64,000 bases of DNA from Phaeobacter sp. CECT 5382 (GTDB lineage: Bacteria; Pseudomonadota; Alphaproteobacteria; Rhodobacterales; Rhodobacteraceae): positions 186,001-250,000 of the forward strand of contig NZ_CYSG01000001.1 of the NCBI RefSeq assembly GCF_001457775.1, given 5' to 3'. This document shows positions 1 to 64,000 of this stretch, piece after piece. Made by a program: the position numbers and the translations under genes. The notes beneath the pieces were generated by a model that ran no database searches, was not told where the DNA came from, and saw only the letters and a program-made list of their open reading frames with translations. Each line of letters starts with the position of its first letter. Within the stretch, counting starts at the first letter, position 1.

Positions 1-187
1 CGGGCGAGACGGCGCAGATGAGACTGTGCACGCATCTGCTGACGGCACTCTCACAGCGCCAGGACAATCGGCAACTCAAGGGCACAAATCCAGCCAGAAG
101 ATTGCCCGTTCCGGGGCGACGGAAATCAGGCAAAGGATGGGGAAGCTGCCAAGGACAGAGTTTTTGCAGAAAAGAGCAGATTTTCTC

Positions 188-216
188 TAGACGCCCCCAT
201 TTACCCCCGCTATATC
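188..216 (+). promoter_or_regulatory. Candidate promoter of tRNA-Asn
   Basis: A -35-like TAGACG at 188-193 and a -10-like TATATC at 211-216 are separated by 17 bases and end 11 bases before the tRNA. The spacing is ideal and the hexamers match the sigma70 consensus moderately. Upstream bases 1-187 show no gene I can support; they may be the tail of a neighbouring region. Confidence 0.45.
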
Positions 217-227
217 GCTGACACCGT

Positions 228-302
228 TCCGGCGTAGCTCAGCGGTAGAGCAGTTGACTGTTAATCAATTGGTCGTAGGTTCGATCCCTACCGCCGGAGC
301 CA
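228..302 (+). tRNA. tRNA-Asn(GTT), CCA encoded
   Basis: The acceptor arms TCCGGCG (228-234) and CGCCGGA (292-298) pair perfectly, followed by a G discriminator and an encoded CCA. The anticodon stem TTGA/TCAA closes a loop CTGTTAA with anticodon GTT, and a normal T-arm with GGTTCGATCC is present. It sits at one edge of a region of mobile-element debris, the usual position of an integration target. Confidence 0.97.
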
Positions 303-480
303 ACACCACCTCTAAGGTGTTCGAATTAAGCAACAAAGCGTTCCATCTTGGGGCGGTTTTGTTGTTCTGGGCACATTCTCTGACACATCCGATGACACAA
401 ACTAAGTAGCCCCACTGTAAGCGTTGCTACTGTCCCCCTCTTTGATGCCTAAACGGCAACAACTCTGAGTGATATTTAGT

Positions 481-501
481 CTCCTGACAATTAGCAGGAG
501 G
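481..501 (+). promoter_or_regulatory. Hairpin covering the ribosome binding site of the IS orfA remnant
   Basis: CTCCTG (481-486) can pair with CAGGAG (495-500) across an 8-base loop. The AGGAGG ribosome binding site of the orfA fragment at 507 lies in the 3' arm, so folding would hide it. Such sequestration is known to limit transposase translation from read-through transcripts in several IS elements; that role here is inferred. Confidence 0.4.
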
Positions 502-506
502 TCAAT

Positions 507-665
507 ATGTCGGCACATGAGGTTTGGGGCTTCACAGTTCGCAAGTCAGCTTCTGGAAAGAATATCTGGCCCAACCAGTTAAAGCGGGAGGCCTGTCGGC
601 GCATCCGAGAAGACGGGGCAGTTGCGGGAAACATCGCAGCGGAGCTTGGAGCGTCTTCGAGGTAG
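507..665 (+). pseudogene. IS3-type transposase orfA, N-terminal fragment
   Basis: A 52-codon frame opens at ATG 507 after a strong AGGAGG and ends at TAG 663-665. Residues around 21-50 (WPNQLKREACRRI, then IAAELGAS) look like the beginning of the helix-turn-helix of an IS3-family OrfA. Such proteins are normally about 90-130 residues, and this one stops in the middle of the HTH. The rest is absent, and the sequence turns directly into the opposite-strand GGDEF-EAL gene. I read it as a truncated, inactive remnant. The family call is from motif resemblance only; another small HTH transposase family is possible. Confidence 0.6.
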
Positions 666-677
666 CGTCTCAGTCAT

Positions 678-2486
678 TTAGCTGAGTTTGCGCATCTGCC
701 CCTTTTCCCAGAGCTCCAGCCAAGAGCGTAAATCTATCATTGCCATGGGACGTGAGAAGTAAAACCCTTGGAAAAATCGACAGCCATTCGCTTCCAATAG
801 GTCGAGTTCCCTTCGCGTCTCCACTCCTTCGGCCATGACGTCCACCCCCATCTGCCTTGCCATAGCGAGCATTGCGCCTGTGATACGTTGCATCTTTTTA
901 TTGCTGTCTAGACCTGTGACGAATGAACGATCAATCTTGAGAGTGGAAATCGGTGCTTCGATCAAAGTAGATATTGCGGCGTGACCAGTCCCAAAGTCAT
1001 CAAGTGCCAAGGTGAAGCCCGCGGCTTTGAGGGATAGACATTGCGCAATCAAGAACTTGTCAGACTGGTCGAACAGGATAGATTCTAGCAGCTCCAGTTG
1101 AATGGACCGAGGGGAAAGGCCAGCCAAGAATAACTCATCTTGCAAATCTTCTAGGAAGTCCGGAGATCGCAGGTTGGATGCCGTAACATTTAGAGAAAGT
1201 TTACCGACCTGAACTCCATCTCTGCGACATGTTGCAAAGGCATTGATGGCCTGTTGGCGCACCTGACGATCAATTTCACGCATCAGATTGGCGCGATTTG
1301 CCGCCTCCAAAAAGCTCGGTGGCGAGAGAACCCCTTTAGCTGGATTGTCCCAACGCGCGAGAACTTCTAACCCGCAAACTTTGCTTGCCTTGGTATCTAT
1401 TTGTGGTTGGAAGTAGGGGACGAACTGGCCCTCTGCGATCCCCTTCTCAATTTCGGAAACCAATGTGGCCCGCTCTTCATGCAAACGGATCATCTCGGGC
1501 GTTAACAATTTGACACCATTGGCAGCACCTTTGGCTTCGTAAAGCGCCATGTCAGAATTGATAAGCAACCGATCTGAACTTAATGCATCGCCAGCGCGGA
1601 AGCGGACGATGCCAATACTGGCACCTACCTTGCAACTGTGGCCGTCAATGCGCACCGGCGTAGTGATATTGGCAATCAGGTTTTCAGCCAAACTGAAAAG
1701 CGAAGTCTTGTCGTGTGGTCCATCCAGAACCAAGGCAAATTCGTCTCCTCCAATCCGGACGGGCAAATCATCAGGACCGGCCCAGGCCTCCATGACTTTA
1801 GCAGTGTGTTTCAGTATTTCGTCACCAGCGGCATGCCCGAAAGTATCGTTGATCGCTTTGAACTTATCGAGGTCAATATGCAGCAGGGCGAGGTCAATAT
1901 CATCTTTAGGACGGTGCAACATACCTTCGAGCTGTTGATAAAGCGACCGTCGGTTCGCGATCCCGGTGAGGGAGTCCAAATTGGCTTCGCGTTCTGCAGC
2001 TTCTTTGGCAGAAGTTAGTGCATCAGTCATCTTTTGGCTGTCATCAAGAAGCGCACGTTGAGTTTCAAATGTGTAAAATAAGTCAATCGAAAAGTCGTTC
2101 GGTTTGAAGTCAGCGCCTGAGAGGTTAAAGCGCTTGATGGCATCTGCAAGGCTTGTCCCAAAGGAGAGGTCGAGAAGGAGGCCTCCAGGGCTATTGTGCA
2201 GCTCTGTTGCGACACTCCGGAACTGAATTGGGTCGCCGCCATCCGGTCGCGCTGTCAACACAAGCTTAGTTCCGAGCCGTGTCTTCAAGCGTTCGAAGTC
2301 GTTTACACGTCGGGGCTTTTCAACCGAAAAAACCTCAAAGAAGTTCTTCTTTTGGATCTCTTGAGTGAAAATGAGTGAAAGTGTTGGGCCGACTTGTTCA
2401 ATACAGCCTCCGGCTCCAACAGTGAGAAACATCGGGCAAAGTATATCGATCATACTTTTCGAAAACTCAAATGTGTAGAGTGCCAT
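678..2486 (-). CDS. HNOBA-GGDEF-EAL c-di-GMP enzyme, partner of H-NOX
   Basis: 602 residues, no membrane segment. Residues 1-145 resemble the H-NOX-associated (HNOBA) domain found in the middle of animal soluble guanylate cyclase. A helical linker (145-170) leads to a GGDEF domain with an intact GGDEF at 246-250 and no obvious RxxD inhibitory site. An EAL domain follows with an EVL variant signature (374-376), N433, E465/E468, DDFGTG (496-501), K517 and E553. Both domains therefore keep their key residues and may make and degrade cyclic di-GMP. The gene starts 33 bases after the H-NOX stop, so the two are almost surely co-transcribed. In known H-NOX operons the haem protein controls the cyclase or phosphodiesterase according to NO; the direction of control here cannot be read from sequence. 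Confidence 0.9.
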   Translation of the reverse strand: MALYTFEFSKSMIDILCPMFLTVGAGGCIEQVGPTLSLIFTQEIQKKNFFEVFSVEKPRRVNDFERLKTRLGTKLVLTARPDGGDPIQFRSVATELHNSPGGLLLDLSFGTSLADAIKRFNLSGADFKPNDFSIDLFYTFETQRALLDDSQKMTDALTSAKEAAEREANLDSLTGIANRRSLYQQLEGMLHRPKDDIDLALLHIDLDKFKAINDTFGHAAGDEILKHTAKVMEAWAGPDDLPVRIGGDEFALVLDGPHDKTSLFSLAENLIANITTPVRIDGHSCKVGASIGIVRFRAGDALSSDRLLINSDMALYEAKGAANGVKLLTPEMIRLHEERATLVSEIEKGIAEGQFVPYFQPQIDTKASKVCGLEVLARWDNPAKGVLSPPSFLEAANRANLMREIDRQVRQQAINAFATCRRDGVQVGKLSLNVTASNLRSPDFLEDLQDELFLAGLSPRSIQLELLESILFDQSDKFLIAQCLSLKAAGFTLALDDFGTGHAAISTLIEAPISTLKIDRSFVTGLDSNKKMQRITGAMLAMARQMGVDVMAEGVETRRELDLLEANGCRFFQGFYFSRPMAMIDLRSWLELWEKGQMRKLS

Positions 2487-2519
2487 ACTTTGACCTAAGA
2501 CTGGGGGCTGTGACGCAAG

Positions 2520-3068
2520 TCAGTCAAGCAGAGTGACTTCAAACACGTCATGGTCTGAGGTAGGGGATTTTGGGGTGATATACGTAACCTCAATCTTCTC
2601 GCCGCTCTTTGCAGCGAGACCGTATAGCAGGCCAACCACCATTGGAACGAGGCCGGCGCGGTCAGAGTAGTAGAAGAGGTGGTATGATTTCTCCCCGACT
2701 TGTTCGAGTTCAAACGACGGAGGTTTGAGATGTGGCATGGCCAGTAGAATTCGTTCATGCATATCGTCGAGCCCATTGACTCGCTCAACAAAAGTGTTCC
2801 CGGCTAGACGAAGAAGATTGCCGAAATTTGAGTCAGAAACAAATTCAATCCAGTACTCGCCAAAGACTTTCAGAACCTCCTCAGCCTGCAGTTCAGTATG
2901 TTCGCAAATCGCCCCAACAAGGTCATAAGTGACTGAATCGTCATAACTTGACATGCGCTCAAATTCAGCACGCTCGAGACCTGCCTTCTTGCAGATAGCA
3001 GTCCAAGTTTCGGGCCCATGATTCTTTTCGATGAAGGAACGGATACCCTCATTGACCATTCCGTACAT
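2520..3068 (-). CDS. H-NOX haem nitric oxide/oxygen-binding sensor
   Basis: 182 residues, the usual size of a stand-alone bacterial H-NOX. The start MYGMVN matches the canonical family N-terminus (often MYGLVN or similar), which supports this ATG. His104 in the stretch DDMHERI is the expected proximal haem ligand, and Y133-x-S135-x-R137 is the haem-propionate clamp that defines the family. The PHLKPPSF stretch after the ligand is also typical. It is the first gene of a two-gene unit with the HNOBA-GGDEF-EAL protein. Facultative aerobes use such H-NOX proteins mainly as NO sensors controlling biofilm or quorum-type outputs. A distal-pocket tyrosine that would suggest O2 binding cannot be judged without alignment. 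Confidence 0.93.
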   Translation of the reverse strand: MYGMVNEGIRSFIEKNHGPETWTAICKKAGLERAEFERMSSYDDSVTYDLVGAICEHTELQAEEVLKVFGEYWIEFVSDSNFGNLLRLAGNTFVERVNGLDDMHERILLAMPHLKPPSFELEQVGEKSYHLFYYSDRAGLVPMVVGLLYGLAAKSGEKIEVTYITPKSPTSDHDVFEVTLLD

Positions 3069-3217
3069 GCCCTAGCCCTTTCAAAATGTTGCAGTGGGAG
3101 GCTACTGACAAACTATTGCTGCATTCCTAACTTTCTCCGTAAGTCGGGCTAAATTGGGAGCTATATGAGGCAGGAGTACTTCTTTCACGTTGCCTTACCC
3201 GACTAAGGGCGCTGAAG

Positions 3218-3547
3218 ATGGCGATAGCATTCCGATCACCGCCCAAGGGCTGCATCCATCATACCGACCGTGGCAGCCATTATTGTTCGCACGATTATCA
3301 AAAGATCTTGCGCCAGCATGGCATCAAGGCATCGATGAGTGGCAAAGGGATTTGCTATGATAATGCGGCAGTGGAAACCTTCTTCAAAACCATCAAAGCC
3401 GAATTGATCTGGCGGGGCACCTGGGACACCCGCAGACAGGCTGAGATCGCCATCTTCGAATACATCAACGGCTTCTACAATCCACGACGACGCCACTCAG
3501 CACTCGGCTGGAAAAGCCCTGTCGCCTTCGAACAGAAGATGGCTTAA
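3218..3547 (+). pseudogene. IS3-family transposase orfB, C-terminal fragment
   Basis: 109 codons encode the last part of an rve/DDE integrase core. HHTDRGSHY carries the second catalytic Asp, and YDNAAVETFFKTIKAEL carries the final Glu region, followed by the family tail with NPRRRHSALG. The matching frame begins near 3200 (RALKMAIA) and everything upstream, including the first catalytic Asp, is missing, so the transposase is dead. The orientation is the same as the orfA fragment at 507. If both come from one element, the H-NOX module lies inside it. Confidence 0.88.
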
Positions 3548-3850
3548 ACGAGCACTGCGGCGCTAAGCGACTACGTGGTGGAATACGCGGGTGGTCAGGT
3601 AAAGAACATCCGCAAGGGATTTGAAGCTGCCTGTTCGCGGGCCAAGCTTGAAGACGTGACCCTTCACACCATCCGCCATTCTAGCGCTGTAGCCATGATC
3701 TCAAACGGAGTTCCATTAGATAAGGTTGCTCAATACCTAGGCCATTCCAATGTGGCCATCACATACCAAACTTATGCAAGGTTTGCTCCTGATCACCTTC
3801 AAGACGCAGCAGAAATTCTAGATTTCACTCAGATCCGAAAAGCCCGCTAA
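3548..3850 (+). pseudogene. Tyrosine recombinase (integrase), C-terminal fragment
   Basis: The frame continues in phase just after the orfB stop and encodes the catalytic tail of a phage-type integrase: HTIRH (HxxR box), LGHSN (GH motif) and a C-terminal QTYARF carrying the nucleophilic Tyr. The N-terminal core-binding half and the first catalytic Arg are absent, so it is a remnant even though a GTG at 3575 could start a 91-residue peptide. It lies between two tRNA genes, supporting an old integrative element here. Confidence 0.85.
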
Positions 3851-3935
3851 AATCTCCTTAGGTTCAAGGAACCCATGAACACTTTGTAAAACAGACCACC
3901 TCCCTGAGGGGAAATATATTTTTCAAGAGGTTGGA

Positions 3936-4010
3936 TGGTGGGTGATAAGAGATTTGAACTCCTGACATCTTCGATGTGAACGAAGCGCTCTACCACTGAG
4001 CTAATCACCC
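3936..4010 (-). tRNA. tRNA-Val(CAC), CCA encoded
   Basis: On the minus strand GGGTGAT (4010-4004) pairs with ATCACCC (3946-3940), then an A discriminator and an encoded CCA. The anticodon stem CTTCG/CGAAG closes a loop TTCACAT, giving anticodon CAC. The T-stem has one G-U pair. It closes the right side of the mobile-element debris. Confidence 0.95.
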
Positions 4011-4029
4011 TTGAGGCCGGGTACTACCC

Positions 4030-4638
4030 TCAGCCCGCAGCCTCTGCAAGGGGCGAGTGCAAAGAAAGCGAGCCCTCAGCTTCAGATTTTTCTTCAGCCT
4101 CCTCCCCATTCTGACTGGCCTCCAGAGGCTGGCGCAGGCGGCAGATGTGAATGGTACCATTGCTGCGCGTTTCACTGCGGTTGATCCGCAACTTACCAAA
4201 GGGCCGGAGATTAAGATCGCGCCCCTCTGCCACAGCCTCTCCCAGGACCGCCAGCAGAGCTTCGACAACCGGTTTCGCATCCTTTTTCTTGATCCCCGAC
4301 CGCAACACCGCTTCGTCAATCAGCTCTTTCTTGGTCAGAGCCAAGGTCTGGTTTTCAACCTCTGTTGTGGCCACGACCATCGGGCTGGGATTCTGCCCTG
4401 CCGCAAGCGCAACAGGTGGGGTTACATTCTTGACTGAAGATACTGACATGTTTTGCCCTTGTGCTGCCTGTACGGGTTTTTCCGTTTTGGGAACGCTCAC
4501 ATTTTTCACAGCGGCCCGAGACGCTGTACCTTTCTTGGTCTCACCTGCAGCAGTGGATGCAGCAGGGGAAGACTTTGGTTTGCGAGTTGTTACCTTGCGG
4601 GGAGCGGCCCTGCGGCTGCCCGGTTTACTGCTTGCCAT
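4030..4638 (-). CDS. HU-family DNA-binding protein with long Lys/Pro/Ala-rich N-terminal tail
   Basis: 202 residues from the ATG at 4638; a start four codons earlier is possible. Residues 1-95 are low-complexity and rich in Ser, Ala, Lys, Thr and Pro, like histone H1-type tails. Residues about 100-175 match the HU/IHF fold (LTKKELIDEAVLRSGIKKKDA, then NLRPFGKLRINR). A short acidic tail ends the protein. Bacterial HU is normally about 90 residues, so the tail more than doubles it. A CtrA-type box lies about 85 bases upstream, suggesting cell-cycle-linked expression. The role is presumably nucleoid binding; the specific function is unknown. Confidence 0.8.
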   Translation of the reverse strand: MASSKPGSRRAAPRKVTTRKPKSSPAASTAAGETKKGTASRAAVKNVSVPKTEKPVQAAQGQNMSVSSVKNVTPPVALAAGQNPSPMVVATTEVENQTLALTKKELIDEAVLRSGIKKKDAKPVVEALLAVLGEAVAEGRDLNLRPFGKLRINRSETRSNGTIHICRLRQPLEASQNGEEAEEKSEAEGSLSLHSPLAEAAG

Positions 4639-4719
4639 GATGCGCCTCATTTTTTGATTATTGCTGATCCATCATGGGCATCAGGCTATGCTCAGACCCC
4701 AGAAAAAGCCACCGCTAAA

Positions 4720-4736
4720 GGTTAACAAATTGTTAA
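4720..4736 (-). promoter_or_regulatory. CtrA-type binding site upstream of the HU-like gene
   Basis: On the minus strand the sequence reads TTAA-N7-TTAACC (4736 down to 4720), the full CtrA consensus of alphaproteobacteria, about 85 bases before the ATG at 4638. The match is seen directly; binding is inferred. The core is nearly palindromic, so it reads as a weaker site on the plus strand too. Confidence 0.55.
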
Positions 4737-4804
4737 TCTGTGACTTTTTCGAACTTACGATCGGAAACGCCCCTCCCCTTCGGTGCCTAATCAGTTGCAA
4801 TGAC

Positions 4805-5260
4805 TCAGATTTTTGGCAACGCATTGCGCGCAATCATCGTCCGCAAGGTAAAGCTGGACCGGGTGTTACGAATACCGGAAACCCGCATCAGGCGCTCTTC
4901 GAGAAAGCGATCAAAATCGGTGAGGTCCTGCGCCACCACCCTGAGAAGAATATCGCGCGTCCCAGTCATGAGATAGCATTCCATCACCTGATCGAATTGA
5001 CTGATGGCCCGCTCAAAGGCCTGCAGCGCATCCGTTGACTGATGCTCCAGTTCCACCGCAACAAAGATGGTCACCGGCAAGCCGAGCCTGGCTTGGTCCA
5101 CCCGCGCGGAATAGCCCGTGATCACTCCGGCCTCCTCCAGTATGGCAACCCGCCTGGCGCAGGGCGTTGGCGACAGGCCAACTCGTTCCGAGAGTTCGGC
5201 CATTTTGATACGCCCTTCGGCCTGCAGAATGGCGACAATCTTACGGTCAAGCGCATCCAT
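4805..5260 (-). CDS. Lrp/AsnC family transcriptional regulator
   Basis: 151 residues, standard length. The N-terminal winged HTH (residues 1-60, MDALDRKIVAILQ then SERVGLSPTPCARRV) is followed by a RAM ligand-binding domain with the typical GTRDILLRVVAQDL. It is transcribed divergently from an amino-acid dehydrogenase gene across 132 bases. This is the classic arrangement of a local Lrp regulator that senses an amino acid and controls its catabolic neighbour. The ligand is probably a substrate of that dehydrogenase. Confidence 0.9.
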   Translation of the reverse strand: MDALDRKIVAILQAEGRIKMAELSERVGLSPTPCARRVAILEEAGVITGYSARVDQARLGLPVTIFVAVELEHQSTDALQAFERAISQFDQVMECYLMTGTRDILLRVVAQDLTDFDRFLEERLMRVSGIRNTRSSFTLRTMIARNALPKI

Positions 5261-5392
5261 GAAGCTTCCCCCTAATTTCTCTCATAATATTAGCCAAAAC
5301 CTTCAAGATTCAAAGGAAAGATGCGCCTTTTTGGTGAAAACACCTCCGAACGCCGCGATAAACTGCGGCTCCATTCAGGAGGAGCCATCAAA

Positions 5393-6445
5393 ATGCCAGT
5401 CACCGCTGTCGACACCACGTCCCATGAAGCAATCTATCGTGTCGAAGATCAGGCCCAGGGGCTTGTCGGCTTCATTGCGCTGCATTCAACGCAGCTTGGA
5501 CCGGCGGCAGGTGGCTTGCGTATGCGCCCCTACGCCAACGAGGCAGACGCGCTGGAAGATGTCAAACGGCTGAGTGAGGGCATGACCTACAAGAACGCCG
5601 CAGCTGGTCTGGCGCTTGGCGGTGGCAAAGCGGTGATCATTGGAGACCCGGCCAAAGACAAAAGCCCGGAGCTGTTGCGTGCTTTTGCCCGCGCGATCCA
5701 GAGCTTGGAGGGACGGTATTACACCGCCGAGGATATGGGTATGAGCCCAACGGATATGGCCATCTTGGCACAAGAAACCCCCTATGTCGCCGGGCTGGCT
5801 GATGGTGAATTTGCAAGTGGAGACCCCTCGCCGATCACGGCCCGTGGCATTTTTAACGCCATTCGCACCGCGAGGGCCCATGCAACTGGCAGCAAGGATC
5901 TGGCAGGCGTCATCATCTCGGTGCAGGGGCTAGGCCATGTCGGTTGGTATCTCTGCACGCTTTTGCACGAGGCCGGGGCCCAGCTGATCGTAACGGATGT
6001 GAACGAGACACAGATTGCCCGCGCAGTAACAGAATTCGACGCGAAGGCCGTAGCGCCAGAGGACATCTATGCAGTGAAGGCGGATATCTTTGCGCCCTGC
6101 GCCATTGGCGGCATTCTGAACAGCGAAACCATTCCACAGCTGCAAGTCAGCATCGTTGCCGGGGGTGCCAACAACCAGTTGGCCAGCCGCAAGGACGGAG
6201 CAGCCCTGCATGCAGCAAACATCCTCTACGCGCCTGATTTTGTCGCCAATGGTGGTGGCATCATCAATGTCGCAACAGAAATCGAGAAGATTTCCGATCC
6301 CGCCCGCTATGTCGAAGACAAGCTATTGGCGCTGGACCGCAGCATGGAGATGATCCTGAAACAGGCCAAAGCGGAAGATCAAAGCCCCGATGCGGTCGCC
6401 AAAAGCACTGTTCTGGCCAAAATGGCAAGGCAAAGCGCCGCCTGA
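5393..6445 (+). CDS. Leu/Phe/Glu-type amino acid dehydrogenase
   Basis: 350 residues from ATG 5393, chosen because CAGGAGGAG lies just upstream; the frame is open to 5321 but lacks such a site there. The protein belongs to the Glu/Leu/Phe/Val dehydrogenase family: the catalytic Lys region is at LALGGGKAVI, the Rossmann motif at QGLGHVGWYL, and the C-terminal GGANNQLA stretch is typical of leucine dehydrogenases. It should catalyse NAD-dependent oxidative deamination of an L-amino acid to its 2-oxo acid in the cytosol. Substrate preference is not readable from sequence. The divergent Lrp gene is the likely regulator. Confidence 0.88.
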   Translation: MPVTAVDTTSHEAIYRVEDQAQGLVGFIALHSTQLGPAAGGLRMRPYANEADALEDVKRLSEGMTYKNAAAGLALGGGKAVIIGDPAKDKSPELLRAFARAIQSLEGRYYTAEDMGMSPTDMAILAQETPYVAGLADGEFASGDPSPITARGIFNAIRTARAHATGSKDLAGVIISVQGLGHVGWYLCTLLHEAGAQLIVTDVNETQIARAVTEFDAKAVAPEDIYAVKADIFAPCAIGGILNSETIPQLQVSIVAGGANNQLASRKDGAALHAANILYAPDFVANGGGIINVATEIEKISDPARYVEDKLLALDRSMEMILKQAKAEDQSPDAVAKSTVLAKMARQSAA

Positions 6446-6520
6446 TCACGCTAGTAAGCACAACAAGCGAGCCCTGAACAAACCGGGCCAGAACGGAAGA
6501 GACCCCAAAACGGGGACACT

Positions 6521-6556
6521 AAAAAAGGGCGACCTGCTGGTCGCCCTTTCTTTTTT
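6521..6556. terminator. Bidirectional rho-independent terminator
   Basis: GGGCGACC (6527-6534) pairs with GGTCGCCC (6539-6546), flanked by six As on the left and a T-run on the right. It serves the dehydrogenase on the plus strand and lon on the minus strand. Confidence 0.88.
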
Positions 6557-6615
6557 GCCTGAGATCCATCCTGCGCCCGCCGTTCAGAAGACAGAAGCGC
6601 AAGAGACATCATCCA

Positions 6616-9030
6616 TCAATGTGCTGGCGTTCCAGATCCGCGACCCTGTGCTTCGAGCGCAGCCTTGGCAGCTGCCGCCTCTTCTTCGGCGGCCTCATCC
6701 CATTCGATGGCTTCGGGCTGCCGGACCAGAGCAAGCTCCAGCACCTGCGACACATGGCTGACCGGAATGATTTCCAGACCTTCTTTTACGTTGTCCGGAA
6801 TTTCCGGCAGGTCCTTGGCGTTTTCTTCCGGGATCAGCACGGTTTTGATACCACCGCGCAGGGCGGCCAGCAGTTTTTCCTTCAGACCACCAATCGCCAG
6901 CGCGTTGCCACGCAGAGTGACTTCGCCGGTCATCGCGATGTCCTTACGAACCGGAATCTGCGTCAGCACCGACACAATGGAGGTCACCATGGCCAGACCC
7001 GCTGAGGGGCCATCCTTTGGAGTGGCGCCTTCGGGGACGTGAACGTGGATATCCCACTTGTCGAACTTCGGAGGCTTCACACCGATCTTGGGCGAGATTG
7101 AGCGCACATAAGATGATGCAGCCTCAATCGACTCTTTCATCACATCGCCCAGCTTACCGGTGGTCTTCATTCGACCCTTGCCCGGCAGGCGCAGCGCCTC
7201 GATCGACAGCAGTTCACCGCCGACAGATGTGTAGGCCAGCCCGGTGACAACACCGATCTGATCTTCCTTTTCGGCCAGACCATAGCGGTATTTCGCAACG
7301 CCCAGGAACTCATCCAGATTGTCCGAAGTGACAGAGACGCTTTCCACCTCTTTCTTGACGATCTTGGTCAGGGCCTTACGCGCCACTTTCGCGATTTCAC
7401 GCTCCAGATTCCGCACGCCAGCCTCGCGGGTATAGACCCGGATGATGTCGTTCAGCGCGTCATCGCTCAGCGAGAATTCCTTGGCTTTCAAGCCATGGTT
7501 TTTCACCTGCTTGGAAATCAGGTGCTGCTTGGCGATTTCGCGTTTCTCGTCCTCGGTGTAGCCTGACAGAGGGATGATCTCCATCCGATCCAGCAGTGGC
7601 CCAGGCATGTTGTAGCTGTTCGAGGTGGTCAGGAACATCACGTTGGAGAGATCATATTCGACCTCCATATAGTGATCCACAAAGGTGGAGTTCTGTTCCG
7701 GATCAAGCACTTCGAGCATCGCCGATGCAGGGTCACCACGGAAATCCTGGCCCATCTTGTCGATCTCGTCGAGCAGGATCAGCGGATTGGTGGTCTTGGC
7801 CTTTTTCAGCGCCTGGATGATTTTGCCGGGCATCGAGCCGATATAAGTCCGGCGATGACCGCGGATCTCGCTCTCGTCGCGCACGCCACCCAGAGAAATC
7901 CGAATGAATTCGCGTCCCGTAGCTTTGGCCACGGATTTGCCAAGCGAGGTTTTACCCACACCGGGAGGGCCCACGAGACACAGGATCGGGTCTTTGAGCT
8001 TGGCCGAGCGCTGCTGCACCGCAAGGTACTCAACAATGCGTTCTTTGACCTTTTCCAGACCATAGTGATCGGCGTCGAGAATTTCCTCGGCACGGCCCAG
8101 GTCTTTCTTGACGCGCGATTTCACGCCCCACGGAATGGCCAGCATCCAGTCGAGATAGTTGCGCACCACTGTGGCCTCAGCCGACATGGGCGACATGTTC
8201 TTGAGCTTCTTCAGCTCTGCATCGACCTTTTCACGGGCTTCTTTCGACAGCTTGATGGCGGCGATCTTTTCTTCCAGCTCGGCGATTTCGCCGGCGCCTT
8301 CTTCGCCGTCACCCAGCTCCTTCTGAATGGCCTTCATCTGCTCATTCAGATAGTATTCGCGCTGGGTTTTCTCCATCTGGGTCTTGACACGGGTCTTGAT
8401 CTTTTTCTCGACCTGCAGCACCGACATCTCGCCCTGCATCAGGCCATAGACCTTTTCAAGGCGTTCGCTGACCGACAGCGTTTCCAGCAGTTCCTGCTTG
8501 CGGTCGACCTCGATGCCGAGATGGCCTGCAACCAGATCCGCCAGCTTGGCAGGCTCGGTGGTTTCACCGACGGCTGTCAGCGCCTCTTCGGGGATATTCT
8601 TGCGCACCTTGGCGTAGCGTTCGAATTCATCACCGACGGTACGCACCAGCGCTTCGATAGTGGTCACATCACCGGGGATCTCGGTAAGATATTCGGCACG
8701 CGCTTCAAAATAGTTTTCGTTTTCAAGGAACTCAGTGATTTCGACCCGTGCGTGGCCTTCGACCAGAACCTTGACGGTCCCATCGGGCAATTTCAGCAGC
8801 TGCAGCACATTGGCCAGCACGCCGGCCTGATAGATACCATCGGTTTGGGGCTCATCCTCGGCAGGATCAATCTGGCTGGACAACAGGATCTGCTTGTCAT
8901 CAGCCATCACCTCTTCGAGGGCGCGCACAGATTTTTCCCGACCCACAAACAGCGGCACGATCATATGTGGAAAGACCACGATGTCGCGCAGCGGCAGTAC
9001 GGGATAGGAAGAATTAAGCGGCTCTTTCAT
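6616..9030 (-). CDS. lon: ATP-dependent Lon protease
   Basis: 804 residues from ATG 9030, preferred over an upstream TTG because AAAGGA precedes it at the right distance. The LON substrate-binding domain occupies about residues 8-205 (YPVLPLRDIVVFPHM). A coiled region follows, then an AAA+ domain with Walker A GPPGVGKTS (354-362) and Walker B LILLDEIDKM. The C-terminal protease domain carries the catalytic Ser in PKDGPSAG and the Lys in GGLKEKLLAA. It degrades misfolded and regulatory proteins such as cell-cycle factors in the cytosol. It is a single-gene unit. No convincing heat-shock promoter was found by eye. Confidence 0.97.
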   Translation of the reverse strand: MKEPLNSSYPVLPLRDIVVFPHMIVPLFVGREKSVRALEEVMADDKQILLSSQIDPAEDEPQTDGIYQAGVLANVLQLLKLPDGTVKVLVEGHARVEITEFLENENYFEARAEYLTEIPGDVTTIEALVRTVGDEFERYAKVRKNIPEEALTAVGETTEPAKLADLVAGHLGIEVDRKQELLETLSVSERLEKVYGLMQGEMSVLQVEKKIKTRVKTQMEKTQREYYLNEQMKAIQKELGDGEEGAGEIAELEEKIAAIKLSKEAREKVDAELKKLKNMSPMSAEATVVRNYLDWMLAIPWGVKSRVKKDLGRAEEILDADHYGLEKVKERIVEYLAVQQRSAKLKDPILCLVGPPGVGKTSLGKSVAKATGREFIRISLGGVRDESEIRGHRRTYIGSMPGKIIQALKKAKTTNPLILLDEIDKMGQDFRGDPASAMLEVLDPEQNSTFVDHYMEVEYDLSNVMFLTTSNSYNMPGPLLDRMEIIPLSGYTEDEKREIAKQHLISKQVKNHGLKAKEFSLSDDALNDIIRVYTREAGVRNLEREIAKVARKALTKIVKKEVESVSVTSDNLDEFLGVAKYRYGLAEKEDQIGVVTGLAYTSVGGELLSIEALRLPGKGRMKTTGKLGDVMKESIEAASSYVRSISPKIGVKPPKFDKWDIHVHVPEGATPKDGPSAGLAMVTSIVSVLTQIPVRKDIAMTGEVTLRGNALAIGGLKEKLLAALRGGIKTVLIPEENAKDLPEIPDNVKEGLEIIPVSHVSQVLELALVRQPEAIEWDEAAEEEAAAAKAALEAQGRGSGTPAH

Positions 9031-9348
9031 ACTCGGTCCTTTACTTGGCAAGAAAGCCTGATCCCAACACTTGGCAACCCTCGGCTCTCTCCTCTTTGGA
9101 AGTCTTTTATCTGGTATGGCGGTTAATATTTTTCAACCACCCTGCCTCAAGCGTGGCAGCAGTGTGCCTTTAGCACCGAAGGATCACAAGGGTGCAATTG
9201 CAGCCAAGGTGAGCAAAGCGCTAACGCCCAAAAAAAAGGCTTGTCACCCCCGGAAGTCCACCCGGTGGTCATGCCCGCAGTTCACACTAAGACAAGGCCA
9301 GAATATGGGGCCGCAGTGTGGCGCAGGCAGGACAGATGGGCAACACTA
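9031..9348. other. Intergenic region between tgt and lon
   Basis: 318 bases without a supportable gene. It should contain the lon promoter on the minus strand, but no clear sigma70 or RpoH pair stood out, and no good terminator hairpin for tgt was seen. Confidence 0.5.
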
Positions 9349-10479
9349 CTATAGGGGGTCGATATCGCCGTTGGCGCGGGTTTCATGGAAATCCTTTTGC
9401 CAGGCATCAAACGTGCCTGCTGCAATGGCGTCGCGCATGCCCTGCATGATCTCCTGAAAGTAATGCAGGTTGTGCCAGGTCAGCAGCATCCCCGAGATCA
9501 TCTCGCCGGAGCGGAAAACATGGTGCAGATAGGCGCGGCTGTATTTGGAACAGGCCGGGCAGCTGCAGGCCTCATCCAGGGGGCGCGGATCATCCGCATG
9601 GCGTGCATTTTTGATATTGACCACGCCATGACGGGTAAACACCTGCCCTGTCCGCCCCGACCGTGACGGCAGCACGCAGTCCATCATGTCGATACCGCGC
9701 GCGACGGCGCCAACGATGTCATCCGGCTTGCCCACACCCATCAGATAGCGCGGCTTGTCCTCGGGCAGCATGTCGGGCGCATAGTCCAGACAGCCGAACA
9801 TCGCCTCCTGCCCCTCGCCCACTGCCAGACCACCCACGGCATAGCCATCAAAGCCGATTTTGCGCAACGCCTCGGCGCTTTCTTCGCGCAGATCCTGCTC
9901 CAGCCCGCCCTGCATGATGCCAAACAAAGCATGACCCGGCCGATCGCCAAAGGCTTCGCGCGAGCGATCCGCCCAGCGCATCGACAGTCGCATGCTTTCG
10001 GCAATGCGGTCACGATCCGCAGGCAGGGCCGGACATTCGTCAAAACACATGACAATGTCGGATCCCAACAGCTTTTGGATCTCCATCGAGCGTTCCGGCG
10101 TCAGCTCATGCTTGGCGCCGTTGATGTGGCTTTTGAAGGTCACGCCCTTTTCTGTCAGCTTGCGCAGCCCGGCCAGTGACATCACCTGAAAGCCGCCACT
10201 GTCGGTCAGAATGGGACGATCCCAGTTCATGAACTTATGCAAGCCCCCTAGGCGATCAATGCGTTCCGCCGTCGGGCGCAGCATCAGATGATAAGTATTG
10301 CCCAACAGGATGTCGGCTCCCGTGGCACGCACACTTTCCGGCAGCATCGCTTTGACCGTGGCGGCCGTCCCCACAGGCATAAAGGCAGGGGTGCGAATAT
10401 CGCCCCGCGGAGTGGAAATGACCCCGGTCCGGGCCTTGCCATCGCTGGCTTTCAGATCAAAGCTGATTTTCGCCGCCAT
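9349..10479 (-). CDS. tgt: Queuine tRNA-ribosyltransferase (TGT)
   Basis: 376 residues from ATG 10479 (MAAKISFDL), preceded by GAAGGA. It exchanges guanine-34 for preQ1 in tRNAs for Asp, Asn, His and Tyr. Diagnostic features are the [10 protein letters not shown] substrate motif, the nucleophile region with [13 protein letters not shown], and the zinc site C-x-C-x2-C followed by a His about 25 residues later (CSCPACS ... TWHNLHY). Length is normal. It stands alone between lon and the SPFH gene. Confidence 0.97.
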
Positions 10480-10684
10480 TTTTTCTATCCTTCGCCAGCA
10501 CAACCCGGGGCATTTGCCCGATTACCAGCGCTTTGACAAGTGCATCCAGCCTTGTCAGCCAGATGGGAGCAGCCCATACAGGGTTCAAGAGACGGGGAAA
10601 GCGGCGTCTTGAAATGCGAAGCGCCGCCCCTCATATGTATACAATAGTACACATTGATAGTACGCAGATATTTTGGAGCCCCCG

Positions 10685-11575
10685 ATGAACGAAGACCTCC
10701 TCATTGGCCTGATTTCGGCAAACGCCATCTACATTTTGGCCGCACTTTTCCTGATTGTGATCATTTTCAAAGGCGTCCACATCGTCCCACAGTCCGAAAA
10801 ATTCGTGGTCGAACGCTTTGGCCGCCTGCATTCGGTTCTTGGGCCCGGCATCAACTTCATTGTGCCATTGCTGGACAACGTCGCGCACCGTATTTCGGTG
10901 CTGGAGCGTCAGCTGCCAAATGCCACCCAGGACGCCATCACCAAGGACAACGTGCTCGTGCAGATTGATACATCGGTGTTCTATCGCATTCTGGAGCCGG
11001 AAAAGACCGTCTATCGCATTCGCGATGTCGATGCCGCCATCGCCACCACCGTCGCCGGGATTGTGCGTGCCGAGATCGGTAAGATGGATCTGGACGAGGT
11101 GCAGTCGAACCGCTCGCAACTTATTGGCCAGATTCAGACCGCCGTTGAGGATGCCGTTGATGACTGGGGGATCGAAGTCACGCGCGCCGAAATTCTCGAT
11201 GTGAACCTCGATCAGGCCACCCGAGACGCCATGCTGCAGCAGCTCAACGCCGAACGCGCCCGCCGCGCTCAGGTAACCGAGGCTGAAGGCACCAAACGCG
11301 CGGTAGAACTCGCCGCCGAAGGCGAGCTTTATGCCGCCGAGCAGATTGCCAAGGCGCGGCGTATTCAGGCCGATGCCGAAGCCTATGCCACCGAGGTGGT
11401 CGCCAAAGCAATCCGCGAAAACGGTATTGAGGCGGCGCAGTATCAGGTCGCGCTGAAGCAGGTCGAAGCCCTGAATGCGCTTGGCAATGGCGAAGGCAAA
11501 CAGACCATCGTTCTACCTGCCCATGCGATTGAGGCCTTTGGTGATGCCTTCAAACTGCTGAAAGGTGGCAAATAA
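10685..11575 (+). CDS. qmcA: SPFH/band 7 membrane protein, QmcA/stomatin type
   Basis: 296 residues from ATG 10685, with GGAG upstream. Residues 5-30 form a membrane anchor. They are followed by the SPFH domain (VHIVPQSEKFVVERFGRLH), a long charged helix (about 190-250) with KARRIQADAEAYAT, and the hydrophobic C-terminal motif after ALGNGEGKQTIVLP. It forms large ring assemblies in the inner membrane, often restraining FtsH-type proteases. It is translationally coupled to the next gene (TAATG), an NfeD protein, the standard partner of this family. Confidence 0.92.
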   Translation: MNEDLLIGLISANAIYILAALFLIVIIFKGVHIVPQSEKFVVERFGRLHSVLGPGINFIVPLLDNVAHRISVLERQLPNATQDAITKDNVLVQIDTSVFYRILEPEKTVYRIRDVDAAIATTVAGIVRAEIGKMDLDEVQSNRSQLIGQIQTAVEDAVDDWGIEVTRAEILDVNLDQATRDAMLQQLNAERARRAQVTEAEGTKRAVELAAEGELYAAEQIAKARRIQADAEAYATEVVAKAIRENGIEAAQYQVALKQVEALNALGNGEGKQTIVLPAHAIEAFGDAFKLLKGGK

Positions 11576-11862
11576 TGGCTGAGATTGCCTCCTATTGGGA
11601 GCTCTGGTGGGTTTGGTGCGCTGCCGCGCTGATCCTCGCCATCCTCGAGGTTTTGGCCCCCGGCTTTGTCTTCCTGGGTTTTGCCCTGGGCGCCCTGGCC
11701 TGCGGCCTTTTTCTGGCTGCGCTTGGCAGCGGAGCTCTGGGCTTACCCGCCCTCCTCTTTCTCTTTGCCGCGCTATCGTTAATCTCCTGGCTTTTGATGC
11801 GACGCTATTTTGCCCTCCCCACAGGCCAGGTGAAAAACTTCGACCACGACATCAACGACTAG
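11575..11862 (+). CDS. NfeD-like short membrane protein
   Basis: 95 residues with about three hydrophobic helices (12-30, 35-55, 58-75) and a short soluble tail (RYFALPTGQVKNF). It is the short NfeD1b type lacking the N-terminal ClpP-class protease. The start codon shares one base with the stop of the SPFH gene. NfeD proteins work with SPFH/stomatin partners in membrane quality control. The C-terminal OB-fold found in longer members is missing or very short here. Confidence 0.85.
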   Translation: MAEIASYWELWWVWCAAALILAILEVLAPGFVFLGFALGALACGLFLAALGSGALGLPALLFLFAALSLISWLLMRRYFALPTGQVKNFDHDIND

Positions 11863-12093
11863 AGCCCCGTCAAAGATAGCTGCGATCAGCCCAATTGGGT
11901 AATCTTTCCAATCGGAGCCGATCGGCAGTGCGGGCCAGTCCCTTTGCGCCTAAAAGTGACACAAACGTCCCGACAACCGACATTGGGTCACATGCAGCGT
12001 AAGTCCGGTTTGAGCCCAGGGTGACTGATGCAGCGGGACGCACGAATGGCTGCTTCAATGCGAAGTCATAAAAATAATCAATGCAAGGTGTTT

Positions 12094-12555
12094 TCAAAAA
12101 TGACCGCAGAGGCCTTCCTCGAAATCCCACGCCCCCTTTTGTTCTCCGCGTTCCAAAAAAGCATACGCAGTTTCGATATCTACACTCGCGGGAACGTCTA
12201 TCGCATACAGTTGATACCCAAAGTTTCCATGTTCGTATGAGCATCCAAGATGCTCGAGCGGTTTCCACGATTCGGCAAACAACCCAGGATCATGCTTGTC
12301 CTGCAAAACAAGAATTCGGTATGTAGAATGCCCAGATTTTGGACCGAGGCCGACAACTTTTATCTGGCCTTCGACCTGGCTTGTCATGACAGCGTCCCGG
12401 AAGCTGATGCCCTTTGCAAAGAACGGCGAATTCTCAAGCCGATAGACACCCGAACCAAGGTTGGTTGCCCACACACTTTCAGTTGAATGACCATGCCAAA
12501 TGTCAGAGCCGAGATCAAATATGACCTTATGCATTTGATTGTCTGTTGCGTTCAT
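12094..12555 (-). CDS. DUF4265-like protein
   Basis: 153 residues, soluble, no catalytic motif recognised. The stretch ESVWATNLGSGVYRLENSPFF followed by AKGISFRD is typical of DUF4265 proteins, small bacterial proteins of unknown function. It is oriented against its neighbours, stands alone and has somewhat lower GC than the surrounding core genes, suggesting an accessory gene. An overlapping frame reaching 11870 was not accepted as a gene. Confidence 0.7.
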   Translation of the reverse strand: MNATDNQMHKVIFDLGSDIWHGHSTESVWATNLGSGVYRLENSPFFAKGISFRDAVMTSQVEGQIKVVGLGPKSGHSTYRILVLQDKHDPGLFAESWKPLEHLGCSYEHGNFGYQLYAIDVPASVDIETAYAFLERGEQKGAWDFEEGLCGHF

Positions 12556-12791
12556 CTGGGTACCGTAGGTTGCAAACTGCGTTGTGTCACTAACTTAGCC
12601 AGACCAAAAGCCGACATTGGCGCAGCCGCAGCGAAATGGTGATTTGTCCCGCACAGCCGCCACTGGTGCTATCAGCCCAGATGTCTGCTTATGGAGCCTT
12701 CTGCTCGAACGGACGACTTCCGGTTGCTCCCTCTGGACCTTCCTGCGCGCGTTCCCTATATAAACAGTCGGATTAACTGTCAGGGATCGAC

Positions 12792-13154
12792 ATGACCAAC
12801 GCTTCCGAACCGCTTGAAGGCACGCCGCTCATTGCGCCGTCTTCCGTTGAACACCCGCTTTTTGATCAGGTCACCGAGGCCTGCAAATCGGTCTATGACC
12901 CTGAAATTCCAGTCAATATCTACGAGCTGGGCCTGATCTATACCATCGACATCAATGATGAAAACGATGTGCAGATCATCATGACCCTCACAGCTCCAGG
13001 CTGCCCTGTCGCCGGTGAGATGCCCGGCTGGATCGTTGATGCGGTCTCGCCGGTGCCTGGTGTCAAATCCGTCAATGTCGACATCACCTGGGAGCCGCCC
13101 TGGGGCATGGAGATGATGTCGGACGAGGCGCGCTTGGAATTGGGCTTTATGTAA
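12792..13154 (+). CDS. MIP18/DUF59 Fe-S cluster assembly protein, SufT-like
   Basis: 120 residues. The core motif DPEIPVNIYELGLIY and the reactive-cysteine region TAPGCPVAGEMP are characteristic of the MIP18/SufT family. That family helps mature Fe-S proteins, usually as part of or beside a suf operon. The C-terminal WEPPWGMEMMS is also conserved. The main suf genes are not in the window. An IscA-type carrier lies 1.5 kb downstream, separated by an unrelated phosphodiesterase gene. Confidence 0.9.
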   Translation: MTNASEPLEGTPLIAPSSVEHPLFDQVTEACKSVYDPEIPVNIYELGLIYTIDINDENDVQIIMTLTAPGCPVAGEMPGWIVDAVSPVPGVKSVNVDITWEPPWGMEMMSDEARLELGFM

Positions 13155-13262
13155 AGCGCAGCTCTCGCCCTCAAAGAGTTACAAAAGCTTCACAGGATCG
13201 CGGCAAAGGTTTTACCCTGTGCCGCGATTTCTCTTTTGAAATCAATTTCTCAGGAGAACACC

Positions 13263-14501
13263 GTGCAGACCCCCTTGCGTATCTTTCTGTCCCTGCCGTT
13301 TCTATCTGCAATCAGTCTTGTCACTGCCACACCGCAGGTTGCGACGGGTAGCGAAGACGGTCTTAGCTATGGGCCGCGTCCGGCCTATTTGGTCAATATG
13401 CTGCCCGAAGGTGCCCTGAAGGAGAAACTACAATCCTGTGCTGGGCAAACGCCCACTCGCAGCAGCTTTTCGATCGGTCATCGTGGCGCGCCTCTGATGT
13501 TCCCCGAACACACGGTGCAGTCCAATGTTGCCGCCGCCCAGATGGGGGCCGGCATTCTGGAATGTGATGTCACCTTTACCAAAGATCTGGAACTGATCTG
13601 CCGCCACGCGCAAGACGATCTGGCCACCACCACCAATATCCTGACCACCGATCTGGCCGAGACCTGCATCACGCCTTTCACACCTGCCAGCGGCAATACG
13701 CCTGCCTTGGCTGAGTGCCGCAGCTCTGATCTCACCCTTGCTGAGTTCCGCAGCCTGACACCCAAGATGGACAGTTTTGACAAAACCGCAACCACTGCCG
13801 CGGCCTCCCAGGGCGGCTTAGCCCCGTGGCGCAGCACCCAATATGTCGATGGGGCCACTTCCATGACCCATGCGGAGTCCATCGCTCTGTTCAAATCTCT
13901 TGGCACAAAATTCACCCCTGAGCTGAAATCCCCGGCCGTAGAGATGCCATTCAATGGGTTTTCGCTGCAGGACTATGCGCAAAAGATGATCGACGAATAC
14001 AAGGCTGCGGGCATTCCACCTTCAGATGTCTGGCCCCAGAGCTTTGATCTTGAGGTGGTGAAATACTGGATCGAACACGAGCCAGAATTCGGCAAGCAGG
14101 CCGTCTATCTGGATGGCCGTTATAGCGGCGACAGCCCACTGAACCCGATGGATCCGGACAGTTTCAGTCCTTCGATGCAGGAGCTGGCCGACATGGGTGT
14201 CAACTATATCGCGCCGCCAATGTGGATGCTGCTGACCTTGGAAAACGGTCAAATGGTGCCCTCGGCCTATGCCACAAAAGCAAAGACGGCCGGGTTGAAG
14301 CTGATCACTTGGACGCTTGAACGCTCTGGCCCGCTGACCACTGGGGGCGGCTGGTATTTCCAGACGGTTCAGCCCGCTATTCACGATGCCTCCGGCTATT
14401 ATCAGGTTCTGGATGTTCTGGCGCAGGATGTCGGGATTGCGGGCATCTTTTCTGACTGGCCTGCAACGGTGACCTACTACGCAAACTGCATGGGGTTTTA
14501 A
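13263..14501 (+). CDS. Periplasmic glycerophosphodiester phosphodiesterase
   Basis: 412 residues from GTG 13263, chosen for the CAGGAG site just upstream; an upstream TTG lacks one. Residues 1-28 look like a cleavable signal peptide. The GDPD barrel begins with IGHRGAPLMFPEHTV, giving the catalytic His and the Glu of the metal site, then the ECDVTFTKD motif and a second catalytic His in ICRHAQDD. It should hydrolyse lipid-derived glycerophosphodiesters to glycerol 3-phosphate plus alcohol, for phosphorus or carbon scavenging. It is longer than E. coli GlpQ (about 360) because of inserted loops. A short terminator-like hairpin follows. Confidence 0.9.
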   Translation: MQTPLRIFLSLPFLSAISLVTATPQVATGSEDGLSYGPRPAYLVNMLPEGALKEKLQSCAGQTPTRSSFSIGHRGAPLMFPEHTVQSNVAAAQMGAGILECDVTFTKDLELICRHAQDDLATTTNILTTDLAETCITPFTPASGNTPALAECRSSDLTLAEFRSLTPKMDSFDKTATTAAASQGGLAPWRSTQYVDGATSMTHAESIALFKSLGTKFTPELKSPAVEMPFNGFSLQDYAQKMIDEYKAAGIPPSDVWPQSFDLEVVKYWIEHEPEFGKQAVYLDGRYSGDSPLNPMDPDSFSPSMQELADMGVNYIAPPMWMLLTLENGQMVPSAYATKAKTAGLKLITWTLERSGPLTTGGGWYFQTVQPAIHDASGYYQVLDVLAQDVGIAGIFSDWPATVTYYANCMGF

Positions 14502-14534
14502 GCCGTTTTAAGACCTTCTGTCCAAGACTTCAGG

Positions 14535-14563
14535 CGGGCTGCATCTCTCTTGCGGCCCGTTTT
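14535..14563 (+). terminator. Weak terminator after the glycerophosphodiesterase gene
   Basis: CGGGCTGCA (14535-14543) pairs with TGCGGCCCG (14551-14559) with one G-U pair, followed by only four Ts. Confidence 0.5.
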
Positions 14564-14638
14564 GCACTGCGCTGCCTCTTGAGCCTGCGCGCCTGCGGGC
14601 CTAGATAGAAGGGTACGCGCGAATTGGAGACACAGATC

Positions 14639-14998
14639 ATGTTCGGCATTCCTGGCAAACAGGCGGTGACAATCACCCCACGGGCAGCAGCCCAGATCAC
14701 CAAACTGATGCAGAGCGGCGGCCATGCAGGCCTGCGCATCGGCGTCAAAAAGGGTGGCTGTGCAGGCATGGAATATTCCATGGAATATGTCGACACGGCC
14801 GATGGCAATGACGAAGTGGTCGAACAGGATGGGGCTCGGGTGATGATCGCTCCTATGGCACAAATGTTTCTGTTTGGCACTGAAATCGACTATGAAACCT
14901 CCCTGTTGGAAAGCGGCTTCAAGTTCAACAATCCCAACGTTTCTGAGGCCTGCGGCTGTGGTGAATCTATCAGCTTCAAGGACATGCCCAGCCTTTAG
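14639..14998 (+). CDS. IscA/SufA-type A-type Fe-S carrier
   Basis: 119 residues from ATG 14639, with GGAG eight bases upstream. The three conserved cysteines of the HesB/IscA family are present in KKGGCAGM and ACGCGES. The protein carries Fe-S clusters from the scaffold to apo-enzymes. The central FLFGTEIDYE is a family hallmark. It belongs functionally with the SufT-like gene at 12792. Confidence 0.93.
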   Translation: MFGIPGKQAVTITPRAAAQITKLMQSGGHAGLRIGVKKGGCAGMEYSMEYVDTADGNDEVVEQDGARVMIAPMAQMFLFGTEIDYETSLLESGFKFNNPNVSEACGCGESISFKDMPSL

Positions 14999-15164
14999 GT
15001 GAACCCGTTCCAGGCTTTTGAAGCAGCCGCCCTGGCGGTCTGCGCCAGCAAAAAAGGGATCGGAAAAGTTCAGGAGGGGATTTACCCGGCATTTTCTTTG
15101 TCCGATTGCCCCGCCCTGTCCCCAGTGCTACCACAGCGCCAATTCAAAAAACGGGGAATGGCAA

Positions 15165-15914
15165 ATGCGGCGGAAACTGGCAGCAGGCAATTGGAAGATG
15201 AATGGCACGAGCGCGGCCCTGGCTGAGCTTGAAACCCTGGCAAAGTCCCATGCACAGGCAAAGGTCGAGATCCTGATCTGCCCCCCTGCAACACTGCTCG
15301 CCCATGCTGCTGCAACCACCGTTGATAGCGCTGTCGCCATCGGAGGTCAGGATTGCCATGCCGCTATCAATGGTGCCCATACCGGAGACATCTCCGCCGA
15401 GATGCTGAAGGATGCAGGTGCCACAGCTGTCATTCTGGGTCATTCGGAACGACGCTGCGATCACGCAGAGACCAGCGCCCAGGTCGCCGCCAAAACATCC
15501 GCAGCCTGGGCCGCGGGCCTCACCGCTATTGTCTGCCTTGGCGAAACCCTTGAACAACGTGAAGCCGGAGAAACGCTGGCGGTGGTCGGCAATCAGCTGG
15601 CAAAATCCCTGCCGGATGGTGTGACTGCAGCCAACACCGTCATTGCCTATGAGCCGGTCTGGGCCATTGGCACCGGCAAAGTGCCCACGCTGGAGCAGAT
15701 CGCCAAGGTGCATGGATTTTTGCGCGCGGCCCTTGCGTCCCGCTTTGGTACACAATTGGCCGATGCCGCCGCCCTTCTCTATGGCGGTTCGGTCAAAGCC
15801 AGCAATGCAGCAGAAATTTTTGCCATTTCTAATGTCGATGGCGCACTTGTTGGCGGCGCCAGCCTCAAGGCGGCCGATTTCTCTCCCATCATCACGGCCC
15901 TTGAAGCCAGCTGA
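15165..15914 (+). CDS. tpiA: Triosephosphate isomerase
   Basis: 249 residues from ATG 15165 ([14 protein letters not shown]); the frame is open upstream but family length fixes this start. Catalytic residues are visible: Lys in GNWKMN, His in VILGHSERR, Glu in [11 protein letters not shown], and the phosphate-gripping GGSVKASN near the C-terminus. It interconverts dihydroxyacetone phosphate and glyceraldehyde 3-phosphate. The first residues of the barrel follow the alphaproteobacterial type. A strong terminator follows. Confidence 0.97.
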
Positions 15915-16010
15915 CCGTCGCCGGTTTCATCTTGCCCGAAAAACCGCGAGGTGGATTGACCTTCGGCCCAAAAGACGCAGCACCCCTGACACGCCGCACC
16001 ACTTAAAACC

Positions 16011-16041
16011 AAAAAACGCCCCGGAGATCCGGGGCGTTTTC
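16011..16041. terminator. Bidirectional terminator between tpiA and dctM
   Basis: AACGCCCCGG (16015-16024) pairs perfectly with CCGGGGCGTT (16029-16038) across a 4-base loop, with A-rich and T-rich flanks. It can stop tpiA on the plus strand and dctM on the minus strand. Confidence 0.92.
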
Positions 16042-16061
16042 TTTTGCAATAACAACATTTG

Positions 16062-17438
16062 TTACTTGGTTATGATCTCTGGCCCCATCACCGCATTGGG
16101 CAAGACAGTGGAGAGCCAGGGGATATATGTGATCATGATCAGGAAAACAAAAAGCACTGCCAAGAACGGGAGCGCTGCGCGCACCACCGCCATCATCGGC
16201 ATTCCAGCCACGCCCGAGGTCACAAAGAGGTTGAGCCCTACAGGCGGCGTGATCATTCCGATCTCCATGTTCACCACCATGATGATACCCAGATGGATCG
16301 GATCAATCCCCAACTCAATCGCAATCGGAAACACCAGCGGTGCCACGATCACCAGCAGCCCCGAAGGCTCCATGAACTGACCGCCGATCAGCAGGATCAC
16401 ATTGACCACCACCAGGAACATTACCGGGCCGAAACCGGCAGACAGCATGGCATTGGCAATGGTCTGCGGCACCTGCTCATCTGTCAGAACATGCTTCAGG
16501 ATCAGTGCGTTGGCGATCACGAACAGCAGCGTTACGGTCAGCTTTCCAGCCTCAAACAGCGTGTGCTTGGTGTCAGAGTGGAAAAAGGCCGTGACCAGCG
16601 CCTGCGGTTTTTTCAGCAACGAGGTCTTGGCGGCGCCTTCGCCATTGGAGAGCGGGCCCATGTCTTTGTAGACGAAGCTGGCAATCACGAAGGCATAGAC
16701 CGCTGCCACAGCAGCTGCTTCGGTCGGGGTGAAGATCCCGCCATAGATACCGCCCAGAATAATGACGATCAGGAACAATCCCCAACCGGCTTCGCGCGCC
16801 GAGGCAAAGATCTCGCCCCAGCCGTGCCATTCGCCCTTGGGCAGGTTCTTGACCTTGGCCATGATATAGATGGTGACCATGAGCATGATCCCAGCCATCA
16901 GGCCAGGAATAACTCCCGCCAGGAACATCCGGCCGACAGACACCTCAACAGCTGCGGCGTAGACCACCATGACGATGGAGGGTGGGATCAGAATGCCTAG
17001 CGTGCCAGCGTTACAGATCACCCCGGCTGCAAACTCCTTGCTGTAGCCCACCTGCCGCATGCCTGCGATCACGATGGAACCAATCGCCACGACAGTGGCC
17101 GGCGAAGATCCAGAGAGGGCCGCGAACAACATACAGGCAAAGACGCCGGCAATCGCCAGCCCGCCCGGCAGATGCCCAACGCAGGCGATGGAAAAGCGAA
17201 TGATCCGCCGCGCCACACCGCCTGTGGTCATAAAGCTGGAGGCCAGAATGAAAAAGGGGATCGCCAGCAGGGTGAAATGGCCTTCAAAGGCCTCAAACAG
17301 GGTGCCTGCGACCGAAGCGAGGGAGCTGTCGGAATAGATCAGCAGAAACAGCGTCGAGCTGAGGCCAAGCGAGACCGCAATTGGCACCCCGACGAGCAAA
17401 AGCCCGATCACCATCGAAAAAAGAAAGACTACTTCCAT
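16062..17438 (-). CDS. dctM: TRAP transporter large permease, DctM
   Basis: 458 residues, strongly hydrophobic with about twelve membrane segments. Family motifs include AIPFFILASSFMTTGG, FAALSGSSPATVVAIGS and LGILIPPSI in the first half and MITPPVGLNLF in the second. It forms the Na+-driven transport channel for C4-dicarboxylate-type substrates. Its start overlaps the dctQ stop by one base. The cytosolic stretch near residues 275-300 (FHSDTKHTL) is a longer loop, as seen in classical DctM. Confidence 0.95.
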   Translation of the reverse strand: MEVVFLFSMVIGLLLVGVPIAVSLGLSSTLFLLIYSDSSLASVAGTLFEAFEGHFTLLAIPFFILASSFMTTGGVARRIIRFSIACVGHLPGGLAIAGVFACMLFAALSGSSPATVVAIGSIVIAGMRQVGYSKEFAAGVICNAGTLGILIPPSIVMVVYAAAVEVSVGRMFLAGVIPGLMAGIMLMVTIYIMAKVKNLPKGEWHGWGEIFASAREAGWGLFLIVIILGGIYGGIFTPTEAAAVAAVYAFVIASFVYKDMGPLSNGEGAAKTSLLKKPQALVTAFFHSDTKHTLFEAGKLTVTLLFVIANALILKHVLTDEQVPQTIANAMLSAGFGPVMFLVVVNVILLIGGQFMEPSGLLVIVAPLVFPIAIELGIDPIHLGIIMVVNMEIGMITPPVGLNLFVTSGVAGMPMMAVVRAALPFLAVLFVFLIMITYIPWLSTVLPNAVMGPEIITK

Positions 17439-18115
17439 CAGTCATGTTCCCCTTGCTGGGCCTTCACGGCTTCCAGCTCATCTTCCACTTCATGGCTCGC
17501 GACCAGTCGGTCGGTCTCGCCGCGCAGCACCTGCAGGGCCGCCTGGGTAAAACGATAGACCAACAAGAGCATCGACAGCGGCAGCACCACATAGGGCACC
17601 ACTTTGGGCAGCTTCTCGTAGGGGTCGCCGTAGTTGATCAGATCCTCGAGAAAGCGAAAAATTCCCACCATCGGCACATCCTGCACCTCATAGAAACTTT
17701 GCGAGCGCGCTTTCATGTCAAACCCGGTTGGGAACCAGCGGCCTGAGGTCGGCGGCAGATCGGCAAAAACCGCCCAATAGTCATAGGCGCCTTTCAGCAG
17801 CAGCAGCGAAAAAACCAGACAGCAGATGGCGGCAAACAGGGCCACCGCCTTGCGCGGACCGGGGTTCAGCATGTTGAGAATGGCATCGACACCCAGATGT
17901 GCATGGGTTTTGACCGCATAGGCGGCCCCCAGAAGCACCAACCAGGCAAACAGGAACACCGTCAGCTCCAAAGCCCAGAGAATATTGGAATTAAAGACGA
18001 AACGCGCAATCACATTGGCAAAGGTGATCACTGTCATCAGCCCCAGCAGCAGGGCGATCAGCGTTTCTTCGAGTGAGTTGATAAACCCGGACGGGCCGGT
18101 TCTTGCCCCCGACAT
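17438..18115 (-). CDS. dctQ: TRAP transporter small permease, DctQ
   Basis: 225 residues from ATG 18115 (MSGARTGPSG); an earlier GTG at 18190 runs through the intercistronic hairpin and is unlikely. Four membrane helices are visible, with an unusually long periplasmic loop (about residues 105-150). The C-terminal tail is charged (EVEDELEAVKAQQ). It couples the binding protein to DctM. It lies 152 bases after dctP and overlaps dctM, the standard dctPQM order. Confidence 0.92.
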   Translation of the reverse strand: MSGARTGPSGFINSLEETLIALLLGLMTVITFANVIARFVFNSNILWALELTVFLFAWLVLLGAAYAVKTHAHLGVDAILNMLNPGPRKAVALFAAICCLVFSLLLLKGAYDYWAVFADLPPTSGRWFPTGFDMKARSQSFYEVQDVPMVGIFRFLEDLINYGDPYEKLPKVVPYVVLPLSMLLLVYRFTQAALQVLRGETDRLVASHEVEDELEAVKAQQGEHD

Positions 18116-18156
18116 GATGGTCACCCCAGTTTTAGAATGTAAGGAAAGATACGGAT

Positions 18157-18182
18157 CAGGCGGCGGATCCCCTCGCCGCCTG
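18157..18182 (-). promoter_or_regulatory. Intercistronic hairpin between dctP and dctQ
   Basis: A perfect 9-bp stem (CAGGCGGCG at 18157-18165 with CGCCGCCTG at 18174-18182) lies in the gap after dctP. It lacks a T-run, so it probably stabilises the dctP message or attenuates read-through. That would give the usual excess of binding protein over membrane subunits. Confidence 0.6.
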
Positions 18183-18267
18183 AGAACCAAGGCGCAGGCA
18201 GTCTATGACTGGCGCCCTGGTTGCGACCTGCCCCTCGGGCAGGTCGGCTTTAGCTCAGTCAATCGGT

Positions 18268-19269
18268 TCAGAAACCGGCGTTGATCGCCTGTGCGGCGTC
18301 AATCTTGTCTTGACCCACGTCGCCTGCGAACTTCGCCCAAACCGGCATCATGGTTTCAACCCAAGCCTGACGCTGATCAGCATCAAGGCTGCGCACCTCG
18401 CCGCCTGCAGCGATGATCGCCTCCTTGGCCGCCAGGTTCACTTCCGTCGATTTCGCGTTGCGTGCCTCTGTAACTTCACCAAGGATAGTGAGGAACTGCT
18501 CACGCACCGGCGCATCCAGGCTTTCCAGCCAGTCTACATTGGTCACCACAAGGTAGTCGATGATGCCGTGGTTGGTTTCGGTTACGCCATCCTGCACTTC
18601 AAAGAATTTCTTGCCGTAGATATTGGACCAGGTGTTTTCCTGCCCATCAACCACGCCCTGCTGAAGCGCGCCATAGACCTCGGAGAAGGCCATTTTCTGT
18701 GGACTACCACCAATGGCTTCCATCTGGGCCACCAGAACATCCGAAGACTGCACGCGGAATTTCAGGCCATTGGCATCCGTCGGCGCAACCAGTGGCTTGT
18801 TGGCGGACATTTGCTTCATGCCGTTATGCCAGTAGGCCAGCCCCTGCAGGCCGCGACGCTGCATGCTGTCCAGCAAGGCCTGACCATCAGGAGAGGCCTG
18901 GAACGCATCCACAGCATTAATGTTTTTGAACATGAAAGGCAGATCAAACAGGCGGAACTGTTTGGTGAATTTTTCAAACTTCGACAGCGAAGGCGCCGCC
19001 AGCTGGACGTCGCCCTGCAGCATAGCTTCGAGAACTTTGTTATCGTTGTACAAAGTCGAGTTCGGATAGACTTCTAGGCACATGGTGCCATTCATCTCAT
19101 CATTGATGCGCTGTTCCAGCAGCGAGGCCGCAATCCCTTTGGGGTGCTTGTCAGTGTTGGTCACATGGCTGAACTTTACAACGATCTCGCCGTCGTCACA
19201 GGCTGCCTGGGCAGCACCAGCGGTTACGGTCAATGCCATCGCAGTGGCAGCAGCAGTCAGGAATTTCAT
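18268..19269 (-). CDS. dctP: TRAP transporter periplasmic binding protein, DctP
   Basis: 333 residues with a signal peptide (residues 1-22, cleavage after AAQA). The mature protein begins with IVVKFSHVTNTD and carries the carboxylate-binding Arg region in GLKFRVQSSDV. It also has the GVVDGQENTWSNIY motif typical of C4-dicarboxylate DctP. It should bind succinate, fumarate or malate in the periplasm and deliver them to DctQM. Upstream lie a sigma70-like promoter and two palindromes likely bound by the divergent-side regulator DctD. Confidence 0.95.
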   Translation of the reverse strand: MKFLTAAATAMALTVTAGAAQAACDDGEIVVKFSHVTNTDKHPKGIAASLLEQRINDEMNGTMCLEVYPNSTLYNDNKVLEAMLQGDVQLAAPSLSKFEKFTKQFRLFDLPFMFKNINAVDAFQASPDGQALLDSMQRRGLQGLAYWHNGMKQMSANKPLVAPTDANGLKFRVQSSDVLVAQMEAIGGSPQKMAFSEVYGALQQGVVDGQENTWSNIYGKKFFEVQDGVTETNHGIIDYLVVTNVDWLESLDAPVREQFLTILGEVTEARNAKSTEVNLAAKEAIIAAGGEVRSLDADQRQAWVETMMPVWAKFAGDVGQDKIDAAQAINAGF

Positions 19270-19325
19270 CTTAATCCTCCCAGATTATCAGACACGCCCC
19301 CAAATCAGGCGGGAGCCTCTCTCAC

Positions 19326-19354
19326 AGAATTGCGAGTTGCCGCCGATCGCTCAA
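19326..19354 (-). promoter_or_regulatory. Candidate sigma70 promoter of dctPQM
   Basis: On the minus strand TTGAGC (19354-19349) and AATTCT (19331-19326) are 17 bases apart, about 57 bases before the dctP ATG. No GG-N10-GC sigma54 element was found in this gap. The assignment is by eye and moderate. Confidence 0.35.
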
Positions 19355-19451
19355 GAAATGATTTAAATTTGATCCTTCCTAATGTCTTTGCGATATTTTT
19401 CAGCACGTTACTTGAAATTGACACAGGCAGCCGCCATGCGAGCCTTGGCCC

Positions 19452-19471
19452 CTGTGCGAAAATCCGCACAG
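19452..19471. promoter_or_regulatory. DctD-type upstream activator palindrome, site 1
   Basis: CTGTGCG-N6-CGCACAG, a perfect 7-bp dyad resembling the DctD operators described upstream of rhizobial dctA. It lies about 190 bases upstream of dctP. Its centre is 32 bases (three helical turns) from site 2. Confidence 0.7.
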
Positions 19472-19483
19472 TCTTTGGAAAGG

Positions 19484-19503
19484 TTGTGCGAAAAACCGCA
19501 CAA
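19484..19503. promoter_or_regulatory. DctD-type upstream activator palindrome, site 2
   Basis: TTGTGCG-N6-CGCACAA, a perfect 7-bp dyad with the same GTGCG core as site 1. Tandem spacing by three helical turns suggests cooperative dimer binding on one DNA face. Confidence 0.7.
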
Positions 19504-19608
19504 GGCCACTGCAGATATCACGGCTATAGGAATCGCGCCCAGAATCTATACGAAGCGCTTGTTTGAAAGACTGTTGGCGCCGGTCGTTCTCCTGAGCGCC
19601 CGCAATTC

Positions 19609-20838
19609 TCAGCGTCTGTAATCCTCGGGCCGGATGCCATAGCGCGCCAGCTTGTCATAGAAAGTCTTGCGCGGAAGCTTCAACGCTTCGGCAGCTGCTG
19701 CCGCCCGCCCATTCTGACGCCCAAGTGCGGCAATCAGCAGTGACCGTTCGACCTGAGCCATCTGCTCGGCCAGCCCCAGCTCGGTGGCCTCGGTGATCTC
19801 ATCCGGCATGCCAAGAACAAACCGCATCGCCGCCGACATCAGCGAGCGTGCATTACCTGGCCAGTCCTGCGCCATCAGGGCGGCAAGATGCTCCTCGCTG
19901 ACCTGCGGTGCCTCAATCCCGGCCTGCTCCGCCGCCTGAGCGACATAGTGGCGAAACAGCACGGGAATATCACCGGGACGTTCCGCCAATGATGGCACGC
20001 GCACCCGCATGCCTTCGAGCCGGTAATAGAGATCGGCACCAAAGCTTCCCGCCGCGACCAATGCGGCGAGATCGGCAGTACTGCCAGCAATCACGCGCGG
20101 CTCTGCGCCCTGCTCCAGGCGTTCCAGCAGCGCATATTGCACCGCTTCGGACAAGGCAGAGATCTCATCAAGGAAGAGCGACCCGCCAGCGGCCTGATGA
20201 CACAGATCCTCAAATCCCGCCGGGCTGAGCCCCGCCGAGGGCGATTTGACAAACGGCGCCTGCGCCCGTGGAGACATCAGGTGGATCACTTCTGCCACCT
20301 TGGAGATCCCACTGCCGGCAGGCCCGGCCACCAGCACCTCAGCGGCAGTCGGCGCAGCCATGCGTACCCGCGTGCGCAGCTCCTTTGACTGGCTGGATGT
20401 TCCAAACAACATCCGTGCAGCCGGGTCACCATCTTCCAGCTGCTGTTTGAAATGCCGGTTCTCCAGCACCAGCCTGCGTGTTTTCAACGCCCGTTCCAGA
20501 ACCGACACCAGATCCGCCGTCACACAGGGCTTTTCCAGAAATCCAAAGGCACCACGCGACATCGCCTTGACCGCCATGGGGATATCGCCTTCGCCGGTCA
20601 ACAAGATCACCGGCAGATCCTCGTCCTGCCCCTGCACATAGTCGAGCAGATGAAATCCATCCCGCCCGGGCATTCGGATATCAGACAGGATAACCCCATT
20701 GAAATCTTTCTGAATCAGATCCTTCGCCGCCACAAAAGAGCCTGCGGTAACCGGTTCCAGATCATGCAGCTCCAGCGTTTGCGCCAGCGCTTCGCGCAGG
20801 GCTGCGTCATCATCGACAACCAGAACTTTGTGGCTCAT
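19609..20838 (-). CDS. dctD: DctD-like response regulator with degenerate AAA+ domain
   Basis: 409 residues. The receiver domain (1-120) has phospho-acceptor Asp53 in SDIRMPG. The central NtrC-type AAA+ domain is decayed: the Walker A position reads GPAGSGIS (172-179) with Ile in place of Lys. The GAFTGA sigma54-contact loop is deleted, and the region before Walker B (LFLDEI, near 221-226) is shortened. A Fis-type HTH ends the protein (about 375-405). It should still bind DNA when phosphorylated but cannot be a normal sigma54 ATPase activator. Its start overlaps the dctB stop by four bases. Confidence 0.9.
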   Translation of the reverse strand: MSHKVLVVDDDAALREALAQTLELHDLEPVTAGSFVAAKDLIQKDFNGVILSDIRMPGRDGFHLLDYVQGQDEDLPVILLTGEGDIPMAVKAMSRGAFGFLEKPCVTADLVSVLERALKTRRLVLENRHFKQQLEDGDPAARMLFGTSSQSKELRTRVRMAAPTAAEVLVAGPAGSGISKVAEVIHLMSPRAQAPFVKSPSAGLSPAGFEDLCHQAAGGSLFLDEISALSEAVQYALLERLEQGAEPRVIAGSTADLAALVAAGSFGADLYYRLEGMRVRVPSLAERPGDIPVLFRHYVAQAAEQAGIEAPQVSEEHLAALMAQDWPGNARSLMSAAMRFVLGMPDEITEATELGLAEQMAQVERSLLIAALGRQNGRAAAAAEALKLPRKTFYDKLARYGIRPEDYRR

Positions 20839-22586
20839 CCTGCGTCCTCCGGGCTCCAGCGATCCAGCTCCACAGTGAAAACCGCCCCCTGAGCGGCGTT
20901 TGCACCCCGGATATTGCCGCCAAAGCTTTGCAAAAGCCCATAGGAGATCGACAGGCCCAGCCCCATTCCTTCGGAGCTGCTGACAACCTTGGTGGAATAA
21001 AATGGATCAAACATCTTTTCCGGCTCCCGGATACCCGGCCCGATATCCTTGACCGAAACCGACAGCCGTCGACCGGCGTCCTGAGTGACATCCAAAGCAA
21101 CCGTAATCGCCCGGTCAGCCTGCCCCAGCATGGCATCGGCAGCATTGTTGATCAGATTGACAAAAACCTGCGTCAGCCGCACCTCACCGCCCCAGGCATA
21201 GACCGGATCGCCGCCCTGCGGTGGCTTCCAGTCAAGCGAGACCCTGTCAGTCTCAAGCCGGGATGCTGTCAACTCGACGGCAGTGTTGATCACCTGCACA
21301 AGATCTACCCGCGCCATGGGCTCGTTCTCATTGCGCGAAAAGGATCGCAGGTTCTTGATGATCCGCGCCATACGCGCCGACATCCCGGCAATCCGCGTCA
21401 GGTTTTCGCCGACCCGCTCTGTTTGTTCCCGCTGCAAAAAGGCTTCGGCGTTTTCGGCATATTGCTGGATTGCCATCAGCGGCTGGTTTAGCTCGTGGCT
21501 GATCCCTGCCGACATCTGCCCCAGAGCGGACAATTTCCCCGCCTGCACCAGTTCCTCCTGCGCCTTTTTGAGCGCGGCCTCAGCCTCTTCACGCTCGCTG
21601 ACTTCCCGGCGCAGCTGGCTGTTGGTGGATTGCAGGGCCCGGGTGCGTGCCTCGACCCGGCTTTCGAGAACCGCATTGGCCTCGGCCAGGGTGCGCCGTC
21701 GCTCCATGGTCAGGAACAAAAATGTACCAAAGGCCAAACACAGTGCGGCCAGTGCGGCCGATTGCAACACTGCGATCCGCCGGGCCGGGGCGACATCCAC
21801 CAAAATCTGCCCCTGCAGGCCGATCACCGGCAGATCCACCGCCAGATGCAGCGCCCGCTGCGGCAGATAGGGGCTCCAGGACAGCTCCCAAATATCATGG
21901 CCTCCATAGCTGGAGACCTCGAGCGCCACATCGACCCCATTCTGCGGAGAAATGCCCAGCCCCGCTTCCGCCCGACGCCAGAACAGCAATTCTGGCCGGT
22001 TGGAAATAAACACCTCCCCGTCGTCGTTGGTAAAGAACACCGCCGGTAAGGACCCGCGCCAAGTCTGTTCTACGTCCTCGACATCAGCCACGACGATCAG
22101 GGCCCCTTGCAGCCCCTGTTCAGCTTTGAAACTTGGTGCAGCGTAAAAATAGGCACGACGCCCGCCAGTGCTCAGAACCCCTGAGCCGGTGCCCAAAGCC
22201 CCCTGCATGGCGCGGTGAAAATATCCCTCAGAAGCGACATTCGCAGGGGCGATGCCCGCGGCAGAGACTAAAACCTTGCCGGATCTGTCGGCATAGAACA
22301 CATCCAGGGCCGCGGTCTTATCCGCAACTGAGCGCAGCAGCGCCTGCGCAGCCTTGCGGTCCGCAGCGGTCTGCAATGTCGCCAAGGCAGGATGATCGGC
22401 CATCAGGACGGCAAGCTCCTGATAAATCTGCAGCTGCGTGCTTACCCTATCAGAGGCCAGCGCCAGATCAGCGGCGCTGCGTTCGGCCAATGAATCAAGC
22501 GCCTGCCGAAATCCATAACTCCAGGTGGCCCCGGCAATACCCACAATCGCCAGCGCAAACCCCAGCAACAACGTCCAACGATGCAA
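20835..22586 (-). CDS. dctB: C4-dicarboxylate sensor histidine kinase DctB
   Basis: 583 residues. A first membrane helix (about 5-24) and a second (about 272-294) bracket a periplasmic double-PDC sensor of about 250 residues, the DctB arrangement. A coiled-coil (305-350) precedes the HisKA box with His364 in SAGISHELNQPL. The ATPase domain has the N box VFVNLINNAADAM, DIGPGI and GMGLGLSIS. It should autophosphorylate in response to dicarboxylates, often together with the transporter, and phosphorylate DctD. The gene lies directly upstream of dctD on the minus strand. Confidence 0.95.
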   Translation of the reverse strand: MHRWTLLLGFALAIVGIAGATWSYGFRQALDSLAERSAADLALASDRVSTQLQIYQELAVLMADHPALATLQTAADRKAAQALLRSVADKTAALDVFYADRSGKVLVSAAGIAPANVASEGYFHRAMQGALGTGSGVLSTGGRRAYFYAAPSFKAEQGLQGALIVVADVEDVEQTWRGSLPAVFFTNDDGEVFISNRPELLFWRRAEAGLGISPQNGVDVALEVSSYGGHDIWELSWSPYLPQRALHLAVDLPVIGLQGQILVDVAPARRIAVLQSAALAALCLAFGTFLFLTMERRRTLAEANAVLESRVEARTRALQSTNSQLRREVSEREEAEAALKKAQEELVQAGKLSALGQMSAGISHELNQPLMAIQQYAENAEAFLQREQTERVGENLTRIAGMSARMARIIKNLRSFSRNENEPMARVDLVQVINTAVELTASRLETDRVSLDWKPPQGGDPVYAWGGEVRLTQVFVNLINNAADAMLGQADRAITVALDVTQDAGRRLSVSVKDIGPGIREPEKMFDPFYSTKVVSSSEGMGLGLSISYGLLQSFGGNIRGANAAQGAVFTVELDRWSPEDAG

Positions 22587-22675
22587 TATTTCCAGCCCAC
22601 TTCTGTCTGCCTTTTCAAAGGCACTCTAGCAAATGTTGCCTTGCAAAGACCAGCCACGATGGCAAAAGTCGCCCC

Positions 22676-23857
22676 ATGAAAACAGTCATTCAATCCCCTA
22701 CCGACCCCGCATTTGTCCAGAACCCCTATCCGTTTTATGCCAAGGCCCGCGCCGAGGGCGGACTGCACTATTGGCAGGATTACAAAATGCCGACCGCCTT
22801 TCGCCGGGCAGCGGTCCACGCGCTGCTGCGCGACCGTCGCTTTGGTCGCGAAATCCCGGCGGAAATGGCTCAGGACGGCCCAGCGCATCTGGCGCCCTTT
22901 CTCGCCGTCGAGGCCCATTCCATGTTGGAAGCGGAGCCTCCACGCCACACCCGGCTGCGCAGGCTGGTAATGCGCGCCTTCACCTCGCGCGAGATTCAGG
23001 CCCAGGAGGCTGGCATTGCCAGCCTTTGCCATCAGTTAATTGACGCATTTCCCGACGCCCCTTTTGATTTGCTTGAACACTATTGCACCCAGGTACCGGT
23101 CATCGTGATCTGCCGCCTGTTGGGGGTTCCTGCCAAAATGGCGCCGCAACTGCTCAACTGGTCCCATGATATGGTGGCGATGTATCAGGCTGGCAAAACC
23201 CATGACACCGAACTGGCCGCCGCCCGCGCCGCACAGGAATTTTCTGGCTTTCTGCGTGACTATGTGGGGCTGCGTCGGGCTGACCCGCAAGACGATCTTA
23301 TCACCCGGCTGATCGCAGCCGAAGAGGAAGGCGACAAGCTCAGCACGGATGAGCTCATCGGCACCTGCATTCTTTTGTTGAACGCAGGCCACGAAGCCAC
23401 CGTGCACGCACTTGGAAACGGGGTGAAATGCATGCTGGAACAGGGCTGGGATCCAGCCTGGCTGGCCGCAGATAGCGTTGCCAACCTTGTCGAAGAAATC
23501 CTGCGGTTCGACCCGCCCCTGCATATGTTCACCCGCTACGCCTATGAAGAGGCCGAGGTCATGGGACATACCTTCCAACGCGGCGATCAGGTCGCATTGT
23601 TGCTGGCGGCCGCCAATCGCGACCCCGCTGCCGAAGACGACCCCGAGGTCTTTGACCCGACACGCCCGGCCCGCACCAATACATCTTTTGGAGGTGGGCT
23701 GCATTTCTGCGTCGGCGCGCCACTTGCGCGCATGGAAATGCAGATCGCCCTGCCCATTCTGTTTGAGCGCTGCCCCAACCTGCGCCTAGCCGAGGAACCT
23801 CGCTACAGCAACAGCTACCATTTCCACGGGCTGACGGAATTGCGTGTCACGCGCTGA
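22676..23857 (+). CDS. Cytochrome P450
   Basis: 393 residues from ATG 22676; the frame is open further upstream but there it overlaps dctB antisense and has no P450 similarity. Visible motifs are the I-helix LNAGHEATVHA, the ExxR motif in EEILRFDPPL, and the haem loop FGGGLHFCVG with Cys345 as the axial ligand. It is a soluble bacterial class I P450 needing a ferredoxin and reductase not found beside it. The I-helix has His-Glu where many P450s have Glu/Asp-Thr, though AGHEATV is common in bacterial CYPs. The substrate is unknown. Confidence 0.95.
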   Translation: MKTVIQSPTDPAFVQNPYPFYAKARAEGGLHYWQDYKMPTAFRRAAVHALLRDRRFGREIPAEMAQDGPAHLAPFLAVEAHSMLEAEPPRHTRLRRLVMRAFTSREIQAQEAGIASLCHQLIDAFPDAPFDLLEHYCTQVPVIVICRLLGVPAKMAPQLLNWSHDMVAMYQAGKTHDTELAAARAAQEFSGFLRDYVGLRRADPQDDLITRLIAAEEEGDKLSTDELIGTCILLLNAGHEATVHALGNGVKCMLEQGWDPAWLAADSVANLVEEILRFDPPLHMFTRYAYEEAEVMGHTFQRGDQVALLLAAANRDPAAEDDPEVFDPTRPARTNTSFGGGLHFCVGAPLARMEMQIALPILFERCPNLRLAEEPRYSNSYHFHGLTELRVTR

Positions 23858-23945
23858 GCAACGCATTCGCGAGTCAAGGAGGGCCAACGGCCCCCGTGCT
23901 CTGCACGGCTTGTCCTTGACGCGCATTCTCAATCATACTGGCTTA

Positions 23946-23990
23946 GGCGCCTTCAGGGGCAGACCGCCCCCTGAAGCGCTTCTCAGCAGG
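23946..23990. repeat. Dispersed repeat, copy 1
   Basis: About 45 bases reading GGCGCCTTC-GGGGCAGA then CCCCTGAAGCGC-TCTCAGCAG, containing a hairpin formed by the CTTCAGGGG and CCCCTGAAG arms. A closely similar copy lies at 54526-54568. Both are intergenic and may be REP-like elements. An adjacent stretch (about 23875-23920) has a second inverted pair around GTCAAGGA and TCCTTGAC. Confidence 0.6.
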
Positions 23991-24106
23991 TTAAACACCG
24001 ATCACCACCGCCGCAGGCTCAACGTTCTGCGTCACCTCACCCCATGCCTGAACCAGCGCGCGGAAGCGCTCCTTTTGGTCACGCCTTGCAAAGCGCAGGA
24101 TCTCCC

Positions 24107-24574
24107 CTAGCTTTCCAGCGGCAGCATGGTGGTGGATTTGATCTCTTCCATCGACAACAGCGCAGTCACATTGTGCACTCGCACTTCTGAAATCAGCGCC
24201 TGGTAGAATTTGTCATAGGCTCGCGCGTTCTGCACCCGCACCTTGAGAATATAGTCAATATCGCCTGCCAGACGATGCGCCTCCTGCACTTCCGGACGGT
24301 CCTGCAGCGCTTTGAGGAACTTCTGCTGCCAATCCGCCTCATGCTCTGAGGTGCGGATCAGAACAAAGAAGCAGGCCTCAAACCCCAGAGCCTCTGCATC
24401 CAGCACAAAGGTCTGCTGACCGATCACGCCGGCCTCGCGCAATTTGCGGATGCGATTCCACACCGGGGTCTTGGAACTGCCCACTTGCCGCGCAATTTCG
24501 TCCAGGGATTGCCCGGCATCGCGCTGCAGTTCCGCCAGAATTTTCCGGTCCGTGGCATCGATCCGCACTGTCAT
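24107..24574 (-). CDS. Lrp/AsnC family regulator of the sulfate-assimilation operon
   Basis: 155 residues. The HTH (residues 5-60, DATDRKILAELQ then RQVGSSKTPVWNRIRKL) is followed by a RAM domain with RLAGDIDYILKVRV. It is divergent from the siroheme/sulfite reductase operon across 146 bases, so it probably regulates that operon and itself. A dyad-like GGAATATTTCC at 24669-24679 in the shared gap is a candidate site. The ligand is not readable from sequence; a sulfur amino acid would fit the context. Confidence 0.88.
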   Translation of the reverse strand: MTVRIDATDRKILAELQRDAGQSLDEIARQVGSSKTPVWNRIRKLREAGVIGQQTFVLDAEALGFEACFFVLIRTSEHEADWQQKFLKALQDRPEVQEAHRLAGDIDYILKVRVQNARAYDKFYQALISEVRVHNVTALLSMEEIKSTTMLPLES

Positions 24575-24720
24575 TCTCTTATTCCCTCTGGTTCAGGACC
24601 ATTCCATCCGATTGCACGTCAACTCGGAACAAACTTCCTTATTTGCCCAAGCATATAGCGTATTGGTGGGAATATTTCCTATATCTTACCTCAAGTCAAA
24701 CAACAGAAAAGAGGTCCGAC

Positions 24721-25539
24721 ATGACCGGTCCCGTGACACATATCGCCCAAGCCACCGCTCAGACCCGCAGCGGCATGTGTTGCCTTGTCAAAGGCCAGGT
24801 GGCCTTTGCCGGATCCGGCCCCGGGGATCCGGATTTGCTGACCGTCAAAGTCGCGCGTGCATTGCAAGACGCAGACGTGGTGCTGTTCGACCGCCTTGTC
24901 AGTGCCGAGATCCTGGCGCTTGCAGGTGCACACACACAGCTCGAAGACGTTGGCAAAGAGGGCTTTGGCCCCTCCATGAGCCAGGATGAGATCTGTGCCC
25001 GTATGATTACCCATGCACAGACTGGCAAGAAAGTGCTGCGCTTGAAATCTGGTGACCCCACCATTTTTGGCCGTCTGGACGAAGAACTGACCGCCTGTGA
25101 AGACGCAGGTGTCAGCTATCAGATCATGCCCGGCATCACCGCCGCCTCGGCCGCTGTGGCTGGCATTGGTCAAAGTCTGACTCAGCGCGGCCGCAACTCT
25201 TCGGTGCGGTTTCTCACTGGCCATGACATGCGCGGTTTTGCCGATCAGGATTGGGCAGCGCTGGCGCGCCCCGGTGAAGTGGCCGCCATCTATATGGGCA
25301 AAAAATCCGCCCGTTTTGTGCAGGGCCGTCTGATCATGCATGGGGCCAATCGCGCCACACCGATCACCATCGTTGAAAACGCTTCGCGCGCTGATCAGCG
25401 CGTGCTGGAAACCACACTGGAACACCTGCCAGCCGATCTGGCGCAGGCCGCCTTTGACGGCCCTGCTCTCACCTTTCTTGGGCTGGCGCCACGCCAAAGC
25501 GTCGCCGCCCTTTCTGACCTGAACATGGAGCTCGCATAA
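24721..25539 (+). CDS. Uroporphyrinogen-III C-methyltransferase (SUMT)
   Basis: 272 residues from ATG 24721 with AGAGG upstream. The N-terminal motif VAFAGSGPGDPDLLTVKV, the central RLKSGDPTIFGR and the MPGITAASAA stretch are the SUMT signatures. It methylates uroporphyrinogen III twice to precorrin-2, the siroheme precursor required by the sulfite reductase two genes downstream. It is a single-domain enzyme: the dehydrogenase/chelatase half of E. coli CysG is not attached, so those steps must be encoded elsewhere. Confidence 0.94.
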   Translation: MTGPVTHIAQATAQTRSGMCCLVKGQVAFAGSGPGDPDLLTVKVARALQDADVVLFDRLVSAEILALAGAHTQLEDVGKEGFGPSMSQDEICARMITHAQTGKKVLRLKSGDPTIFGRLDEELTACEDAGVSYQIMPGITAASAAVAGIGQSLTQRGRNSSVRFLTGHDMRGFADQDWAALARPGEVAAIYMGKKSARFVQGRLIMHGANRATPITIVENASRADQRVLETTLEHLPADLAQAAFDGPALTFLGLAPRQSVAALSDLNMELA

Positions 25540-25847
25540 TGGCCCGCCCCTTTACACCCAAAGTCATCACCGCCAACGACCTGCTCGAAGGTGACGTGAT
25601 CTATTTCAAAGCCGACGACAGCTGGACCCGTGATTTGACCGAGGCCGAACTGATCGTGGATGAGGCCGAAGCCCAGCTGCGCCTGCTGGACGCCGAGCGC
25701 CAGAACATTTCCATCGTCGGTGCCTATCTTGCCGATGCAAAGGCCGGTGAAAACGGCCCCGAACCTGTGCATTTCCGCGAAGATTTCCGCCGCAAGGGCC
25801 CATCCAACTACAGCCACGGCAAACAGGAGGCCGAAGCCCATGTATAA
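25539..25847 (+). CDS. DUF2849 protein of the sulfite reductase operon
   Basis: 102 residues, soluble and acidic, with the family start PFTPKVITANDLLEGDVIYF. Its start shares a base with the SUMT stop and its end overlaps the start of the sulfite reductase gene by eight bases, so translation is tightly coupled. DUF2849 proteins are conserved in this position in alphaproteobacteria. A role in sulfite reductase function is inferred from context only. Confidence 0.88.
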   Translation: MARPFTPKVITANDLLEGDVIYFKADDSWTRDLTEAELIVDEAEAQLRLLDAERQNISIVGAYLADAKAGENGPEPVHFREDFRRKGPSNYSHGKQEAEAHV

Positions 25848-27504
25848 GTACAACGCCTTTGACGATGCCTTTTTGGCCGAACGCAACGCCCAGTTCCGTG
25901 CCCAGGTCGCACGCCGTATTGACGGCTCGCTCACCGAAGATGAGTTCAAACCCCTGCGCCTGATGAATGGCGTATATCTGCAGCTGCATGCCTATATGCT
26001 GCGGGTCGCCATCCCCTATGGCACGCTGAATTCTGCCCAGATGCGTCAGCTCGCGCTGCTGGCAGAGAAGTGGGACAAGGGCTACGGCCACTTCACCACA
26101 CGTCAGAACATCCAGTACAACTGGCCCAAGCTCAACGACATCCCCGACATGCTGGATGCTTTGGGAGAAGTCGGCCTGCACGCGATCCAAACCTCGGGCA
26201 ATACCATCCGCAACACCACTGCGGACCATTTTGCCGGTGCCGCCGCAGATGAGCTGACAGACCCGCGGCCCTATGCCGAACTGATCCGCCAGTGGTCGAC
26301 AGATCATCCGGAGTTTCAGTTCCTGGGCCGCAAGTTCAAGATCGCCATCACCGGCAGCCCCAATGACCGCGCCGTGACCAAGGCCCATGACGTAGGTCTG
26401 CGCATGGTCGAACGCGATGGTGAGATCGGATTCGAGGTCATCGTTGGCGGTGGCCTTGGCCGTACGCCCATGGTCGGCAAGGTCATTCGTGACTTCCTGC
26501 CGCAGCCGGATCTGCTGCCCTATCTGGAATCCGTGCTCAGCGTCTATAACGTGCTGGGGCGCCGCGATAACAAATACAAAGCCCGCATCAAGATCACCGT
26601 GCAGGAAAACGGCATCGACAAGATCCGCGAGCTGGTAGAGGCCCGCTTTGAAGAGCGTCGCCATGAGTTCGACGGCACCGATCAAGCACTTCTGACCGAG
26701 ATCAAGACCCACTTCACCCCGCCTTCCCTGCGTGCAGGGGCAACTGACGCCTATCGGGCGGCCTATGACGCGGACCCTGTGTTTCGCGCTTGGGCAGACA
26801 CCAACCTGACCGAACACCGCGATGCGGATCATGCCATTGTCACGATCTCGATCAAGGCTCACGGGGCGACCCCCGGTGACGCCAGCGCCGAACAAATGCG
26901 CGTGATGGCAGATCTGGCCGAACAGTTTGGCTATGACGAACTGCGCATCAGCCACCAGCAGAACGTGATCCTGCCGCATGTCCACAAGAGCGACCTGCCC
27001 GCCATTCACGCCAAGCTGAAAGAACACGCCTTGGCCACTGCCAATATCGGTCTGATCTCAGATATCATCGCCTGCCCTGGCATGGACTACTGCGCCCTGG
27101 CCACAGCGCGCTCGATTCCTGTGGCACAGGAAATCGCGGCCCGGTTTGACGACCTGAAGCAGGAGCATGACATCGGGCATCTGCAGATCAAGATCTCGGG
27201 CTGCATCAATGCCTGTGGTCACCACCATGTCGCCCATATCGGCATTCTGGGCTTGGATCGCGCCGGGGTTGAAAACTACCAGATCACCCTGGGCGGCGAC
27301 GCCACAGAAACCGCAGCCATCGGCACCCGCACCGGTCCCGGCTTTGCCTATGACGAGATTGTCCCGGCGGTCGAACGCCTGGTTGCAACCTATCTTGAGA
27401 TCCGCACCGGTGAAGAGGAGACTTTCCTCGAGACCTATCGCCGCCTCGGCATGGAGCCCTTCAAGTCCGCGCTCTATCCCGAGGCTCAGAAAAAGGTGGC
27501 ATAG
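25840..27504 (+). CDS. cysI: Assimilatory sulfite reductase, siroheme/4Fe-4S subunit
   Basis: 554 residues from ATG 25840. Two nitrite/sulfite reductase half-domains are visible. The siroheme-linked 4Fe-4S cluster ligands are C-x5-C in CPGMDYC and C-x3-C in GCINACGHH. Early residues KGYGHFTTRQNIQYNW form the siroheme-binding stretch. It reduces sulfite to sulfide with six electrons, most likely supplied by ferredoxin or the FAD reductase encoded at the operon end. It is annotated in some genomes as a nitrite/sulfite reductase; the cysH neighbour supports sulfite. Confidence 0.93.
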   Translation: MYKYNAFDDAFLAERNAQFRAQVARRIDGSLTEDEFKPLRLMNGVYLQLHAYMLRVAIPYGTLNSAQMRQLALLAEKWDKGYGHFTTRQNIQYNWPKLNDIPDMLDALGEVGLHAIQTSGNTIRNTTADHFAGAAADELTDPRPYAELIRQWSTDHPEFQFLGRKFKIAITGSPNDRAVTKAHDVGLRMVERDGEIGFEVIVGGGLGRTPMVGKVIRDFLPQPDLLPYLESVLSVYNVLGRRDNKYKARIKITVQENGIDKIRELVEARFEERRHEFDGTDQALLTEIKTHFTPPSLRAGATDAYRAAYDADPVFRAWADTNLTEHRDADHAIVTISIKAHGATPGDASAEQMRVMADLAEQFGYDELRISHQQNVILPHVHKSDLPAIHAKLKEHALATANIGLISDIIACPGMDYCALATARSIPVAQEIAARFDDLKQEHDIGHLQIKISGCINACGHHHVAHIGILGLDRAGVENYQITLGGDATETAAIGTRTGPGFAYDEIVPAVERLVATYLEIRTGEEETFLETYRRLGMEPFKSALYPEAQKKVA

Positions 27505-27508
27505 CCCC

Positions 27509-28294
27509 ATGGTGAACCTCGAAGCACAGAACACTAAACCGGGCGGGGCTTCTGTAGCCCCGCACGATCTACAGGTTGAACTGGCCCAAAAAGTCGCTAA
27601 TCTCAACGCCCGCTACCGCCACCACTCTGCCACTGCAGTGATGCAGGGCGCGCTGGAGGATGCGGGTCACATCGCGCTGGTCTCTAGTTTTGGAGCGGAA
27701 TCCGTGGTTCTGCTCCACATGGCCGCTGTCATCGACCCTATGGTGCCGGTGCTGTTTGTGGATACCGAACTGCTGTTCACCGAAACGCTGGTCTATCAGC
27801 AAGAGGTGAGCGAGCGCCTGGGCCTGCGCAATGTGCAGATCGTCAAGGCGGCGGATATCGCCACCCGGGATCCCTATGGTGCGCTGCGGTTTTCCGACAC
27901 CGATGCCTGCTGTGGCTTGCGCAAGACCGCGCCCTTGCAGGCGGCGCTCGACGGGTTCGACGGCTGGATTACCGGACGCAAACGCTTTCAGGCTGGCAGC
28001 CGGGCAGCACTTGATTTCTTTGAGATCGAAGAGACCGCCGCTGGCCCAACCGGGCGCATCAAGATCAACCCGCTGGCCCATTGGGCACCAGAGGACGTAC
28101 GCGCCTATATGGACGAGAACCGCCTGCCGCGGCACCCGCTGGTGGCCAAGGGCTATCCTTCGATTGGCTGTGCGCCTTGCACATCACCAGTGAAGGCAGG
28201 CGAAGATCCCCGCGCCGGACGCTGGCGCGATCAGAACAAGGAAGAATGTGGCATCCACGTCGTGAACGGCCAATTCATCCGTACAGGAGCATGA
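27509..28294 (+). CDS. cysH: APS-type adenylylsulfate reductase
   Basis: 261 residues from ATG 27509, four bases after cysI; GTG 27512 is an alternative. The P-loop-like VSSFGAESVVLLHM binds the nucleotide. The two cysteine pairs, CC in DACCGLRK and CxxC in GCAPC, bind a 4Fe-4S cluster and mark assimilatory APS reductases rather than PAPS reductases. The catalytic Cys lies in the C-terminal ECGIH. It reduces APS to sulfite, feeding the sulfite reductase upstream. Confidence 0.94.
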   Translation: MVNLEAQNTKPGGASVAPHDLQVELAQKVANLNARYRHHSATAVMQGALEDAGHIALVSSFGAESVVLLHMAAVIDPMVPVLFVDTELLFTETLVYQQEVSERLGLRNVQIVKAADIATRDPYGALRFSDTDACCGLRKTAPLQAALDGFDGWITGRKRFQAGSRAALDFFEIEETAAGPTGRIKINPLAHWAPEDVRAYMDENRLPRHPLVAKGYPSIGCAPCTSPVKAGEDPRAGRWRDQNKEECGIHVVNGQFIRTGA

Positions 28295-28701
28295 GTGATA
28301 TGACTGTTATTGTAACCGACGCAGGCTTTGGCCCTGATACCTGGACCGCAGGTTTCGAGGATGCGGCCGCACTGGATCTCACCTCAGATGCGGACCCGGC
28401 TGCGTTGACCGACAGCATTGGTGCTGTGCAGATCATCCGCATTGATTTCCCCAGCTTTGCCGATGGTCGCGGCTTTACTCTGGCGCGGCAATTGCGCCTG
28501 ATGGGCTATCAGGGCCGCCTGCGCGCCAAGGGACATGTGCTGGCAGACCAATATGCGATGGCGCGCCGCACCGGGTTTGACGAAGTGGAGATCAGCGATG
28601 ATCTCGCCGCCCGGCAACCGCAAGAGCAATGGCTTGCCCGGGCCCAGTGGAAGGCCCATAACTATCAGGCCCGCCTGCGCGGCAGCGCGGCTGCCAACTA
28701 A
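28291..28701 (+). CDS. DUF934 protein of the sulfate-assimilation operon
   Basis: 136 residues starting in an ATGA overlap with cysH; a second ATG at 28300 is possible. The family motif IRIDFPSFADGRGFTLARQLR is present, followed by LRAKGHVLADQ. DUF934 proteins accompany cysH/cysI in many proteobacteria. Their biochemical role is not established; a helper role in sulfite reduction is inferred from constant linkage. Confidence 0.92.
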   Translation: MSDMTVIVTDAGFGPDTWTAGFEDAAALDLTSDADPAALTDSIGAVQIIRIDFPSFADGRGFTLARQLRLMGYQGRLRAKGHVLADQYAMARRTGFDEVEISDDLAARQPQEQWLARAQWKAHNYQARLRGSAAAN

Positions 28702-28862
28702 GCCAGCCCACCCCCAGCAAGCCCCTCACCAGTCCGGGATTGCCCTGATTTCTGCATGTCGCAGCGTCAAAGACGTTACGATGGTACAGATTCCGGGGCT
28801 TCCCCTGACCTACATCAAAGATTAATCAGAGGTGCCGGTTAAAACCACCGGCAGTGCAACCG

Positions 28863-29726
28863 ATGAACGAGATTTCACCCGTGACCGATGCTGCGACCAA
28901 TGCCGCGCCTGTAAAGGCTGCCCCCGCCCTGCCCGATGCCCAGACTGTGACGCAAGTCAAACACTGGACGGATAAACTGTTCTCTTTCCGGGTGACGCGT
29001 CCTGCCTCGTTGCGGTTCCGTTCGGGTGAATTCGTGATGATCGGCCTGATGGGCGAGGTCAATGAGAAGACCGGAAAGCAAAAGCCACTGCTGCGCGCCT
29101 ACTCCATCGCATCGCCCAGCTGGGACGAGGAAATGGAGTTCTACTCGATCAAAGTCGAAGACGGGCCGCTGACATCGCGCTTGCAGCACATCAAGGTGGG
29201 CGACGAAATCATTCTGCGTCCCAAACCAGTTGGCACCCTGGTGCATGACGCGCTGATCCCCGGCAAACGCATCTGGTTCTTTGCCACCGGCACCGGGTTT
29301 GCACCCTTTGCATCTTTGCTGCGCGAGCCACAAACTTATGAAGATTACGACGAAGTCATCATCACCCATACCTGCCGCACCGCTGGTGAGCTGACCTATG
29401 GCGCCGAGCTGATCGAAGGTCTGAAAACCGATGAGTTGCTCAATGAGGTGATCGGCGAAGGCTTCTGGAAGAAGATCAAATACTACCCCACCACCACCCG
29501 CGAGGAGAGCCCAAAGATGGGCCGGATCACCGATCTCATCAATTCGGGTGAAGCCTATAAGGATCTCGATGTGACGCCGCTGTGCCCAAACAATGACCGG
29601 GCAATGATCTGTGGCAACATGGCCTTCAATCTTGAACTGAAGGACATGCTTGAAAAAGCAGGTCTTGAAGAAGGCGCCAATTCCAAACCCGCGCAATATG
29701 TGGTGGAAAAGGCCTTTCTGGACTAG
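28863..29726 (+). CDS. fpr: Ferredoxin/flavodoxin-NADP reductase
   Basis: 287 residues from ATG 28863; a GTG at 28854 is in frame and cannot be excluded because no strong ribosome site marks either. The FAD-binding motif RAYSIASP and the NADP-binding FATGTGFAPFASLLR are clear, as is the C-terminal CGNMAF. It moves electrons between NADPH and ferredoxin, plausibly for the sulfite reductase upstream. A 6-bp hairpin (28834-28852) lies just before the start. A good terminator follows. Confidence 0.94.
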   Translation: MNEISPVTDAATNAAPVKAAPALPDAQTVTQVKHWTDKLFSFRVTRPASLRFRSGEFVMIGLMGEVNEKTGKQKPLLRAYSIASPSWDEEMEFYSIKVEDGPLTSRLQHIKVGDEIILRPKPVGTLVHDALIPGKRIWFFATGTGFAPFASLLREPQTYEDYDEVIITHTCRTAGELTYGAELIEGLKTDELLNEVIGEGFWKKIKYYPTTTREESPKMGRITDLINSGEAYKDLDVTPLCPNNDRAMICGNMAFNLELKDMLEKAGLEEGANSKPAQYVVEKAFLD

Positions 29727-29789
29727 ATCTCTCAAGACGAGACCTTATCGCGCCAGATCTCTTACTGACCGAGCGATCTGATTTTGCCA

Positions 29790-29826
29790 AAGGGCGGCCC
29801 CATCCAGAGGCCGCCCTTCGTTTTTT
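29790..29826 (+). terminator. Terminator of the sulfate-assimilation operon
   Basis: AAGGGCGGCC (29790-29799) pairs with GGCCGCCCTT (29809-29818), followed by a run of six Ts. Confidence 0.92.
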
Positions 29827-29850
29827 CCGTCGACTGCTCCCAAGCAGAGC

Positions 29851-30642
29851 TTACAGGCCCATCGCGGTTTTCACCTGGTCCAGAACCCCGGACAGCAGCT
29901 CGGGATTGTCTTTTGCCTGGTTCAAAGCAGTGCTCAGCATGGTTTTCTTAACCTCACCCAGCTCGGAGCCGTCGATCATTTCGATCACCTTGTCGAAATT
30001 GAAACCATCAAGCGTCAGATATTCGCCCATACCGGACAGAGCGCCAGCCGCTGCATCCCCTGCCACGGCATTCGTCGCACTCTCTGTCACGGCTTCGACG
30101 GCAGCAGTTGCTGTTTCGCTGGCAGTGGTTGCTGCCTCGCTGGCCGCCTCGGTTGCAGTCTCAGTTGCAGCTTCGGCGACGGATGTCGCAGTGTCTACCG
30201 CGGTTTCGGTGGCAGTCGTTGCTGCTTCACCTGCCGCGTCTACAGCACTTTCGGTCAAGCTTTGCGTTGCGGCTGCGGCACCGCTGGCCAGATCAGACGC
30301 TTCGCCCGCCGCTTCGCTTGCGGCCTCAACCGCTGCAGTCGCGGCTTCGGTGGCCTGCTCCGCTGCGCTTTCTACGGCTTCATCCACGGCCTCGGTAACA
30401 GTATCGGTTGCAGCCTCCACAGCCTCTTCGATGGCCGAACCGGCTTCTTCGACGGCCTCTGCCGCCTCTTGCGCGACAGTTTCCTCAGTTGCCTCAACGA
30501 CCGGTGCCTCTTCGGCTGCTGGAGCAGTAGCTTCATTCGCGGCAGGGGCCACGGCAACGGCCTCTGGCTGTTGGCTCTGAAGGTAGAAATACCCACCTGC
30601 TGCAATGATACCCGCACCAAGAACCACATAAATCGGTTTCAT
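29851..30642 (-). CDS. Membrane-anchored Ala/Glu/Thr-rich repeat protein
   Basis: 263 residues, not a family I can name. Residues 4-20 form an uncleaved hydrophobic anchor (YVVLGAGIIAAGGYFYL). From about 30 to 195 the protein is almost only Ala, Glu, Thr, Ser, Val and Asp in short amphipathic repeats of the type AVEAATE or AAETATEAAS, resembling LEA- or apolipoprotein-like helices. Residues 200-263 are a more normal folded tail (LDGFNFDKVIEMIDGSELGEVKKTML). The likely arrangement is a long periplasmic helical rod carrying a small C-terminal domain. It stands alone, opposite to infC. Function unknown. Confidence 0.75.
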   Translation of the reverse strand: MKPIYVVLGAGIIAAGGYFYLQSQQPEAVAVAPAANEATAPAAEEAPVVEATEETVAQEAAEAVEEAGSAIEEAVEAATDTVTEAVDEAVESAAEQATEAATAAVEAASEAAGEASDLASGAAAATQSLTESAVDAAGEAATTATETAVDTATSVAEAATETATEAASEAATTASETATAAVEAVTESATNAVAGDAAAGALSGMGEYLTLDGFNFDKVIEMIDGSELGEVKKTMLSTALNQAKDNPELLSGVLDQVKTAMGL

Positions 30643-30944
30643 CTTCGTCTCCTGTCCTTTTACCTGCCATTGGCAGTTATGATGACAGATGAGGTGCGGT
30701 CAGACAGGCAATTTCACAAGGGGGAATAACCCGGTCAAGACATCATCGGCCAAAGCTTGCTGTTGAATCTCCAGAGACTCAGTAGATTTGAGCGACTCCC
30801 GGCCGATACCTGCAGGCCTTTCACAAAGGAGACAAATTAACCATAATTTCACGACTGAAACCCTGAATGGAGCAAAACCGGTACTCTTTGCAGTAAAAAG
30901 CACCTATGAGGCGGAAATTCAGGACCGCGCCCGCCGGTTGCCGC

Positions 30945-30973
30945 TTGAAACACCTGGCCGTTCCGGTTAGGTT
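30945..30973 (+). promoter_or_regulatory. Promoter of infC
   Basis: TTGAAA (30945-30950) and TAGGTT (30968-30973) are 17 bases apart, 40 bases before the infC start. The rest of the 370-base gap from 30643 shows no gene; a CtrA half-site-like TTAACCAT lies near 30837. Confidence 0.55.
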
Positions 30974-31012
30974 CCGTGCTCGAAAAACGGCAATAATCAA
31001 AGGATCAAAGCC

Positions 31013-31561
31013 ATAGCCCGCAGACCTCATAATGCGCCGCCGCAACGTGACACCGGCCCGCGCACCAACGAAAAAATTCGCGCCTCTGAAATCCGCCTGA
31101 TTGGTGCTGATGGCGAAAATGTCGGGGTCGTGCACCCTGCCAAGGCTATGGACATGGCAAATGAAGCCGGACTTGATCTGGTTGAAATCTCGCCAAATGC
31201 AAATCCGCCCGTCTGCAAAATCATGGACTTTGGCAAGTTCAAATATGAACAGCAGAAACGCGAAAGCGAAGCGCGCAAAAAGCAGAAGATCATTGAGGTC
31301 AAAGAGGTCAAATTCCGGCCCAATACTGACACCAATGACTATGATGTCAAAATGCGCAACGTGTTCAAATTCCTGGAAGCCGGCGACAAGGTAAAAATTA
31401 CCCTGCGTTTCCGCGGCCGTGAAATGGCGCACCAGAACCTGGGCCGCCAGTTGCTGGAACGCGTTGCCGAAGACGTCAAGGAACTGGGCAAAGTGGAAAA
31501 CATGCCCAAAATGGAAGGCCGCCAGATGGTTATGATGATCGGCCCTCTTCCACAAAAATAA
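31013..31561 (+). CDS. infC: Translation initiation factor IF-3, ATA start
   Basis: 182 residues. The family N-terminus continues well upstream of the first GTG or ATG in this frame ([17 protein letters not shown]), so the gene must begin earlier. The only sensible start is ATA at 31013, preceded by AAAGGA with an 8-base spacer and giving [10 protein letters not shown] after the initiator. IF-3 genes of many bacteria use AUU, AUC or AUA so that IF-3, which rejects such codons, represses its own synthesis. The C-terminal domain is complete ([17 protein letters not shown]). Automated callers would place the start about 40 codons too late. Confidence 0.93.
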
Positions 31562-31586
31562 GACCGCCTTTTTCGGTGAGTATGGA

Positions 31587-31620
31587 CGCTCTGCCCGGTT
31601 TCGGGCGGGGCGTTTTTTTT
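31587..31620 (+). terminator. Terminator of infC
   Basis: CGCTCTGCCCG (31587-31597) pairs with CGGGCGGGGCG (31602-31612), with two G-U pairs and a GTTT loop, followed by eight Ts. Confidence 0.9.
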
Positions 31621-31719
31621 GCCTGATCGTCTTTTCATCTTGCCCCCGCTTGATCTTCGCCCACAGGGCCATAAATTGGCCTGGACCCTATCCACCGGCG
31701 ACCAGCACAGGAGACATCT

Positions 31720-32322
31720 ATGTGGGAAGAACGCTTTGCGGCCTCGGACTCATATGTTTTTGGAACGGAACCGGCCCGGTTCCTGGCAGAGCATCAATCC
31801 TATCTCCGCCCCGGTCTGACTGCGCTTTCTATCGCTGATGGGGAAGGACGCAATTCGGTTTACCTGGCGCAGCAGGGCCTTGAAGTCACCGCACTGGAGT
31901 TTGCACCTTCGGCCCTGGAACGGGCACGCCAGTTAGCCAAAACACGTGGTGTTTCAGTACACTACCAGCATTGCGACATCCTCCAGGAAGATTGGGCCAG
32001 AGAGAGCAGCTATGATCTGGTTCTCGGGATCTTCATCCAGTTCACTGGACCCGACGGGCGACGCAAGCAGTTTGACGGCATGAAGCGCAGTTGCAGGCCC
32101 GGAGGCTTGGTAATGATCCATGGATACACGCCCGATCAGCTGAAACACGGCACAGGCGGGCCACCGTTTGCCGAAAACATGTATACAGAGGCACAGATGC
32201 GGGCTGATTTCTCCGGTTGGGAGATCCTTGAGTGCCGGGCCTACGAGCGCGAAATCGAAGAGGGACGTGGTCATTCCGGCCTTTCAGCTCTGTTGGATTT
32301 TGTTGCCAGAAAACCGAAGTAA
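31720..32322 (+). CDS. Class I SAM-dependent methyltransferase, TehB-like
   Basis: 200 residues with CAGGAGAC upstream of the ATG. The nucleotide-binding loop is SIADGEGRNSVYLAQQG, where many relatives have xGxGxG, and the acidic residue follows at TALEFAPSALERA. The layout (short N-terminus WEERFAASDSYVFGTEPARFL, then the Rossmann domain) matches TehB/tellurite-type methyltransferases and thiopurine-like enzymes. The substrate is unknown. It is a single gene after the infC terminator. Confidence 0.82.
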   Translation: MWEERFAASDSYVFGTEPARFLAEHQSYLRPGLTALSIADGEGRNSVYLAQQGLEVTALEFAPSALERARQLAKTRGVSVHYQHCDILQEDWARESSYDLVLGIFIQFTGPDGRRKQFDGMKRSCRPGGLVMIHGYTPDQLKHGTGGPPFAENMYTEAQMRADFSGWEILECRAYEREIEEGRGHSGLSALLDFVARKPK

Positions 32323-32526
32323 CCCTCGCCTCTGTCCATTTCCGGCAATGAGATCTCCGCTACAGGACCAATCCCTTACCCGGATCTCGGATGGATTCGA
32401 TCCGCTTGCGTCGCTGAAGATCACACAGGCTCTGCCGCTCTCCTTTTGTAGATCTCTGAACTCTCTTGGGATCGCGTTAACCTCCGTTTGCTAAGGCTTG
32501 TGTCAGCAACAAGAGCGAATTCACAT

Positions 32527-33141
32527 ATGCACAGCCTGACCGACATTCAAAGCCTGGCCTTTATGGCCATTGGCCCCGCCCGTATCGCAGCGCTTTCCTT
32601 GCTGGTTCTCGCGAACAAAGAAGACAGCGATGATGCACACACAGCACGCCAGTTGTCAGTTGATCGTATTACTGCAGCACACGAGATGCTCGGCACCAAG
32701 CTTCCGGCGATGCTGAAGGCCTGCAACCATACCTTCCCAAGCAAGCTGGAAGAAAAGCGGCTGGCCTGTTTCGAGGCGCTCACCCCGCTGGTCGAATCCC
32801 TGAGAGACAGCAGCAAAGCACAAGGCAGCGCATTTTCAGACCACTGCCTCTACCGGCTTGAACCTCTTGTTTCCAGTTTTCTCATTGAGATGACCGAAGA
32901 CCTGATGGAAAACCACAAGCGACTGGAAGAGCGGCGTCAGGAAGATATGCTCAAAGCCATTACCAATGCAGAGGTCGTGGGCAAAAATATCCAGCTCATC
33001 GCCTTCAACGCCTCGATCGAGGCCGCCCGCATTGGTGACATGGGCAAGGGCTTCACCGTTATTGCCTCGGAAATTCGCGACCTCTCGGGAAAGACCCAAA
33101 TGATGCTAGATAACATTGCCGACTTGCTACGCGCATCCTAG
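32527..33141 (+). CDS. Soluble mini-chemoreceptor: MCP signalling-tip protein
   Basis: 204 residues with no membrane segment and no recognisable sensor domain. Residues about 150-195 contain the chemoreceptor tip-like stretch NIQLIAFNASIEAARIGDMGKGFTVIASEIRDLS, quoted here as parts NIQLIAFNASIEAARIGD and MGKGFTVIASEIRDL. The N-terminal 140 residues are predicted helical with an HTARQLSVDRI segment. Full MCP signalling domains are about 250 residues; here only one tip and part of each helix remain. It may interact with CheW/CheA-like proteins or be a relic. No chemotaxis genes are nearby. Confidence 0.75.
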   Translation: MHSLTDIQSLAFMAIGPARIAALSLLVLANKEDSDDAHTARQLSVDRITAAHEMLGTKLPAMLKACNHTFPSKLEEKRLACFEALTPLVESLRDSSKAQGSAFSDHCLYRLEPLVSSFLIEMTEDLMENHKRLEERRQEDMLKAITNAEVVGKNIQLIAFNASIEAARIGDMGKGFTVIASEIRDLSGKTQMMLDNIADLLRAS

Positions 33142-33211
33142 CTCGAAAGGGCCTTTCTTGGTCAGTTCGATCTCATGAAGCAGCATGATTCGAACCGCCT
33201 GTTAATCAGAA

Positions 33212-33245
33212 AAAAGGCCAGGCAGGATAACCCGCCTGGCCTTTT
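33212..33245. terminator. Bidirectional terminator between the MCP-like gene and coxM
   Basis: AAAAGGCCAGGC (33212-33223) pairs perfectly with GCCTGGCCTTTT (33234-33245), a 12-bp stem with A/T flanks that can act in both directions. Confidence 0.88.
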
Positions 33246-33265
33246 CAGCTAGGATTTCCCCTGCC

Positions 33266-34054
33266 TCAGCCAGCAGCTGCGACCGCACGTTTGGTCAACA
33301 CAGAAATCAAATGCGCACGATAAGCTTTGGTGCCGTGCAGGTCGGCCATCATACCATCTGGTGAAAGTGACAAGCCTTCAAGTGCGTCGGCGTTGAAATT
33401 GGCACTCAGCGCGGCTTCGGCCTCGCTCCAGCGGAAAACTCCGTCTTCTGACGCGCCCGTTACAGCAACCCGAACGCCATCGGGATATTTGGCGACAAAC
33501 ACCCCGACAAGCGCAAAGCGCGAGGCTGGCTGCACGAATTTCTGATAATTCGCTACTTCCGGCACTGGAAAACGCACCTGGGTGACGATTTCACCTTCTT
33601 CCAGAGCCGTGGTGAACAGCCCGTCGAAATAGTCGTCCGCTGCAATTTCACGTGCATTGGTGACAATGGTGGCTCCACTGGCCAGCGCCGCTGCCGGATA
33701 GCAGGCAGCCGGGTCGTTGTTGGCCAGTGACCCGCCGATGGTGCCTCGATTGCGTACAGCCGGATCACCAATATTGCCCGCCAGCGCTGCCAGCGCCGGA
33801 TAGGATGCGGCAGTACCTGCTGCGACCGTTGCATGGGCTGTGCCACCGCCGATCGACAGAACGCCTGCATCCGCGCTCATCCCCTGCATCTCGGCAATGC
33901 CGCTCAGCGAGACAAGCTTTGACGGGCTCGCCAGACGTTGTTTCAGCGTCGGGATCAGGGTTTGTCCGCCGCCCAGCGCCTGGGCTTCCTCTTCGCCCAG
34001 GGCTGCCACCGCATCCGCGACACTGGTGGGTTGTTCGACCTCGAAATTATACAT
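33266..34054 (-). CDS. coxM: CO dehydrogenase-type FAD subunit (medium), CoxM
   Basis: 262 residues from ATG 34054 (MYNFEVEQPTSV), with AAGGA upstream. The FAD-binding motifs of the family are present: LGGGQTLIPTLKQRL (pyrophosphate loop) and RNRGTIGGSLANNDPA. The C-terminal CO dehydrogenase flavoprotein domain follows. It passes electrons from the 2Fe-2S subunit to an acceptor. It is the last gene of a coxS-coxL-coxM order, the arrangement seen for form II enzymes. Confidence 0.93.
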   Translation of the reverse strand: MYNFEVEQPTSVADAVAALGEEEAQALGGGQTLIPTLKQRLASPSKLVSLSGIAEMQGMSADAGVLSIGGGTAHATVAAGTAASYPALAALAGNIGDPAVRNRGTIGGSLANNDPAACYPAAALASGATIVTNAREIAADDYFDGLFTTALEEGEIVTQVRFPVPEVANYQKFVQPASRFALVGVFVAKYPDGVRVAVTGASEDGVFRWSEAEAALSANFNADALEGLSLSPDGMMADLHGTKAYRAHLISVLTKRAVAAAG

Positions 34055-34149
34055 TTCGCTTTTCCTTCCCAAAGACCTGCGCACTGTCTGGCGTCAGATC
34101 TTTTGATAGAGTTGAGCAAAGCACCGGGGGGCTGTACCCCCGGCCCTTA

Positions 34150-36513
34150 TCATTCATTCATCGCAGTCCAAACCCGCGCAGGGCTCAGCGGCATATCCAC
34201 ATGGGTGATGTCCTTGCCCATCGATTGCAGCGCATCGACCACCGCATTGACCACCGCTGGGGGGGATCCGATGGCACCGGCTTCACCACAGCCCTTTACG
34301 CCCAGTGGGTTGTGCGTACAGGGCGTCTGGCAGGAATGGTCCACCTGATAGAACGGCAGATCATCGGCGCGCGGCATGGCGTAATCCATATAAGAGGCCG
34401 ACAGGAGCTGCCCGTCCTCGTTATAGATTGCCGCCTCAAGCAGCGCTTGACCAATGCCCTGACCAATGCCGCCATGCACCTGACCGTCAACGATCATCGG
34501 ATTGACGATATTGCCAAAATCATCGGCGGCCGCAAAACGTTCGATGCTGACCTTGCCGGTCTCCGGATCCAACTCCACCTCGCAGGCATAGGCGCCTGAC
34601 GGGTAGGTGAAGTTCGCAGGGTCATAGAAAGCGGTCTCTTCCAAGCCCGGCTCAATATCCTCGAGCGGGTAGTTGTGCGGCACATATGCCGCGAGGGTCA
34701 CATCGCCCCAGGCCACGGATTTATCTGTGCCTGCAACGCTAAAGGCACCATCCTTCAGTTCAATGTCGGCCTCAGCAGCCTCCATCAGATGGGCGGCGAT
34801 CTTTTTCGCCTTGGCGATGATCTTTTCAGTCGCACGCACCATAGCAGAGCCGCCAACAGCCAGCGAACGGGATCCGTAAGTGCCCATGCCCATTGGCGTA
34901 TTGGCAGTATCACCATGTACGATCTCAACCATGCTTTCATCAATGCCGATCATATCCGCGATGACCTGCGGAAATGACGTCTCATGCCCCTGCCCATGAC
35001 TGTGCGACCCGGTCATAACCACCAGTCCGCCGGTTGCATTGACCCGCACGGTGGCGCTTTCGTAGAGACCCGCACGCGCGCCCAGCTGCCCCACGAGGTT
35101 ACTGGGAGCAATGCCGCAGGCCTCGATATAGCAGTTCACACCCAGCCCACGCCCCTTGCCTTTGGCCTCGCTGGCAGCGCGACGTGCGGCAAAGCCCTTG
35201 AGATCCGCGATCTCCTCCAGCTTATCCATCGTGGCGTTATAATCACCGGTGTCATATTCCACCGCCACGGGCGTGGCATAGGGGAATTCGGTGATAAAGT
35301 TCTGCCGCCGCAACGCGATCGGGTCAACGCCCAGCTCTCGCGCGGCTTTGTCAACAACGCGCTCCAGCTGATAGGTGGCCTCGGGGCGGCCGGCACCACG
35401 ATAGGCATCCACCGGCACGGTATTGGTAAAGACCGCCTTGACGTTCACATAGATCAGCGGCGTTTTGTAATTCCCCGCCATCAATGTGCCATGCAGCCAG
35501 GTCGGAACCGAAGGCGCAAAGGTCGAAAGATACGCCCCCATATTGGCATAGGTATCGGTGCGCAGCGCGGTAAAGTTATTGTCCGCATCCAGCGCCAGCT
35601 GAATCGTCGAGACATGGTCACGACCATGAGCATCGGTGATAAAGGCCTCAGACCGGCTCGAGGTCCATTTGACCGCCCGGTTCAGGGCCTTGGCTGCGAA
35701 GGTACAAAAGGCCTCTTCAGCGTAGTGGAAGATCTTGGTGCCAAAACCGCCGCCCACATCGGGGGCAATCACGCGCAGCTTGTGCTCGGGAATACCCAGC
35801 ACGAAGGCCCCCATCAGAAGCCGGATCACATGCGGGTTCTGCGAAGTGGTATAAAGCGTGCTGTCGCCAGTGGAGCGATTGAAATCGCCAACGGCCACGC
35901 GGGGCTCCATCGGATTGGCGATGAGGCGGTTGTTGACCAGCTCCAGCGTCGTCACATGTGCCGCATTGGCAAAGGCTTCTTCAACCGCGGGTTTGTTTTC
36001 TTCAACAAAACCCCAGTCATAGCAGAGGTTCGAGGTCAAATCATCGTGGACCTTGGTGGCGCCTTCTTTGACGGCCTCTTTCATGTTGATGACCGCTGGC
36101 AGCTCTTCTATGTCCAGCTCGATCGCCTCGGCCGCGTCACGCGCCTGATCAGCCGTTTCTGCCACGACGGCGGCGATGGCGTCGCCGACATAGCGCACCT
36201 TGCCTTGGGCCAGCACCGGGTGCGCAGGTTCCTGCATCACTTCGCCATGTTTATCGGTAATCTGCCAGCCGCAAGGGATGCCGCCGACACCCTCAAAATC
36301 GTCGCCGGTGAAAATCCGCACCACGCCGGGCATCGCCGAAGCGGCCGTTGTATCAATGGATGTGATGCGCCCATGGGCCACGTCAGAGCGCAGGAAGTGC
36401 ACATAGGCCTGACCGCGCAGGTTGATATCATCGGTGTAGTTGCCGTTTCCCGTCAGGAACCGCTGGTCTTCGCGCCGTTTCGGACTGGCGCCGATACCAC
36501 TATCTTTTGGCAT
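34150..36513 (-). CDS. coxL: Form II CO dehydrogenase-type molybdenum subunit, CoxL
   Basis: 787 residues, full length. The active-site loop reads AYRGAGR (370-376), the form II signature; form I enzymes that certainly oxidise CO have AYxCSFR with a Cu-binding Cys. Moco-binding stretches include PDVGGGFGTK, GSHSHGQGHETSFPQ and the catalytic Glu in GCGEAGAIG. The cofactor is molybdopterin cytosine dinucleotide in this family. Form II proteins are widespread in roseobacters, and their ability to oxidise CO is doubtful, so another hydroxylation substrate is possible. Confidence 0.94.
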   Translation of the reverse strand: MPKDSGIGASPKRREDQRFLTGNGNYTDDINLRGQAYVHFLRSDVAHGRITSIDTTAASAMPGVVRIFTGDDFEGVGGIPCGWQITDKHGEVMQEPAHPVLAQGKVRYVGDAIAAVVAETADQARDAAEAIELDIEELPAVINMKEAVKEGATKVHDDLTSNLCYDWGFVEENKPAVEEAFANAAHVTTLELVNNRLIANPMEPRVAVGDFNRSTGDSTLYTTSQNPHVIRLLMGAFVLGIPEHKLRVIAPDVGGGFGTKIFHYAEEAFCTFAAKALNRAVKWTSSRSEAFITDAHGRDHVSTIQLALDADNNFTALRTDTYANMGAYLSTFAPSVPTWLHGTLMAGNYKTPLIYVNVKAVFTNTVPVDAYRGAGRPEATYQLERVVDKAARELGVDPIALRRQNFITEFPYATPVAVEYDTGDYNATMDKLEEIADLKGFAARRAASEAKGKGRGLGVNCYIEACGIAPSNLVGQLGARAGLYESATVRVNATGGLVVMTGSHSHGQGHETSFPQVIADMIGIDESMVEIVHGDTANTPMGMGTYGSRSLAVGGSAMVRATEKIIAKAKKIAAHLMEAAEADIELKDGAFSVAGTDKSVAWGDVTLAAYVPHNYPLEDIEPGLEETAFYDPANFTYPSGAYACEVELDPETGKVSIERFAAADDFGNIVNPMIVDGQVHGGIGQGIGQALLEAAIYNEDGQLLSASYMDYAMPRADDLPFYQVDHSCQTPCTHNPLGVKGCGEAGAIGSPPAVVNAVVDALQSMGKDITHVDMPLSPARVWTAMNE

Positions 36514-36621
36514 ATTTCAAATCTCCTCCCTGGAGGGTGCCACCCTTGGGCGCACCTCTTGGTTATGCAGTTTGATCATTGCCGGGGCCGCACCTCCCTA
36601 TGGCGGCCCAGGAGGGGCTTG

Positions 36622-37107
36622 TCACTCGGCCGCGATGGCAGAGACGTCCTGGCCGGACGCGGCCATGATTGCCTTGACGATATTATGATAGCCGGTGCAG
36701 CGGCACAGGTTGCCTTCGAGATACTCCCGGATCTCCTGTTCGCTTGGCTTGGGGTTGTCTTTCAGCAAAGCTGTCGCTGACATCACCATGCCTGGCGTGC
36801 AAAAACCGCACTGCAATCCGTGATGGTCCTGAAACGCCTGCTGCACTGTGTTCAACGTGCCATCTGCAGCCGCCTGGCCTTCGATGGTTGCCACTTCGGC
36901 CCCCTCGGCCTCGATGGCCAGCATGGTGCAGGATTTGACAGCGACACCGTTCACATGCACGACGCAGGCACCACATTGACTGGTGTCACATCCGACATGG
37001 GTGCCTGTGAGTTCCAGCTCTTCGCGCAGAAACGACGACAGCAGTGTGCGGCCTTCCGCCTCTCCGCTGGCGGGTTTGCCGTTCACGGTCATTGAGACCT
37101 TGGTCAT
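36622..37107 (-). CDS. coxS: 2Fe-2S small subunit of the CO dehydrogenase-type enzyme, CoxS
   Basis: 161 residues. Two 2Fe-2S clusters are readable: a plant-type cluster in [16 protein letters not shown] with a later Cys in KSCTML, and the second in QCGFCTPGM and [10 protein letters not shown]. It relays electrons from the Mo site to FAD. It is the first of the three structural genes on the minus strand, with about 200 bases of leader after the molybdopterin-binding gene. Confidence 0.96.
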
Positions 37108-37319
37108 GAATTCCTCCCATTTGCTACTTTTGTTGGCTGCGGGAAGTTAAGCACGGGATTGCGCCCTCGCGAACCCCTCAAGACGTTCCGTCACGAAACA
37201 ATTTTAACGCTTGGCAGTTTCCTGCCCGAAACCCAACCTCCGTGAGACATTTTGACGAAGCCGCCACCGGCTCGGCGTCCTTCCATCCCCAAACTGTCCA
37301 TTTCCTAAGCGCACTGCTG

Positions 37320-38315
37320 CTAGGCTTTTGCGCGCGGCATCGGCCGTGTAGGAATCTCCTTGAGCAAACCGCCAACGCCCATCGCGGAAATATCGGCACC
37401 TGTCACAGGCTCCGCACAGAGCACCCGTTCCAACACCCAGTCTGCCCCGTTCAGCGCCGGAGAGCGCGCACAGCCCGGCAGCCCGATCACAGGCTTTTCC
37501 CCAAAATCGCCCAGAAACAGAAGGTTGCCCGGATCAACCGGCATGCCAAACCGGGTCACTGTTCCACCAGCCTGACGCAGGGCCGAAGGCGCCACATCTG
37601 CCGGATCAGAGGTTGCGGATCCTGTCAGGATCAACAGGACTTCGCCGGGGGCCTTTGTCAGGGCATCGGCCAGATCTGCCTCGCGATGCGGCACGATAAC
37701 GCGCGGACTGAGATCCAGCCCCATTCGCTGCAGCCGCCCCCCCATGGCGCGCCGACCTTTGTCAGGCGGTGTTTCATCGGTCACTTTGGTCTCGATCAGG
37801 GTCGCTGACTTATAAACTGGTGGTTGCACCCAGATGGACCCACTGGCACCGGCCCCCGCCTGCCACAGCGCCGTTTCCGGCACCCCGTAAGAAATGATCT
37901 TGATGGTTGCCAGCATACCGTCCCTGTCAACGCGGTGATAGTCGGGCACCGTGGCGATGGTGATCATCGGGTCCGCTGCGTTGACCGCATTCAGCGCATG
38001 TGGATCCAGCCGGACAATGCCACAACTGCGCGCATAGAGGTTCACCCGCCCGGCCCCGGCGCCTGAAATGCGGATATTCTGCCCTGCCTCATCACTCACC
38101 AGCGCCTGCGCCAAAGCAAGTGCTGCCGCGTCTTCGTGTTGATCATTGGCCTCCAGCCTGGCCACTGTGACCGCCTCAAATCCGGCCTGCGCAAGCGCAG
38201 TAAGATCTGCCGCTGTCAGATAGCTGCCCTTGGGGATTTTTCCTGTGCTTGCACGCAGGGAATGCGCCAGGATCGCGCCTTCGGCCTCGGCCAGAGGTAC
38301 CGTACCAAAAATCAT
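37320..38315 (-). CDS. Molybdopterin-binding (MoCF-like) accessory protein
   Basis: 331 residues. The C-terminal half carries the molybdopterin-binding fold, with LLILTGSATSDPADVAP in place of the MoeA/MogA TGGxSxGxxD-type motif, and GKPVIGLPGCARSP near the end. The N-terminal half resembles the beginning of MoeA (PLAEAEGAILAHSL). It overlaps the xdhC/coxI gene by four bases (ATGA), so the two are coupled. It probably helps build or insert the molybdenum cofactor into the cox enzyme. Confidence 0.82.
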   Translation of the reverse strand: MIFGTVPLAEAEGAILAHSLRASTGKIPKGSYLTAADLTALAQAGFEAVTVARLEANDQHEDAAALALAQALVSDEAGQNIRISGAGAGRVNLYARSCGIVRLDPHALNAVNAADPMITIATVPDYHRVDRDGMLATIKIISYGVPETALWQAGAGASGSIWVQPPVYKSATLIETKVTDETPPDKGRRAMGGRLQRMGLDLSPRVIVPHREADLADALTKAPGEVLLILTGSATSDPADVAPSALRQAGGTVTRFGMPVDPGNLLFLGDFGEKPVIGLPGCARSPALNGADWVLERVLCAEPVTGADISAMGVGGLLKEIPTRPMPRAKA

Positions 38316-39325
38316 GCAACGCCCTTTCGCAACACGGTCGTCATCTCTGCCAGGATCGCCACGGCAATTTCAGCCGGGCCTGCCGCACCGATGTCCAGCC
38401 CGACAGGACCATGGATACGGGCGACTTCAGCCGCACTGAACCCTGCGGCCTGCAGGCGTTCCACCCGCTTGGCATGAGTACGTTTGGACCCCAGCGCGCC
38501 GATGTAGAAACAGGCCTCATCCTGAGCAGCCGCAAGCGCCGCCTCAAGTGCTGGATCATCCAGTTTGGGATCATGAGTCAGCAGGACCAGCGCCGTGCGG
38601 GCATCCAACCCCAAAGCGGCGACGGCCTCGTCTGGCCAGTCATCTAAAAGGGTCACGCCGGGGAACCGCTCCGCAGAGGCAAAGGCGCTGCGCGGGTCGA
38701 TCACAACCGGATCGTACCCGGCTATCTGCGCCATCGGCACCAGTGCCTGGGCTATATGCACGGCCCCCACCACCACCAGCCTCAATGGCGGATTGTGCAC
38801 CGCCACGAAGGTTTCGCCATCCTCTTCGACACCAGAACGATCCAGACGCAGCCGGTCGCTATATCCATCCCGTACCAGTCGCCCCACACCGGTGTTCAGG
38901 TTAACCTCATAGGCAAGGGCCAGACGTGAATCCTGTGCCGCCACCAATTCTTCGAGCAGATCTGCCGGAAGCGTGCCACCAATAGGCTCCACCAAAATAC
39001 GAATAGTACCACCGCAGGCGAGCCCCACCGCAAAGGCGTCCCCGTCGCTGACCCCAAACTCCAGCACCCGATGTTTGCCATCGCGCAGTGCATCCTGCGC
39101 TTCAAAGATCACCGCCCCTTCGACGCAGCCGCCAGAAACGGAGCCTTCGATACGACCATCGCCACTGACCACCAGTTGTGATCCCACCCGGCGCGGTGCC
39201 GATCCCCAGGTCTGAACGACGGTGGCCAATGCCGCACCCTGGCCTGCCCTATGCCAGCGCAGGGCCGTTTTGGCCGCGCTGTCCAACAGTTCCGCCGTAT
39301 CGGCGGGGTGAGCATCCTGGGTCAT
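38312..39325 (-). CDS. XdhC/CoxI family Moco-sulfuration chaperone
   Basis: 337 residues from ATG 39325, with GAGGAAAC upstream. The N-terminal XdhC_CoxI domain has the motif ATVVQTWGSAPRRVGSQLVV followed by GSVSGGCVEG, with the conserved Cys in GCVEG and a second in LACGGTIRI. The C-terminal Rossmann domain contains LRLVVVGAVHIAQALVPMAQ and ends with the IHGPVGLDIGA motif. XdhC binds Moco, promotes its sulfuration and delivers it to xanthine dehydrogenase-family enzymes, here presumably CoxL. The neighbouring sulfur permease genes are notable in this light. Confidence 0.92.
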   Translation of the reverse strand: MTQDAHPADTAELLDSAAKTALRWHRAGQGAALATVVQTWGSAPRRVGSQLVVSGDGRIEGSVSGGCVEGAVIFEAQDALRDGKHRVLEFGVSDGDAFAVGLACGGTIRILVEPIGGTLPADLLEELVAAQDSRLALAYEVNLNTGVGRLVRDGYSDRLRLDRSGVEEDGETFVAVHNPPLRLVVVGAVHIAQALVPMAQIAGYDPVVIDPRSAFASAERFPGVTLLDDWPDEAVAALGLDARTALVLLTHDPKLDDPALEAALAAAQDEACFYIGALGSKRTHAKRVERLQAAGFSAAEVARIHGPVGLDIGAAGPAEIAVAILAEMTTVLRKGVA

Positions 39326-39493
39326 GTTTCCTCCGGCAGGGTCATAGGCAGGGTCATAGCGCCCCTTTTGACCCAAGCTTGCCCGTTGCAGCTCCGGTTT
39401 CAAGGCGCAAAACCGTGAGGACAAAAAAACTTAACGGCACCCGCCCTTCCAGGTGGATGCCGTCTGCGGGAATTTCAGTCCGATTTTTATACG

Positions 39494-40084
39494 TTATTCT
39501 GCTGGTTGCGCCTTCGACTTTGCGGTCATGATCCGCTCAGGCAAGGCAAAGGCCACGGCGATGAAAACCGCGCCCAAAAGCAGACCAAGGATATCCCCGG
39601 GAAAGGCCGTGAGCCCGTCATATTTCGCACCAGGGACCGTTCCCAATGTAACCTTGCCCCCGGCAAACCCATCCAGCAACCCGCTGTTTTTCCAGGCAGG
39701 GTAGGTCATCATATAAGCCGCAGCGCCCAGCAGGCCGCCAGCAATAAAGAACAGCGCATCCTTGCGACCAGAGGCAGCTGCAACCACCCCGGTACCGGGA
39801 CAATAGCCCGCAAGTGCCCAGCCAGCCCCCAGCATCAGCCCGCCAATAAAGACCCCGGCATAGGCCGATTTCACCGACATATGGCCCACATCTACCAGCC
39901 CCAGCATCTGCCCGCCAAACATCAGCACCGACCCGATACCAATCGCCAGCATGATTGATTTCGCTAGATTGAGGTTGGTCAGATTAAGCATTTTTCCGAT
40001 GAAGTTCGGATTGGAGGCTCCAACCCGGTCTAGTACCGCGCCAAAGGCAAGTCCGATCACAATAGCAAGAACAATCGACATCAT
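39494..40084 (-). CDS. YeeE/YedE-type sulfur permease, second half (DUF6691-like)
   Basis: 196 residues, about five membrane helices. The signature AGYCPGTGVVAAASG matches the Cys motif of the YeeE/YedE (thiosulfate/sulfur uptake) family. Together with the gene ending three bases upstream it makes a two-protein version of the single-chain YeeE, like PmpA/PmpB pairs. It would carry thiosulfate or another reduced sulfur species by Cys relay. It stands in the middle of the cox cluster. Confidence 0.88.
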   Translation of the reverse strand: MMSIVLAIVIGLAFGAVLDRVGASNPNFIGKMLNLTNLNLAKSIMLAIGIGSVLMFGGQMLGLVDVGHMSVKSAYAGVFIGGLMLGAGWALAGYCPGTGVVAAASGRKDALFFIAGGLLGAAAYMMTYPAWKNSGLLDGFAGGKVTLGTVPGAKYDGLTAFPGDILGLLLGAVFIAVAFALPERIMTAKSKAQPAE

Positions 40085-40087
40085 GGC

Positions 40088-40639
40088 TCAGGCCTCCTTT
40101 TTGAACAGCATCAGGGAAACAGGAACGCCAGCTGCAAAGGCCCCGGCGGCAAAGACATAGCCCGAAAGGGAGGTCTGCATCATGCCCGACATCATATGCC
40201 CCGAGGTACAGCCCCCCGCCAGCCGCGCACCATAAAGCACGACAAACCCGCCAAGAAACACCAGTGCGTAGCGTTTGAATGTACTGTCACCAAAATTTGC
40301 CCGCCACAGGGCTGGCATGCTGCGCTCGGCCTGATCCAGACCACCGCGCAGGCGCATCGACAGAAAACCGCCCAGCGCCATGGCCAGCACAAAGACAAAG
40401 CTGTAGTTCAGCGGATTGGCCACGGATTTGGCATATTTTCCGTTTGATTTGGCCAGATAGGCATTCGTCGAGGTATAGCCCTCGTCGGTCTGGGTCACCA
40501 GCTCGCTGTTGACAGCATCGCCGACGATGCCATCCAGAATGACAAATTGTGTCGATACCCCAATCGGTTTCACCAATAATACGGCGAGGAAAAAGACCAG
40601 GCCAAGCAAGAGCCCTCCGGCTTTCCAGTTCAGTGGCAT
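40088..40639 (-). CDS. YeeE/YedE-type sulfur permease, first half
   Basis: 183 residues from ATG 40639 (MPLNWKAGG), chosen because GGAGGG lies just upstream; earlier in-frame ATGs at 40660 and 40651 have no such site. Four to five membrane helices are visible, with the sulfur-relay motif GGCTSGHMMSGMMQ and a periplasmic loop (about residues 40-70). Its gene has its own leader with an FNR-type box, a -10 element and an AT-rich dyad. It may therefore be switched on by low oxygen independently of coxDE. Confidence 0.9.
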   Translation of the reverse strand: MPLNWKAGGLLLGLVFFLAVLLVKPIGVSTQFVILDGIVGDAVNSELVTQTDEGYTSTNAYLAKSNGKYAKSVANPLNYSFVFVLAMALGGFLSMRLRGGLDQAERSMPALWRANFGDSTFKRYALVFLGGFVVLYGARLAGGCTSGHMMSGMMQTSLSGYVFAAGAFAAGVPVSLMLFKKEA

Positions 40640-40654
40640 TATGCCCTCCATCAT

Positions 40655-40674
40655 ATTCATTTTCTAAAATGTAT
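40655..40674. promoter_or_regulatory. AT-rich dyad over the permease promoter
   Basis: ATTCATTTT (40655-40663) and AAAATGTAT (40666-40674) form an 8-of-9 dyad with a 2-base centre. It overlaps the -10 element and probable start point of the permease gene, a place suited to a repressor. An ArsR-type sulfur-responsive repressor such as BigR/SqrR would fit the context but is not shown. Confidence 0.35.
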
Positions 40675-40709
40675 ACTGTTTTGGGGACAACAAAATTGAT
40701 CGAAATCAA
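40670..40709 (-). promoter_or_regulatory. FNR-type promoter of the sulfur permease pair
   Basis: A perfect FNR/Anr/FnrL consensus TTGAT-CGAA-ATCAA lies at 40696-40709, and a -10 TATACA lies at 40675-40670 on the minus strand. A start about seven bases after the -10 puts the box centre near -41, the class II activator position. The box begins directly after the coxE stop codon. Confidence 0.7.
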
Positions 40710-41993
40710 TCAAATTCCATTGTTGGAATTTTTACCCTGCGTCACAGCCCGTAACAGGCGGTCTTTTTCACCAATATCATCAGGGCACGATATCACCTGC
40801 GCCAGATCTTCGAGTGAGGCGATCGAATGACCCGCACGAAAGCTGTCTACATGCGGTAGCATAGCCCTAATGCCCTGGGCCTTGGCGGCAAAGCCATCCC
40901 AGCGCAGCAGCGGGTTGAGCCAAATCAGGCGGCGACAGGACAGATGCAGCCGCTGCATTTCGTGCGAAAGCTCTGTGGGATCATCCCGGTCCAGCCCATC
41001 TGTGATCAGCAATACCACTGCCCCCTGCCCTGTGACCCGGCGCGACCAGTCGCGGTTGAAGTCATGCAGGCAGGCACCGATCCGGGTGCCACCCTCCCAA
41101 TCCTGTGCTTCGGCCCCAGCCGCGGCCAGCGCTGCATCCACGTCGCGACTGGCAAGGTGACGGGTGATGTTGGTCAGCCGGGTGCCAAAGGTAAAGCCAT
41201 GGACCTGAGCCCAGCCTGCGCCTTTGGCGTTAGCCACGCTATGCAGAAAATGCAGCACCAAACGGCTGTACTGGCTCATGGAGCCTGAAATATCACAGAG
41301 CACCACCAGGTTCGGCCAACGGATCCGCCGTTTGGCGCGCGCAATTTCGCGCAGATCTCCGCCTCGGCGTGCCGCCTCTCGGAAAGTCCTGCGCCAGTCA
41401 GCCCTGGTGCCATGTCGCGCCGCCATCAGACGGCGCGATTGCAGCGGCGTCACCGGCAGGCGCATCTGTGCCAGAATGCGTTTGGCGCGCGCCACCTCAT
41501 CGGTGCTCATCTGTTCAAAGTCGAGACTGCGCAGGCGTTCCTCGGATGACATGGTGAGGGTGGCATCCACTTCAATCTCGGTGCCGTCTTCATCTTTGCC
41601 CTCTGGCGGTTCCACCTGCTGGTTGGCCCCATCAAGCAGCGCCTCGGCGGCGCGCTTCTCGCCGGGTTTGGCGGCGTGTTCCTCCTGCACACCGCGGATC
41701 GCGGGCAGCATCATCGCCATCATATGTTCCAAAAACCGCGGATCGCGCCAATACAGGCGAAAAATCTGGGCAAAGACCAGTCTGTGTTCTGGGCGTGACA
41801 CGAAACAAGCGTGCAGCGCCCAGTAAAAATCCTGCCGCGAGGTGAAACCAACAGCCGCGACAGCCTCAACCGCGTCAATCACCCGTCCCGGCCCGATCGG
41901 CAGGCTCGCCTTGCGCAGGGCGCGGGCGAAGTGGGTGATGTTCTGCGCCAGTTTGGGATCATCGGGCAGCGACAGCGCGGGTAGTTCAACCAT
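40710..41993 (-). CDS. coxE: VWA-domain protein CoxE
   Basis: 427 residues. A helical N-terminal part (about 1-220) is followed by a von Willebrand A domain with the MIDAS motif DISGSMSQYS, a conserved Thr in WEGGTRIGA and an Asp in LITDGLDRDDP. CoxE works with the AAA+ protein CoxD in maturing the active site of CO dehydrogenase-type enzymes; for form I this means assembly of the Cu-S-Mo centre. Its start overlaps the coxD stop by one base. Confidence 0.93.
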   Translation of the reverse strand: MVELPALSLPDDPKLAQNITHFARALRKASLPIGPGRVIDAVEAVAAVGFTSRQDFYWALHACFVSRPEHRLVFAQIFRLYWRDPRFLEHMMAMMLPAIRGVQEEHAAKPGEKRAAEALLDGANQQVEPPEGKDEDGTEIEVDATLTMSSEERLRSLDFEQMSTDEVARAKRILAQMRLPVTPLQSRRLMAARHGTRADWRRTFREAARRGGDLREIARAKRRIRWPNLVVLCDISGSMSQYSRLVLHFLHSVANAKGAGWAQVHGFTFGTRLTNITRHLASRDVDAALAAAGAEAQDWEGGTRIGACLHDFNRDWSRRVTGQGAVVLLITDGLDRDDPTELSHEMQRLHLSCRRLIWLNPLLRWDGFAAKAQGIRAMLPHVDSFRAGHSIASLEDLAQVISCPDDIGEKDRLLRAVTQGKNSNNGI

Positions 41994-42931
41994 CAGGCCC
42001 GTTCCAGGCTCGCGGTGCCGGCATCAAGCTCGGCAAGATCGGCCTTTGCCTCATCCAGAATGCGCTTGGCCTCTGATCCCTGCAGTTTGGTGATGTCATC
42101 CTGGTACTTCAGGATCGCCCCCAGCGTATCCGCGATCACTTCGGGCGACAGATCAATGACATCCAGCGCCAGCAGGCAATTTGCCCAGTCAATGGTTTCA
42201 GCGACGCCGGGCTTCTTGAACAGATCCTCGGTGCGCAGCCTTTGCACAAAGGCCACCAACTCGCGGCTGAGCTGATCAGAGGCTTCGGGCGCGCGGGATT
42301 TCAGAATTTCGACCTCGCGGGCAAAATCCGGATAATCGACCCAGTGATACAGGCAGCGCCGTTTCAGTGCGTCATGCACTTCGCGGGTGCGGTTGGAGGT
42401 AAGAACCACAATCGGCGGTTCTGGCGCTTTGATGGTGCCCAGCTCGGGAATAGTGACCTGAAAATCCGAAAGGGCCTCCAGCAGAAAGGCCTCAAAAGGC
42501 TCGTCCGTGCGATCAAGCTCATCGATCAGTAGCACAGGCGGGCCGTTTTCATCGGGGCGCATCGCTTCCAGCAGCGGGCGTTCGATCAGGAATTCATCCG
42601 AAAACATCTCCGCCTGCAGGCTGGCGCGATCGGCCCCGCCTGCCGCTTCGGCGGTGCGAATAGCCACCATCTGGGCAGCAAAATTCCATTCATAAACAGC
42701 AGAGGCCGCATCAAGCCCCTCATAGCATTGCAGCCGGATCAGGCGACGCCCAAGCGCCAGCGCCAAGGCCTTGGCGATCTCTGTCTTGCCGACACCGGCC
42801 TCCCCCTCGAGAAACAGTGGACGCCCCAGCTTCAGCGACAAAAACACCACGGTCGCCAGCGCCCGGCCACAGACATAGCCCTGCTCCGCAAGCATCTCCT
42901 GGACCTGATCAATCGATTGCGCCTGCTGCAT
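41993..42931 (-). CDS. coxD: MoxR-type AAA+ ATPase CoxD
   Basis: 312 residues from ATG 42931, which is preceded by a perfect AGGAGG. Walker A is EGEAGVGKTEIAKA, Walker B is PPVLLIDELDRTDE, and sensor 1 is VVLTSNRTREVHDALKRRC. MoxR ATPases act with VWA proteins as metal-cofactor insertion chaperones; CoxD is the one tied to CO dehydrogenase. It leads the minus-strand cluster and is divergent from a glycosyltransferase. Confidence 0.94.
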   Translation of the reverse strand: MQQAQSIDQVQEMLAEQGYVCGRALATVVFLSLKLGRPLFLEGEAGVGKTEIAKALALALGRRLIRLQCYEGLDAASAVYEWNFAAQMVAIRTAEAAGGADRASLQAEMFSDEFLIERPLLEAMRPDENGPPVLLIDELDRTDEPFEAFLLEALSDFQVTIPELGTIKAPEPPIVVLTSNRTREVHDALKRRCLYHWVDYPDFAREVEILKSRAPEASDQLSRELVAFVQRLRTEDLFKKPGVAETIDWANCLLALDVIDLSPEVIADTLGAILKYQDDITKLQGSEAKRILDEAKADLAELDAGTASLERA

Positions 42932-43136
42932 CCTACGCCTCCTTTGAAGCCTTGGTTTATTCCGCGTCCAACAGGCCATGGCAGGGCTGCCGGGTCAAGC
43001 GGTGCGCAACTGCCGTTGCGTCTCCCCCCGTTTCCACAAGAAAACGCGATGGCCTCTCTTGAGTGGTGGCAGGCTAGCATTTTCGCCAATGCCCGCTTAT
43101 GAAAAGATCAACACTGGTCGATCTGATGGGTACAAG

Positions 43137-44198
43137 ATGCGATTTCTAGCCATTCTCACCCTGCGCAACGAAGCCGCCTTTCTGCTGGAATGGCTGGCGC
43201 ATCATCAGGCTCTGGGTTTCACGGATTTCCTCGTTTTCTCAAACGACTGCCAGGATGGCACCGATGCGATGCTGGATCGGCTTGAAGCCCTTGGAGAGAT
43301 CAGCCATGTCCGCAACGATGGCCCCTACGACAAAGCGGGCATCCAGTTCACCGCCCTGAAACAGGCCGACAAACATCCGCTGATGCAGCAGGCCGACTGG
43401 GTCATGGTGCTGGATGTGGATGAATTCGTGAACATAAAAACCGGGGAGGGCCAGCTGAGCGATCTGCTCACGGCGCTGCCTCAGGCTGATGCCATTACCC
43501 TGACCTGGCGACTTTTTGGCAACGCCGACGTGCTGCGCTACAAAGATGCGCCAGTGACCGAGACCTTCCGTCGCTGCGCTCCTGAAATCATGCATTGGCC
43601 CTGGCGCGCCTCGATGTTCAAAACCCTGTACCGCAATGATGGCACCTATCGCAAAACCGGGATCCATCGCCCGCGCAGTGTCAAAGACGACACCCGTCTC
43701 GAGCAGTTTCACTGGTTTGACTGCGAGGGGCGGGCGCTGTCTAACATCTTCAAGACCAAGCGGCTATTTTCTGACTACGGTCGGGAAAATTACGGGTTGG
43801 CACAGCTCAACCATTACCCGCTGGGCAGTATGGAAAGCTACATTCTGAAAGCCGACCGTGGCCGGGCCAACCGATCAGGCGAGCCCTTGGGGTTGGATTA
43901 TTGGGTCGAACGTAATTTCAATACGGCCACAGATACCTCCATAGATCGCTACCGCCCAGCACGCACCGCAGCGCTTGAGCGGCTGATGCAGGATAAGACC
44001 TTGGCCACACTGCATGGCAAAGCGGTGGCCTGGCGACACCAAAGATTTCAGGAGCTGATGCGCACAGAGCCATCACTGGCGTTGTTTTCCCGGCTGCTGA
44101 TGACGCCGCCCTCTCGTCCGATCAACGCGGTTACGGCGCAGACCCTTGCGACCTTTGCCAATCTGGGCCGTGTTACCCGAGAGAAAGAAGCTGAATAA
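43137..44198 (+). CDS. Glycosyltransferase family 2 (Glyco_tranf_2_4 type)
   Basis: 353 residues from ATG 43137 (MRFLAILTLRNEA); an upstream ATG at 43089 is possible. The beginning LTLRNEAAFLLEWLAHHQALG and the DVDEFVNI (DxD-type) motif are typical of the family that roseobacters carry in several copies. It probably adds sugars to an exported polysaccharide or surface glycan. It is followed by a gene of unknown function on the same strand with a 157-base gap. Confidence 0.85.
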   Translation: MRFLAILTLRNEAAFLLEWLAHHQALGFTDFLVFSNDCQDGTDAMLDRLEALGEISHVRNDGPYDKAGIQFTALKQADKHPLMQQADWVMVLDVDEFVNIKTGEGQLSDLLTALPQADAITLTWRLFGNADVLRYKDAPVTETFRRCAPEIMHWPWRASMFKTLYRNDGTYRKTGIHRPRSVKDDTRLEQFHWFDCEGRALSNIFKTKRLFSDYGRENYGLAQLNHYPLGSMESYILKADRGRANRSGEPLGLDYWVERNFNTATDTSIDRYRPARTAALERLMQDKTLATLHGKAVAWRHQRFQELMRTEPSLALFSRLLMTPPSRPINAVTAQTLATFANLGRVTREKEAE

Positions 44199-44355
44199 AA
44201 ACTGCCCCTTACAAGATAGAAAGAAGGCAAGCGGGTCGCGATTTTCGGCCTCAAGGTCCGCAAACTGGCATGAGATTTTCCTATTTTGGCCGCATTCCCT
44301 ACCTAAATGTTAGGATAACAATGGCACAAGACCGTCAGGGCAAGGAACGCAGAGC

Positions 44356-45336
44356 ATGCAAGAGAGTCACAATATCTTGGACGAAGACCTCTCCGGTCTG
44401 AAACCCGCCGAGTGGCAAACCCGCCTGACCGCCGTGACCGAAGAGCTGGGCATGTTCCAGCCTCTGGGGCCAAAGCACTGCGCCACCTTTGTTGATCAGG
44501 GCGATACTCTGCTGGTCAGTTTTGAAACCGTTCAGGGCATTCACAACCTGTCGAAACGGGCGCAGCCGCTGGGATTTGAAATGGTGCGCAGCGAAGGCTG
44601 GTCGCATCTGTGCCTGATCTCCAGTGGCGACACCTGGTTCCGCGACGACCGCGTCTTTGGCTTTTTTGACCAGTTGATAGATGACGGCTTTTTTGACGAA
44701 TTCGAGAAAGTCATCTTTTATGGCGCAGGCCCCTGTGGCTATTCAGCTGCGGCCTTTTCGGTTGCAGCCCCCGGAGCCACGGTGGTGGCCATCCAGCCAC
44801 AGGCCACACTGGACCCGCGCATGACAGAATGGGACGACCGGTTCAGCGACATGCGTCGTATCTCCTTTACCGACCGTTATGGCTACGCACCAGACATGCT
44901 GGATGCCGCCAATCAGGCCTTTATCCTCTATGATCCCTATGAACAGCTGGATGCCATGCATGCCGCGCTCTTCAACCGCAAAAACGTTAGCCGGTTGCGG
45001 GTGCCGAACCTGGGCGGCGCGGTGCAAACCCGCCTGCTCGAGATGAAAGCGCTGTTTCCCCTGCTGTCGATGGTTGAAGAAGAGCAACTGACCGAGGTGA
45101 ACTTTGCCCGATTGCTGCGCGCACGGCGCAACAATGGCCCCTACCTCAGGGCGCTTCTGAGCCAGCTGGAGCAGAAAAAACGCCCATTTTTGCAGGCGCT
45201 GCTGTGCCAAAATGTGCTGTCTCGCATGCATGGTCCTCGGTTTCGCAAACATCTGCATGCATTGGAAAAGCGCGCCGAGACGGGTGAGTTCAAACTGCCA
45301 CAGGCATCCGGCGATCAGACGGAACAATCAGCCTGA
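44356..45336 (+). CDS. Unknown protein with alpha/beta-hydrolase-like core
   Basis: 326 residues, soluble; I cannot name a firm family. The stretch KVIFYGAGPCGYSAAAFS (about 118-135) looks like the nucleophile elbow of an alpha/beta-hydrolase (YGxSxGGY), but the position of the catalytic Ser is Gly. Later segments include DDRFSDMRRISFTDRYGYAPDM, quoted in part, and a basic helical C-terminus. Some genomes label such proteins phosphoadenosine phosphosulfate reductase without visible basis. It lies after a glycosyltransferase, suggesting a polysaccharide-related task. Confidence 0.6.
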   Translation: MQESHNILDEDLSGLKPAEWQTRLTAVTEELGMFQPLGPKHCATFVDQGDTLLVSFETVQGIHNLSKRAQPLGFEMVRSEGWSHLCLISSGDTWFRDDRVFGFFDQLIDDGFFDEFEKVIFYGAGPCGYSAAAFSVAAPGATVVAIQPQATLDPRMTEWDDRFSDMRRISFTDRYGYAPDMLDAANQAFILYDPYEQLDAMHAALFNRKNVSRLRVPNLGGAVQTRLLEMKALFPLLSMVEEEQLTEVNFARLLRARRNNGPYLRALLSQLEQKKRPFLQALLCQNVLSRMHGPRFRKHLHALEKRAETGEFKLPQASGDQTEQSA

Positions 45337-45578
45337 CCTAGGCTCTTGCGGTCTGGTAGCGCCAAGCCGCCTCCTCCCTTCCAAGCACTATTCGCTCCAG
45401 TTCTTTTCGACTTAACAATGTCGCCGCTCCCCGTCCGAAGCACTCAGACCGCCACCGCAGAACCAGCAGATCGCCGCCAGTTGACCTTCGCCAGAGCGGC
45501 AGAGAGACGCAGCATAAAACCCCTGCACGGCCCTGCCTGCGGCTTCCCCTTTTGCATGACCTGTGCTAACGCGACCGC

Positions 45579-46631
45579 ATGACCCAAAACACTTCCCAGA
45601 CGCTGACCCTCACCCGCCCCGATGACTGGCACCTGCACCTGCGCGATGGCGCCATGCTGCAGGCTGTGTTGCCAGAAACTGCCCGTGATTTTGGCCGTGC
45701 CATCATCATGCCCAATCTGGTGCCGCCAGTGGTAACCGGAGCGCAGGCCGCAGCCTACCGCGACCGCATTCTGGCCGCTCTGCCCGAGGGGGCCGATTTC
45801 GCGCCGCTGATGACGCTCTATCTGACCGAAGACACAGACCCGGCAGATGTTGCCGCAGCCCATGCGTCTGGCCTGATCAAGGCGGTCAAGCTGTACCCTG
45901 CGGGGGCCACGACGAATTCCAGCAGCGGTGTCAGCGATTTCGACAAGGTCCGTGGCGTTCTGGAAAAAATGGCTGAAATTGGCCTGCCGCTGTGCGTCCA
46001 TGGCGAAGTCACGGATGCCGACATCGACATCTTCGACCGCGAAGCCGTGTTCATTGACCGCGTCCTGGACCCGATCCGCAAGGCAACACCCGGCCTAAAA
46101 GTAGTAATGGAACATATCACCACCCGTGACGGCGTCGACTATGTGAAATCAAACGCTACCGACCTTGGCGCGACGATCACCACGCATCACCTCATCATCA
46201 ACCGCAACCATATTCTGGTTGGCGGCATCAAGCCGCACTACTACTGCCTGCCCGTAGCCAAACGCGAAGAACACCGTCTGGCGCTGCGCGCAGCCGCCAC
46301 CTCGGGTGATGCACGTTTTTTCCTTGGGACCGACAGTGCTCCGCATACAGACCCCAACAAGGAAAGCGCCTGCGGCTGTGCTGGCTGCTTCACCGCCACC
46401 AATACCATGGCGCTGCTTGCGCATGTCTTTGAAGAAGAAGGCGCTTTGGACAGGCTTGAAGGGTTTGCCAGCAAAAACGGCCCGGCTTTTTATGGCCTGC
46501 CGGAGAACCGTGCCAATCTCACACTGGTAAAATCGGATCAGCCCACCCGCTTCCCGACAAAGATCGACAGCGGCGAAGGCCCCGTCACGGTGTTTGACCC
46601 CGGCTTTCCTGTCTACTGGTCTGTCGCCTGA
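45579..46631 (+). CDS. pyrC: Dihydroorotase, class II
   Basis: 350 residues. The metal-binding HxH is in [10 protein letters not shown], the carboxylated Lys is in [14 protein letters not shown], and further ligands lie in [12 protein letters not shown] and THHL. The GTDSAPH motif gives the catalytic Asp. It closes carbamoyl-aspartate to dihydroorotate in pyrimidine synthesis. The class II (E. coli PyrC-like, short) form is clear from length and motifs. pyrE follows 116 bases downstream. Confidence 0.96.
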
Positions 46632-46747
46632 TTTTGCTGACCTGAAAAGAGGCCTGAACAAACTGGCCTGATTTCACCTTGCTCAAAATACCTCCGCCGG
46701 AGGCTTCCGACTGCGCCTTGCGCGCCCCTGCTCTCGAAGGATACGCC

Positions 46748-47428
46748 ATGATCCCGACGTCATATCCCACCCGCGAAGAAATCGCCCGCCTTTCGGCCCG
46801 GATGCTGCTTGAAATCGGCGCGGTGAACTTTAACGCACGCGAACCCTACACTCTGGCCTCCGGTCTGCCCTCGCCCAGCTACGTCGACTGCCGCAAGCTG
46901 ATCTCCTTCCCCCGCATCCGCACCACCTTGATGGATTTCCTCACTGTCACCGTGATGCGCAACGCCGGTTTCGAGGCCTTCGACAATATCGCCGGTGGCG
47001 AAACCGCTGGTATTCCTTTTGGCGCCCTGGTTGCCGAACGCATGGCGCTGCCCATGACCTATGTGCGCAAAAAACCCAAGGGCTACGGTCGCAACGCTCG
47101 CATCGAAGGCGTGATGAGCGAGAACCAACGGGTGCTTTTGGTTGAAGACATGACCACCGACGGTGGCTCCAAGCTTTCCTTTGTCGATGCCATCCGCGAG
47201 ACCGGCGCATCTTGCGGTCACACTGCGGTAATCTTCTACTATGACATCTTCCCCGAGACCACCAAACGCCTTGGCGATCACGGGGTTGAGCTGCACTACC
47301 TGTGCACCTGGTGGGACGTTCTGGCAGAAGCCAAGGCGCAAAAGAGCTTTGACGAAGAAACCCTGTCTGAGGTTGAGAGCTTCCTTAAGGATCCGCGCGC
47401 CTGGCAAGACGCCAACAAAAAGAGCTGA
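46748..47428 (+). CDS. pyrE: Orotate phosphoribosyltransferase
   Basis: 226 residues from ATG 46748 ([13 protein letters not shown]). The PRPP-binding motif is [13 protein letters not shown], and the orotate-side loop with [17 protein letters not shown] is present. It joins orotate to PRPP to make OMP, the step after dihydroorotate oxidation. It lies directly after pyrC and is followed by a terminator. Confidence 0.96.
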
Positions 47429-47454
47429 GCTGCAAAAAATCGCTGATCGCTTTT

Positions 47455-47484
47455 AAGGTCGCCCCACCACGGGGCGACCTTTTG
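47455..47484 (+). terminator. Terminator after pyrE
   Basis: AAGGTCGCCCC (47455-47465) pairs perfectly with GGGGCGACCTT (47471-47481), loop ACCAC; only a short T-run follows. Confidence 0.8.
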
Positions 47485-47617
47485 CGTGACGGCTCAACTG
47501 CTTGCGTCATTCGCGTGCAAAGCGCCCACAGGAACCCTCAGCTTATCCACAGAATTTCCCGATACCAAATCGGGGCAAACCACTTTACTACTACCGCTCA
47601 AACCAAAGAGAGCAGCA

Positions 47618-49243
47618 ATGAACGATATTCCTCCCAGCGCGCCCCTGCCGGATGAAATGCCAGACCACATCTCCAGCGAAATGCCGGATGAGATGGATGG
47701 TGCGATCCCCGATCAACTGCCCGCTTTGGCGCAAGACAGTAGTGTTCAGACCACGGGATCTGCCAACACCGGAATGACCGTTGCCAAAGCTGCGTCCGAA
47801 CCAATCGAGCTGCCCCATTCGGTAGAGGCCGAACAACAGCTGTTGGGCGCGATTCTAACCAATAACGATGTCTATGACCGCATAGCATCGATCATTAATT
47901 CCACCCATTTCTATGACCCGGTACATACCCGGATCTACGAAATTGCCGCCGCCCGGATTTCCAAAAACGCGCTGGCCTCTCCGGTCACACTCAAGGCCTT
48001 CATGGAAGATGACGAAGGGCTGAGGGAACTTGGTGGCCCTGCCTATCTGGCAAAACTTGCAGGCTCGTCTATCTCGGCCTTTGCGGTGCGCGACTATGCG
48101 CAGATGATCTATGATCTGGCGATCCGGCGCGAGCTAATTGCCCTGGGTCAAAGCATCGCCGACAAGGCGCGTCGCGTCGATGTCGCCTCTGAGCCAAAGG
48201 AACAGATCGTCGAGGCAGAGCAGTCGCTGTATCAGCTGGCAGAACAGGGCCAGACTGAAAGCGGTTTCAAATCATTCCTGAAAGCCGTCACCGAAGCGGT
48301 CAATGTCACCAACGAGGCCTACCAGCGTGGCGGCGGCATGGCTGGTATTTCAACCGGGCTTGCTGATCTGGACAAACAGCTAGGTGGCCTGCACCCGTCG
48401 GATTTGCTGATCCTCGCCGGACGACCCTCGATGGGGAAAACCTCGCTCGCGACCAACATCGCCTTTAACGTCGCCAAAGCCTACAAGAAAGGCACCAAAC
48501 CGGACGGCAGCGAGGGCGCGCTGGACGGCGGTGTTGTCGGCTTCTTCAGTCTTGAGATGTCAGCCGAACAGCTGGCGGGCCGGATCTTGGCCGAAGCTTC
48601 GGAAATCAGCTCTCACAAGATCCGTCAGGGCGATATGACCGAAGGCGAATTCCGCCGCTTTGTGCAGGCCGCCAAGGATCTGGAAAGCTGCCCGCTGTTC
48701 ATCGATGACACGCCTGCCCTGCCGATTTCGCAGCTGGCCGCGCGGGCACGTCGCCTGAAGCGTACCCATGGTTTGGACCTCTTGGTGATCGACTATCTGC
48801 AGCTTTGTCGTGGTATGGCCGAAAACCGGGTGAACGAGATCGCTGAAATCTCGATGGGGATGAAGGCCATCGCCAAAGAGCTGCAAATTCCGGTAATTGC
48901 GCTGTCACAGCTGTCGCGTCAGGTGGAAAACCGCGACGACAAACGGCCACAGCTGTCGGATCTGCGAGAATCAGGCTCGATCGAACAGGATGCCGACGTG
49001 GTGATGTTCGTGTTCCGTGAAGAATACTACAAGGAACGCGAAAAGCCCGGCGATCACGAGCTGGACAAAATGGAAGAGTGGAAACAGGCAATGGACCGGC
49101 TGCATGCCAAGGCTGAGGTCATCGTCGGCAAGCAGCGTCACGGCCCCATCGGCACGGTAGAGCTCGCCTTTATCGCCCAGTTCACCAGGTTCGGAAACCT
49201 CGCCAAGGAATGGCAAAACGGTCCGCGCGAAGACGAATACTAA
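47618..49243 (+). CDS. dnaB: Replicative DNA helicase DnaB
   Basis: 541 residues from ATG 47618. Residues 1-60 are an extra acidic, Met/Asp/Pro-rich tail (PSAPLPDEMPDHI with near repeats such as SEMPDEMDG). The DnaB N-terminal domain starts at IELPHSVEAEQQLLGAIL. The RecA-like domain has Walker A LAGRPSMGKTSLA, Walker B LLVIDYLQL and the motif H4-type GSIEQDADVVMF. It unwinds DNA at the replication fork. E. coli DnaB is 471 residues, so the tail accounts for most of the difference. Confidence 0.96.
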   Translation: MNDIPPSAPLPDEMPDHISSEMPDEMDGAIPDQLPALAQDSSVQTTGSANTGMTVAKAASEPIELPHSVEAEQQLLGAILTNNDVYDRIASIINSTHFYDPVHTRIYEIAAARISKNALASPVTLKAFMEDDEGLRELGGPAYLAKLAGSSISAFAVRDYAQMIYDLAIRRELIALGQSIADKARRVDVASEPKEQIVEAEQSLYQLAEQGQTESGFKSFLKAVTEAVNVTNEAYQRGGGMAGISTGLADLDKQLGGLHPSDLLILAGRPSMGKTSLATNIAFNVAKAYKKGTKPDGSEGALDGGVVGFFSLEMSAEQLAGRILAEASEISSHKIRQGDMTEGEFRRFVQAAKDLESCPLFIDDTPALPISQLAARARRLKRTHGLDLLVIDYLQLCRGMAENRVNEIAEISMGMKAIAKELQIPVIALSQLSRQVENRDDKRPQLSDLRESGSIEQDADVVMFVFREEYYKEREKPGDHELDKMEEWKQAMDRLHAKAEVIVGKQRHGPIGTVELAFIAQFTRFGNLAKEWQNGPREDEY

Positions 49244-49459
49244 ACATTTTTGCCTCCGCCGCGTGGTCGCAGCGGAGGCACATTTCAAGCCACGGCAAAC
49301 CTAAAACAGTGTTGGCTTTGAACCCAATACCGACGTCGTGAGCTTACCTTGCAGATGTTTTTGCCTCCAATCCTCCGAGAAAATGACCTATGTCAGTGCC
49401 AGAGCTCTAATCTTCATGGAAACTCCAGCGAATAACGCATCAAAAATGGAGTTGTGGAA

Positions 49460-49945
49460 ATGACAAACAATGATTGGCTACCTGCAGCATGGTTCGGCAA
49501 ACAGGCCGATGCCGATGGTCCTTTTGGCGCGCTTCGCAAACAGATCGACTCGCTGATTGATGATTTTGACACTGGCATGTTGTCGAAAACTGACGGCTTT
49601 GCTGTGCGTTCGAACTTTAGCGAAACCGACAAGGAAATCTGCATCACCGCTGAACTGCCAGGCATCGAAATGAAAGACATCGACGTCGAAATCACCGGCA
49701 ACCGCATTTCCATTAAGGGCGAGAAAAAGTCAGAAAACGAAGAGAAGGGCGAAGAAGAGGGCCGCGAATTTCACCGCATTGAACGCCGCTCTGGTTCGTT
49801 CCACCGCTCCATGGCGCTCCCCTTTGACATTGACCCCGACAAAGTCGACGCTTCGGTGAAAGCGGGCGTTTTGACCGTCACAATCCCCAAGCCGCCAGAG
49901 GCTGTGACTAAGGCCAAAAAGGTCGAAATCAAATCCGGCGATTAA
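49460..49945 (+). CDS. Small heat-shock protein, Hsp20 family
   Basis: 161 residues from ATG 49460, with GGAG upstream; a GTG two codons earlier is possible. The alpha-crystallin domain covers about 48-145 (RSNFSETDKEICITAELPG) and contains a Glu/Lys-rich loop (EKKSENEEKGEEEGRE). It ends with the A-x-x-x-G-V-L-T-V-T-I motif. It is an ATP-independent holdase preventing aggregation. It forms a single-gene unit. No certain RpoH promoter was seen in the 216 bases upstream. Confidence 0.94.
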   Translation: MTNNDWLPAAWFGKQADADGPFGALRKQIDSLIDDFDTGMLSKTDGFAVRSNFSETDKEICITAELPGIEMKDIDVEITGNRISIKGEKKSENEEKGEEEGREFHRIERRSGSFHRSMALPFDIDPDKVDASVKAGVLTVTIPKPPEAVTKAKKVEIKSGD

Positions 49946-50155
49946 GGTTGCAGAATTGGGAGAAGTGAAGTCGGGCAGGCGTTCCCGACGGCTTGAGCCT
50001 TGCGACTGGGAGCGGAGCGATCAAACCCTCTAAGCACTGCGCATGGGCCATAAGGCCTGTTTGCAACTGTCGGCCCTATTGCGGGAAAAATCCTTGGAGC
50101 CGCGCCTTCTTCGCGCTTGCGGCAAAGGGCGGCCAAGTCCGCATGTCGGCCTTTC

Positions 50156-50208
50156 GCAACCACCTATAATAGAAGAGCTGAAGACACAGCATAATTATAG
50201 GTGGTTGC
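50156..50208. repeat. Perfect 15-bp inverted repeat in the hsp20-alr gap
   Basis: Arms at 50156-50170 and 50194-50208 are exact reverse complements (GCAACCACCTATAAT), separated by 23 bases. The 380-base gap 49946-50325 has no supportable gene. The arms could be the ends of a tiny palindromic element or a long RNA hairpin; no T-run follows, so a terminator is unlikely. Confidence 0.7.
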
Positions 50209-50325
50209 CCCCGATAGACTTCCAAATTTGCGAAACGGGCCAGAAGCAGCCGATCCTTGCCACAACACGCAGAATTCCCCGCGAATTTCACTTGACCCCT
50301 GCCGCGCGCATGTCAAGAACGGGGC

Positions 50326-51363
50326 ATGAGCACGGCAAGACTGACAATCAATCTCGATGCGCTGGTGACCAACTGGCGGAATCTGAACGCAATGACCAAC
50401 TGCGAGACCGCCGCAGTGGTCAAGGCAAATGGCTATGGCCTGGATGCGGGTCGCGTGGCCAAGGCACTGGCCACGGCAGGCGCACGCAATTTCTTTGTGG
50501 CAGCCGCCGAAGAAGGCGTGGCCCTGCGCCGCGCTTTGGGACCCGGCCCTGGCATTTCGGTGTTTTCCGGCCATATGGAGGGCGACACCAAGCTGCTGAA
50601 GGAGTTCCAGCTGACGCCGATGCTGAACTCGCTGGATCAGATGCTGCGCCACTTTGAGGCCCTGCCCGGCCATGCCTTTGGCGTACAGCTCGACAGCGGC
50701 ATGAACCGGCTTGGCATGGAGCCTGCCGAATGGGCTGCCGTGCGCGACATCGCATTGGGGCAGAGCCCGGTTCTGCTGATGTCTCACCTTGCCTGCTCTG
50801 ATGAGCCCGGCCACGCCATGAACGCGCAACAGCTGCGCACATTCGTTGATATGACCAATGGTTTCGAAGTGCCCCGCTCACTCGCGGCGACAGGTGGCAT
50901 GCTGCTGGGGCGCGACTATCATTTTGATCTCTGCCGTCCGGGTATCGGCCTTTATGGAGGTGCCCCCTATGGTGATGCTGTGCCGGTGGTACAGCTTGAC
51001 CTGCCAGTGATCCAGGTCCGCGACCTCGATCCCGGCGAAAGCGTCGGCTATGGCAACACCTGGGTGGCGAAGGCCCCCACGCGTATTGCCACTGTCGCTG
51101 CGGGCTATGCCGATGGGTTGCACCGCGCCATGATGAACACAGGTGTCACAACCTATGCCGGTGAAACCCCCTGCCCCGTGGTTGGGCGTATCTCGATGGA
51201 CCTGATCACAGTCGATGTCACGGCACTTGAAGAGGTGCCCAGCCATCTGACCCTCCTGAATGAAGCGCAGACCGTGGACCATCTCGCCGATGCCGCAGGC
51301 ACCATCGGCTATGAGATCCTCACCTCGCTCGGCCATCGTTACGCACGGACCTATCAGGGATGA
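50326..51363 (+). CDS. alr: Alanine racemase
   Basis: 345 residues. The PLP-binding Lys is in [12 protein letters not shown] near the N-terminus, and the second catalytic Tyr region is [12 protein letters not shown]. The C-terminal domain contains [13 protein letters not shown]. It makes D-alanine for peptidoglycan. Its stop overlaps the start of the MlaE-like gene (ATGA), an unusual link between wall and lipid-transport genes that points to one transcript. Confidence 0.95.
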
Positions 51364-52142
51364 ACCCACTGGATCTTTTGGCGCGCCTCGGACGGATGGC
51401 GCTCGCAGCCCTTGCCTCCATAGGCCGGGTGGCGCTGTTTGCAATCAGCACCTTCACCAATATGCTGCGCCCGCCCTACTATCCGCGTGAGTTTGCTCTG
51501 TCACTGTTGCAGATCGGCTGGCTGTCGCTGCCCGTCGTCGCCCTCACCGCCGTATTTACTGGTGGCGCACTGGCATTGCAGATCTACGCTGGTGGGGCCC
51601 GCTTCAACGCCGAGGCCGTGGTGCCGCAGATTGTTGCCATCGGCATGGTGCGCGAATTGGGTCCAGTGTTGGTGGGGCTGATGATTGCCGCCCGCGTCAC
51701 ATCCTCGATCGCGGCCGAGATCGCCACGATGAAGGTAACCGAGCAGATTGATGCGCTGGTGACCCTGTCAACCAATCCTATGCAGTATCTGGTCGCCCCG
51801 CGGGTTCTGGCAGCCCTTGTGACAGTCCCGGTTCTGGTTGGCATCGGTGACATCATCGGCATTGCAGGCGGCTATACAGTTGCGGTGCATAACCTCGATT
51901 TCAACGCCGCCGCCTATCTGAAAAACACCGTTGATTTTCTTGAGCCCCTGGATGTGATCTCCTCGCTGGTCAAGGGCGCTTTCTTTGGCACCATCGCGGC
52001 CACCATGGGCTGCTATTACGGCATGCAATCGGGTCGCGGCGCGCAGGGCGTGGGACGCGCTACAAAATCCTCGGTCGAGGCGGCAGCTGTTTTGATTCTG
52101 GCCACCAACTTTGTACTGACCGGAGTATTCTTCTCGCTATGA
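51360..52142 (+). CDS. mlaE: MlaE-type ABC transporter permease
   Basis: 260 residues with five to six membrane helices. The family motifs [20 protein letters not shown] and [30 protein letters not shown], quoted in part, include the E-x-x-P-V-L signature and the EQIDAL segment that contacts the ATPase. Mla/Mce transporters move phospholipids between inner and outer membranes. It is coupled to alr upstream and to a lipoprotein gene downstream by ATGA overlaps. Confidence 0.94.
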
Positions 52143-52651
52143 GACGCGCCGGGATTATAGCATGTCTGGCTGGACTCTCCGCCTGCGCCGGGCCATCCTA
52201 TGAAGTCATTGGTGCCTATCATGACCGCGCCGCCTCTGACAGATCATCAAATCAAAGCCCAAATCACGCGACAGATGATCCGCGTGGTGAAACCAGATAC
52301 GAAACCCCTGACGAAAGACTGCAGGCCGTAGCCTTCGAACATCTGCAGGGGATGTCGCGGTCGGACGCGCTGTCCTTTCTCCAGTCTGATGGCTTCCAAT
52401 GCCAGGGCGTGACCTGTGTCCATTCCAGTCAGAAAAAGCTGGGCGCGGCAGAGGCAATCTTTGGCGCCTCGACTGCGGATGACCGGGTGTTTTCTGATCG
52501 CAGGACCTCGGTACAAAGTTACTCCCTTTCCCTGGTCAGCGACGTGATCATGGAGCCAGGCGACATCTACGCCGACGCCGTTTTCCGCAGCGGCCAGGTG
52601 CCATGGTATCGCAGCCCCCGCCCCTCCGATCTTGAGGTGACACATGATTAA
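52139..52651 (+). CDS. Putative lipoprotein between mlaE and mlaF
   Basis: 170 residues of unknown function. The signal peptide ends in a lipobox LSAC, with Cys16 as the lipidation site ([18 protein letters not shown]). The mature part has a low-complexity linker (about 20-55) and then a domain with HLQGMSRSDALSFLQSDGF and a second Cys pair (FQCQGVTC). It overlaps mlaE by four bases and mlaF by eight, so it is an integral part of the operon. MlaD-like MCE motifs are absent. It may be an accessory of the transporter; homologues appear in the same place in related bacteria only as an inference. Confidence 0.78.
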   Translation: MRRAGIIACLAGLSACAGPSYEVIGAYHDRAASDRSSNQSPNHATDDPRGETRYETPDERLQAVAFEHLQGMSRSDALSFLQSDGFQCQGVTCVHSSQKKLGAAEAIFGASTADDRVFSDRRTSVQSYSLSLVSDVIMEPGDIYADAVFRSGQVPWYRSPRPSDLEVTHD

Positions 52652-53390
52652 GATGGACAATGTCCACAAGGCTTTTGGAGACAACCGCGTGTTGCAGGGC
52701 CTCAACCTTGAGATCCCAAAGGGCAGCTCGATGGTGATCATCGGCGGCTCCGGCACCGGAAAATCGGTCGCGCTGAAATGCGTGCTTGGCCTGATCACAC
52801 CCGACAGCGGTGAGATTTTCGTCGATGGCAAGCCCGCCGGCGCGGGTGACCGGGATGCCTTTCTGGCGCGGTTTGGTATGTTGTTTCAGGGGGGCGCCCT
52901 GTTTGACTCGCTGCCGGTCTGGCAGAATGTCGCCTTTCGCCTGCTGCGCGGACAACTAAAGCGCCCGGTTGAGGAAGCCCGCGCCATCGCCATCGAAAAA
53001 CTGCGCCGGGTGGGACTGAAACCCGATGTGGCCGACCGCCTGCCCGCTGAGCTGTCGGGGGGAATGCAAAAACGCGTCGGCCTTGCCCGCGCCATCGCCG
53101 CGGAGCCCGAGATCATCTTCTTTGACGAGCCCACCACCGGGCTGGACCCGATCATGTCCGGTGTCATTAATGATCTGATCCGCGAGATCGTGGTCGAAAT
53201 GGGCGCCACCGCCATGACCATCACTCACGATATGACATCGGTCCGCGCCATCGCCGACAATGTCGCCATGCTGCATGACGGCGTGATCAAATGGACCGGT
53301 CCGGTGGCCGAGATGGACGACAGCGGGGATCCTTACCTCGACCAGTTCATTCACGGCCGCGCGGAGGGACCGATCGAGGCGGTTCGGTGA
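52644..53390 (+). CDS. mlaF: MlaF-type ABC transporter ATP-binding protein
   Basis: 248 residues. Walker A is IIGGSGTGKSVALK, the Q-loop region is MLFQGGALFDSLPV (the GALFDS form is typical of MlaF), the signature is LSGGMQKRVGLARA, and Walker B is IIFFDEPTTGLDPI. It energises lipid transport with the MlaE permease. Its stop overlaps the start of a broken gene by four bases (GTGA). Confidence 0.95.
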   Translation: MIKMDNVHKAFGDNRVLQGLNLEIPKGSSMVIIGGSGTGKSVALKCVLGLITPDSGEIFVDGKPAGAGDRDAFLARFGMLFQGGALFDSLPVWQNVAFRLLRGQLKRPVEEARAIAIEKLRRVGLKPDVADRLPAELSGGMQKRVGLARAIAAEPEIIFFDEPTTGLDPIMSGVINDLIREIVVEMGATAMTITHDMTSVRAIADNVAMLHDGVIKWTGPVAEMDDSGDPYLDQFIHGRAEGPIEAVR

Positions 53391-53979
53391 GTGAAGGTAT
53401 TGACACAAATAAGAGTCAGCTTCTCAATCTGAAGGAAACGCCAGCAAGCTTCCTTGCTTACGGAGACGCCTATTTATCCGCAGCCAATATTCTAGTCTTG
53501 AAAAAGAATGACCTTAACGAGGTCTTCAAGATCGGACCCATTTTTCAGTTATCTGGCCAAGCTTTCGAGCTAATCGCAAAGTCACTCTTACTTCACAAAG
53601 GGGTTTCCGAATCCGACTTCACAAAGGGGTTTCCGAATCCGAGCTTCGCAAACCAAAGAAATTTGGCCATGATCTCTGGAAACTTCGTGAAGAGCTACAA
53701 AACCACTATGACCTTGCCTCAGTGGTGGAGAGTACACTCCTGAGACACGCGGAAACCTTCTTCCGAGACAACAGAAACGAGTTTCAAGGGCTAACGTTGG
53801 AACAAGCGAGTGACTCGCTTCGTTTCGATTGGCAGCTATTAGCACTCAACGAGAATTACTTCTCGTTCCTTGATGAAAACCGCCCCACCTACCGGACACG
53901 TGACCCGGACGTTTCGCTAACCTATAAGCCAGTTAGGTTGGAAATCTTGTTGCCTTGCTTAGACTGCCTTAGAGACTAA
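53387..53979 (+). pseudogene. Unknown HEPN-like gene broken by a 26-bp duplication
   Basis: A GTG start overlaps the mlaF stop. The frame (VSEGIDTNKSQLLNLKE and onwards) is open to 53743 but changes character at 53617. If one copy of the 26-bp tandem duplication 53591-53642 is removed, the reading continues as GVSESELRKPKKFGHDLWKL and joins in phase with the downstream frame through VVESTLLRHAETFF to the stop at 53979, giving about 188 residues. The restored protein resembles helical HEPN-type proteins (GQAFELIAKSLLL, FGHDLWKLREEL) but I cannot assign it firmly. Lower GC than the neighbours suggests recent acquisition. Confidence 0.85.
53591..53642. repeat. 26-bp perfect tandem duplication
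   Basis: Bases 53591-53616 are repeated exactly at 53617-53642. Because 26 is not a multiple of three, the second copy shifts the reading frame of the gene it lies in. Both copies are identical, so the event is recent or a sequencing/assembly artefact. Confidence 0.97.
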
Positions 53980-54009
53980 GGCTTATTCTCAGATTTCCGG
54001 TTCCACAAA

Positions 54010-54459
54010 ATGACCCTTCGCCTCCTAACCCTTACTCTCCTTCTCCTCTATCCCATCGCCTGGTTTGCGCCTCTGATGCGCGCAGGGCTGTTGCCAATCT
54101 TTGGCCTCAGCGAAATCTCTGTCATCACCGGCCTGCAATCGCTCTGGACCAGCGACGCGGCTTTGGCTCTGATCGTCACTTTCTTTGCGATCTTCGCCCC
54201 ATACCTCAAAACCATCGGCCTAGCCCTGGTTCAATGGGGCCTGCTGGATCCACGCGCGCAACCGGTGCTGCATGTGCTTGGCAAGCTCGCCATGGCTGAC
54301 ATATTTCTGATTGCACTTTACATCACCCTCGCCAAAGGCATCGGCTACGCCACGATCGAAATCGCCTGGGGCCTTTACATGTTTACCGCCTGCATTGTTG
54401 CCTCCCTCGTGCTCGGCCTGCTGACCGAACGCCACTTGCGGTCTTTGGCAGGTCAATGA
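54010..54459 (+). CDS. PqiA-like integral membrane protein
   Basis: 149 residues with about four membrane helices. The arrangement LLLLYPIAWFAPLM, SVITGLQSLW, and LGKLAMADIFLIALYITLAKG, quoted in part, resembles one half of paraquat-inducible protein A, where the segment before helix 3 reads KWSMxDVF. PqiA-type proteins accompany MCE lipid-transport systems, and an MlaE/MlaF pair lies just upstream. It lacks the N-terminal zinc ribbons of full PqiA. Confidence 0.8.
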   Translation: MTLRLLTLTLLLLYPIAWFAPLMRAGLLPIFGLSEISVITGLQSLWTSDAALALIVTFFAIFAPYLKTIGLALVQWGLLDPRAQPVLHVLGKLAMADIFLIALYITLAKGIGYATIEIAWGLYMFTACIVASLVLGLLTERHLRSLAGQ

Positions 54460-54525
54460 CGACGCCCTGCCTTTGGCAGGGTTGAAAATCATTGAGGCGG
54501 CAAAGAGCGGCTATAACCTCGAACT

Positions 54526-54568
54526 GGCGCCTTCGGGGCAGATCTGCCCCTGAAGCGCCTCTCAGCAG
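54526..54568. repeat. Dispersed repeat, copy 2
   Basis: Close match to the element at 23946-23990: GGCGCCTTCGGGGCAGA, then GCCCCTGAAGCGCCTCTCAGCAG. It lies in the gap between the PqiA-like gene and radA. A separate small hairpin GCCGCGTCAGCGGC follows near 54582. Confidence 0.6.
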
Positions 54569-54709
54569 ATCCTTCTTTTGCGCCGCGTCAGCGGCGCTCG
54601 GCCCAACAGGAGCGGATCATCTGGAATGATCCAACGACGGGCGGGAGCGCGCGGCTGCTAAAGCAAAACCACACTTGAACAAATACGGAACATCAGGCAG
54701 AACATCCCC

Positions 54710-56077
54710 ATGGCAAAAACAAAATCCTTCTCCTGTTCGGCCTGTGGCGCGAGCTTTTCCAAATGGTCCGGTCGCTGCGAAGGCTGCGGCGAATGGAACA
54801 CCATCGTCGAAGACAAGGGCCTCTCTTCTGGTGGGCCCGCCAAGAAATCGCTTGGCATGCGGCGTGGCAAGACCATTCCTTTGTCTGATCTGTCGACCGA
54901 AGAGGCCCCACCACCACGCGCCACCTGCGGTGTTGGCGAACTTGATCGCGTTCTTGGCGGCGGGCTGGTTGCGGCATCTGCCATTCTGGTCGGTGGCGAC
55001 CCTGGGATTGGCAAATCAACCCTGCTGTTGCAGGCCGCTGCCCGCTTTGCTCAGGCAGGAGTGAAAACCATCTATGTCTCGGGCGAGGAAGCCTCGGCGC
55101 AGGTGCGCATGCGGGCACAGCGCCTGGGGCTGGCGCAGGCACCGGTGCAGCTGGCGGCCGAAACCAACCTGCGCAATATTCTCACCACGCTGGAGGCCGA
55201 AAAGCCGCAGCTGGCCATCATCGATTCCATTCAGACCATGTGGGCCGATCACGTGGACAGCGCGCCGGGGTCTGTCAGTCAGGTGCGCGCCGCAGCACAT
55301 GAACTTACCACCTTTGCCAAAAGCCAAGGCATTTCGATCATCATGGTCGGCCATGTCACCAAGGACGGCCAGATTGCTGGCCCCCGTGTGGTCGAACATA
55401 TGGTCGATACCGTGCTCTACTTTGAAGGCGAGCGCGGCCACCAATTCCGGATCCTGCGCGCGGTGAAAAACCGCTTTGGCCCGGCAGATGAAATCGGCGT
55501 CTTTGAAATGACCGGAGCGGGCCTCTCAGAGGTGACAAATCCTTCGGCGCTGTTTTTGTCCGATCGTGGTGAGCCCTCGCCCGGCTCGGTGGTTTTCGCA
55601 GGCATCGAAGGCACCCGCCCGGTGCTGGTCGAGATGCAGGCACTGGTCGCCCCCTCGCCACATTCGCAACCGCGCCGCGCCGTTGTGGGTTGGGACAGTT
55701 CGCGTCTGGCGATGATTCTCGCGGTGCTGGAGGCGCGCTGCGGCATTCCTTTTGCCGGGCTTGATGTCTATCTCAACGTGGCCGGCGGCATGAAAATCAC
55801 CGAACCCGCCGCAGATCTTGCCGTGGCCGCCGCGCTTCTTAGTGCGCGCGAGGACGTCACCCTTCCAGCCAATACGGCCGTTTTTGGAGAAATATCGCTG
55901 TCAGGGGCGCTTCGTCCGGCACCACAGACAGAAAACCGGTTGAAAGAAGCGCAAAAACTTGGTTTCACCTCTGCAATTGCTCCAAGTGGTGGCAAATCTG
56001 TTTCGATCAAGGGTCTTGGCCTGCGCCAGGCCTCGGATTTGACCGGATTTGTTGGCGAATTCTTTGGAGCCGGCTAG
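54710..56077 (+). CDS. radA: DNA repair protein RadA
   Basis: 455 residues. The N-terminal zinc finger CSACGASFSKWSGRCEGCG, the RecA-like domain with Walker A GGDPGIGKSTLLLQ, the RadA-specific KNRFGPADEIGVFEM motif, and the C-terminal Lon-protease-like domain (LAVAAALLSAREDVTLP) are all in order. It promotes branch migration in recombination. It is followed 39 bases later by cvpA. Confidence 0.96.
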   Translation: MAKTKSFSCSACGASFSKWSGRCEGCGEWNTIVEDKGLSSGGPAKKSLGMRRGKTIPLSDLSTEEAPPPRATCGVGELDRVLGGGLVAASAILVGGDPGIGKSTLLLQAAARFAQAGVKTIYVSGEEASAQVRMRAQRLGLAQAPVQLAAETNLRNILTTLEAEKPQLAIIDSIQTMWADHVDSAPGSVSQVRAAAHELTTFAKSQGISIIMVGHVTKDGQIAGPRVVEHMVDTVLYFEGERGHQFRILRAVKNRFGPADEIGVFEMTGAGLSEVTNPSALFLSDRGEPSPGSVVFAGIEGTRPVLVEMQALVAPSPHSQPRRAVVGWDSSRLAMILAVLEARCGIPFAGLDVYLNVAGGMKITEPAADLAVAAALLSAREDVTLPANTAVFGEISLSGALRPAPQTENRLKEAQKLGFTSAIAPSGGKSVSIKGLGLRQASDLTGFVGEFFGAG

Positions 56078-56116
56078 AGTTGCCGAAATTTTGTTGAAGG
56101 CTAACGGGCGAGGGAT

Positions 56117-56671
56117 ATGGACGGTTTCACCATTATTGACGGGGTCGTAGCCCTGGTCATCGTATTATCGGCACTTCTGGCCTATTCGCGCGGTTTCGTC
56201 CGCGAGGCCATGGCCATTGCAGGCTGGATCGCAGCCGGCGTTCTTGCCTTTATGTTTGCCCCACAAGTGGAGCCGCTGATGGCGGAGATTCCGGTGATTG
56301 GCGAATTCATTGCTGACAGTTGCGAATTGTCGATCATTGCCGCCTTTGCTGCCGTCTTTGCGGTGGCGCTGATTGTGGTGTCGTTCTTCACGCCTCTGTT
56401 TTCATCGCTGGTCCAGCGTTCGGCCCTGGGTGGGCTTGATCAGGGGGCCGGCTTCTTCTTCGGCGTCTTGCGGGGTATCCTGCTCGTGGCGATAGCGTTC
56501 TTCCTCTATAATGTTGTGATGACTGGGCAGAGCTTCACAATTGTTGACGAAAGCCGCTCTGCGGTGGTGTTTGAGCGGATGATTGGCAAAATCGAAGACC
56601 GCAATCCCGAACAGGCACTTGGCTGGGTCACACAGCAATATGAGGCGCTGATCGGTTCCTGCGGCAGCTAA
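56117..56671 (+). CDS. cvpA: CvpA family inner membrane protein
   Basis: 184 residues with four hydrophobic segments, starting FTIIDGVVALVIVLSALLAYSRGF, the typical CvpA beginning with the SRGFVREAM motif. CvpA homologues in gammaproteobacteria lie next to purF; here purF is 1.4 kb further, with a Hint-domain gene inserted. The function in envelope stress or colicin V export is not firmly known. A terminator follows. Confidence 0.9.
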   Translation: MDGFTIIDGVVALVIVLSALLAYSRGFVREAMAIAGWIAAGVLAFMFAPQVEPLMAEIPVIGEFIADSCELSIIAAFAAVFAVALIVVSFFTPLFSSLVQRSALGGLDQGAGFFFGVLRGILLVAIAFFLYNVVMTGQSFTIVDESRSAVVFERMIGKIEDRNPEQALGWVTQQYEALIGSCGS

Positions 56672-56713
56672 GCCATCATCTGTTTACCAAAACACATCAA
56701 AGACAGATCCATC

Positions 56714-56739
56714 AGGGCGCCATATTGGCGCCCTTTTTT
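56714..56739 (+). terminator. Terminator after cvpA
   Basis: AGGGCGCC (56714-56721) pairs with GGCGCCCT (56727-56734), loop ATATT, followed by a T-run to 56739. Confidence 0.9.
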
Positions 56740-56822
56740 CATGGTCGGACAATGGCTTCTCCACGTGACCACCACATTCTCTGCGACCTTAGCTCCAACA
56801 GGTTAACGCGCTCCGTTAACGA

Positions 56823-56839
56823 TTAAGACTTTGTTAACC
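56823..56839 (+). promoter_or_regulatory. CtrA-type binding site upstream of the Hint gene
   Basis: The sequence reads TTAA (56823-56826), N7, TTAACC (56834-56839), the full CtrA consensus, about 240 bases before the Hint ATG. Additional TTAAC half-sites lie within 120 bases. Control of the Hint gene is inferred from orientation and position. Confidence 0.55.
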
Positions 56840-57079
56840 AGAGAGAATCAAAGACGTTTCTGATTTTGGCTCTGCCTCCCGCAGGGCCTCTGATTCTTAA
56901 CAATTCCTCACCTGACCGGCGCCAAAGGTTAACAATCACCCAGAAAAACGAGGTTTTGTCGCCAAAAAACACCCCAAGATCGAAATTGGCCGCACCCCTG
57001 CCCCATTTCCGTCCCAATTCGGGGGCCACATAGGCTCAACACCGCCAAAATGGCATTTGCGCTCAGAAGGGACGACACC

Positions 57080-57757
57080 ATGTTTCTGGATCACTTCAAC
57101 TCTTTCGCCGATTTTCAGCCGGCGGGCCTTCTGTTGGATTTTCCCTTGGTGCAGCCAGAGCCCGCGCCAAAGGCCCCTGCTCGTAGCCGCACCGGTGGTT
57201 TCCTGCCGGATACGCTGGTCGAAACCGACCGCGGCTTTTTGCAGGCCCGCGACGTAAAGCCCGGTGACATGGTCTACACTTTTGACGGTGGCAGCCAGGA
57301 AGTTGTCAGCCTGCGCCACGCGGTTCCACGTATGACCACCCTGATGCATGTTCCCGCCGGCGCCCTTGGCAACGATTGTGACCTGAGCCTGCCCGCTGAC
57401 CAGATGGTAGCACTGGAAATCGATGCGGTAGAACGTCTGTTTGGTCTGCCGCTTGTTCTGGTCAAATTGATCTCGCTGGCCGGATACAATGGTATCAAGG
57501 CTGTGGCCCCGGAACGCCTTGGTCGTATCCATATCGAATGTGCCGAAGAAGAGCTGATCTGGGCTGAAAGCGGCATGCTGATGCAGGCTGGTGAAGGCGG
57601 TGATGAAGGCGCGTTCAAAGTGCTGTCCCTGTCCGAAACCCGCCAAATCCTTGCCAGCGAAGAAGGTCGCGCCCTGGCCATGACCGGCATCGAAGAGGAA
57701 GATGCCCGTTACCCCGATCTGTTGCAGGAACTGCTGTCGGGCCCCAAAGCCGCGTAA
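57080..57757 (+). CDS. Hint-domain protein with degenerate self-splicing site
   Basis: 225 residues from ATG 57080, with AAGGGA upstream. After a short N-terminal part, residues 38-150 match the Hint (hedgehog/intein) domain of alphaproteobacteria: GGFLPDTLVETDRGFLQARDVKPGD, quoted here as GGFLPDTLVETD then ARDVKPGDMVYT, and AGALGNDCDLSLPADQMV. The catalytic Cys that normally begins the domain (CFxxGT) is replaced by Gly40, and the usual SPQHR histidine segment reads LPADQM. Autocatalytic cleavage therefore looks impossible. The C-terminal 60 residues are helical and acidic. Role unknown; possibly a binding module. Confidence 0.8.
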   Translation: MFLDHFNSFADFQPAGLLLDFPLVQPEPAPKAPARSRTGGFLPDTLVETDRGFLQARDVKPGDMVYTFDGGSQEVVSLRHAVPRMTTLMHVPAGALGNDCDLSLPADQMVALEIDAVERLFGLPLVLVKLISLAGYNGIKAVAPERLGRIHIECAEEELIWAESGMLMQAGEGGDEGAFKVLSLSETRQILASEEGRALAMTGIEEEDARYPDLLQELLSGPKAA

Positions 57758-58092
57758 TGCCATATCCGGTCTATGGGCTCTCGTCAGCGAGACCCTCTCC
57801 CGGGACCTCGAACTCCCCAATCCCCACTTGCGCCGCCTGTCAAAAAGCGGCGCTTTTTTTGAATGGCGGACCAAAAGCCCAGCCTCATCGCCAAAACCCG
57901 GTGTGAAATCCGCTCTGATACGGCGTGCGCTGCATTGATACAGGTGCAATGCACCAAATGACGCAGAAAAAACGCCGCTTTCTTCTGTATTCCAACGCCC
58001 AACCAAGCTAGGAAGCGCGTGCAGGGCTGCAGGGTGTCCGCTGACACGACAGCAACCGATGAGCAACGCTACAGTGAAATTGGAGCCATTCA
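57758..58092. other. Intergenic region before purF
   Basis: 335 bases with a terminator at 57830-57860 and otherwise no recognisable gene; the purF promoter must lie here. A second AAAAAACGCCGC stretch near 57966 resembles part of the terminator stem. Confidence 0.5.
57830..57860 (+). terminator. Terminator after the Hint gene
   Basis: GCGCCGC (57830-57836) pairs with GCGGCGC (57847-57853) across a 10-base loop, followed by seven Ts. Confidence 0.85.
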
Positions 58093-59613
58093 ATGTGCGG
58101 GATTTTGGGGATCGCAAGCCGACAAGACGAGGTCTTTGCGGAACTTTATGACGGGTTGCTGATGCTGCAACATCGCGGCCAAGATGCATCTGGCATCGTG
58201 ACCTATACCGGCGAATTCTTTCGCGAACGCAAGGCCAATGGCCTGGTCAAGGATGTCTTTGGGGCCTCGGATGCAGAAACCCTGACCGGCAAGGTTGGGA
58301 TCGGCCATGTGCGCTATCCAACCGCAGGCTCACTCAGCGCGTCTGAAGCTCAGCCGTTTTTCGTCAACGCACCCTATGGTATCTATTTGGTCCATAACGG
58401 AAATATCACAAATACGGCCGAGCAGCGCGAAAAAGTTACCGCCAAATACAGCCGTCACCTGCGCACCACATCGGATTCAGAAATCCTGTTGAACGTGCTG
58501 GCCGACAAGGTCTCGGACAGCATAAAGGTCAACGGCACCATGGACCCGATCCGTAACCTCTTTACCGGGGTGAAGATGACCATGGAGCGTATTCAGGGTG
58601 CCTATTCGGTGATCTGTCTGGTGGCGGGTGTCGGCATGCTGGCCTTTCGTGACCCCCATGGCATTCGCCCACTTTCCATCGCCAAGCGCGCGGTTGAGGG
58701 CAAAGGCGACGACTATGCCTTTGCCTCGGAAGACGTCGCCTTTGGCATCAACGGTTTTGAAAAACTGCGCGATGTGAACCCCGGCGAGGCGATTCTGATC
58801 GACCTGGAGGGCAATATGCACAGCTTCCAGGCGGTCGAGGGCAAGCTGAGCCCCTGTATTTTTGAATATGTCTATCTGGCCCGTCCCGATTCGATGCTCG
58901 ATGGGATTTCTGTCTACAAGACCCAGCTGCGCATGGGGCAGACATTGGCCCAGCAGATCATTGAGGCCGACCTTGAGATCGATAGCATTATTCCAGTGCC
59001 CGATTCCGCCCGCCCCGTTGCACTGGAAGTGGCGAACTCCCTCGGCATCCGTTACCGCGAGGGCCTGGTGAAGAATCGCTATATCGGTCGGACCTTCATT
59101 ATGCCGGGTCAAGCAGAACGGCAGAAATCGGTGCGCCGCAAGCTGAACGCCATTCCCCTGGAAATGAAGGGTCTCAATATTCTGCTGATCGATGATTCCA
59201 TCGTCCGCGGCAACACTATCCAGAAGATCGTTCAGATGTGCCGCGATGCTGGCGCCAAGAAGGTCTATATCGCATCCGCCTCGCCGCCGGTTAAATACCC
59301 CAATGTCTATGGCATCGACATGCCTACCAAACACGAGTTGATCGCAGATGGGCGCACCACCGAAGAAATTCGCGAAGAGCTGGGGGCTGATGCGCTGATT
59401 TATCAGCGGCTTGAGGACCTGATCTGGGCCGCCCATGAAGGCAACAAGGAGATCAGCACCTTTGACTGCTCCTGTTTCGACGGCAAATATGTTACCGGCA
59501 GCGTCAGCGAGGATTATCTGAATTCGCTCGAAACCAGCGGCCGTGTCAGTGCTAAAATCAAGGACATGCCTGCACAGGGCGAATCCTGGAACAGCATGAA
59601 ACTGGCGACCTGA
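58093..59613 (+). CDS. purF: Amidophosphoribosyltransferase
   Basis: 506 residues. The N-terminal nucleophile is Cys2 after Met removal (MCGILGIA), with the glutamine-site motif GIGHVRYPTAG. The C-terminal phosphoribosyltransferase domain has the PRPP motif ILLIDDSIVRGNTIQ. It catalyses the first committed step of purine synthesis from PRPP and glutamine. Cysteines in the C-terminal FDCSCFDGKYVTG are near where some family members bind a 4Fe-4S cluster. The gene is followed by a clear terminator. Confidence 0.96.
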   Translation: MCGILGIASRQDEVFAELYDGLLMLQHRGQDASGIVTYTGEFFRERKANGLVKDVFGASDAETLTGKVGIGHVRYPTAGSLSASEAQPFFVNAPYGIYLVHNGNITNTAEQREKVTAKYSRHLRTTSDSEILLNVLADKVSDSIKVNGTMDPIRNLFTGVKMTMERIQGAYSVICLVAGVGMLAFRDPHGIRPLSIAKRAVEGKGDDYAFASEDVAFGINGFEKLRDVNPGEAILIDLEGNMHSFQAVEGKLSPCIFEYVYLARPDSMLDGISVYKTQLRMGQTLAQQIIEADLEIDSIIPVPDSARPVALEVANSLGIRYREGLVKNRYIGRTFIMPGQAERQKSVRRKLNAIPLEMKGLNILLIDDSIVRGNTIQKIVQMCRDAGAKKVYIASASPPVKYPNVYGIDMPTKHELIADGRTTEEIREELGADALIYQRLEDLIWAAHEGNKEISTFDCSCFDGKYVTGSVSEDYLNSLETSGRVSAKIKDMPAQGESWNSMKLAT

Positions 59614-59695
59614 GCCCATCCGTTTGCCTGTTTGAGGCTGGGGTTTGATATCACTGCCAAAGCAGGCTATGAGAGCCGCCAACGTCATTCGGGAG

Positions 59696-59735
59696 AGGCG
59701 CTGATCCACAAGATCGGCGCCTTTCCTTTGTTTTT
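59696..59735 (+). terminator. Terminator after purF
   Basis: AGGCGCTGATC (59696-59706) pairs with GATCGGCGCCT (59712-59722), one G-U pair, loop CACAA, then a T-rich tail. Confidence 0.85.
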
Positions 59736-59793
59736 GCTGCCCGGGGTCCGGGCCACTTGAAAGATCCCATCCTTGGACGCTCTTCTTGCCCGT

Positions 59794-60336
59794 ATGCTGA
59801 CTTCCTCGCGCCAATGCCGCTGTTGTGGTGCGACCTTTGCTCAGCTTCTCAGCCTCAGCTGCGATCGCCCCGACCTCTGCTCAGAGGATCTGGTTGTGCA
59901 GGACAACTCGGCCATTCTGGGACAATCCGGTGATGTGTTGACGGATGATTTCTGCCGCTTGGGCGATCTGCGCTTCGTCCGCGCGGTTCTGGCGATCCCC
60001 CTGGCAGATAGCGGCGGCGAGGAGTTTATCCTTGGCACCTGGGCCAATCTCGGCACCGAGGATTTTGACGCCTATCTTGACCTGCTCGACATGCAGGAAA
60101 CCGAAAGCCTCGGCAGCCGGCCGGCCTGGCTCGCCAATGCTATCCCACCTGACAACAGCACGCCGGTCGCCTGCATGTTGCACATGCGTCCCGAAGGGCA
60201 ATACCCGGAACTGCAGGTTTCCGAACCCAATCATCCGCTGTCGACGCTGCAACATGCCGGGGCGCAGCTCGAAGAGCTGTTAGAGCTGCTGCATGCCTAT
60301 GGGCATGATCTTGCCTCTCTGGTTTATGATTCCTGA
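59794..60336 (+). CDS. DUF2199 protein
   Basis: 180 residues from ATG 59794; a TTG at 59773 would add seven. The N-terminus has a Cys pair and aromatic spacing typical of DUF2199 (RQCRCCGATF, then SCDRP), followed by DNSAILGQSGDVLTDDFC. The conserved RFVRAVLAIPL and FILGTWANL stretches follow. The Cys residues may bind a metal. The family is widespread but has no known function. It lies alone between purF and a small PilP-like gene. Confidence 0.85.
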   Translation: MLTSSRQCRCCGATFAQLLSLSCDRPDLCSEDLVVQDNSAILGQSGDVLTDDFCRLGDLRFVRAVLAIPLADSGGEEFILGTWANLGTEDFDAYLDLLDMQETESLGSRPAWLANAIPPDNSTPVACMLHMRPEGQYPELQVSEPNHPLSTLQHAGAQLEELLELLHAYGHDLASLVYDS

Positions 60337-60677
60337 TCACAGTTCCAAGAGTCTAAAGCCCAAAATCAGAACCGACATCTTCCTTTCAAAGGGCTCTCAT
60401 CGCACGTCGGGAGGGAAGCCCAGATTGGGCCTCACCCTCTGGGAGTAATCCCTGCCTGACATCGGCGAACCCTTGCCAATTTCAGCACGGATCACGCAAA
60501 GCATTGCCGATGCAAAGCAGAGGCATGTGGCGCGATCCATGGGTGCTCTGGCGCCTGCTCGTCCGGACTGATAGCTGCCAGCGGCATCAAGGGTCAGCCC
60601 GGCGCAAGCTCAGGGACCTTGCCCCTTTAACCCTGTTCCTGTCGCCTTTTGTGCCAGGCTCATAAAGCAAGAAAACG
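60337..60677. other. Intergenic region, nothing recognised
   Basis: 341 bases without a supportable gene. One short inverted pair (AGCCCAGATTGGGC near 60418) is seen, without a T-run. Confidence 0.5.
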
Positions 60678-60962
60678 ATGACAAACAGAACCGCTGCCCA
60701 GACACGTGATGTCAGAACTCCCGGAAATGTTGCAGGCCAGGCCACGCAGACCAGTGCTCTGGATCGCAAGAGCCTCAACCTACTGGGGCTCTTTGGGCCC
60801 AAGGATGATCTTCAGGCGCTGGTGCGTTTGCCCAATGGACGGCTCAAGACGGTCAAGACCGGTAGCCGCATTTCGCGCAGCACGGTTCTGGGGATTGATG
60901 CTGAAGGGATGATCCTCGAAAAGTCCGGCAAGAGCCAGCGCATCGCGATCCCCGGCAGCTAG
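60678..60962 (+). CDS. Small protein with PilP-like domain
   Basis: 94 residues. After a 30-residue polar lead, LNLLGLFGPKDDLQALVRLPNGRLKTVKTGSRIS resembles the pilus-assembly PilP core (quoted in parts: LLGLFGPKDDLQALVRLP and GRLKTVKTGSRI), followed by the closing beta strands GMILEKSGKSQRIAIP. No signal peptide or lipobox is seen and there are no pilus genes nearby. Proteins like this occur as orphans in roseobacters; the resemblance is moderate. Confidence 0.65.
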   Translation: MTNRTAAQTRDVRTPGNVAGQATQTSALDRKSLNLLGLFGPKDDLQALVRLPNGRLKTVKTGSRISRSTVLGIDAEGMILEKSGKSQRIAIPGS

Positions 60963-61052
60963 CCGCATGCCAGCTGCCCTGAACAGTCACAGCTGCTGCT
61001 GCGCCAAGATGGAGGCTTGACCCCTCGACGCAAGCGGATCAAAAGGCTGGTT

Positions 61053-61703
61053 ATGACACAGAAACTCGCTCTTATTACCGGTGCATCACGCGGGCTGGGT
61101 GCAGCCCTCGCCGAAGCCCTCGCCCCGACCCATCACATTGTCGCCGTGGCCCGGACCACTGGTGCCCTAGAAGAGCTCGACGACCGGATCAAGGTGGCTG
61201 GCGGCTCTGCCACCCTGGCGCCCATGGATATCACCGTGCCCGAAGCCATGGCTACCCTTTGCCGGGGCATCCATGACCGCTGGGGACAGCTTGATCTGTG
61301 GCTGCACAGCGCCATTCATGCAGCCCCCCTTAGCCCCGCGTCGTCGGTGGCTGTCAAGGACTGGACCAAATCCATCGCAGTGAATGCCACTGCGCCTTCG
61401 GTTCTCATCCCCTATATCGCGCCCCTACTCGGGCAGCATGGGCGGGCCGTGTTCTTTGATGATCCGCGCGCCGGTGAGAAATTCTTTGGCGCCTATGGTG
61501 CCAGCAAGGCCGCGCAGATCGCGCTCGCGCGCAGCTGGCAGGCAGAAACGGTGAAAACCGGACCACAGGTTAAAATCCTGTCGCCACAGCCAATGCCAAC
61601 CGCCATTCGCGCGCGGTTCTTTCCAGGTGAAGACCGCAGCCCGCTGACCGATATTCACAGCGAAGCCGCCCGTCTTCTGCCAGAGATCCTCGCCGAGGAT
61701 TAA
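61053..61703 (+). CDS. Short-chain dehydrogenase/reductase
   Basis: 216 residues from ATG 61053, preceded by AAAGG. The cofactor loop is TGASRGLGAAL and the catalytic pair is in AYGASKAAQ (YxxxK). The usual NNAG motif is replaced by HSAIHAAPL, as in some atypical SDRs. Substrate unknown. The protein is shorter than the usual 250 residues, lacking part of the C-terminal substrate lid. The 286 bases before surE hold nothing recognised. Confidence 0.85.
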   Translation: MTQKLALITGASRGLGAALAEALAPTHHIVAVARTTGALEELDDRIKVAGGSATLAPMDITVPEAMATLCRGIHDRWGQLDLWLHSAIHAAPLSPASSVAVKDWTKSIAVNATAPSVLIPYIAPLLGQHGRAVFFDDPRAGEKFFGAYGASKAAQIALARSWQAETVKTGPQVKILSPQPMPTAIRARFFPGEDRSPLTDIHSEAARLLPEILAED

Positions 61704-61989
61704 TACCAGACGGAACCTCACGGCTCCTCACAGGGTCTGGTTTCCCATACGGCCTAGGCTCCCAGCTCCCCTCCAGCGAGGGCTCTCATCAATATCGAGG
61801 CACGCACCATGAGGGCTCGGGCCTAGTGTTGCCATCCCCTGGTGCGATCCCCCTTCGGCTCCGCTCCATCACGCAACCTGTGGCACGTCTACCCGTTCTC
61901 TGTGCTCTTGCAGGCAACTAGCCTGTCGAAAGGCTTGCCCCCTTTTCGCCCAAAGCCTATTCAGTTCAAAACAACTGTCAGGGGGCCTT

Positions 61990-62772
61990 ATGCGCATTCT
62001 CATCACCAATGACGACGGTATCAACGCTCCGGGCCTTGCGGTTCTCGAGGCAATCGCCCATGATCTCGCCGGTCCCGACGGTGAAGTCTGGACCGTAGCC
62101 CCCGCCTTTGAGCAGTCCGGCGTCGCGCATTGTATCAGCTATACACGCCCTTCGATGCTGGGTGAGCTGGCCCCGCGCCGCTTTGCCGCCGAAGGCTCGC
62201 CTGCGGACTGCGTGCTGGGCGGCATTCACGTTGCCATGAAAGACACGCGCCCCGATCTGGTTCTGTCAGGCATCAACCGCGGCAACAATTCCGCCGAGAA
62301 TGCCCTTTATTCGGGCACTCTGGGTGGTGCAATGGAAGCGGCGTTGCAGGGCATTCCCGCCATGGCTCTGTCGCAGTATTTCGGCCCGCACAACCGGGAT
62401 CTGGAAAACCCGTTTGAGGCTTCAGCCCAGCATGGCGCAGACCTCATTCGCAAAATTCTGGCAGCTGCCCCGGACGAAGACCAGGACTACCGCCTGTTTT
62501 ACAACATTAACTTCCCCCCGGTGCCCGCCGATGCCGTCAAAGGCACCCGCGTGGTGCGTCAGGGCTTTCGGCGTGGAAGCCATTTCTCCGCCGAAGAGCA
62601 GATCTCGCCCAACGGGCGGCGTTATCTCTGGATCCGCGGCGGCGATCAGCAGGTACACACAGCACCTGACACCGATGCAAGCGTCAATCTGGACGGCTAC
62701 ATATCAGTGACGCCCATGCGCGCCGACCTGACGGCAGATGATGCGCTCGACAGGTTCAAGGGCATCGAATGA
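61990..62772 (+). CDS. surE: 5'/3'-nucleotidase SurE
   Basis: 260 residues starting [15 protein letters not shown], where NDD forms the metal site. The [15 protein letters not shown] and [20 protein letters not shown] motifs complete the active site. It hydrolyses nucleoside monophosphates and is classically paired with pcm. Its stop overlaps the pcm start by four bases. Confidence 0.96.
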
Positions 62773-63416
62773 GCGGCCCCAACCCGGAAACAAAGATGCA
62801 GTTTCTGTTTGCCCTGCGCTCTCGCGGGGTGACAGATTCCAAAGTGCTCGAGGCGATGGAGCAGATCGACCGCGGCCCCTTCGTGCGTGGGATCTTTTCC
62901 GACCGCGCCTATGAGGACACGCCGCTGCCAATTGCCTGTGGTCAGACGATCTCGCAGCCCTCGGTGGTCGGATTGATGACCCAGGCCTTGCAGGTCTCTC
63001 CCCGCGACACGGTGCTGGAGGTTGGTACCGGCTCCGGCTATCAGGCCGCAATTCTCGCCAAACTTGCACGGCGTGTCTACACTATTGACCGGCACGCCCG
63101 CTTGGTGCGCGAGGCCCGGATGATCTTTGAAGGCATGCAGCTGGCCAATATCACCTCGCTTGTGGGGGATGGCAGTTTCGGCCTGCCAGATCAGGCACCT
63201 TTTGACCGCATCATCGTGACCGCCGCCGCCGAAGACCCGCCCGGCCCTTTGCTGGCACAGCTGAAACCCGGTGGCATCATGGTTGTGCCCGTGGGCCAGT
63301 CCGACACGGTGCAGACCCTGATCCGCGTGCGCAAAACCGATGATGGGCTGGACTATGATGAGCTGCGCCCGGTGCGCTTTGTGCCCTTGCTCGAAGGTCT
63401 GGGCAAAGAGGGCTGA
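62769..63416 (+). CDS. pcm: Protein-L-isoaspartate O-methyltransferase
   Basis: 215 residues. The SAM motif I is [13 protein letters not shown], preceded by the substrate-site motif [13 protein letters not shown]. It methylates isoaspartyl residues in damaged proteins for repair. It forms the surE-pcm pair; a LysM lipoprotein gene of the NlpD type follows after 154 bases, the common order in proteobacteria. Confidence 0.96.
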
Positions 63417-63570
63417 GGCAAAGGCGCCTTAAATTGCGGCAAAGGCGCGCCGATTATGCAGCTCACCGTAAAAGACCATTGACGGCAGCGAGCCCGCAGG
63501 CACAAGAGGCACAAAGCCTTGCTGGGATTGCCTTGCCAGGATCGCCCGGACAGAAATTGAGGACAGTACT

Positions 63571-64000
63571 ATGACAGGCAGCCCAAAACTTCGCTCCGCA
63601 CCGGTCCGGATGGCGCTGGTGACCCTTCCATTGCTAGCTGTGCTGGCGGGCTGCGAGAACCCGTTGGACTATGATCTGCGCGGCCAGATCGGCGGGTTCA
63701 ACACCACTCAGGCGGCGCAGAGTGCCACCTCGAACCGGCCGACGCCGGATGCACGTGGTCTGATCACCTACCCCTCTTATCAGGTTGCGGTTGCCCAGCG
63801 GGGCGACAAGGTTAGCGATCTGGCCGCCCGTATCGGCCTACCGGCAGGGGAAATTGCCAAATTCAACGGCATGCAACCCAGCGACCCGCTGCGCAAAGGC
63901 GAAGTCCTGGCCCTGCCGCGTCGCGCGCCTACGGCCGCCAACAGTGCCGCTGGCAAAGCCAATCCCGGTGCTGTCGATATCGCCGCCCTGGCTGGCACTG
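63571..64000 (+). CDS. NlpD-like LysM lipoprotein, partial at window end
   Basis: 143 codons are visible from ATG 63571, with GAGGA upstream. The signal peptide ends in a lipobox LAGC (residues about 24-27). A LysM peptidoglycan-binding domain covers about 70-115 (YQVAVAQRGDKVSDLAARIGL then LRKGEVLALP). A C-terminal M23 peptidase-like domain is expected beyond the window. By homology it would regulate cell-wall amidases at the septum. Gene end not seen. Confidence 0.88.
   Translation, partial: MTGSPKLRSAPVRMALVTLPLLAVLAGCENPLDYDLRGQIGGFNTTQAAQSATSNRPTPDARGLITYPSYQVAVAQRGDKVSDLAARIGLPAGEIAKFNGMQPSDPLRKGEVLALPRRAPTAANSAAGKANPGAVDIAALAGT

Follow-up and report, generated by a model that had tools for sequence, protein, structure and literature searches.

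A probably acquired H-NOX and HNOBA-type GGDEF-EAL gene pair in Phaeobacter sp. CECT 5382, a candidate two-protein nitric oxide switch for cyclic di-GMP turnover

The H-NOX gene and its GGDEF-EAL partner

The window analysed here (the whole 64,000-nucleotide stretch of the Phaeobacter sp. CECT 5382 genome) carries near its start an H-NOX gene followed downstream by the gene of a multidomain partner, both on the minus strand, with 33 bases between the H-NOX stop and the partner start; the coordinates and spacing agree with those of an initial annotation (Table 1). The H-NOX protein matches HNOB (PF07700) over profile positions 1-162 of 163, and its closest solved structure in a PDB search is Nostoc Alr2278 (matched by residues 1-179), with the beta-1 subunit of soluble guanylate cyclase (sGC) second (E 3e-28 to 2.3e-23). 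The proximal histidine and the YxSxR motif that had been read from the sequence are both present.

Table 1. Features in and around the gene pair (positions are those of the window; residues are those of the encoded protein)
Feature	Position	Strand	Basis
tRNA-Asn, one side of the pair	228..302	+	
Partner gene (HNOBA-type, GGDEF, EAL), 602 aa, ATG start	678..2486	-	Pfam; full-length AlphaFold2 model
EAL domain, residues 345-580	747..1454	-	Pfam 9e-66; motifs present
GGDEF domain, residues 168-321	1524..1985	-	Pfam 4.6e-38; motif intact at 246
Predicted continuous linker helix, residues 132-169 (coiled-coil/signalling-helix position)	1980..2093	-	AlphaFold2, pLDDT 73-93 here
Predicted HNOBA-type PAS domain, residues 1-131	2094..2486	-	Family profile, AlphaFold2, Foldseek; single-sequence Pfam below cut-off
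H-NOX (HNOB) gene, 182 aa, ATG start	2520..3068	-	Pfam HNOB 6.5e-43; PDB Alr2278 5.8e-49
YxSxR motif (YYSDR), residues 133-137	2658..2672	-	Sequence
Proximal haem ligand His104, codon	2757..2759	-	Sequence; aligned to the Alr2278 His
IS3-family transposase, C-terminal part, 109 aa	3218..3547	+	NF033516 positions 266-369, 7.9e-41, below its cut-off
Tyrosine recombinase, C-terminal part, 91 aa	3575..3850	+	Pfam Phage_integrase 6.3e-14, positions 108-169
tRNA-Val, other side of the pair	3936..4010	-	

Met143 of the H-NOX, at a distal position, aligns with a methionine of Alr2278, and there is no tyrosine at that place; O2 binding by H-NOX proteins follows a distal-tyrosine rule. The usual Cys-ligated zinc site of H-NOX proteins is C-terminal, and since the window protein has only two cysteines, both in its N-terminal third, it lacks a site of this kind. 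We would expect a haem protein with NO as its ligand. H-NOX proteins differ in their ligands, and the signal might instead be mainly CO, O2 or redox state. For instance, Cc H-NOX (presumably of Caulobacter) works through oxidation of its zinc-site cysteine, and its NO-bound form leaves the kinase uninhibited (PMC12329717). The residue at position 143 and the small number of cysteines speak against such a ligand in the window protein, and we consider it improbable.

The first ~145 residues of the partner had been annotated as HNOBA. In the strict sense this did not hold, since the partner sequence alone reaches only 16.8 bits against Pfam HNOBA (PF07701; E 0.0052), below the cut-off of 23.4 bits; the family profile and the predicted fold, however, bear the assignment out. 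PF07701 is matched at E <= 0.01 by 46 of 50 host-family partners (best 4.9e-9), and a profile of 26 partner N-termini (A2, the window one among them) matches four HNOBA-kinase N-termini at 99.7% (E 2.1e-26, 153 columns; hhalign). Against the PDB, the A2 profile matches sGC beta-1 (2e-5; profile positions 13-156 on residues 212-369), the Nostoc punctiforme H-NOXA domain 2p04 (6e-5), sGC alpha-1 (0.0022) and, weakly, human beta-1 (0.018). The 22 best Foldseek matches of an AlphaFold2 model of residues 1-160 (pLDDT 90.7, pTM 0.78) are sGC chains, 2p04/2p08 and 4gj4, with other PAS domains coming after, and 2p04 superposes on the model at 2.2 A over 111 columns. Profile and model together support placing the partner N-terminus in a divergent HNOBA-type branch, as opposed to a Pfam-called HNOBA.

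In the full-length partner model (pLDDT 92.3, pTM 0.70), the annotated helical linker appears as one unbroken helix joining the PAS domain to GGDEF. GGDEF and EAL are intact as annotated in every motif read, the EAL domain with E374 (EVLARW), N433 (LNV), E465/E468 (ELLE), DDFGTG at 496, K517, EGVE at 553 and Q573; we take these to be its catalytic residues and, with residue roles assumed in this way, both domains carry the residues of a GGDEF-EAL enzyme. Position 237, nine residues before GGDEF, is presumably that of the I-site arginine of product inhibition, and is Gly in the window partner but Arg in at least 90% of 50 host-family partners (alignment A1). Loss of this arginine would be in keeping with an enzyme that degrades its own product as well. 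Hence, the motifs suggest that the partner would have both cyclase and phosphodiesterase activity, and that catalysis could run in both directions, as the initial annotation had proposed. It is possible, although somewhat doubtful in our view, that the partner is one-directional, either a GTP-binding regulatory GGDEF with an NO-controlled phosphodiesterase or an inactive EAL with a cyclase: many GGDEF-EAL tandems are one-sided, and the usual host-family partner is GGDEF only, with no EAL match in 48 of the 50 A1 partners. The intact motifs in both domains, the retention of GGDEF in the two EAL-bearing relatives described below and the glycine at position 237 argue against this and for a partner active in both directions.

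Distribution, relatives and origin of the pair

To survey host-family genomes (E <= 0.001), we used the partner N-terminal 159 residues and the H-NOX as queries, because the 80 loci kept from a full-length partner query aligned with it from residue 100 or later, mostly over its GGDEF-EAL part. The partner N-terminus was matched in 211 of 295 genomes and the H-NOX in 211 of 290, with identities to the window proteins mostly 25-40% among the matches listed, and an HNOBA-type frame lay in the same short locus for 68 of 72 different H-NOX (not counting the window's own partner). The split layout is thus common in the host family and not a new kind. An ordinary pair of this sort is also present in the window genome (L002), with overlapping genes, a Pro104 H-NOX without YxSxR and a 336-aa HNOBA-GGDEF protein. 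What is unusual is the combination of a haem-competent H-NOX with an EAL domain, which occurs in three sampled genomes and in one of the 12 of its own genus: all 12 (86-100% complete) have an H-NOX match, but the window type is in the window genome (G000) only. Among the matches listed, frames of at least 600 residues are found in G000 and G294 only, and DDFG in none of the 17 with frames of 479-577 residues.

The close relatives of the window H-NOX are in G294 (62% identity) and G711 (65%), both of one other genus in which 3 of 40 sampled genomes have any match. Each has a 616-aa HNOBA-GGDEF-EAL partner, with 4 bases shared between the partner start and the H-NOX stop; gene order is the same as in the window, and the two genomes have one common gene neighbourhood. 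Farther afield, 10 of 385 genomes of a class sample match at 1e-12, HNOB is found at 1e-10 in 99 of 398 genomes of a phylum sample (neighbours inspected in 29 loci, L166-L194), and a plasmid search gave seven records with 25-29% H-NOX identity.

Among the 72 different H-NOX, which are mostly best window matches and therefore biased towards the window (a 66-aa fragment among them), 14 carry His and 47 carry Pro at position 104, and eight have the YxSxR motif. His104 and YxSxR occur together in 7 of the 70 sequences that reach 170 aa (the window, L085, L157, L158, L159, L115 and L160), as well as in L164, outside the count; the HNOBA neighbour is a kinase for L157, L158, L159 and L115 and has a receiver-domain match for L160. 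Six ordinary H-NOX (L121, L125, L135, L137, L143 and L097) retain His104 without YxSxR, so loss of the haem ligand is incomplete in the ordinary lineage.

In a midpoint-rooted tree of 44 hand-chosen H-NOX (support as ultrafast bootstrap/SH-aLRT), the 32 with an HNOBA-type neighbour separate from the 12 without one in short flanks (100/100). The three EAL-type H-NOX form one group (100/97) that is sister to 23 ordinary host-family H-NOX (99/95) and apart from the kinase-linked ones, whose branching among themselves is weakly supported. On the simplest reading of this tree, to be taken with caution because the branch leading to the ordinary group is long (1.69), kinase-linked haem-binding H-NOX would have given rise once to the cyclase-linked ones, after which the EAL type would have retained the haem site and the ordinary type mostly lost it. 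In a tree of GGDEF domains (53 rows, 52 of them different), the EAL type, the ordinary partners and three general GGDEF-EAL proteins fall into one set (95/92), which would fit either gain or loss of EAL.

The pair was probably acquired in the window genome, since it was not found in the 11 congeners, is flanked by tRNA genes, has a partial integrase and a partial IS3 transposase nearby and has low GC3 (51-53%; the ordinary pair has 61% and the gene at 6616-9051 has 69%). GC content is 50.1% at positions 678-3850 versus 58.0% at 4001-64000. The tRNA genes share no words of at least 12 bases with 303-4200 or 303-3935 on either strand, and there are no direct repeats of at least 14 bases within 1-4200, that is, no attachment repeats. 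Seven congener stretches (one of only 1.8 kb) held no simple empty site. The same outer flanks surround other genes in L217, one an aconitase by frame reading, which makes insertion plus rearrangement likely. The restriction to one of 12 genomes of the genus, the neighbouring partial integrase and transposase between the two tRNA genes and the lower GC would also be expected of a decaying passenger in a mobile-element remnant, without a present role. Such decay seems unlikely to us, given that both frames are full length with intact motifs and that the H-NOX shares 62-65% identity with those of the paired genes in G294 and G711, whose neighbourhoods agree.

As for the cellular setting, the sole exact TTGA-N5-TCAA word within positions 1-4100 falls in the H-NOX gene itself (2776-2788) and not ahead of it, and FNR/NnrR-type control was set aside as a candidate. 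The genome has no match for nitrite reductase of the cytochrome cd1 (PF02239, NirS-type) or copper (TIGR02376, NirK-type) kind, while of 14 control genomes 2 and 7, respectively, gave matches in the same searches; thus, the cell shows no apparent denitrification route to NO, which may be supplied from outside or in some other way. The genome has ten EAL places, nine of them above the cut-off, the window's included; with eight others above the cut-off, the effect of this pair on the whole cyclic di-GMP pool may be small.

Comparison with known H-NOX systems

The initial annotation had likened the pair to an sGC split in two, and the likeness in order holds: as in animal sGC beta-1, an H-NOX is followed by an HNOBA-type PAS domain (by profile and model), a long helix and a nucleotide-cyclising output, with the chain cut after the H-NOX. 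However, animal sGC is an alpha/beta heterodimer in which each of these parts belongs to one chain, with a cGMP-making class III cyclase at its end, whereas the window has two genes, hence two chains, with GGDEF and EAL only, and is not an sGC. The HNOBA histidine kinases (2p04 of Nostoc punctiforme; L157, L158, L159 and L115) are similar in that a haem-competent YxSxR H-NOX adjoins an HNOBA protein, but differ in their output, a histidine kinase (by Pfam for L157, L159 and L115, by frame reading for L158).

Adjacent H-NOX and cyclase genes are already known: in Paracoccus denitrificans hnoX/dgcA, the H-NOX gene adjoins a GGDEF gene whose product is proposed to be inhibited, and in Dinoroseobacter shibae H-NOX/Dgc1 inhibition is reported (PMC5588039, PMC8846402 and PMC7232146). 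By their published descriptions, both systems are cyclase only whereas the window adds EAL, and the window H-NOX belongs to the lineage sister to the ordinary one (99/95 in our tree), so that the pair is not of the DgcA/Dgc1 type. Further, according to PMC5588039, the Paracoccus H-NOX is without the haem histidine, which the window H-NOX keeps together with YxSxR, and the N-terminus of the Paracoccus partner is called a domain of unknown function, as opposed to the HNOBA-type N-terminus suggested here for the window. Likened by description, the ordinary pair L002 resembles that of Paracoccus in its overlapping genes, His-less H-NOX and 336-aa HNOBA-GGDEF protein. In Shewanella woodyi SwH-NOX/SwDGC and Legionella Hnox1/Lpg1057, as described, an H-NOX adjoins a GGDEF-EAL protein or a cyclase and NO cuts synthesis (PMC8846402). 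Five H-NOX neighbours with GGDEF in our phylum sample (L171, L172, L178, L187 and L190) match neither our HNOBA profiles nor PF07701; four of them have GAF or PAS instead, and the H-NOX of all but L178 fall in a separate clade. Finally, the general idea is already in print, since PMC8846402 states that, within cyclic di-GMP signalling, HNOB/HNOBA may be restricted to GGDEF proteins; among the papers listed in our literature search, from which subscription papers were mostly excluded, none describes an H-NOX beside an HNOBA-GGDEF-EAL protein.

A proposed NO switch and its significance

We consider it likely that the pair is a probably acquired two-protein NO switch controlling cyclic di-GMP turnover, with NO favouring breakdown. 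That is, the haem-loaded H-NOX would dock onto the HNOBA-type PAS of the partner; NO binding would break the iron-His104 bond and displace the helix that carries the histidine; and this displacement would be relayed via a PAS dimer of the partner and helix 132-169 to alter the balance between synthesis by GGDEF and breakdown by EAL. By analogy with direct H-NOX/GGDEF systems, the balance would shift towards breakdown, and NO would probably lower cyclic di-GMP through this pair, with attachment or motility as a conceivable output, as the initial annotation had it. PMC8846402 reports cyclase activity lowered by NO-bound H-NOX in Legionella, Dinoroseobacter and S. woodyi, and PMC5588039 a phosphodiesterase stimulated by NO-bound H-NOX in S. 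woodyi. In Paracoccus, cyclic di-GMP is below detection, and the proposed H-NOX effect is unconfirmed by measurement (PMC12582929).

The charges expected at the docking face fit this scheme. When sGC is activated, beta Asp102 and Asp106 swap contacts with Arg258 of the PAS domain, and its coiled coil becomes straight (cryo-EM, as reviewed in PMC8196705). K57 of the partner is the counterpart of beta-1 Arg258 (equal gap-free ranges in the human beta-1 profile match), and all 26 N-termini have Arg or Lys there. On the H-NOX side, D101 and E105 would presumably correspond to beta-1 Asp102 and Asp106, taking His105 as the beta-1 haem ligand; all 70 sequences have an acidic residue at position 101 and 57 of them have one at position 105, and among the 57 His-less H-NOX the counts are 57 and 49, respectively. 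These conserved charges would fit, without proving, a docking face common to separate chains; positions 101 and 57 may, on the other hand, be conserved for the fold and not for contact.

It is also conceivable, although we regard it as very unlikely, that the HNOBA-type proteins of the window and L002 heterodimerise through their PAS domains and helices as a counterpart of sGC alpha/beta, with the His-less H-NOX having evolved into a non-haem regulatory subunit that keeps the docking face of its ancestor. In sGC, haem is carried by the beta H-NOX only (PMC8196705). The heterodimer is disfavoured because the ordinary pair stands alone in the 11 congeners and no second pair is seen in G294 or G711; evidently, either kind of pair can do without the other.

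In the common pair of the host family, the haem-ligand position is mostly Pro or another residue in our sample. The window genome holds a haem-competent H-NOX and its ligand-less cousin in one cell, where the two are directly comparable. Further, the window pair would represent a small sGC-type relay in two chains, in which the H-NOX could be removed, added or swapped without changing the enzyme.

The tRNA-Val neighbourhood

A stretch of a congener's genome (L217, positions 2865-9376) shares its outer flanks with window positions -120 to 3921, and the genes lying between these flanks differ. Because other genes occupy the space between the same outer flanks in L217, the tRNA-Val neighbourhood may be a hot spot of rearrangement or insertion in the genus. 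The gene adjoining tRNA-Val encodes an HU-like protein with a long, low-complexity N-terminal tail, and resembling frames were found at the same place in both of the two congeners with frames read.

Features outside the main H-NOX pair
Feature	Location	Strand	Remarks
HU-like protein	window 4030-4650		206 aa; Pfam Bac_DNA_binding, 1.1e-8
Molybdenum hydroxylase cluster	window 33269-42979		
Large subunit of the cluster	window 34153-36513		with AYRGAGR
Partial HNOB-matching frame	L003 (contig C22 of G000, the genome carrying the window) 1414-1677	minus	87 aa; profile 1-56 of 163

Molybdenum hydroxylase cluster

Besides the large subunit, the cluster encodes a MadB-type ATPase and a maturation protein of the XdhC type. 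Its profile matches, all of them under their NCBIfam cut-offs, suggest a dehydrogenase acting on CO or on aldehydes.

A possible further H-NOX-type input and another HNOBA output

The frame at L003 covers the first third of the HNOB (H-NOX family) profile at 22.2 bits, under the cut-off, and directly precedes a histidine-kinase-like frame; it may represent a third H-NOX-type input of the genome, a partial one. At another locus among those compared (L160 / L182, genome G657), an H-NOX with the His and YxSxR adjoins an HNOBA protein, for which the Pfam search returned a weak receiver-domain match and neither a kinase nor a GGDEF match. This protein represents a further predicted output type for HNOBA.
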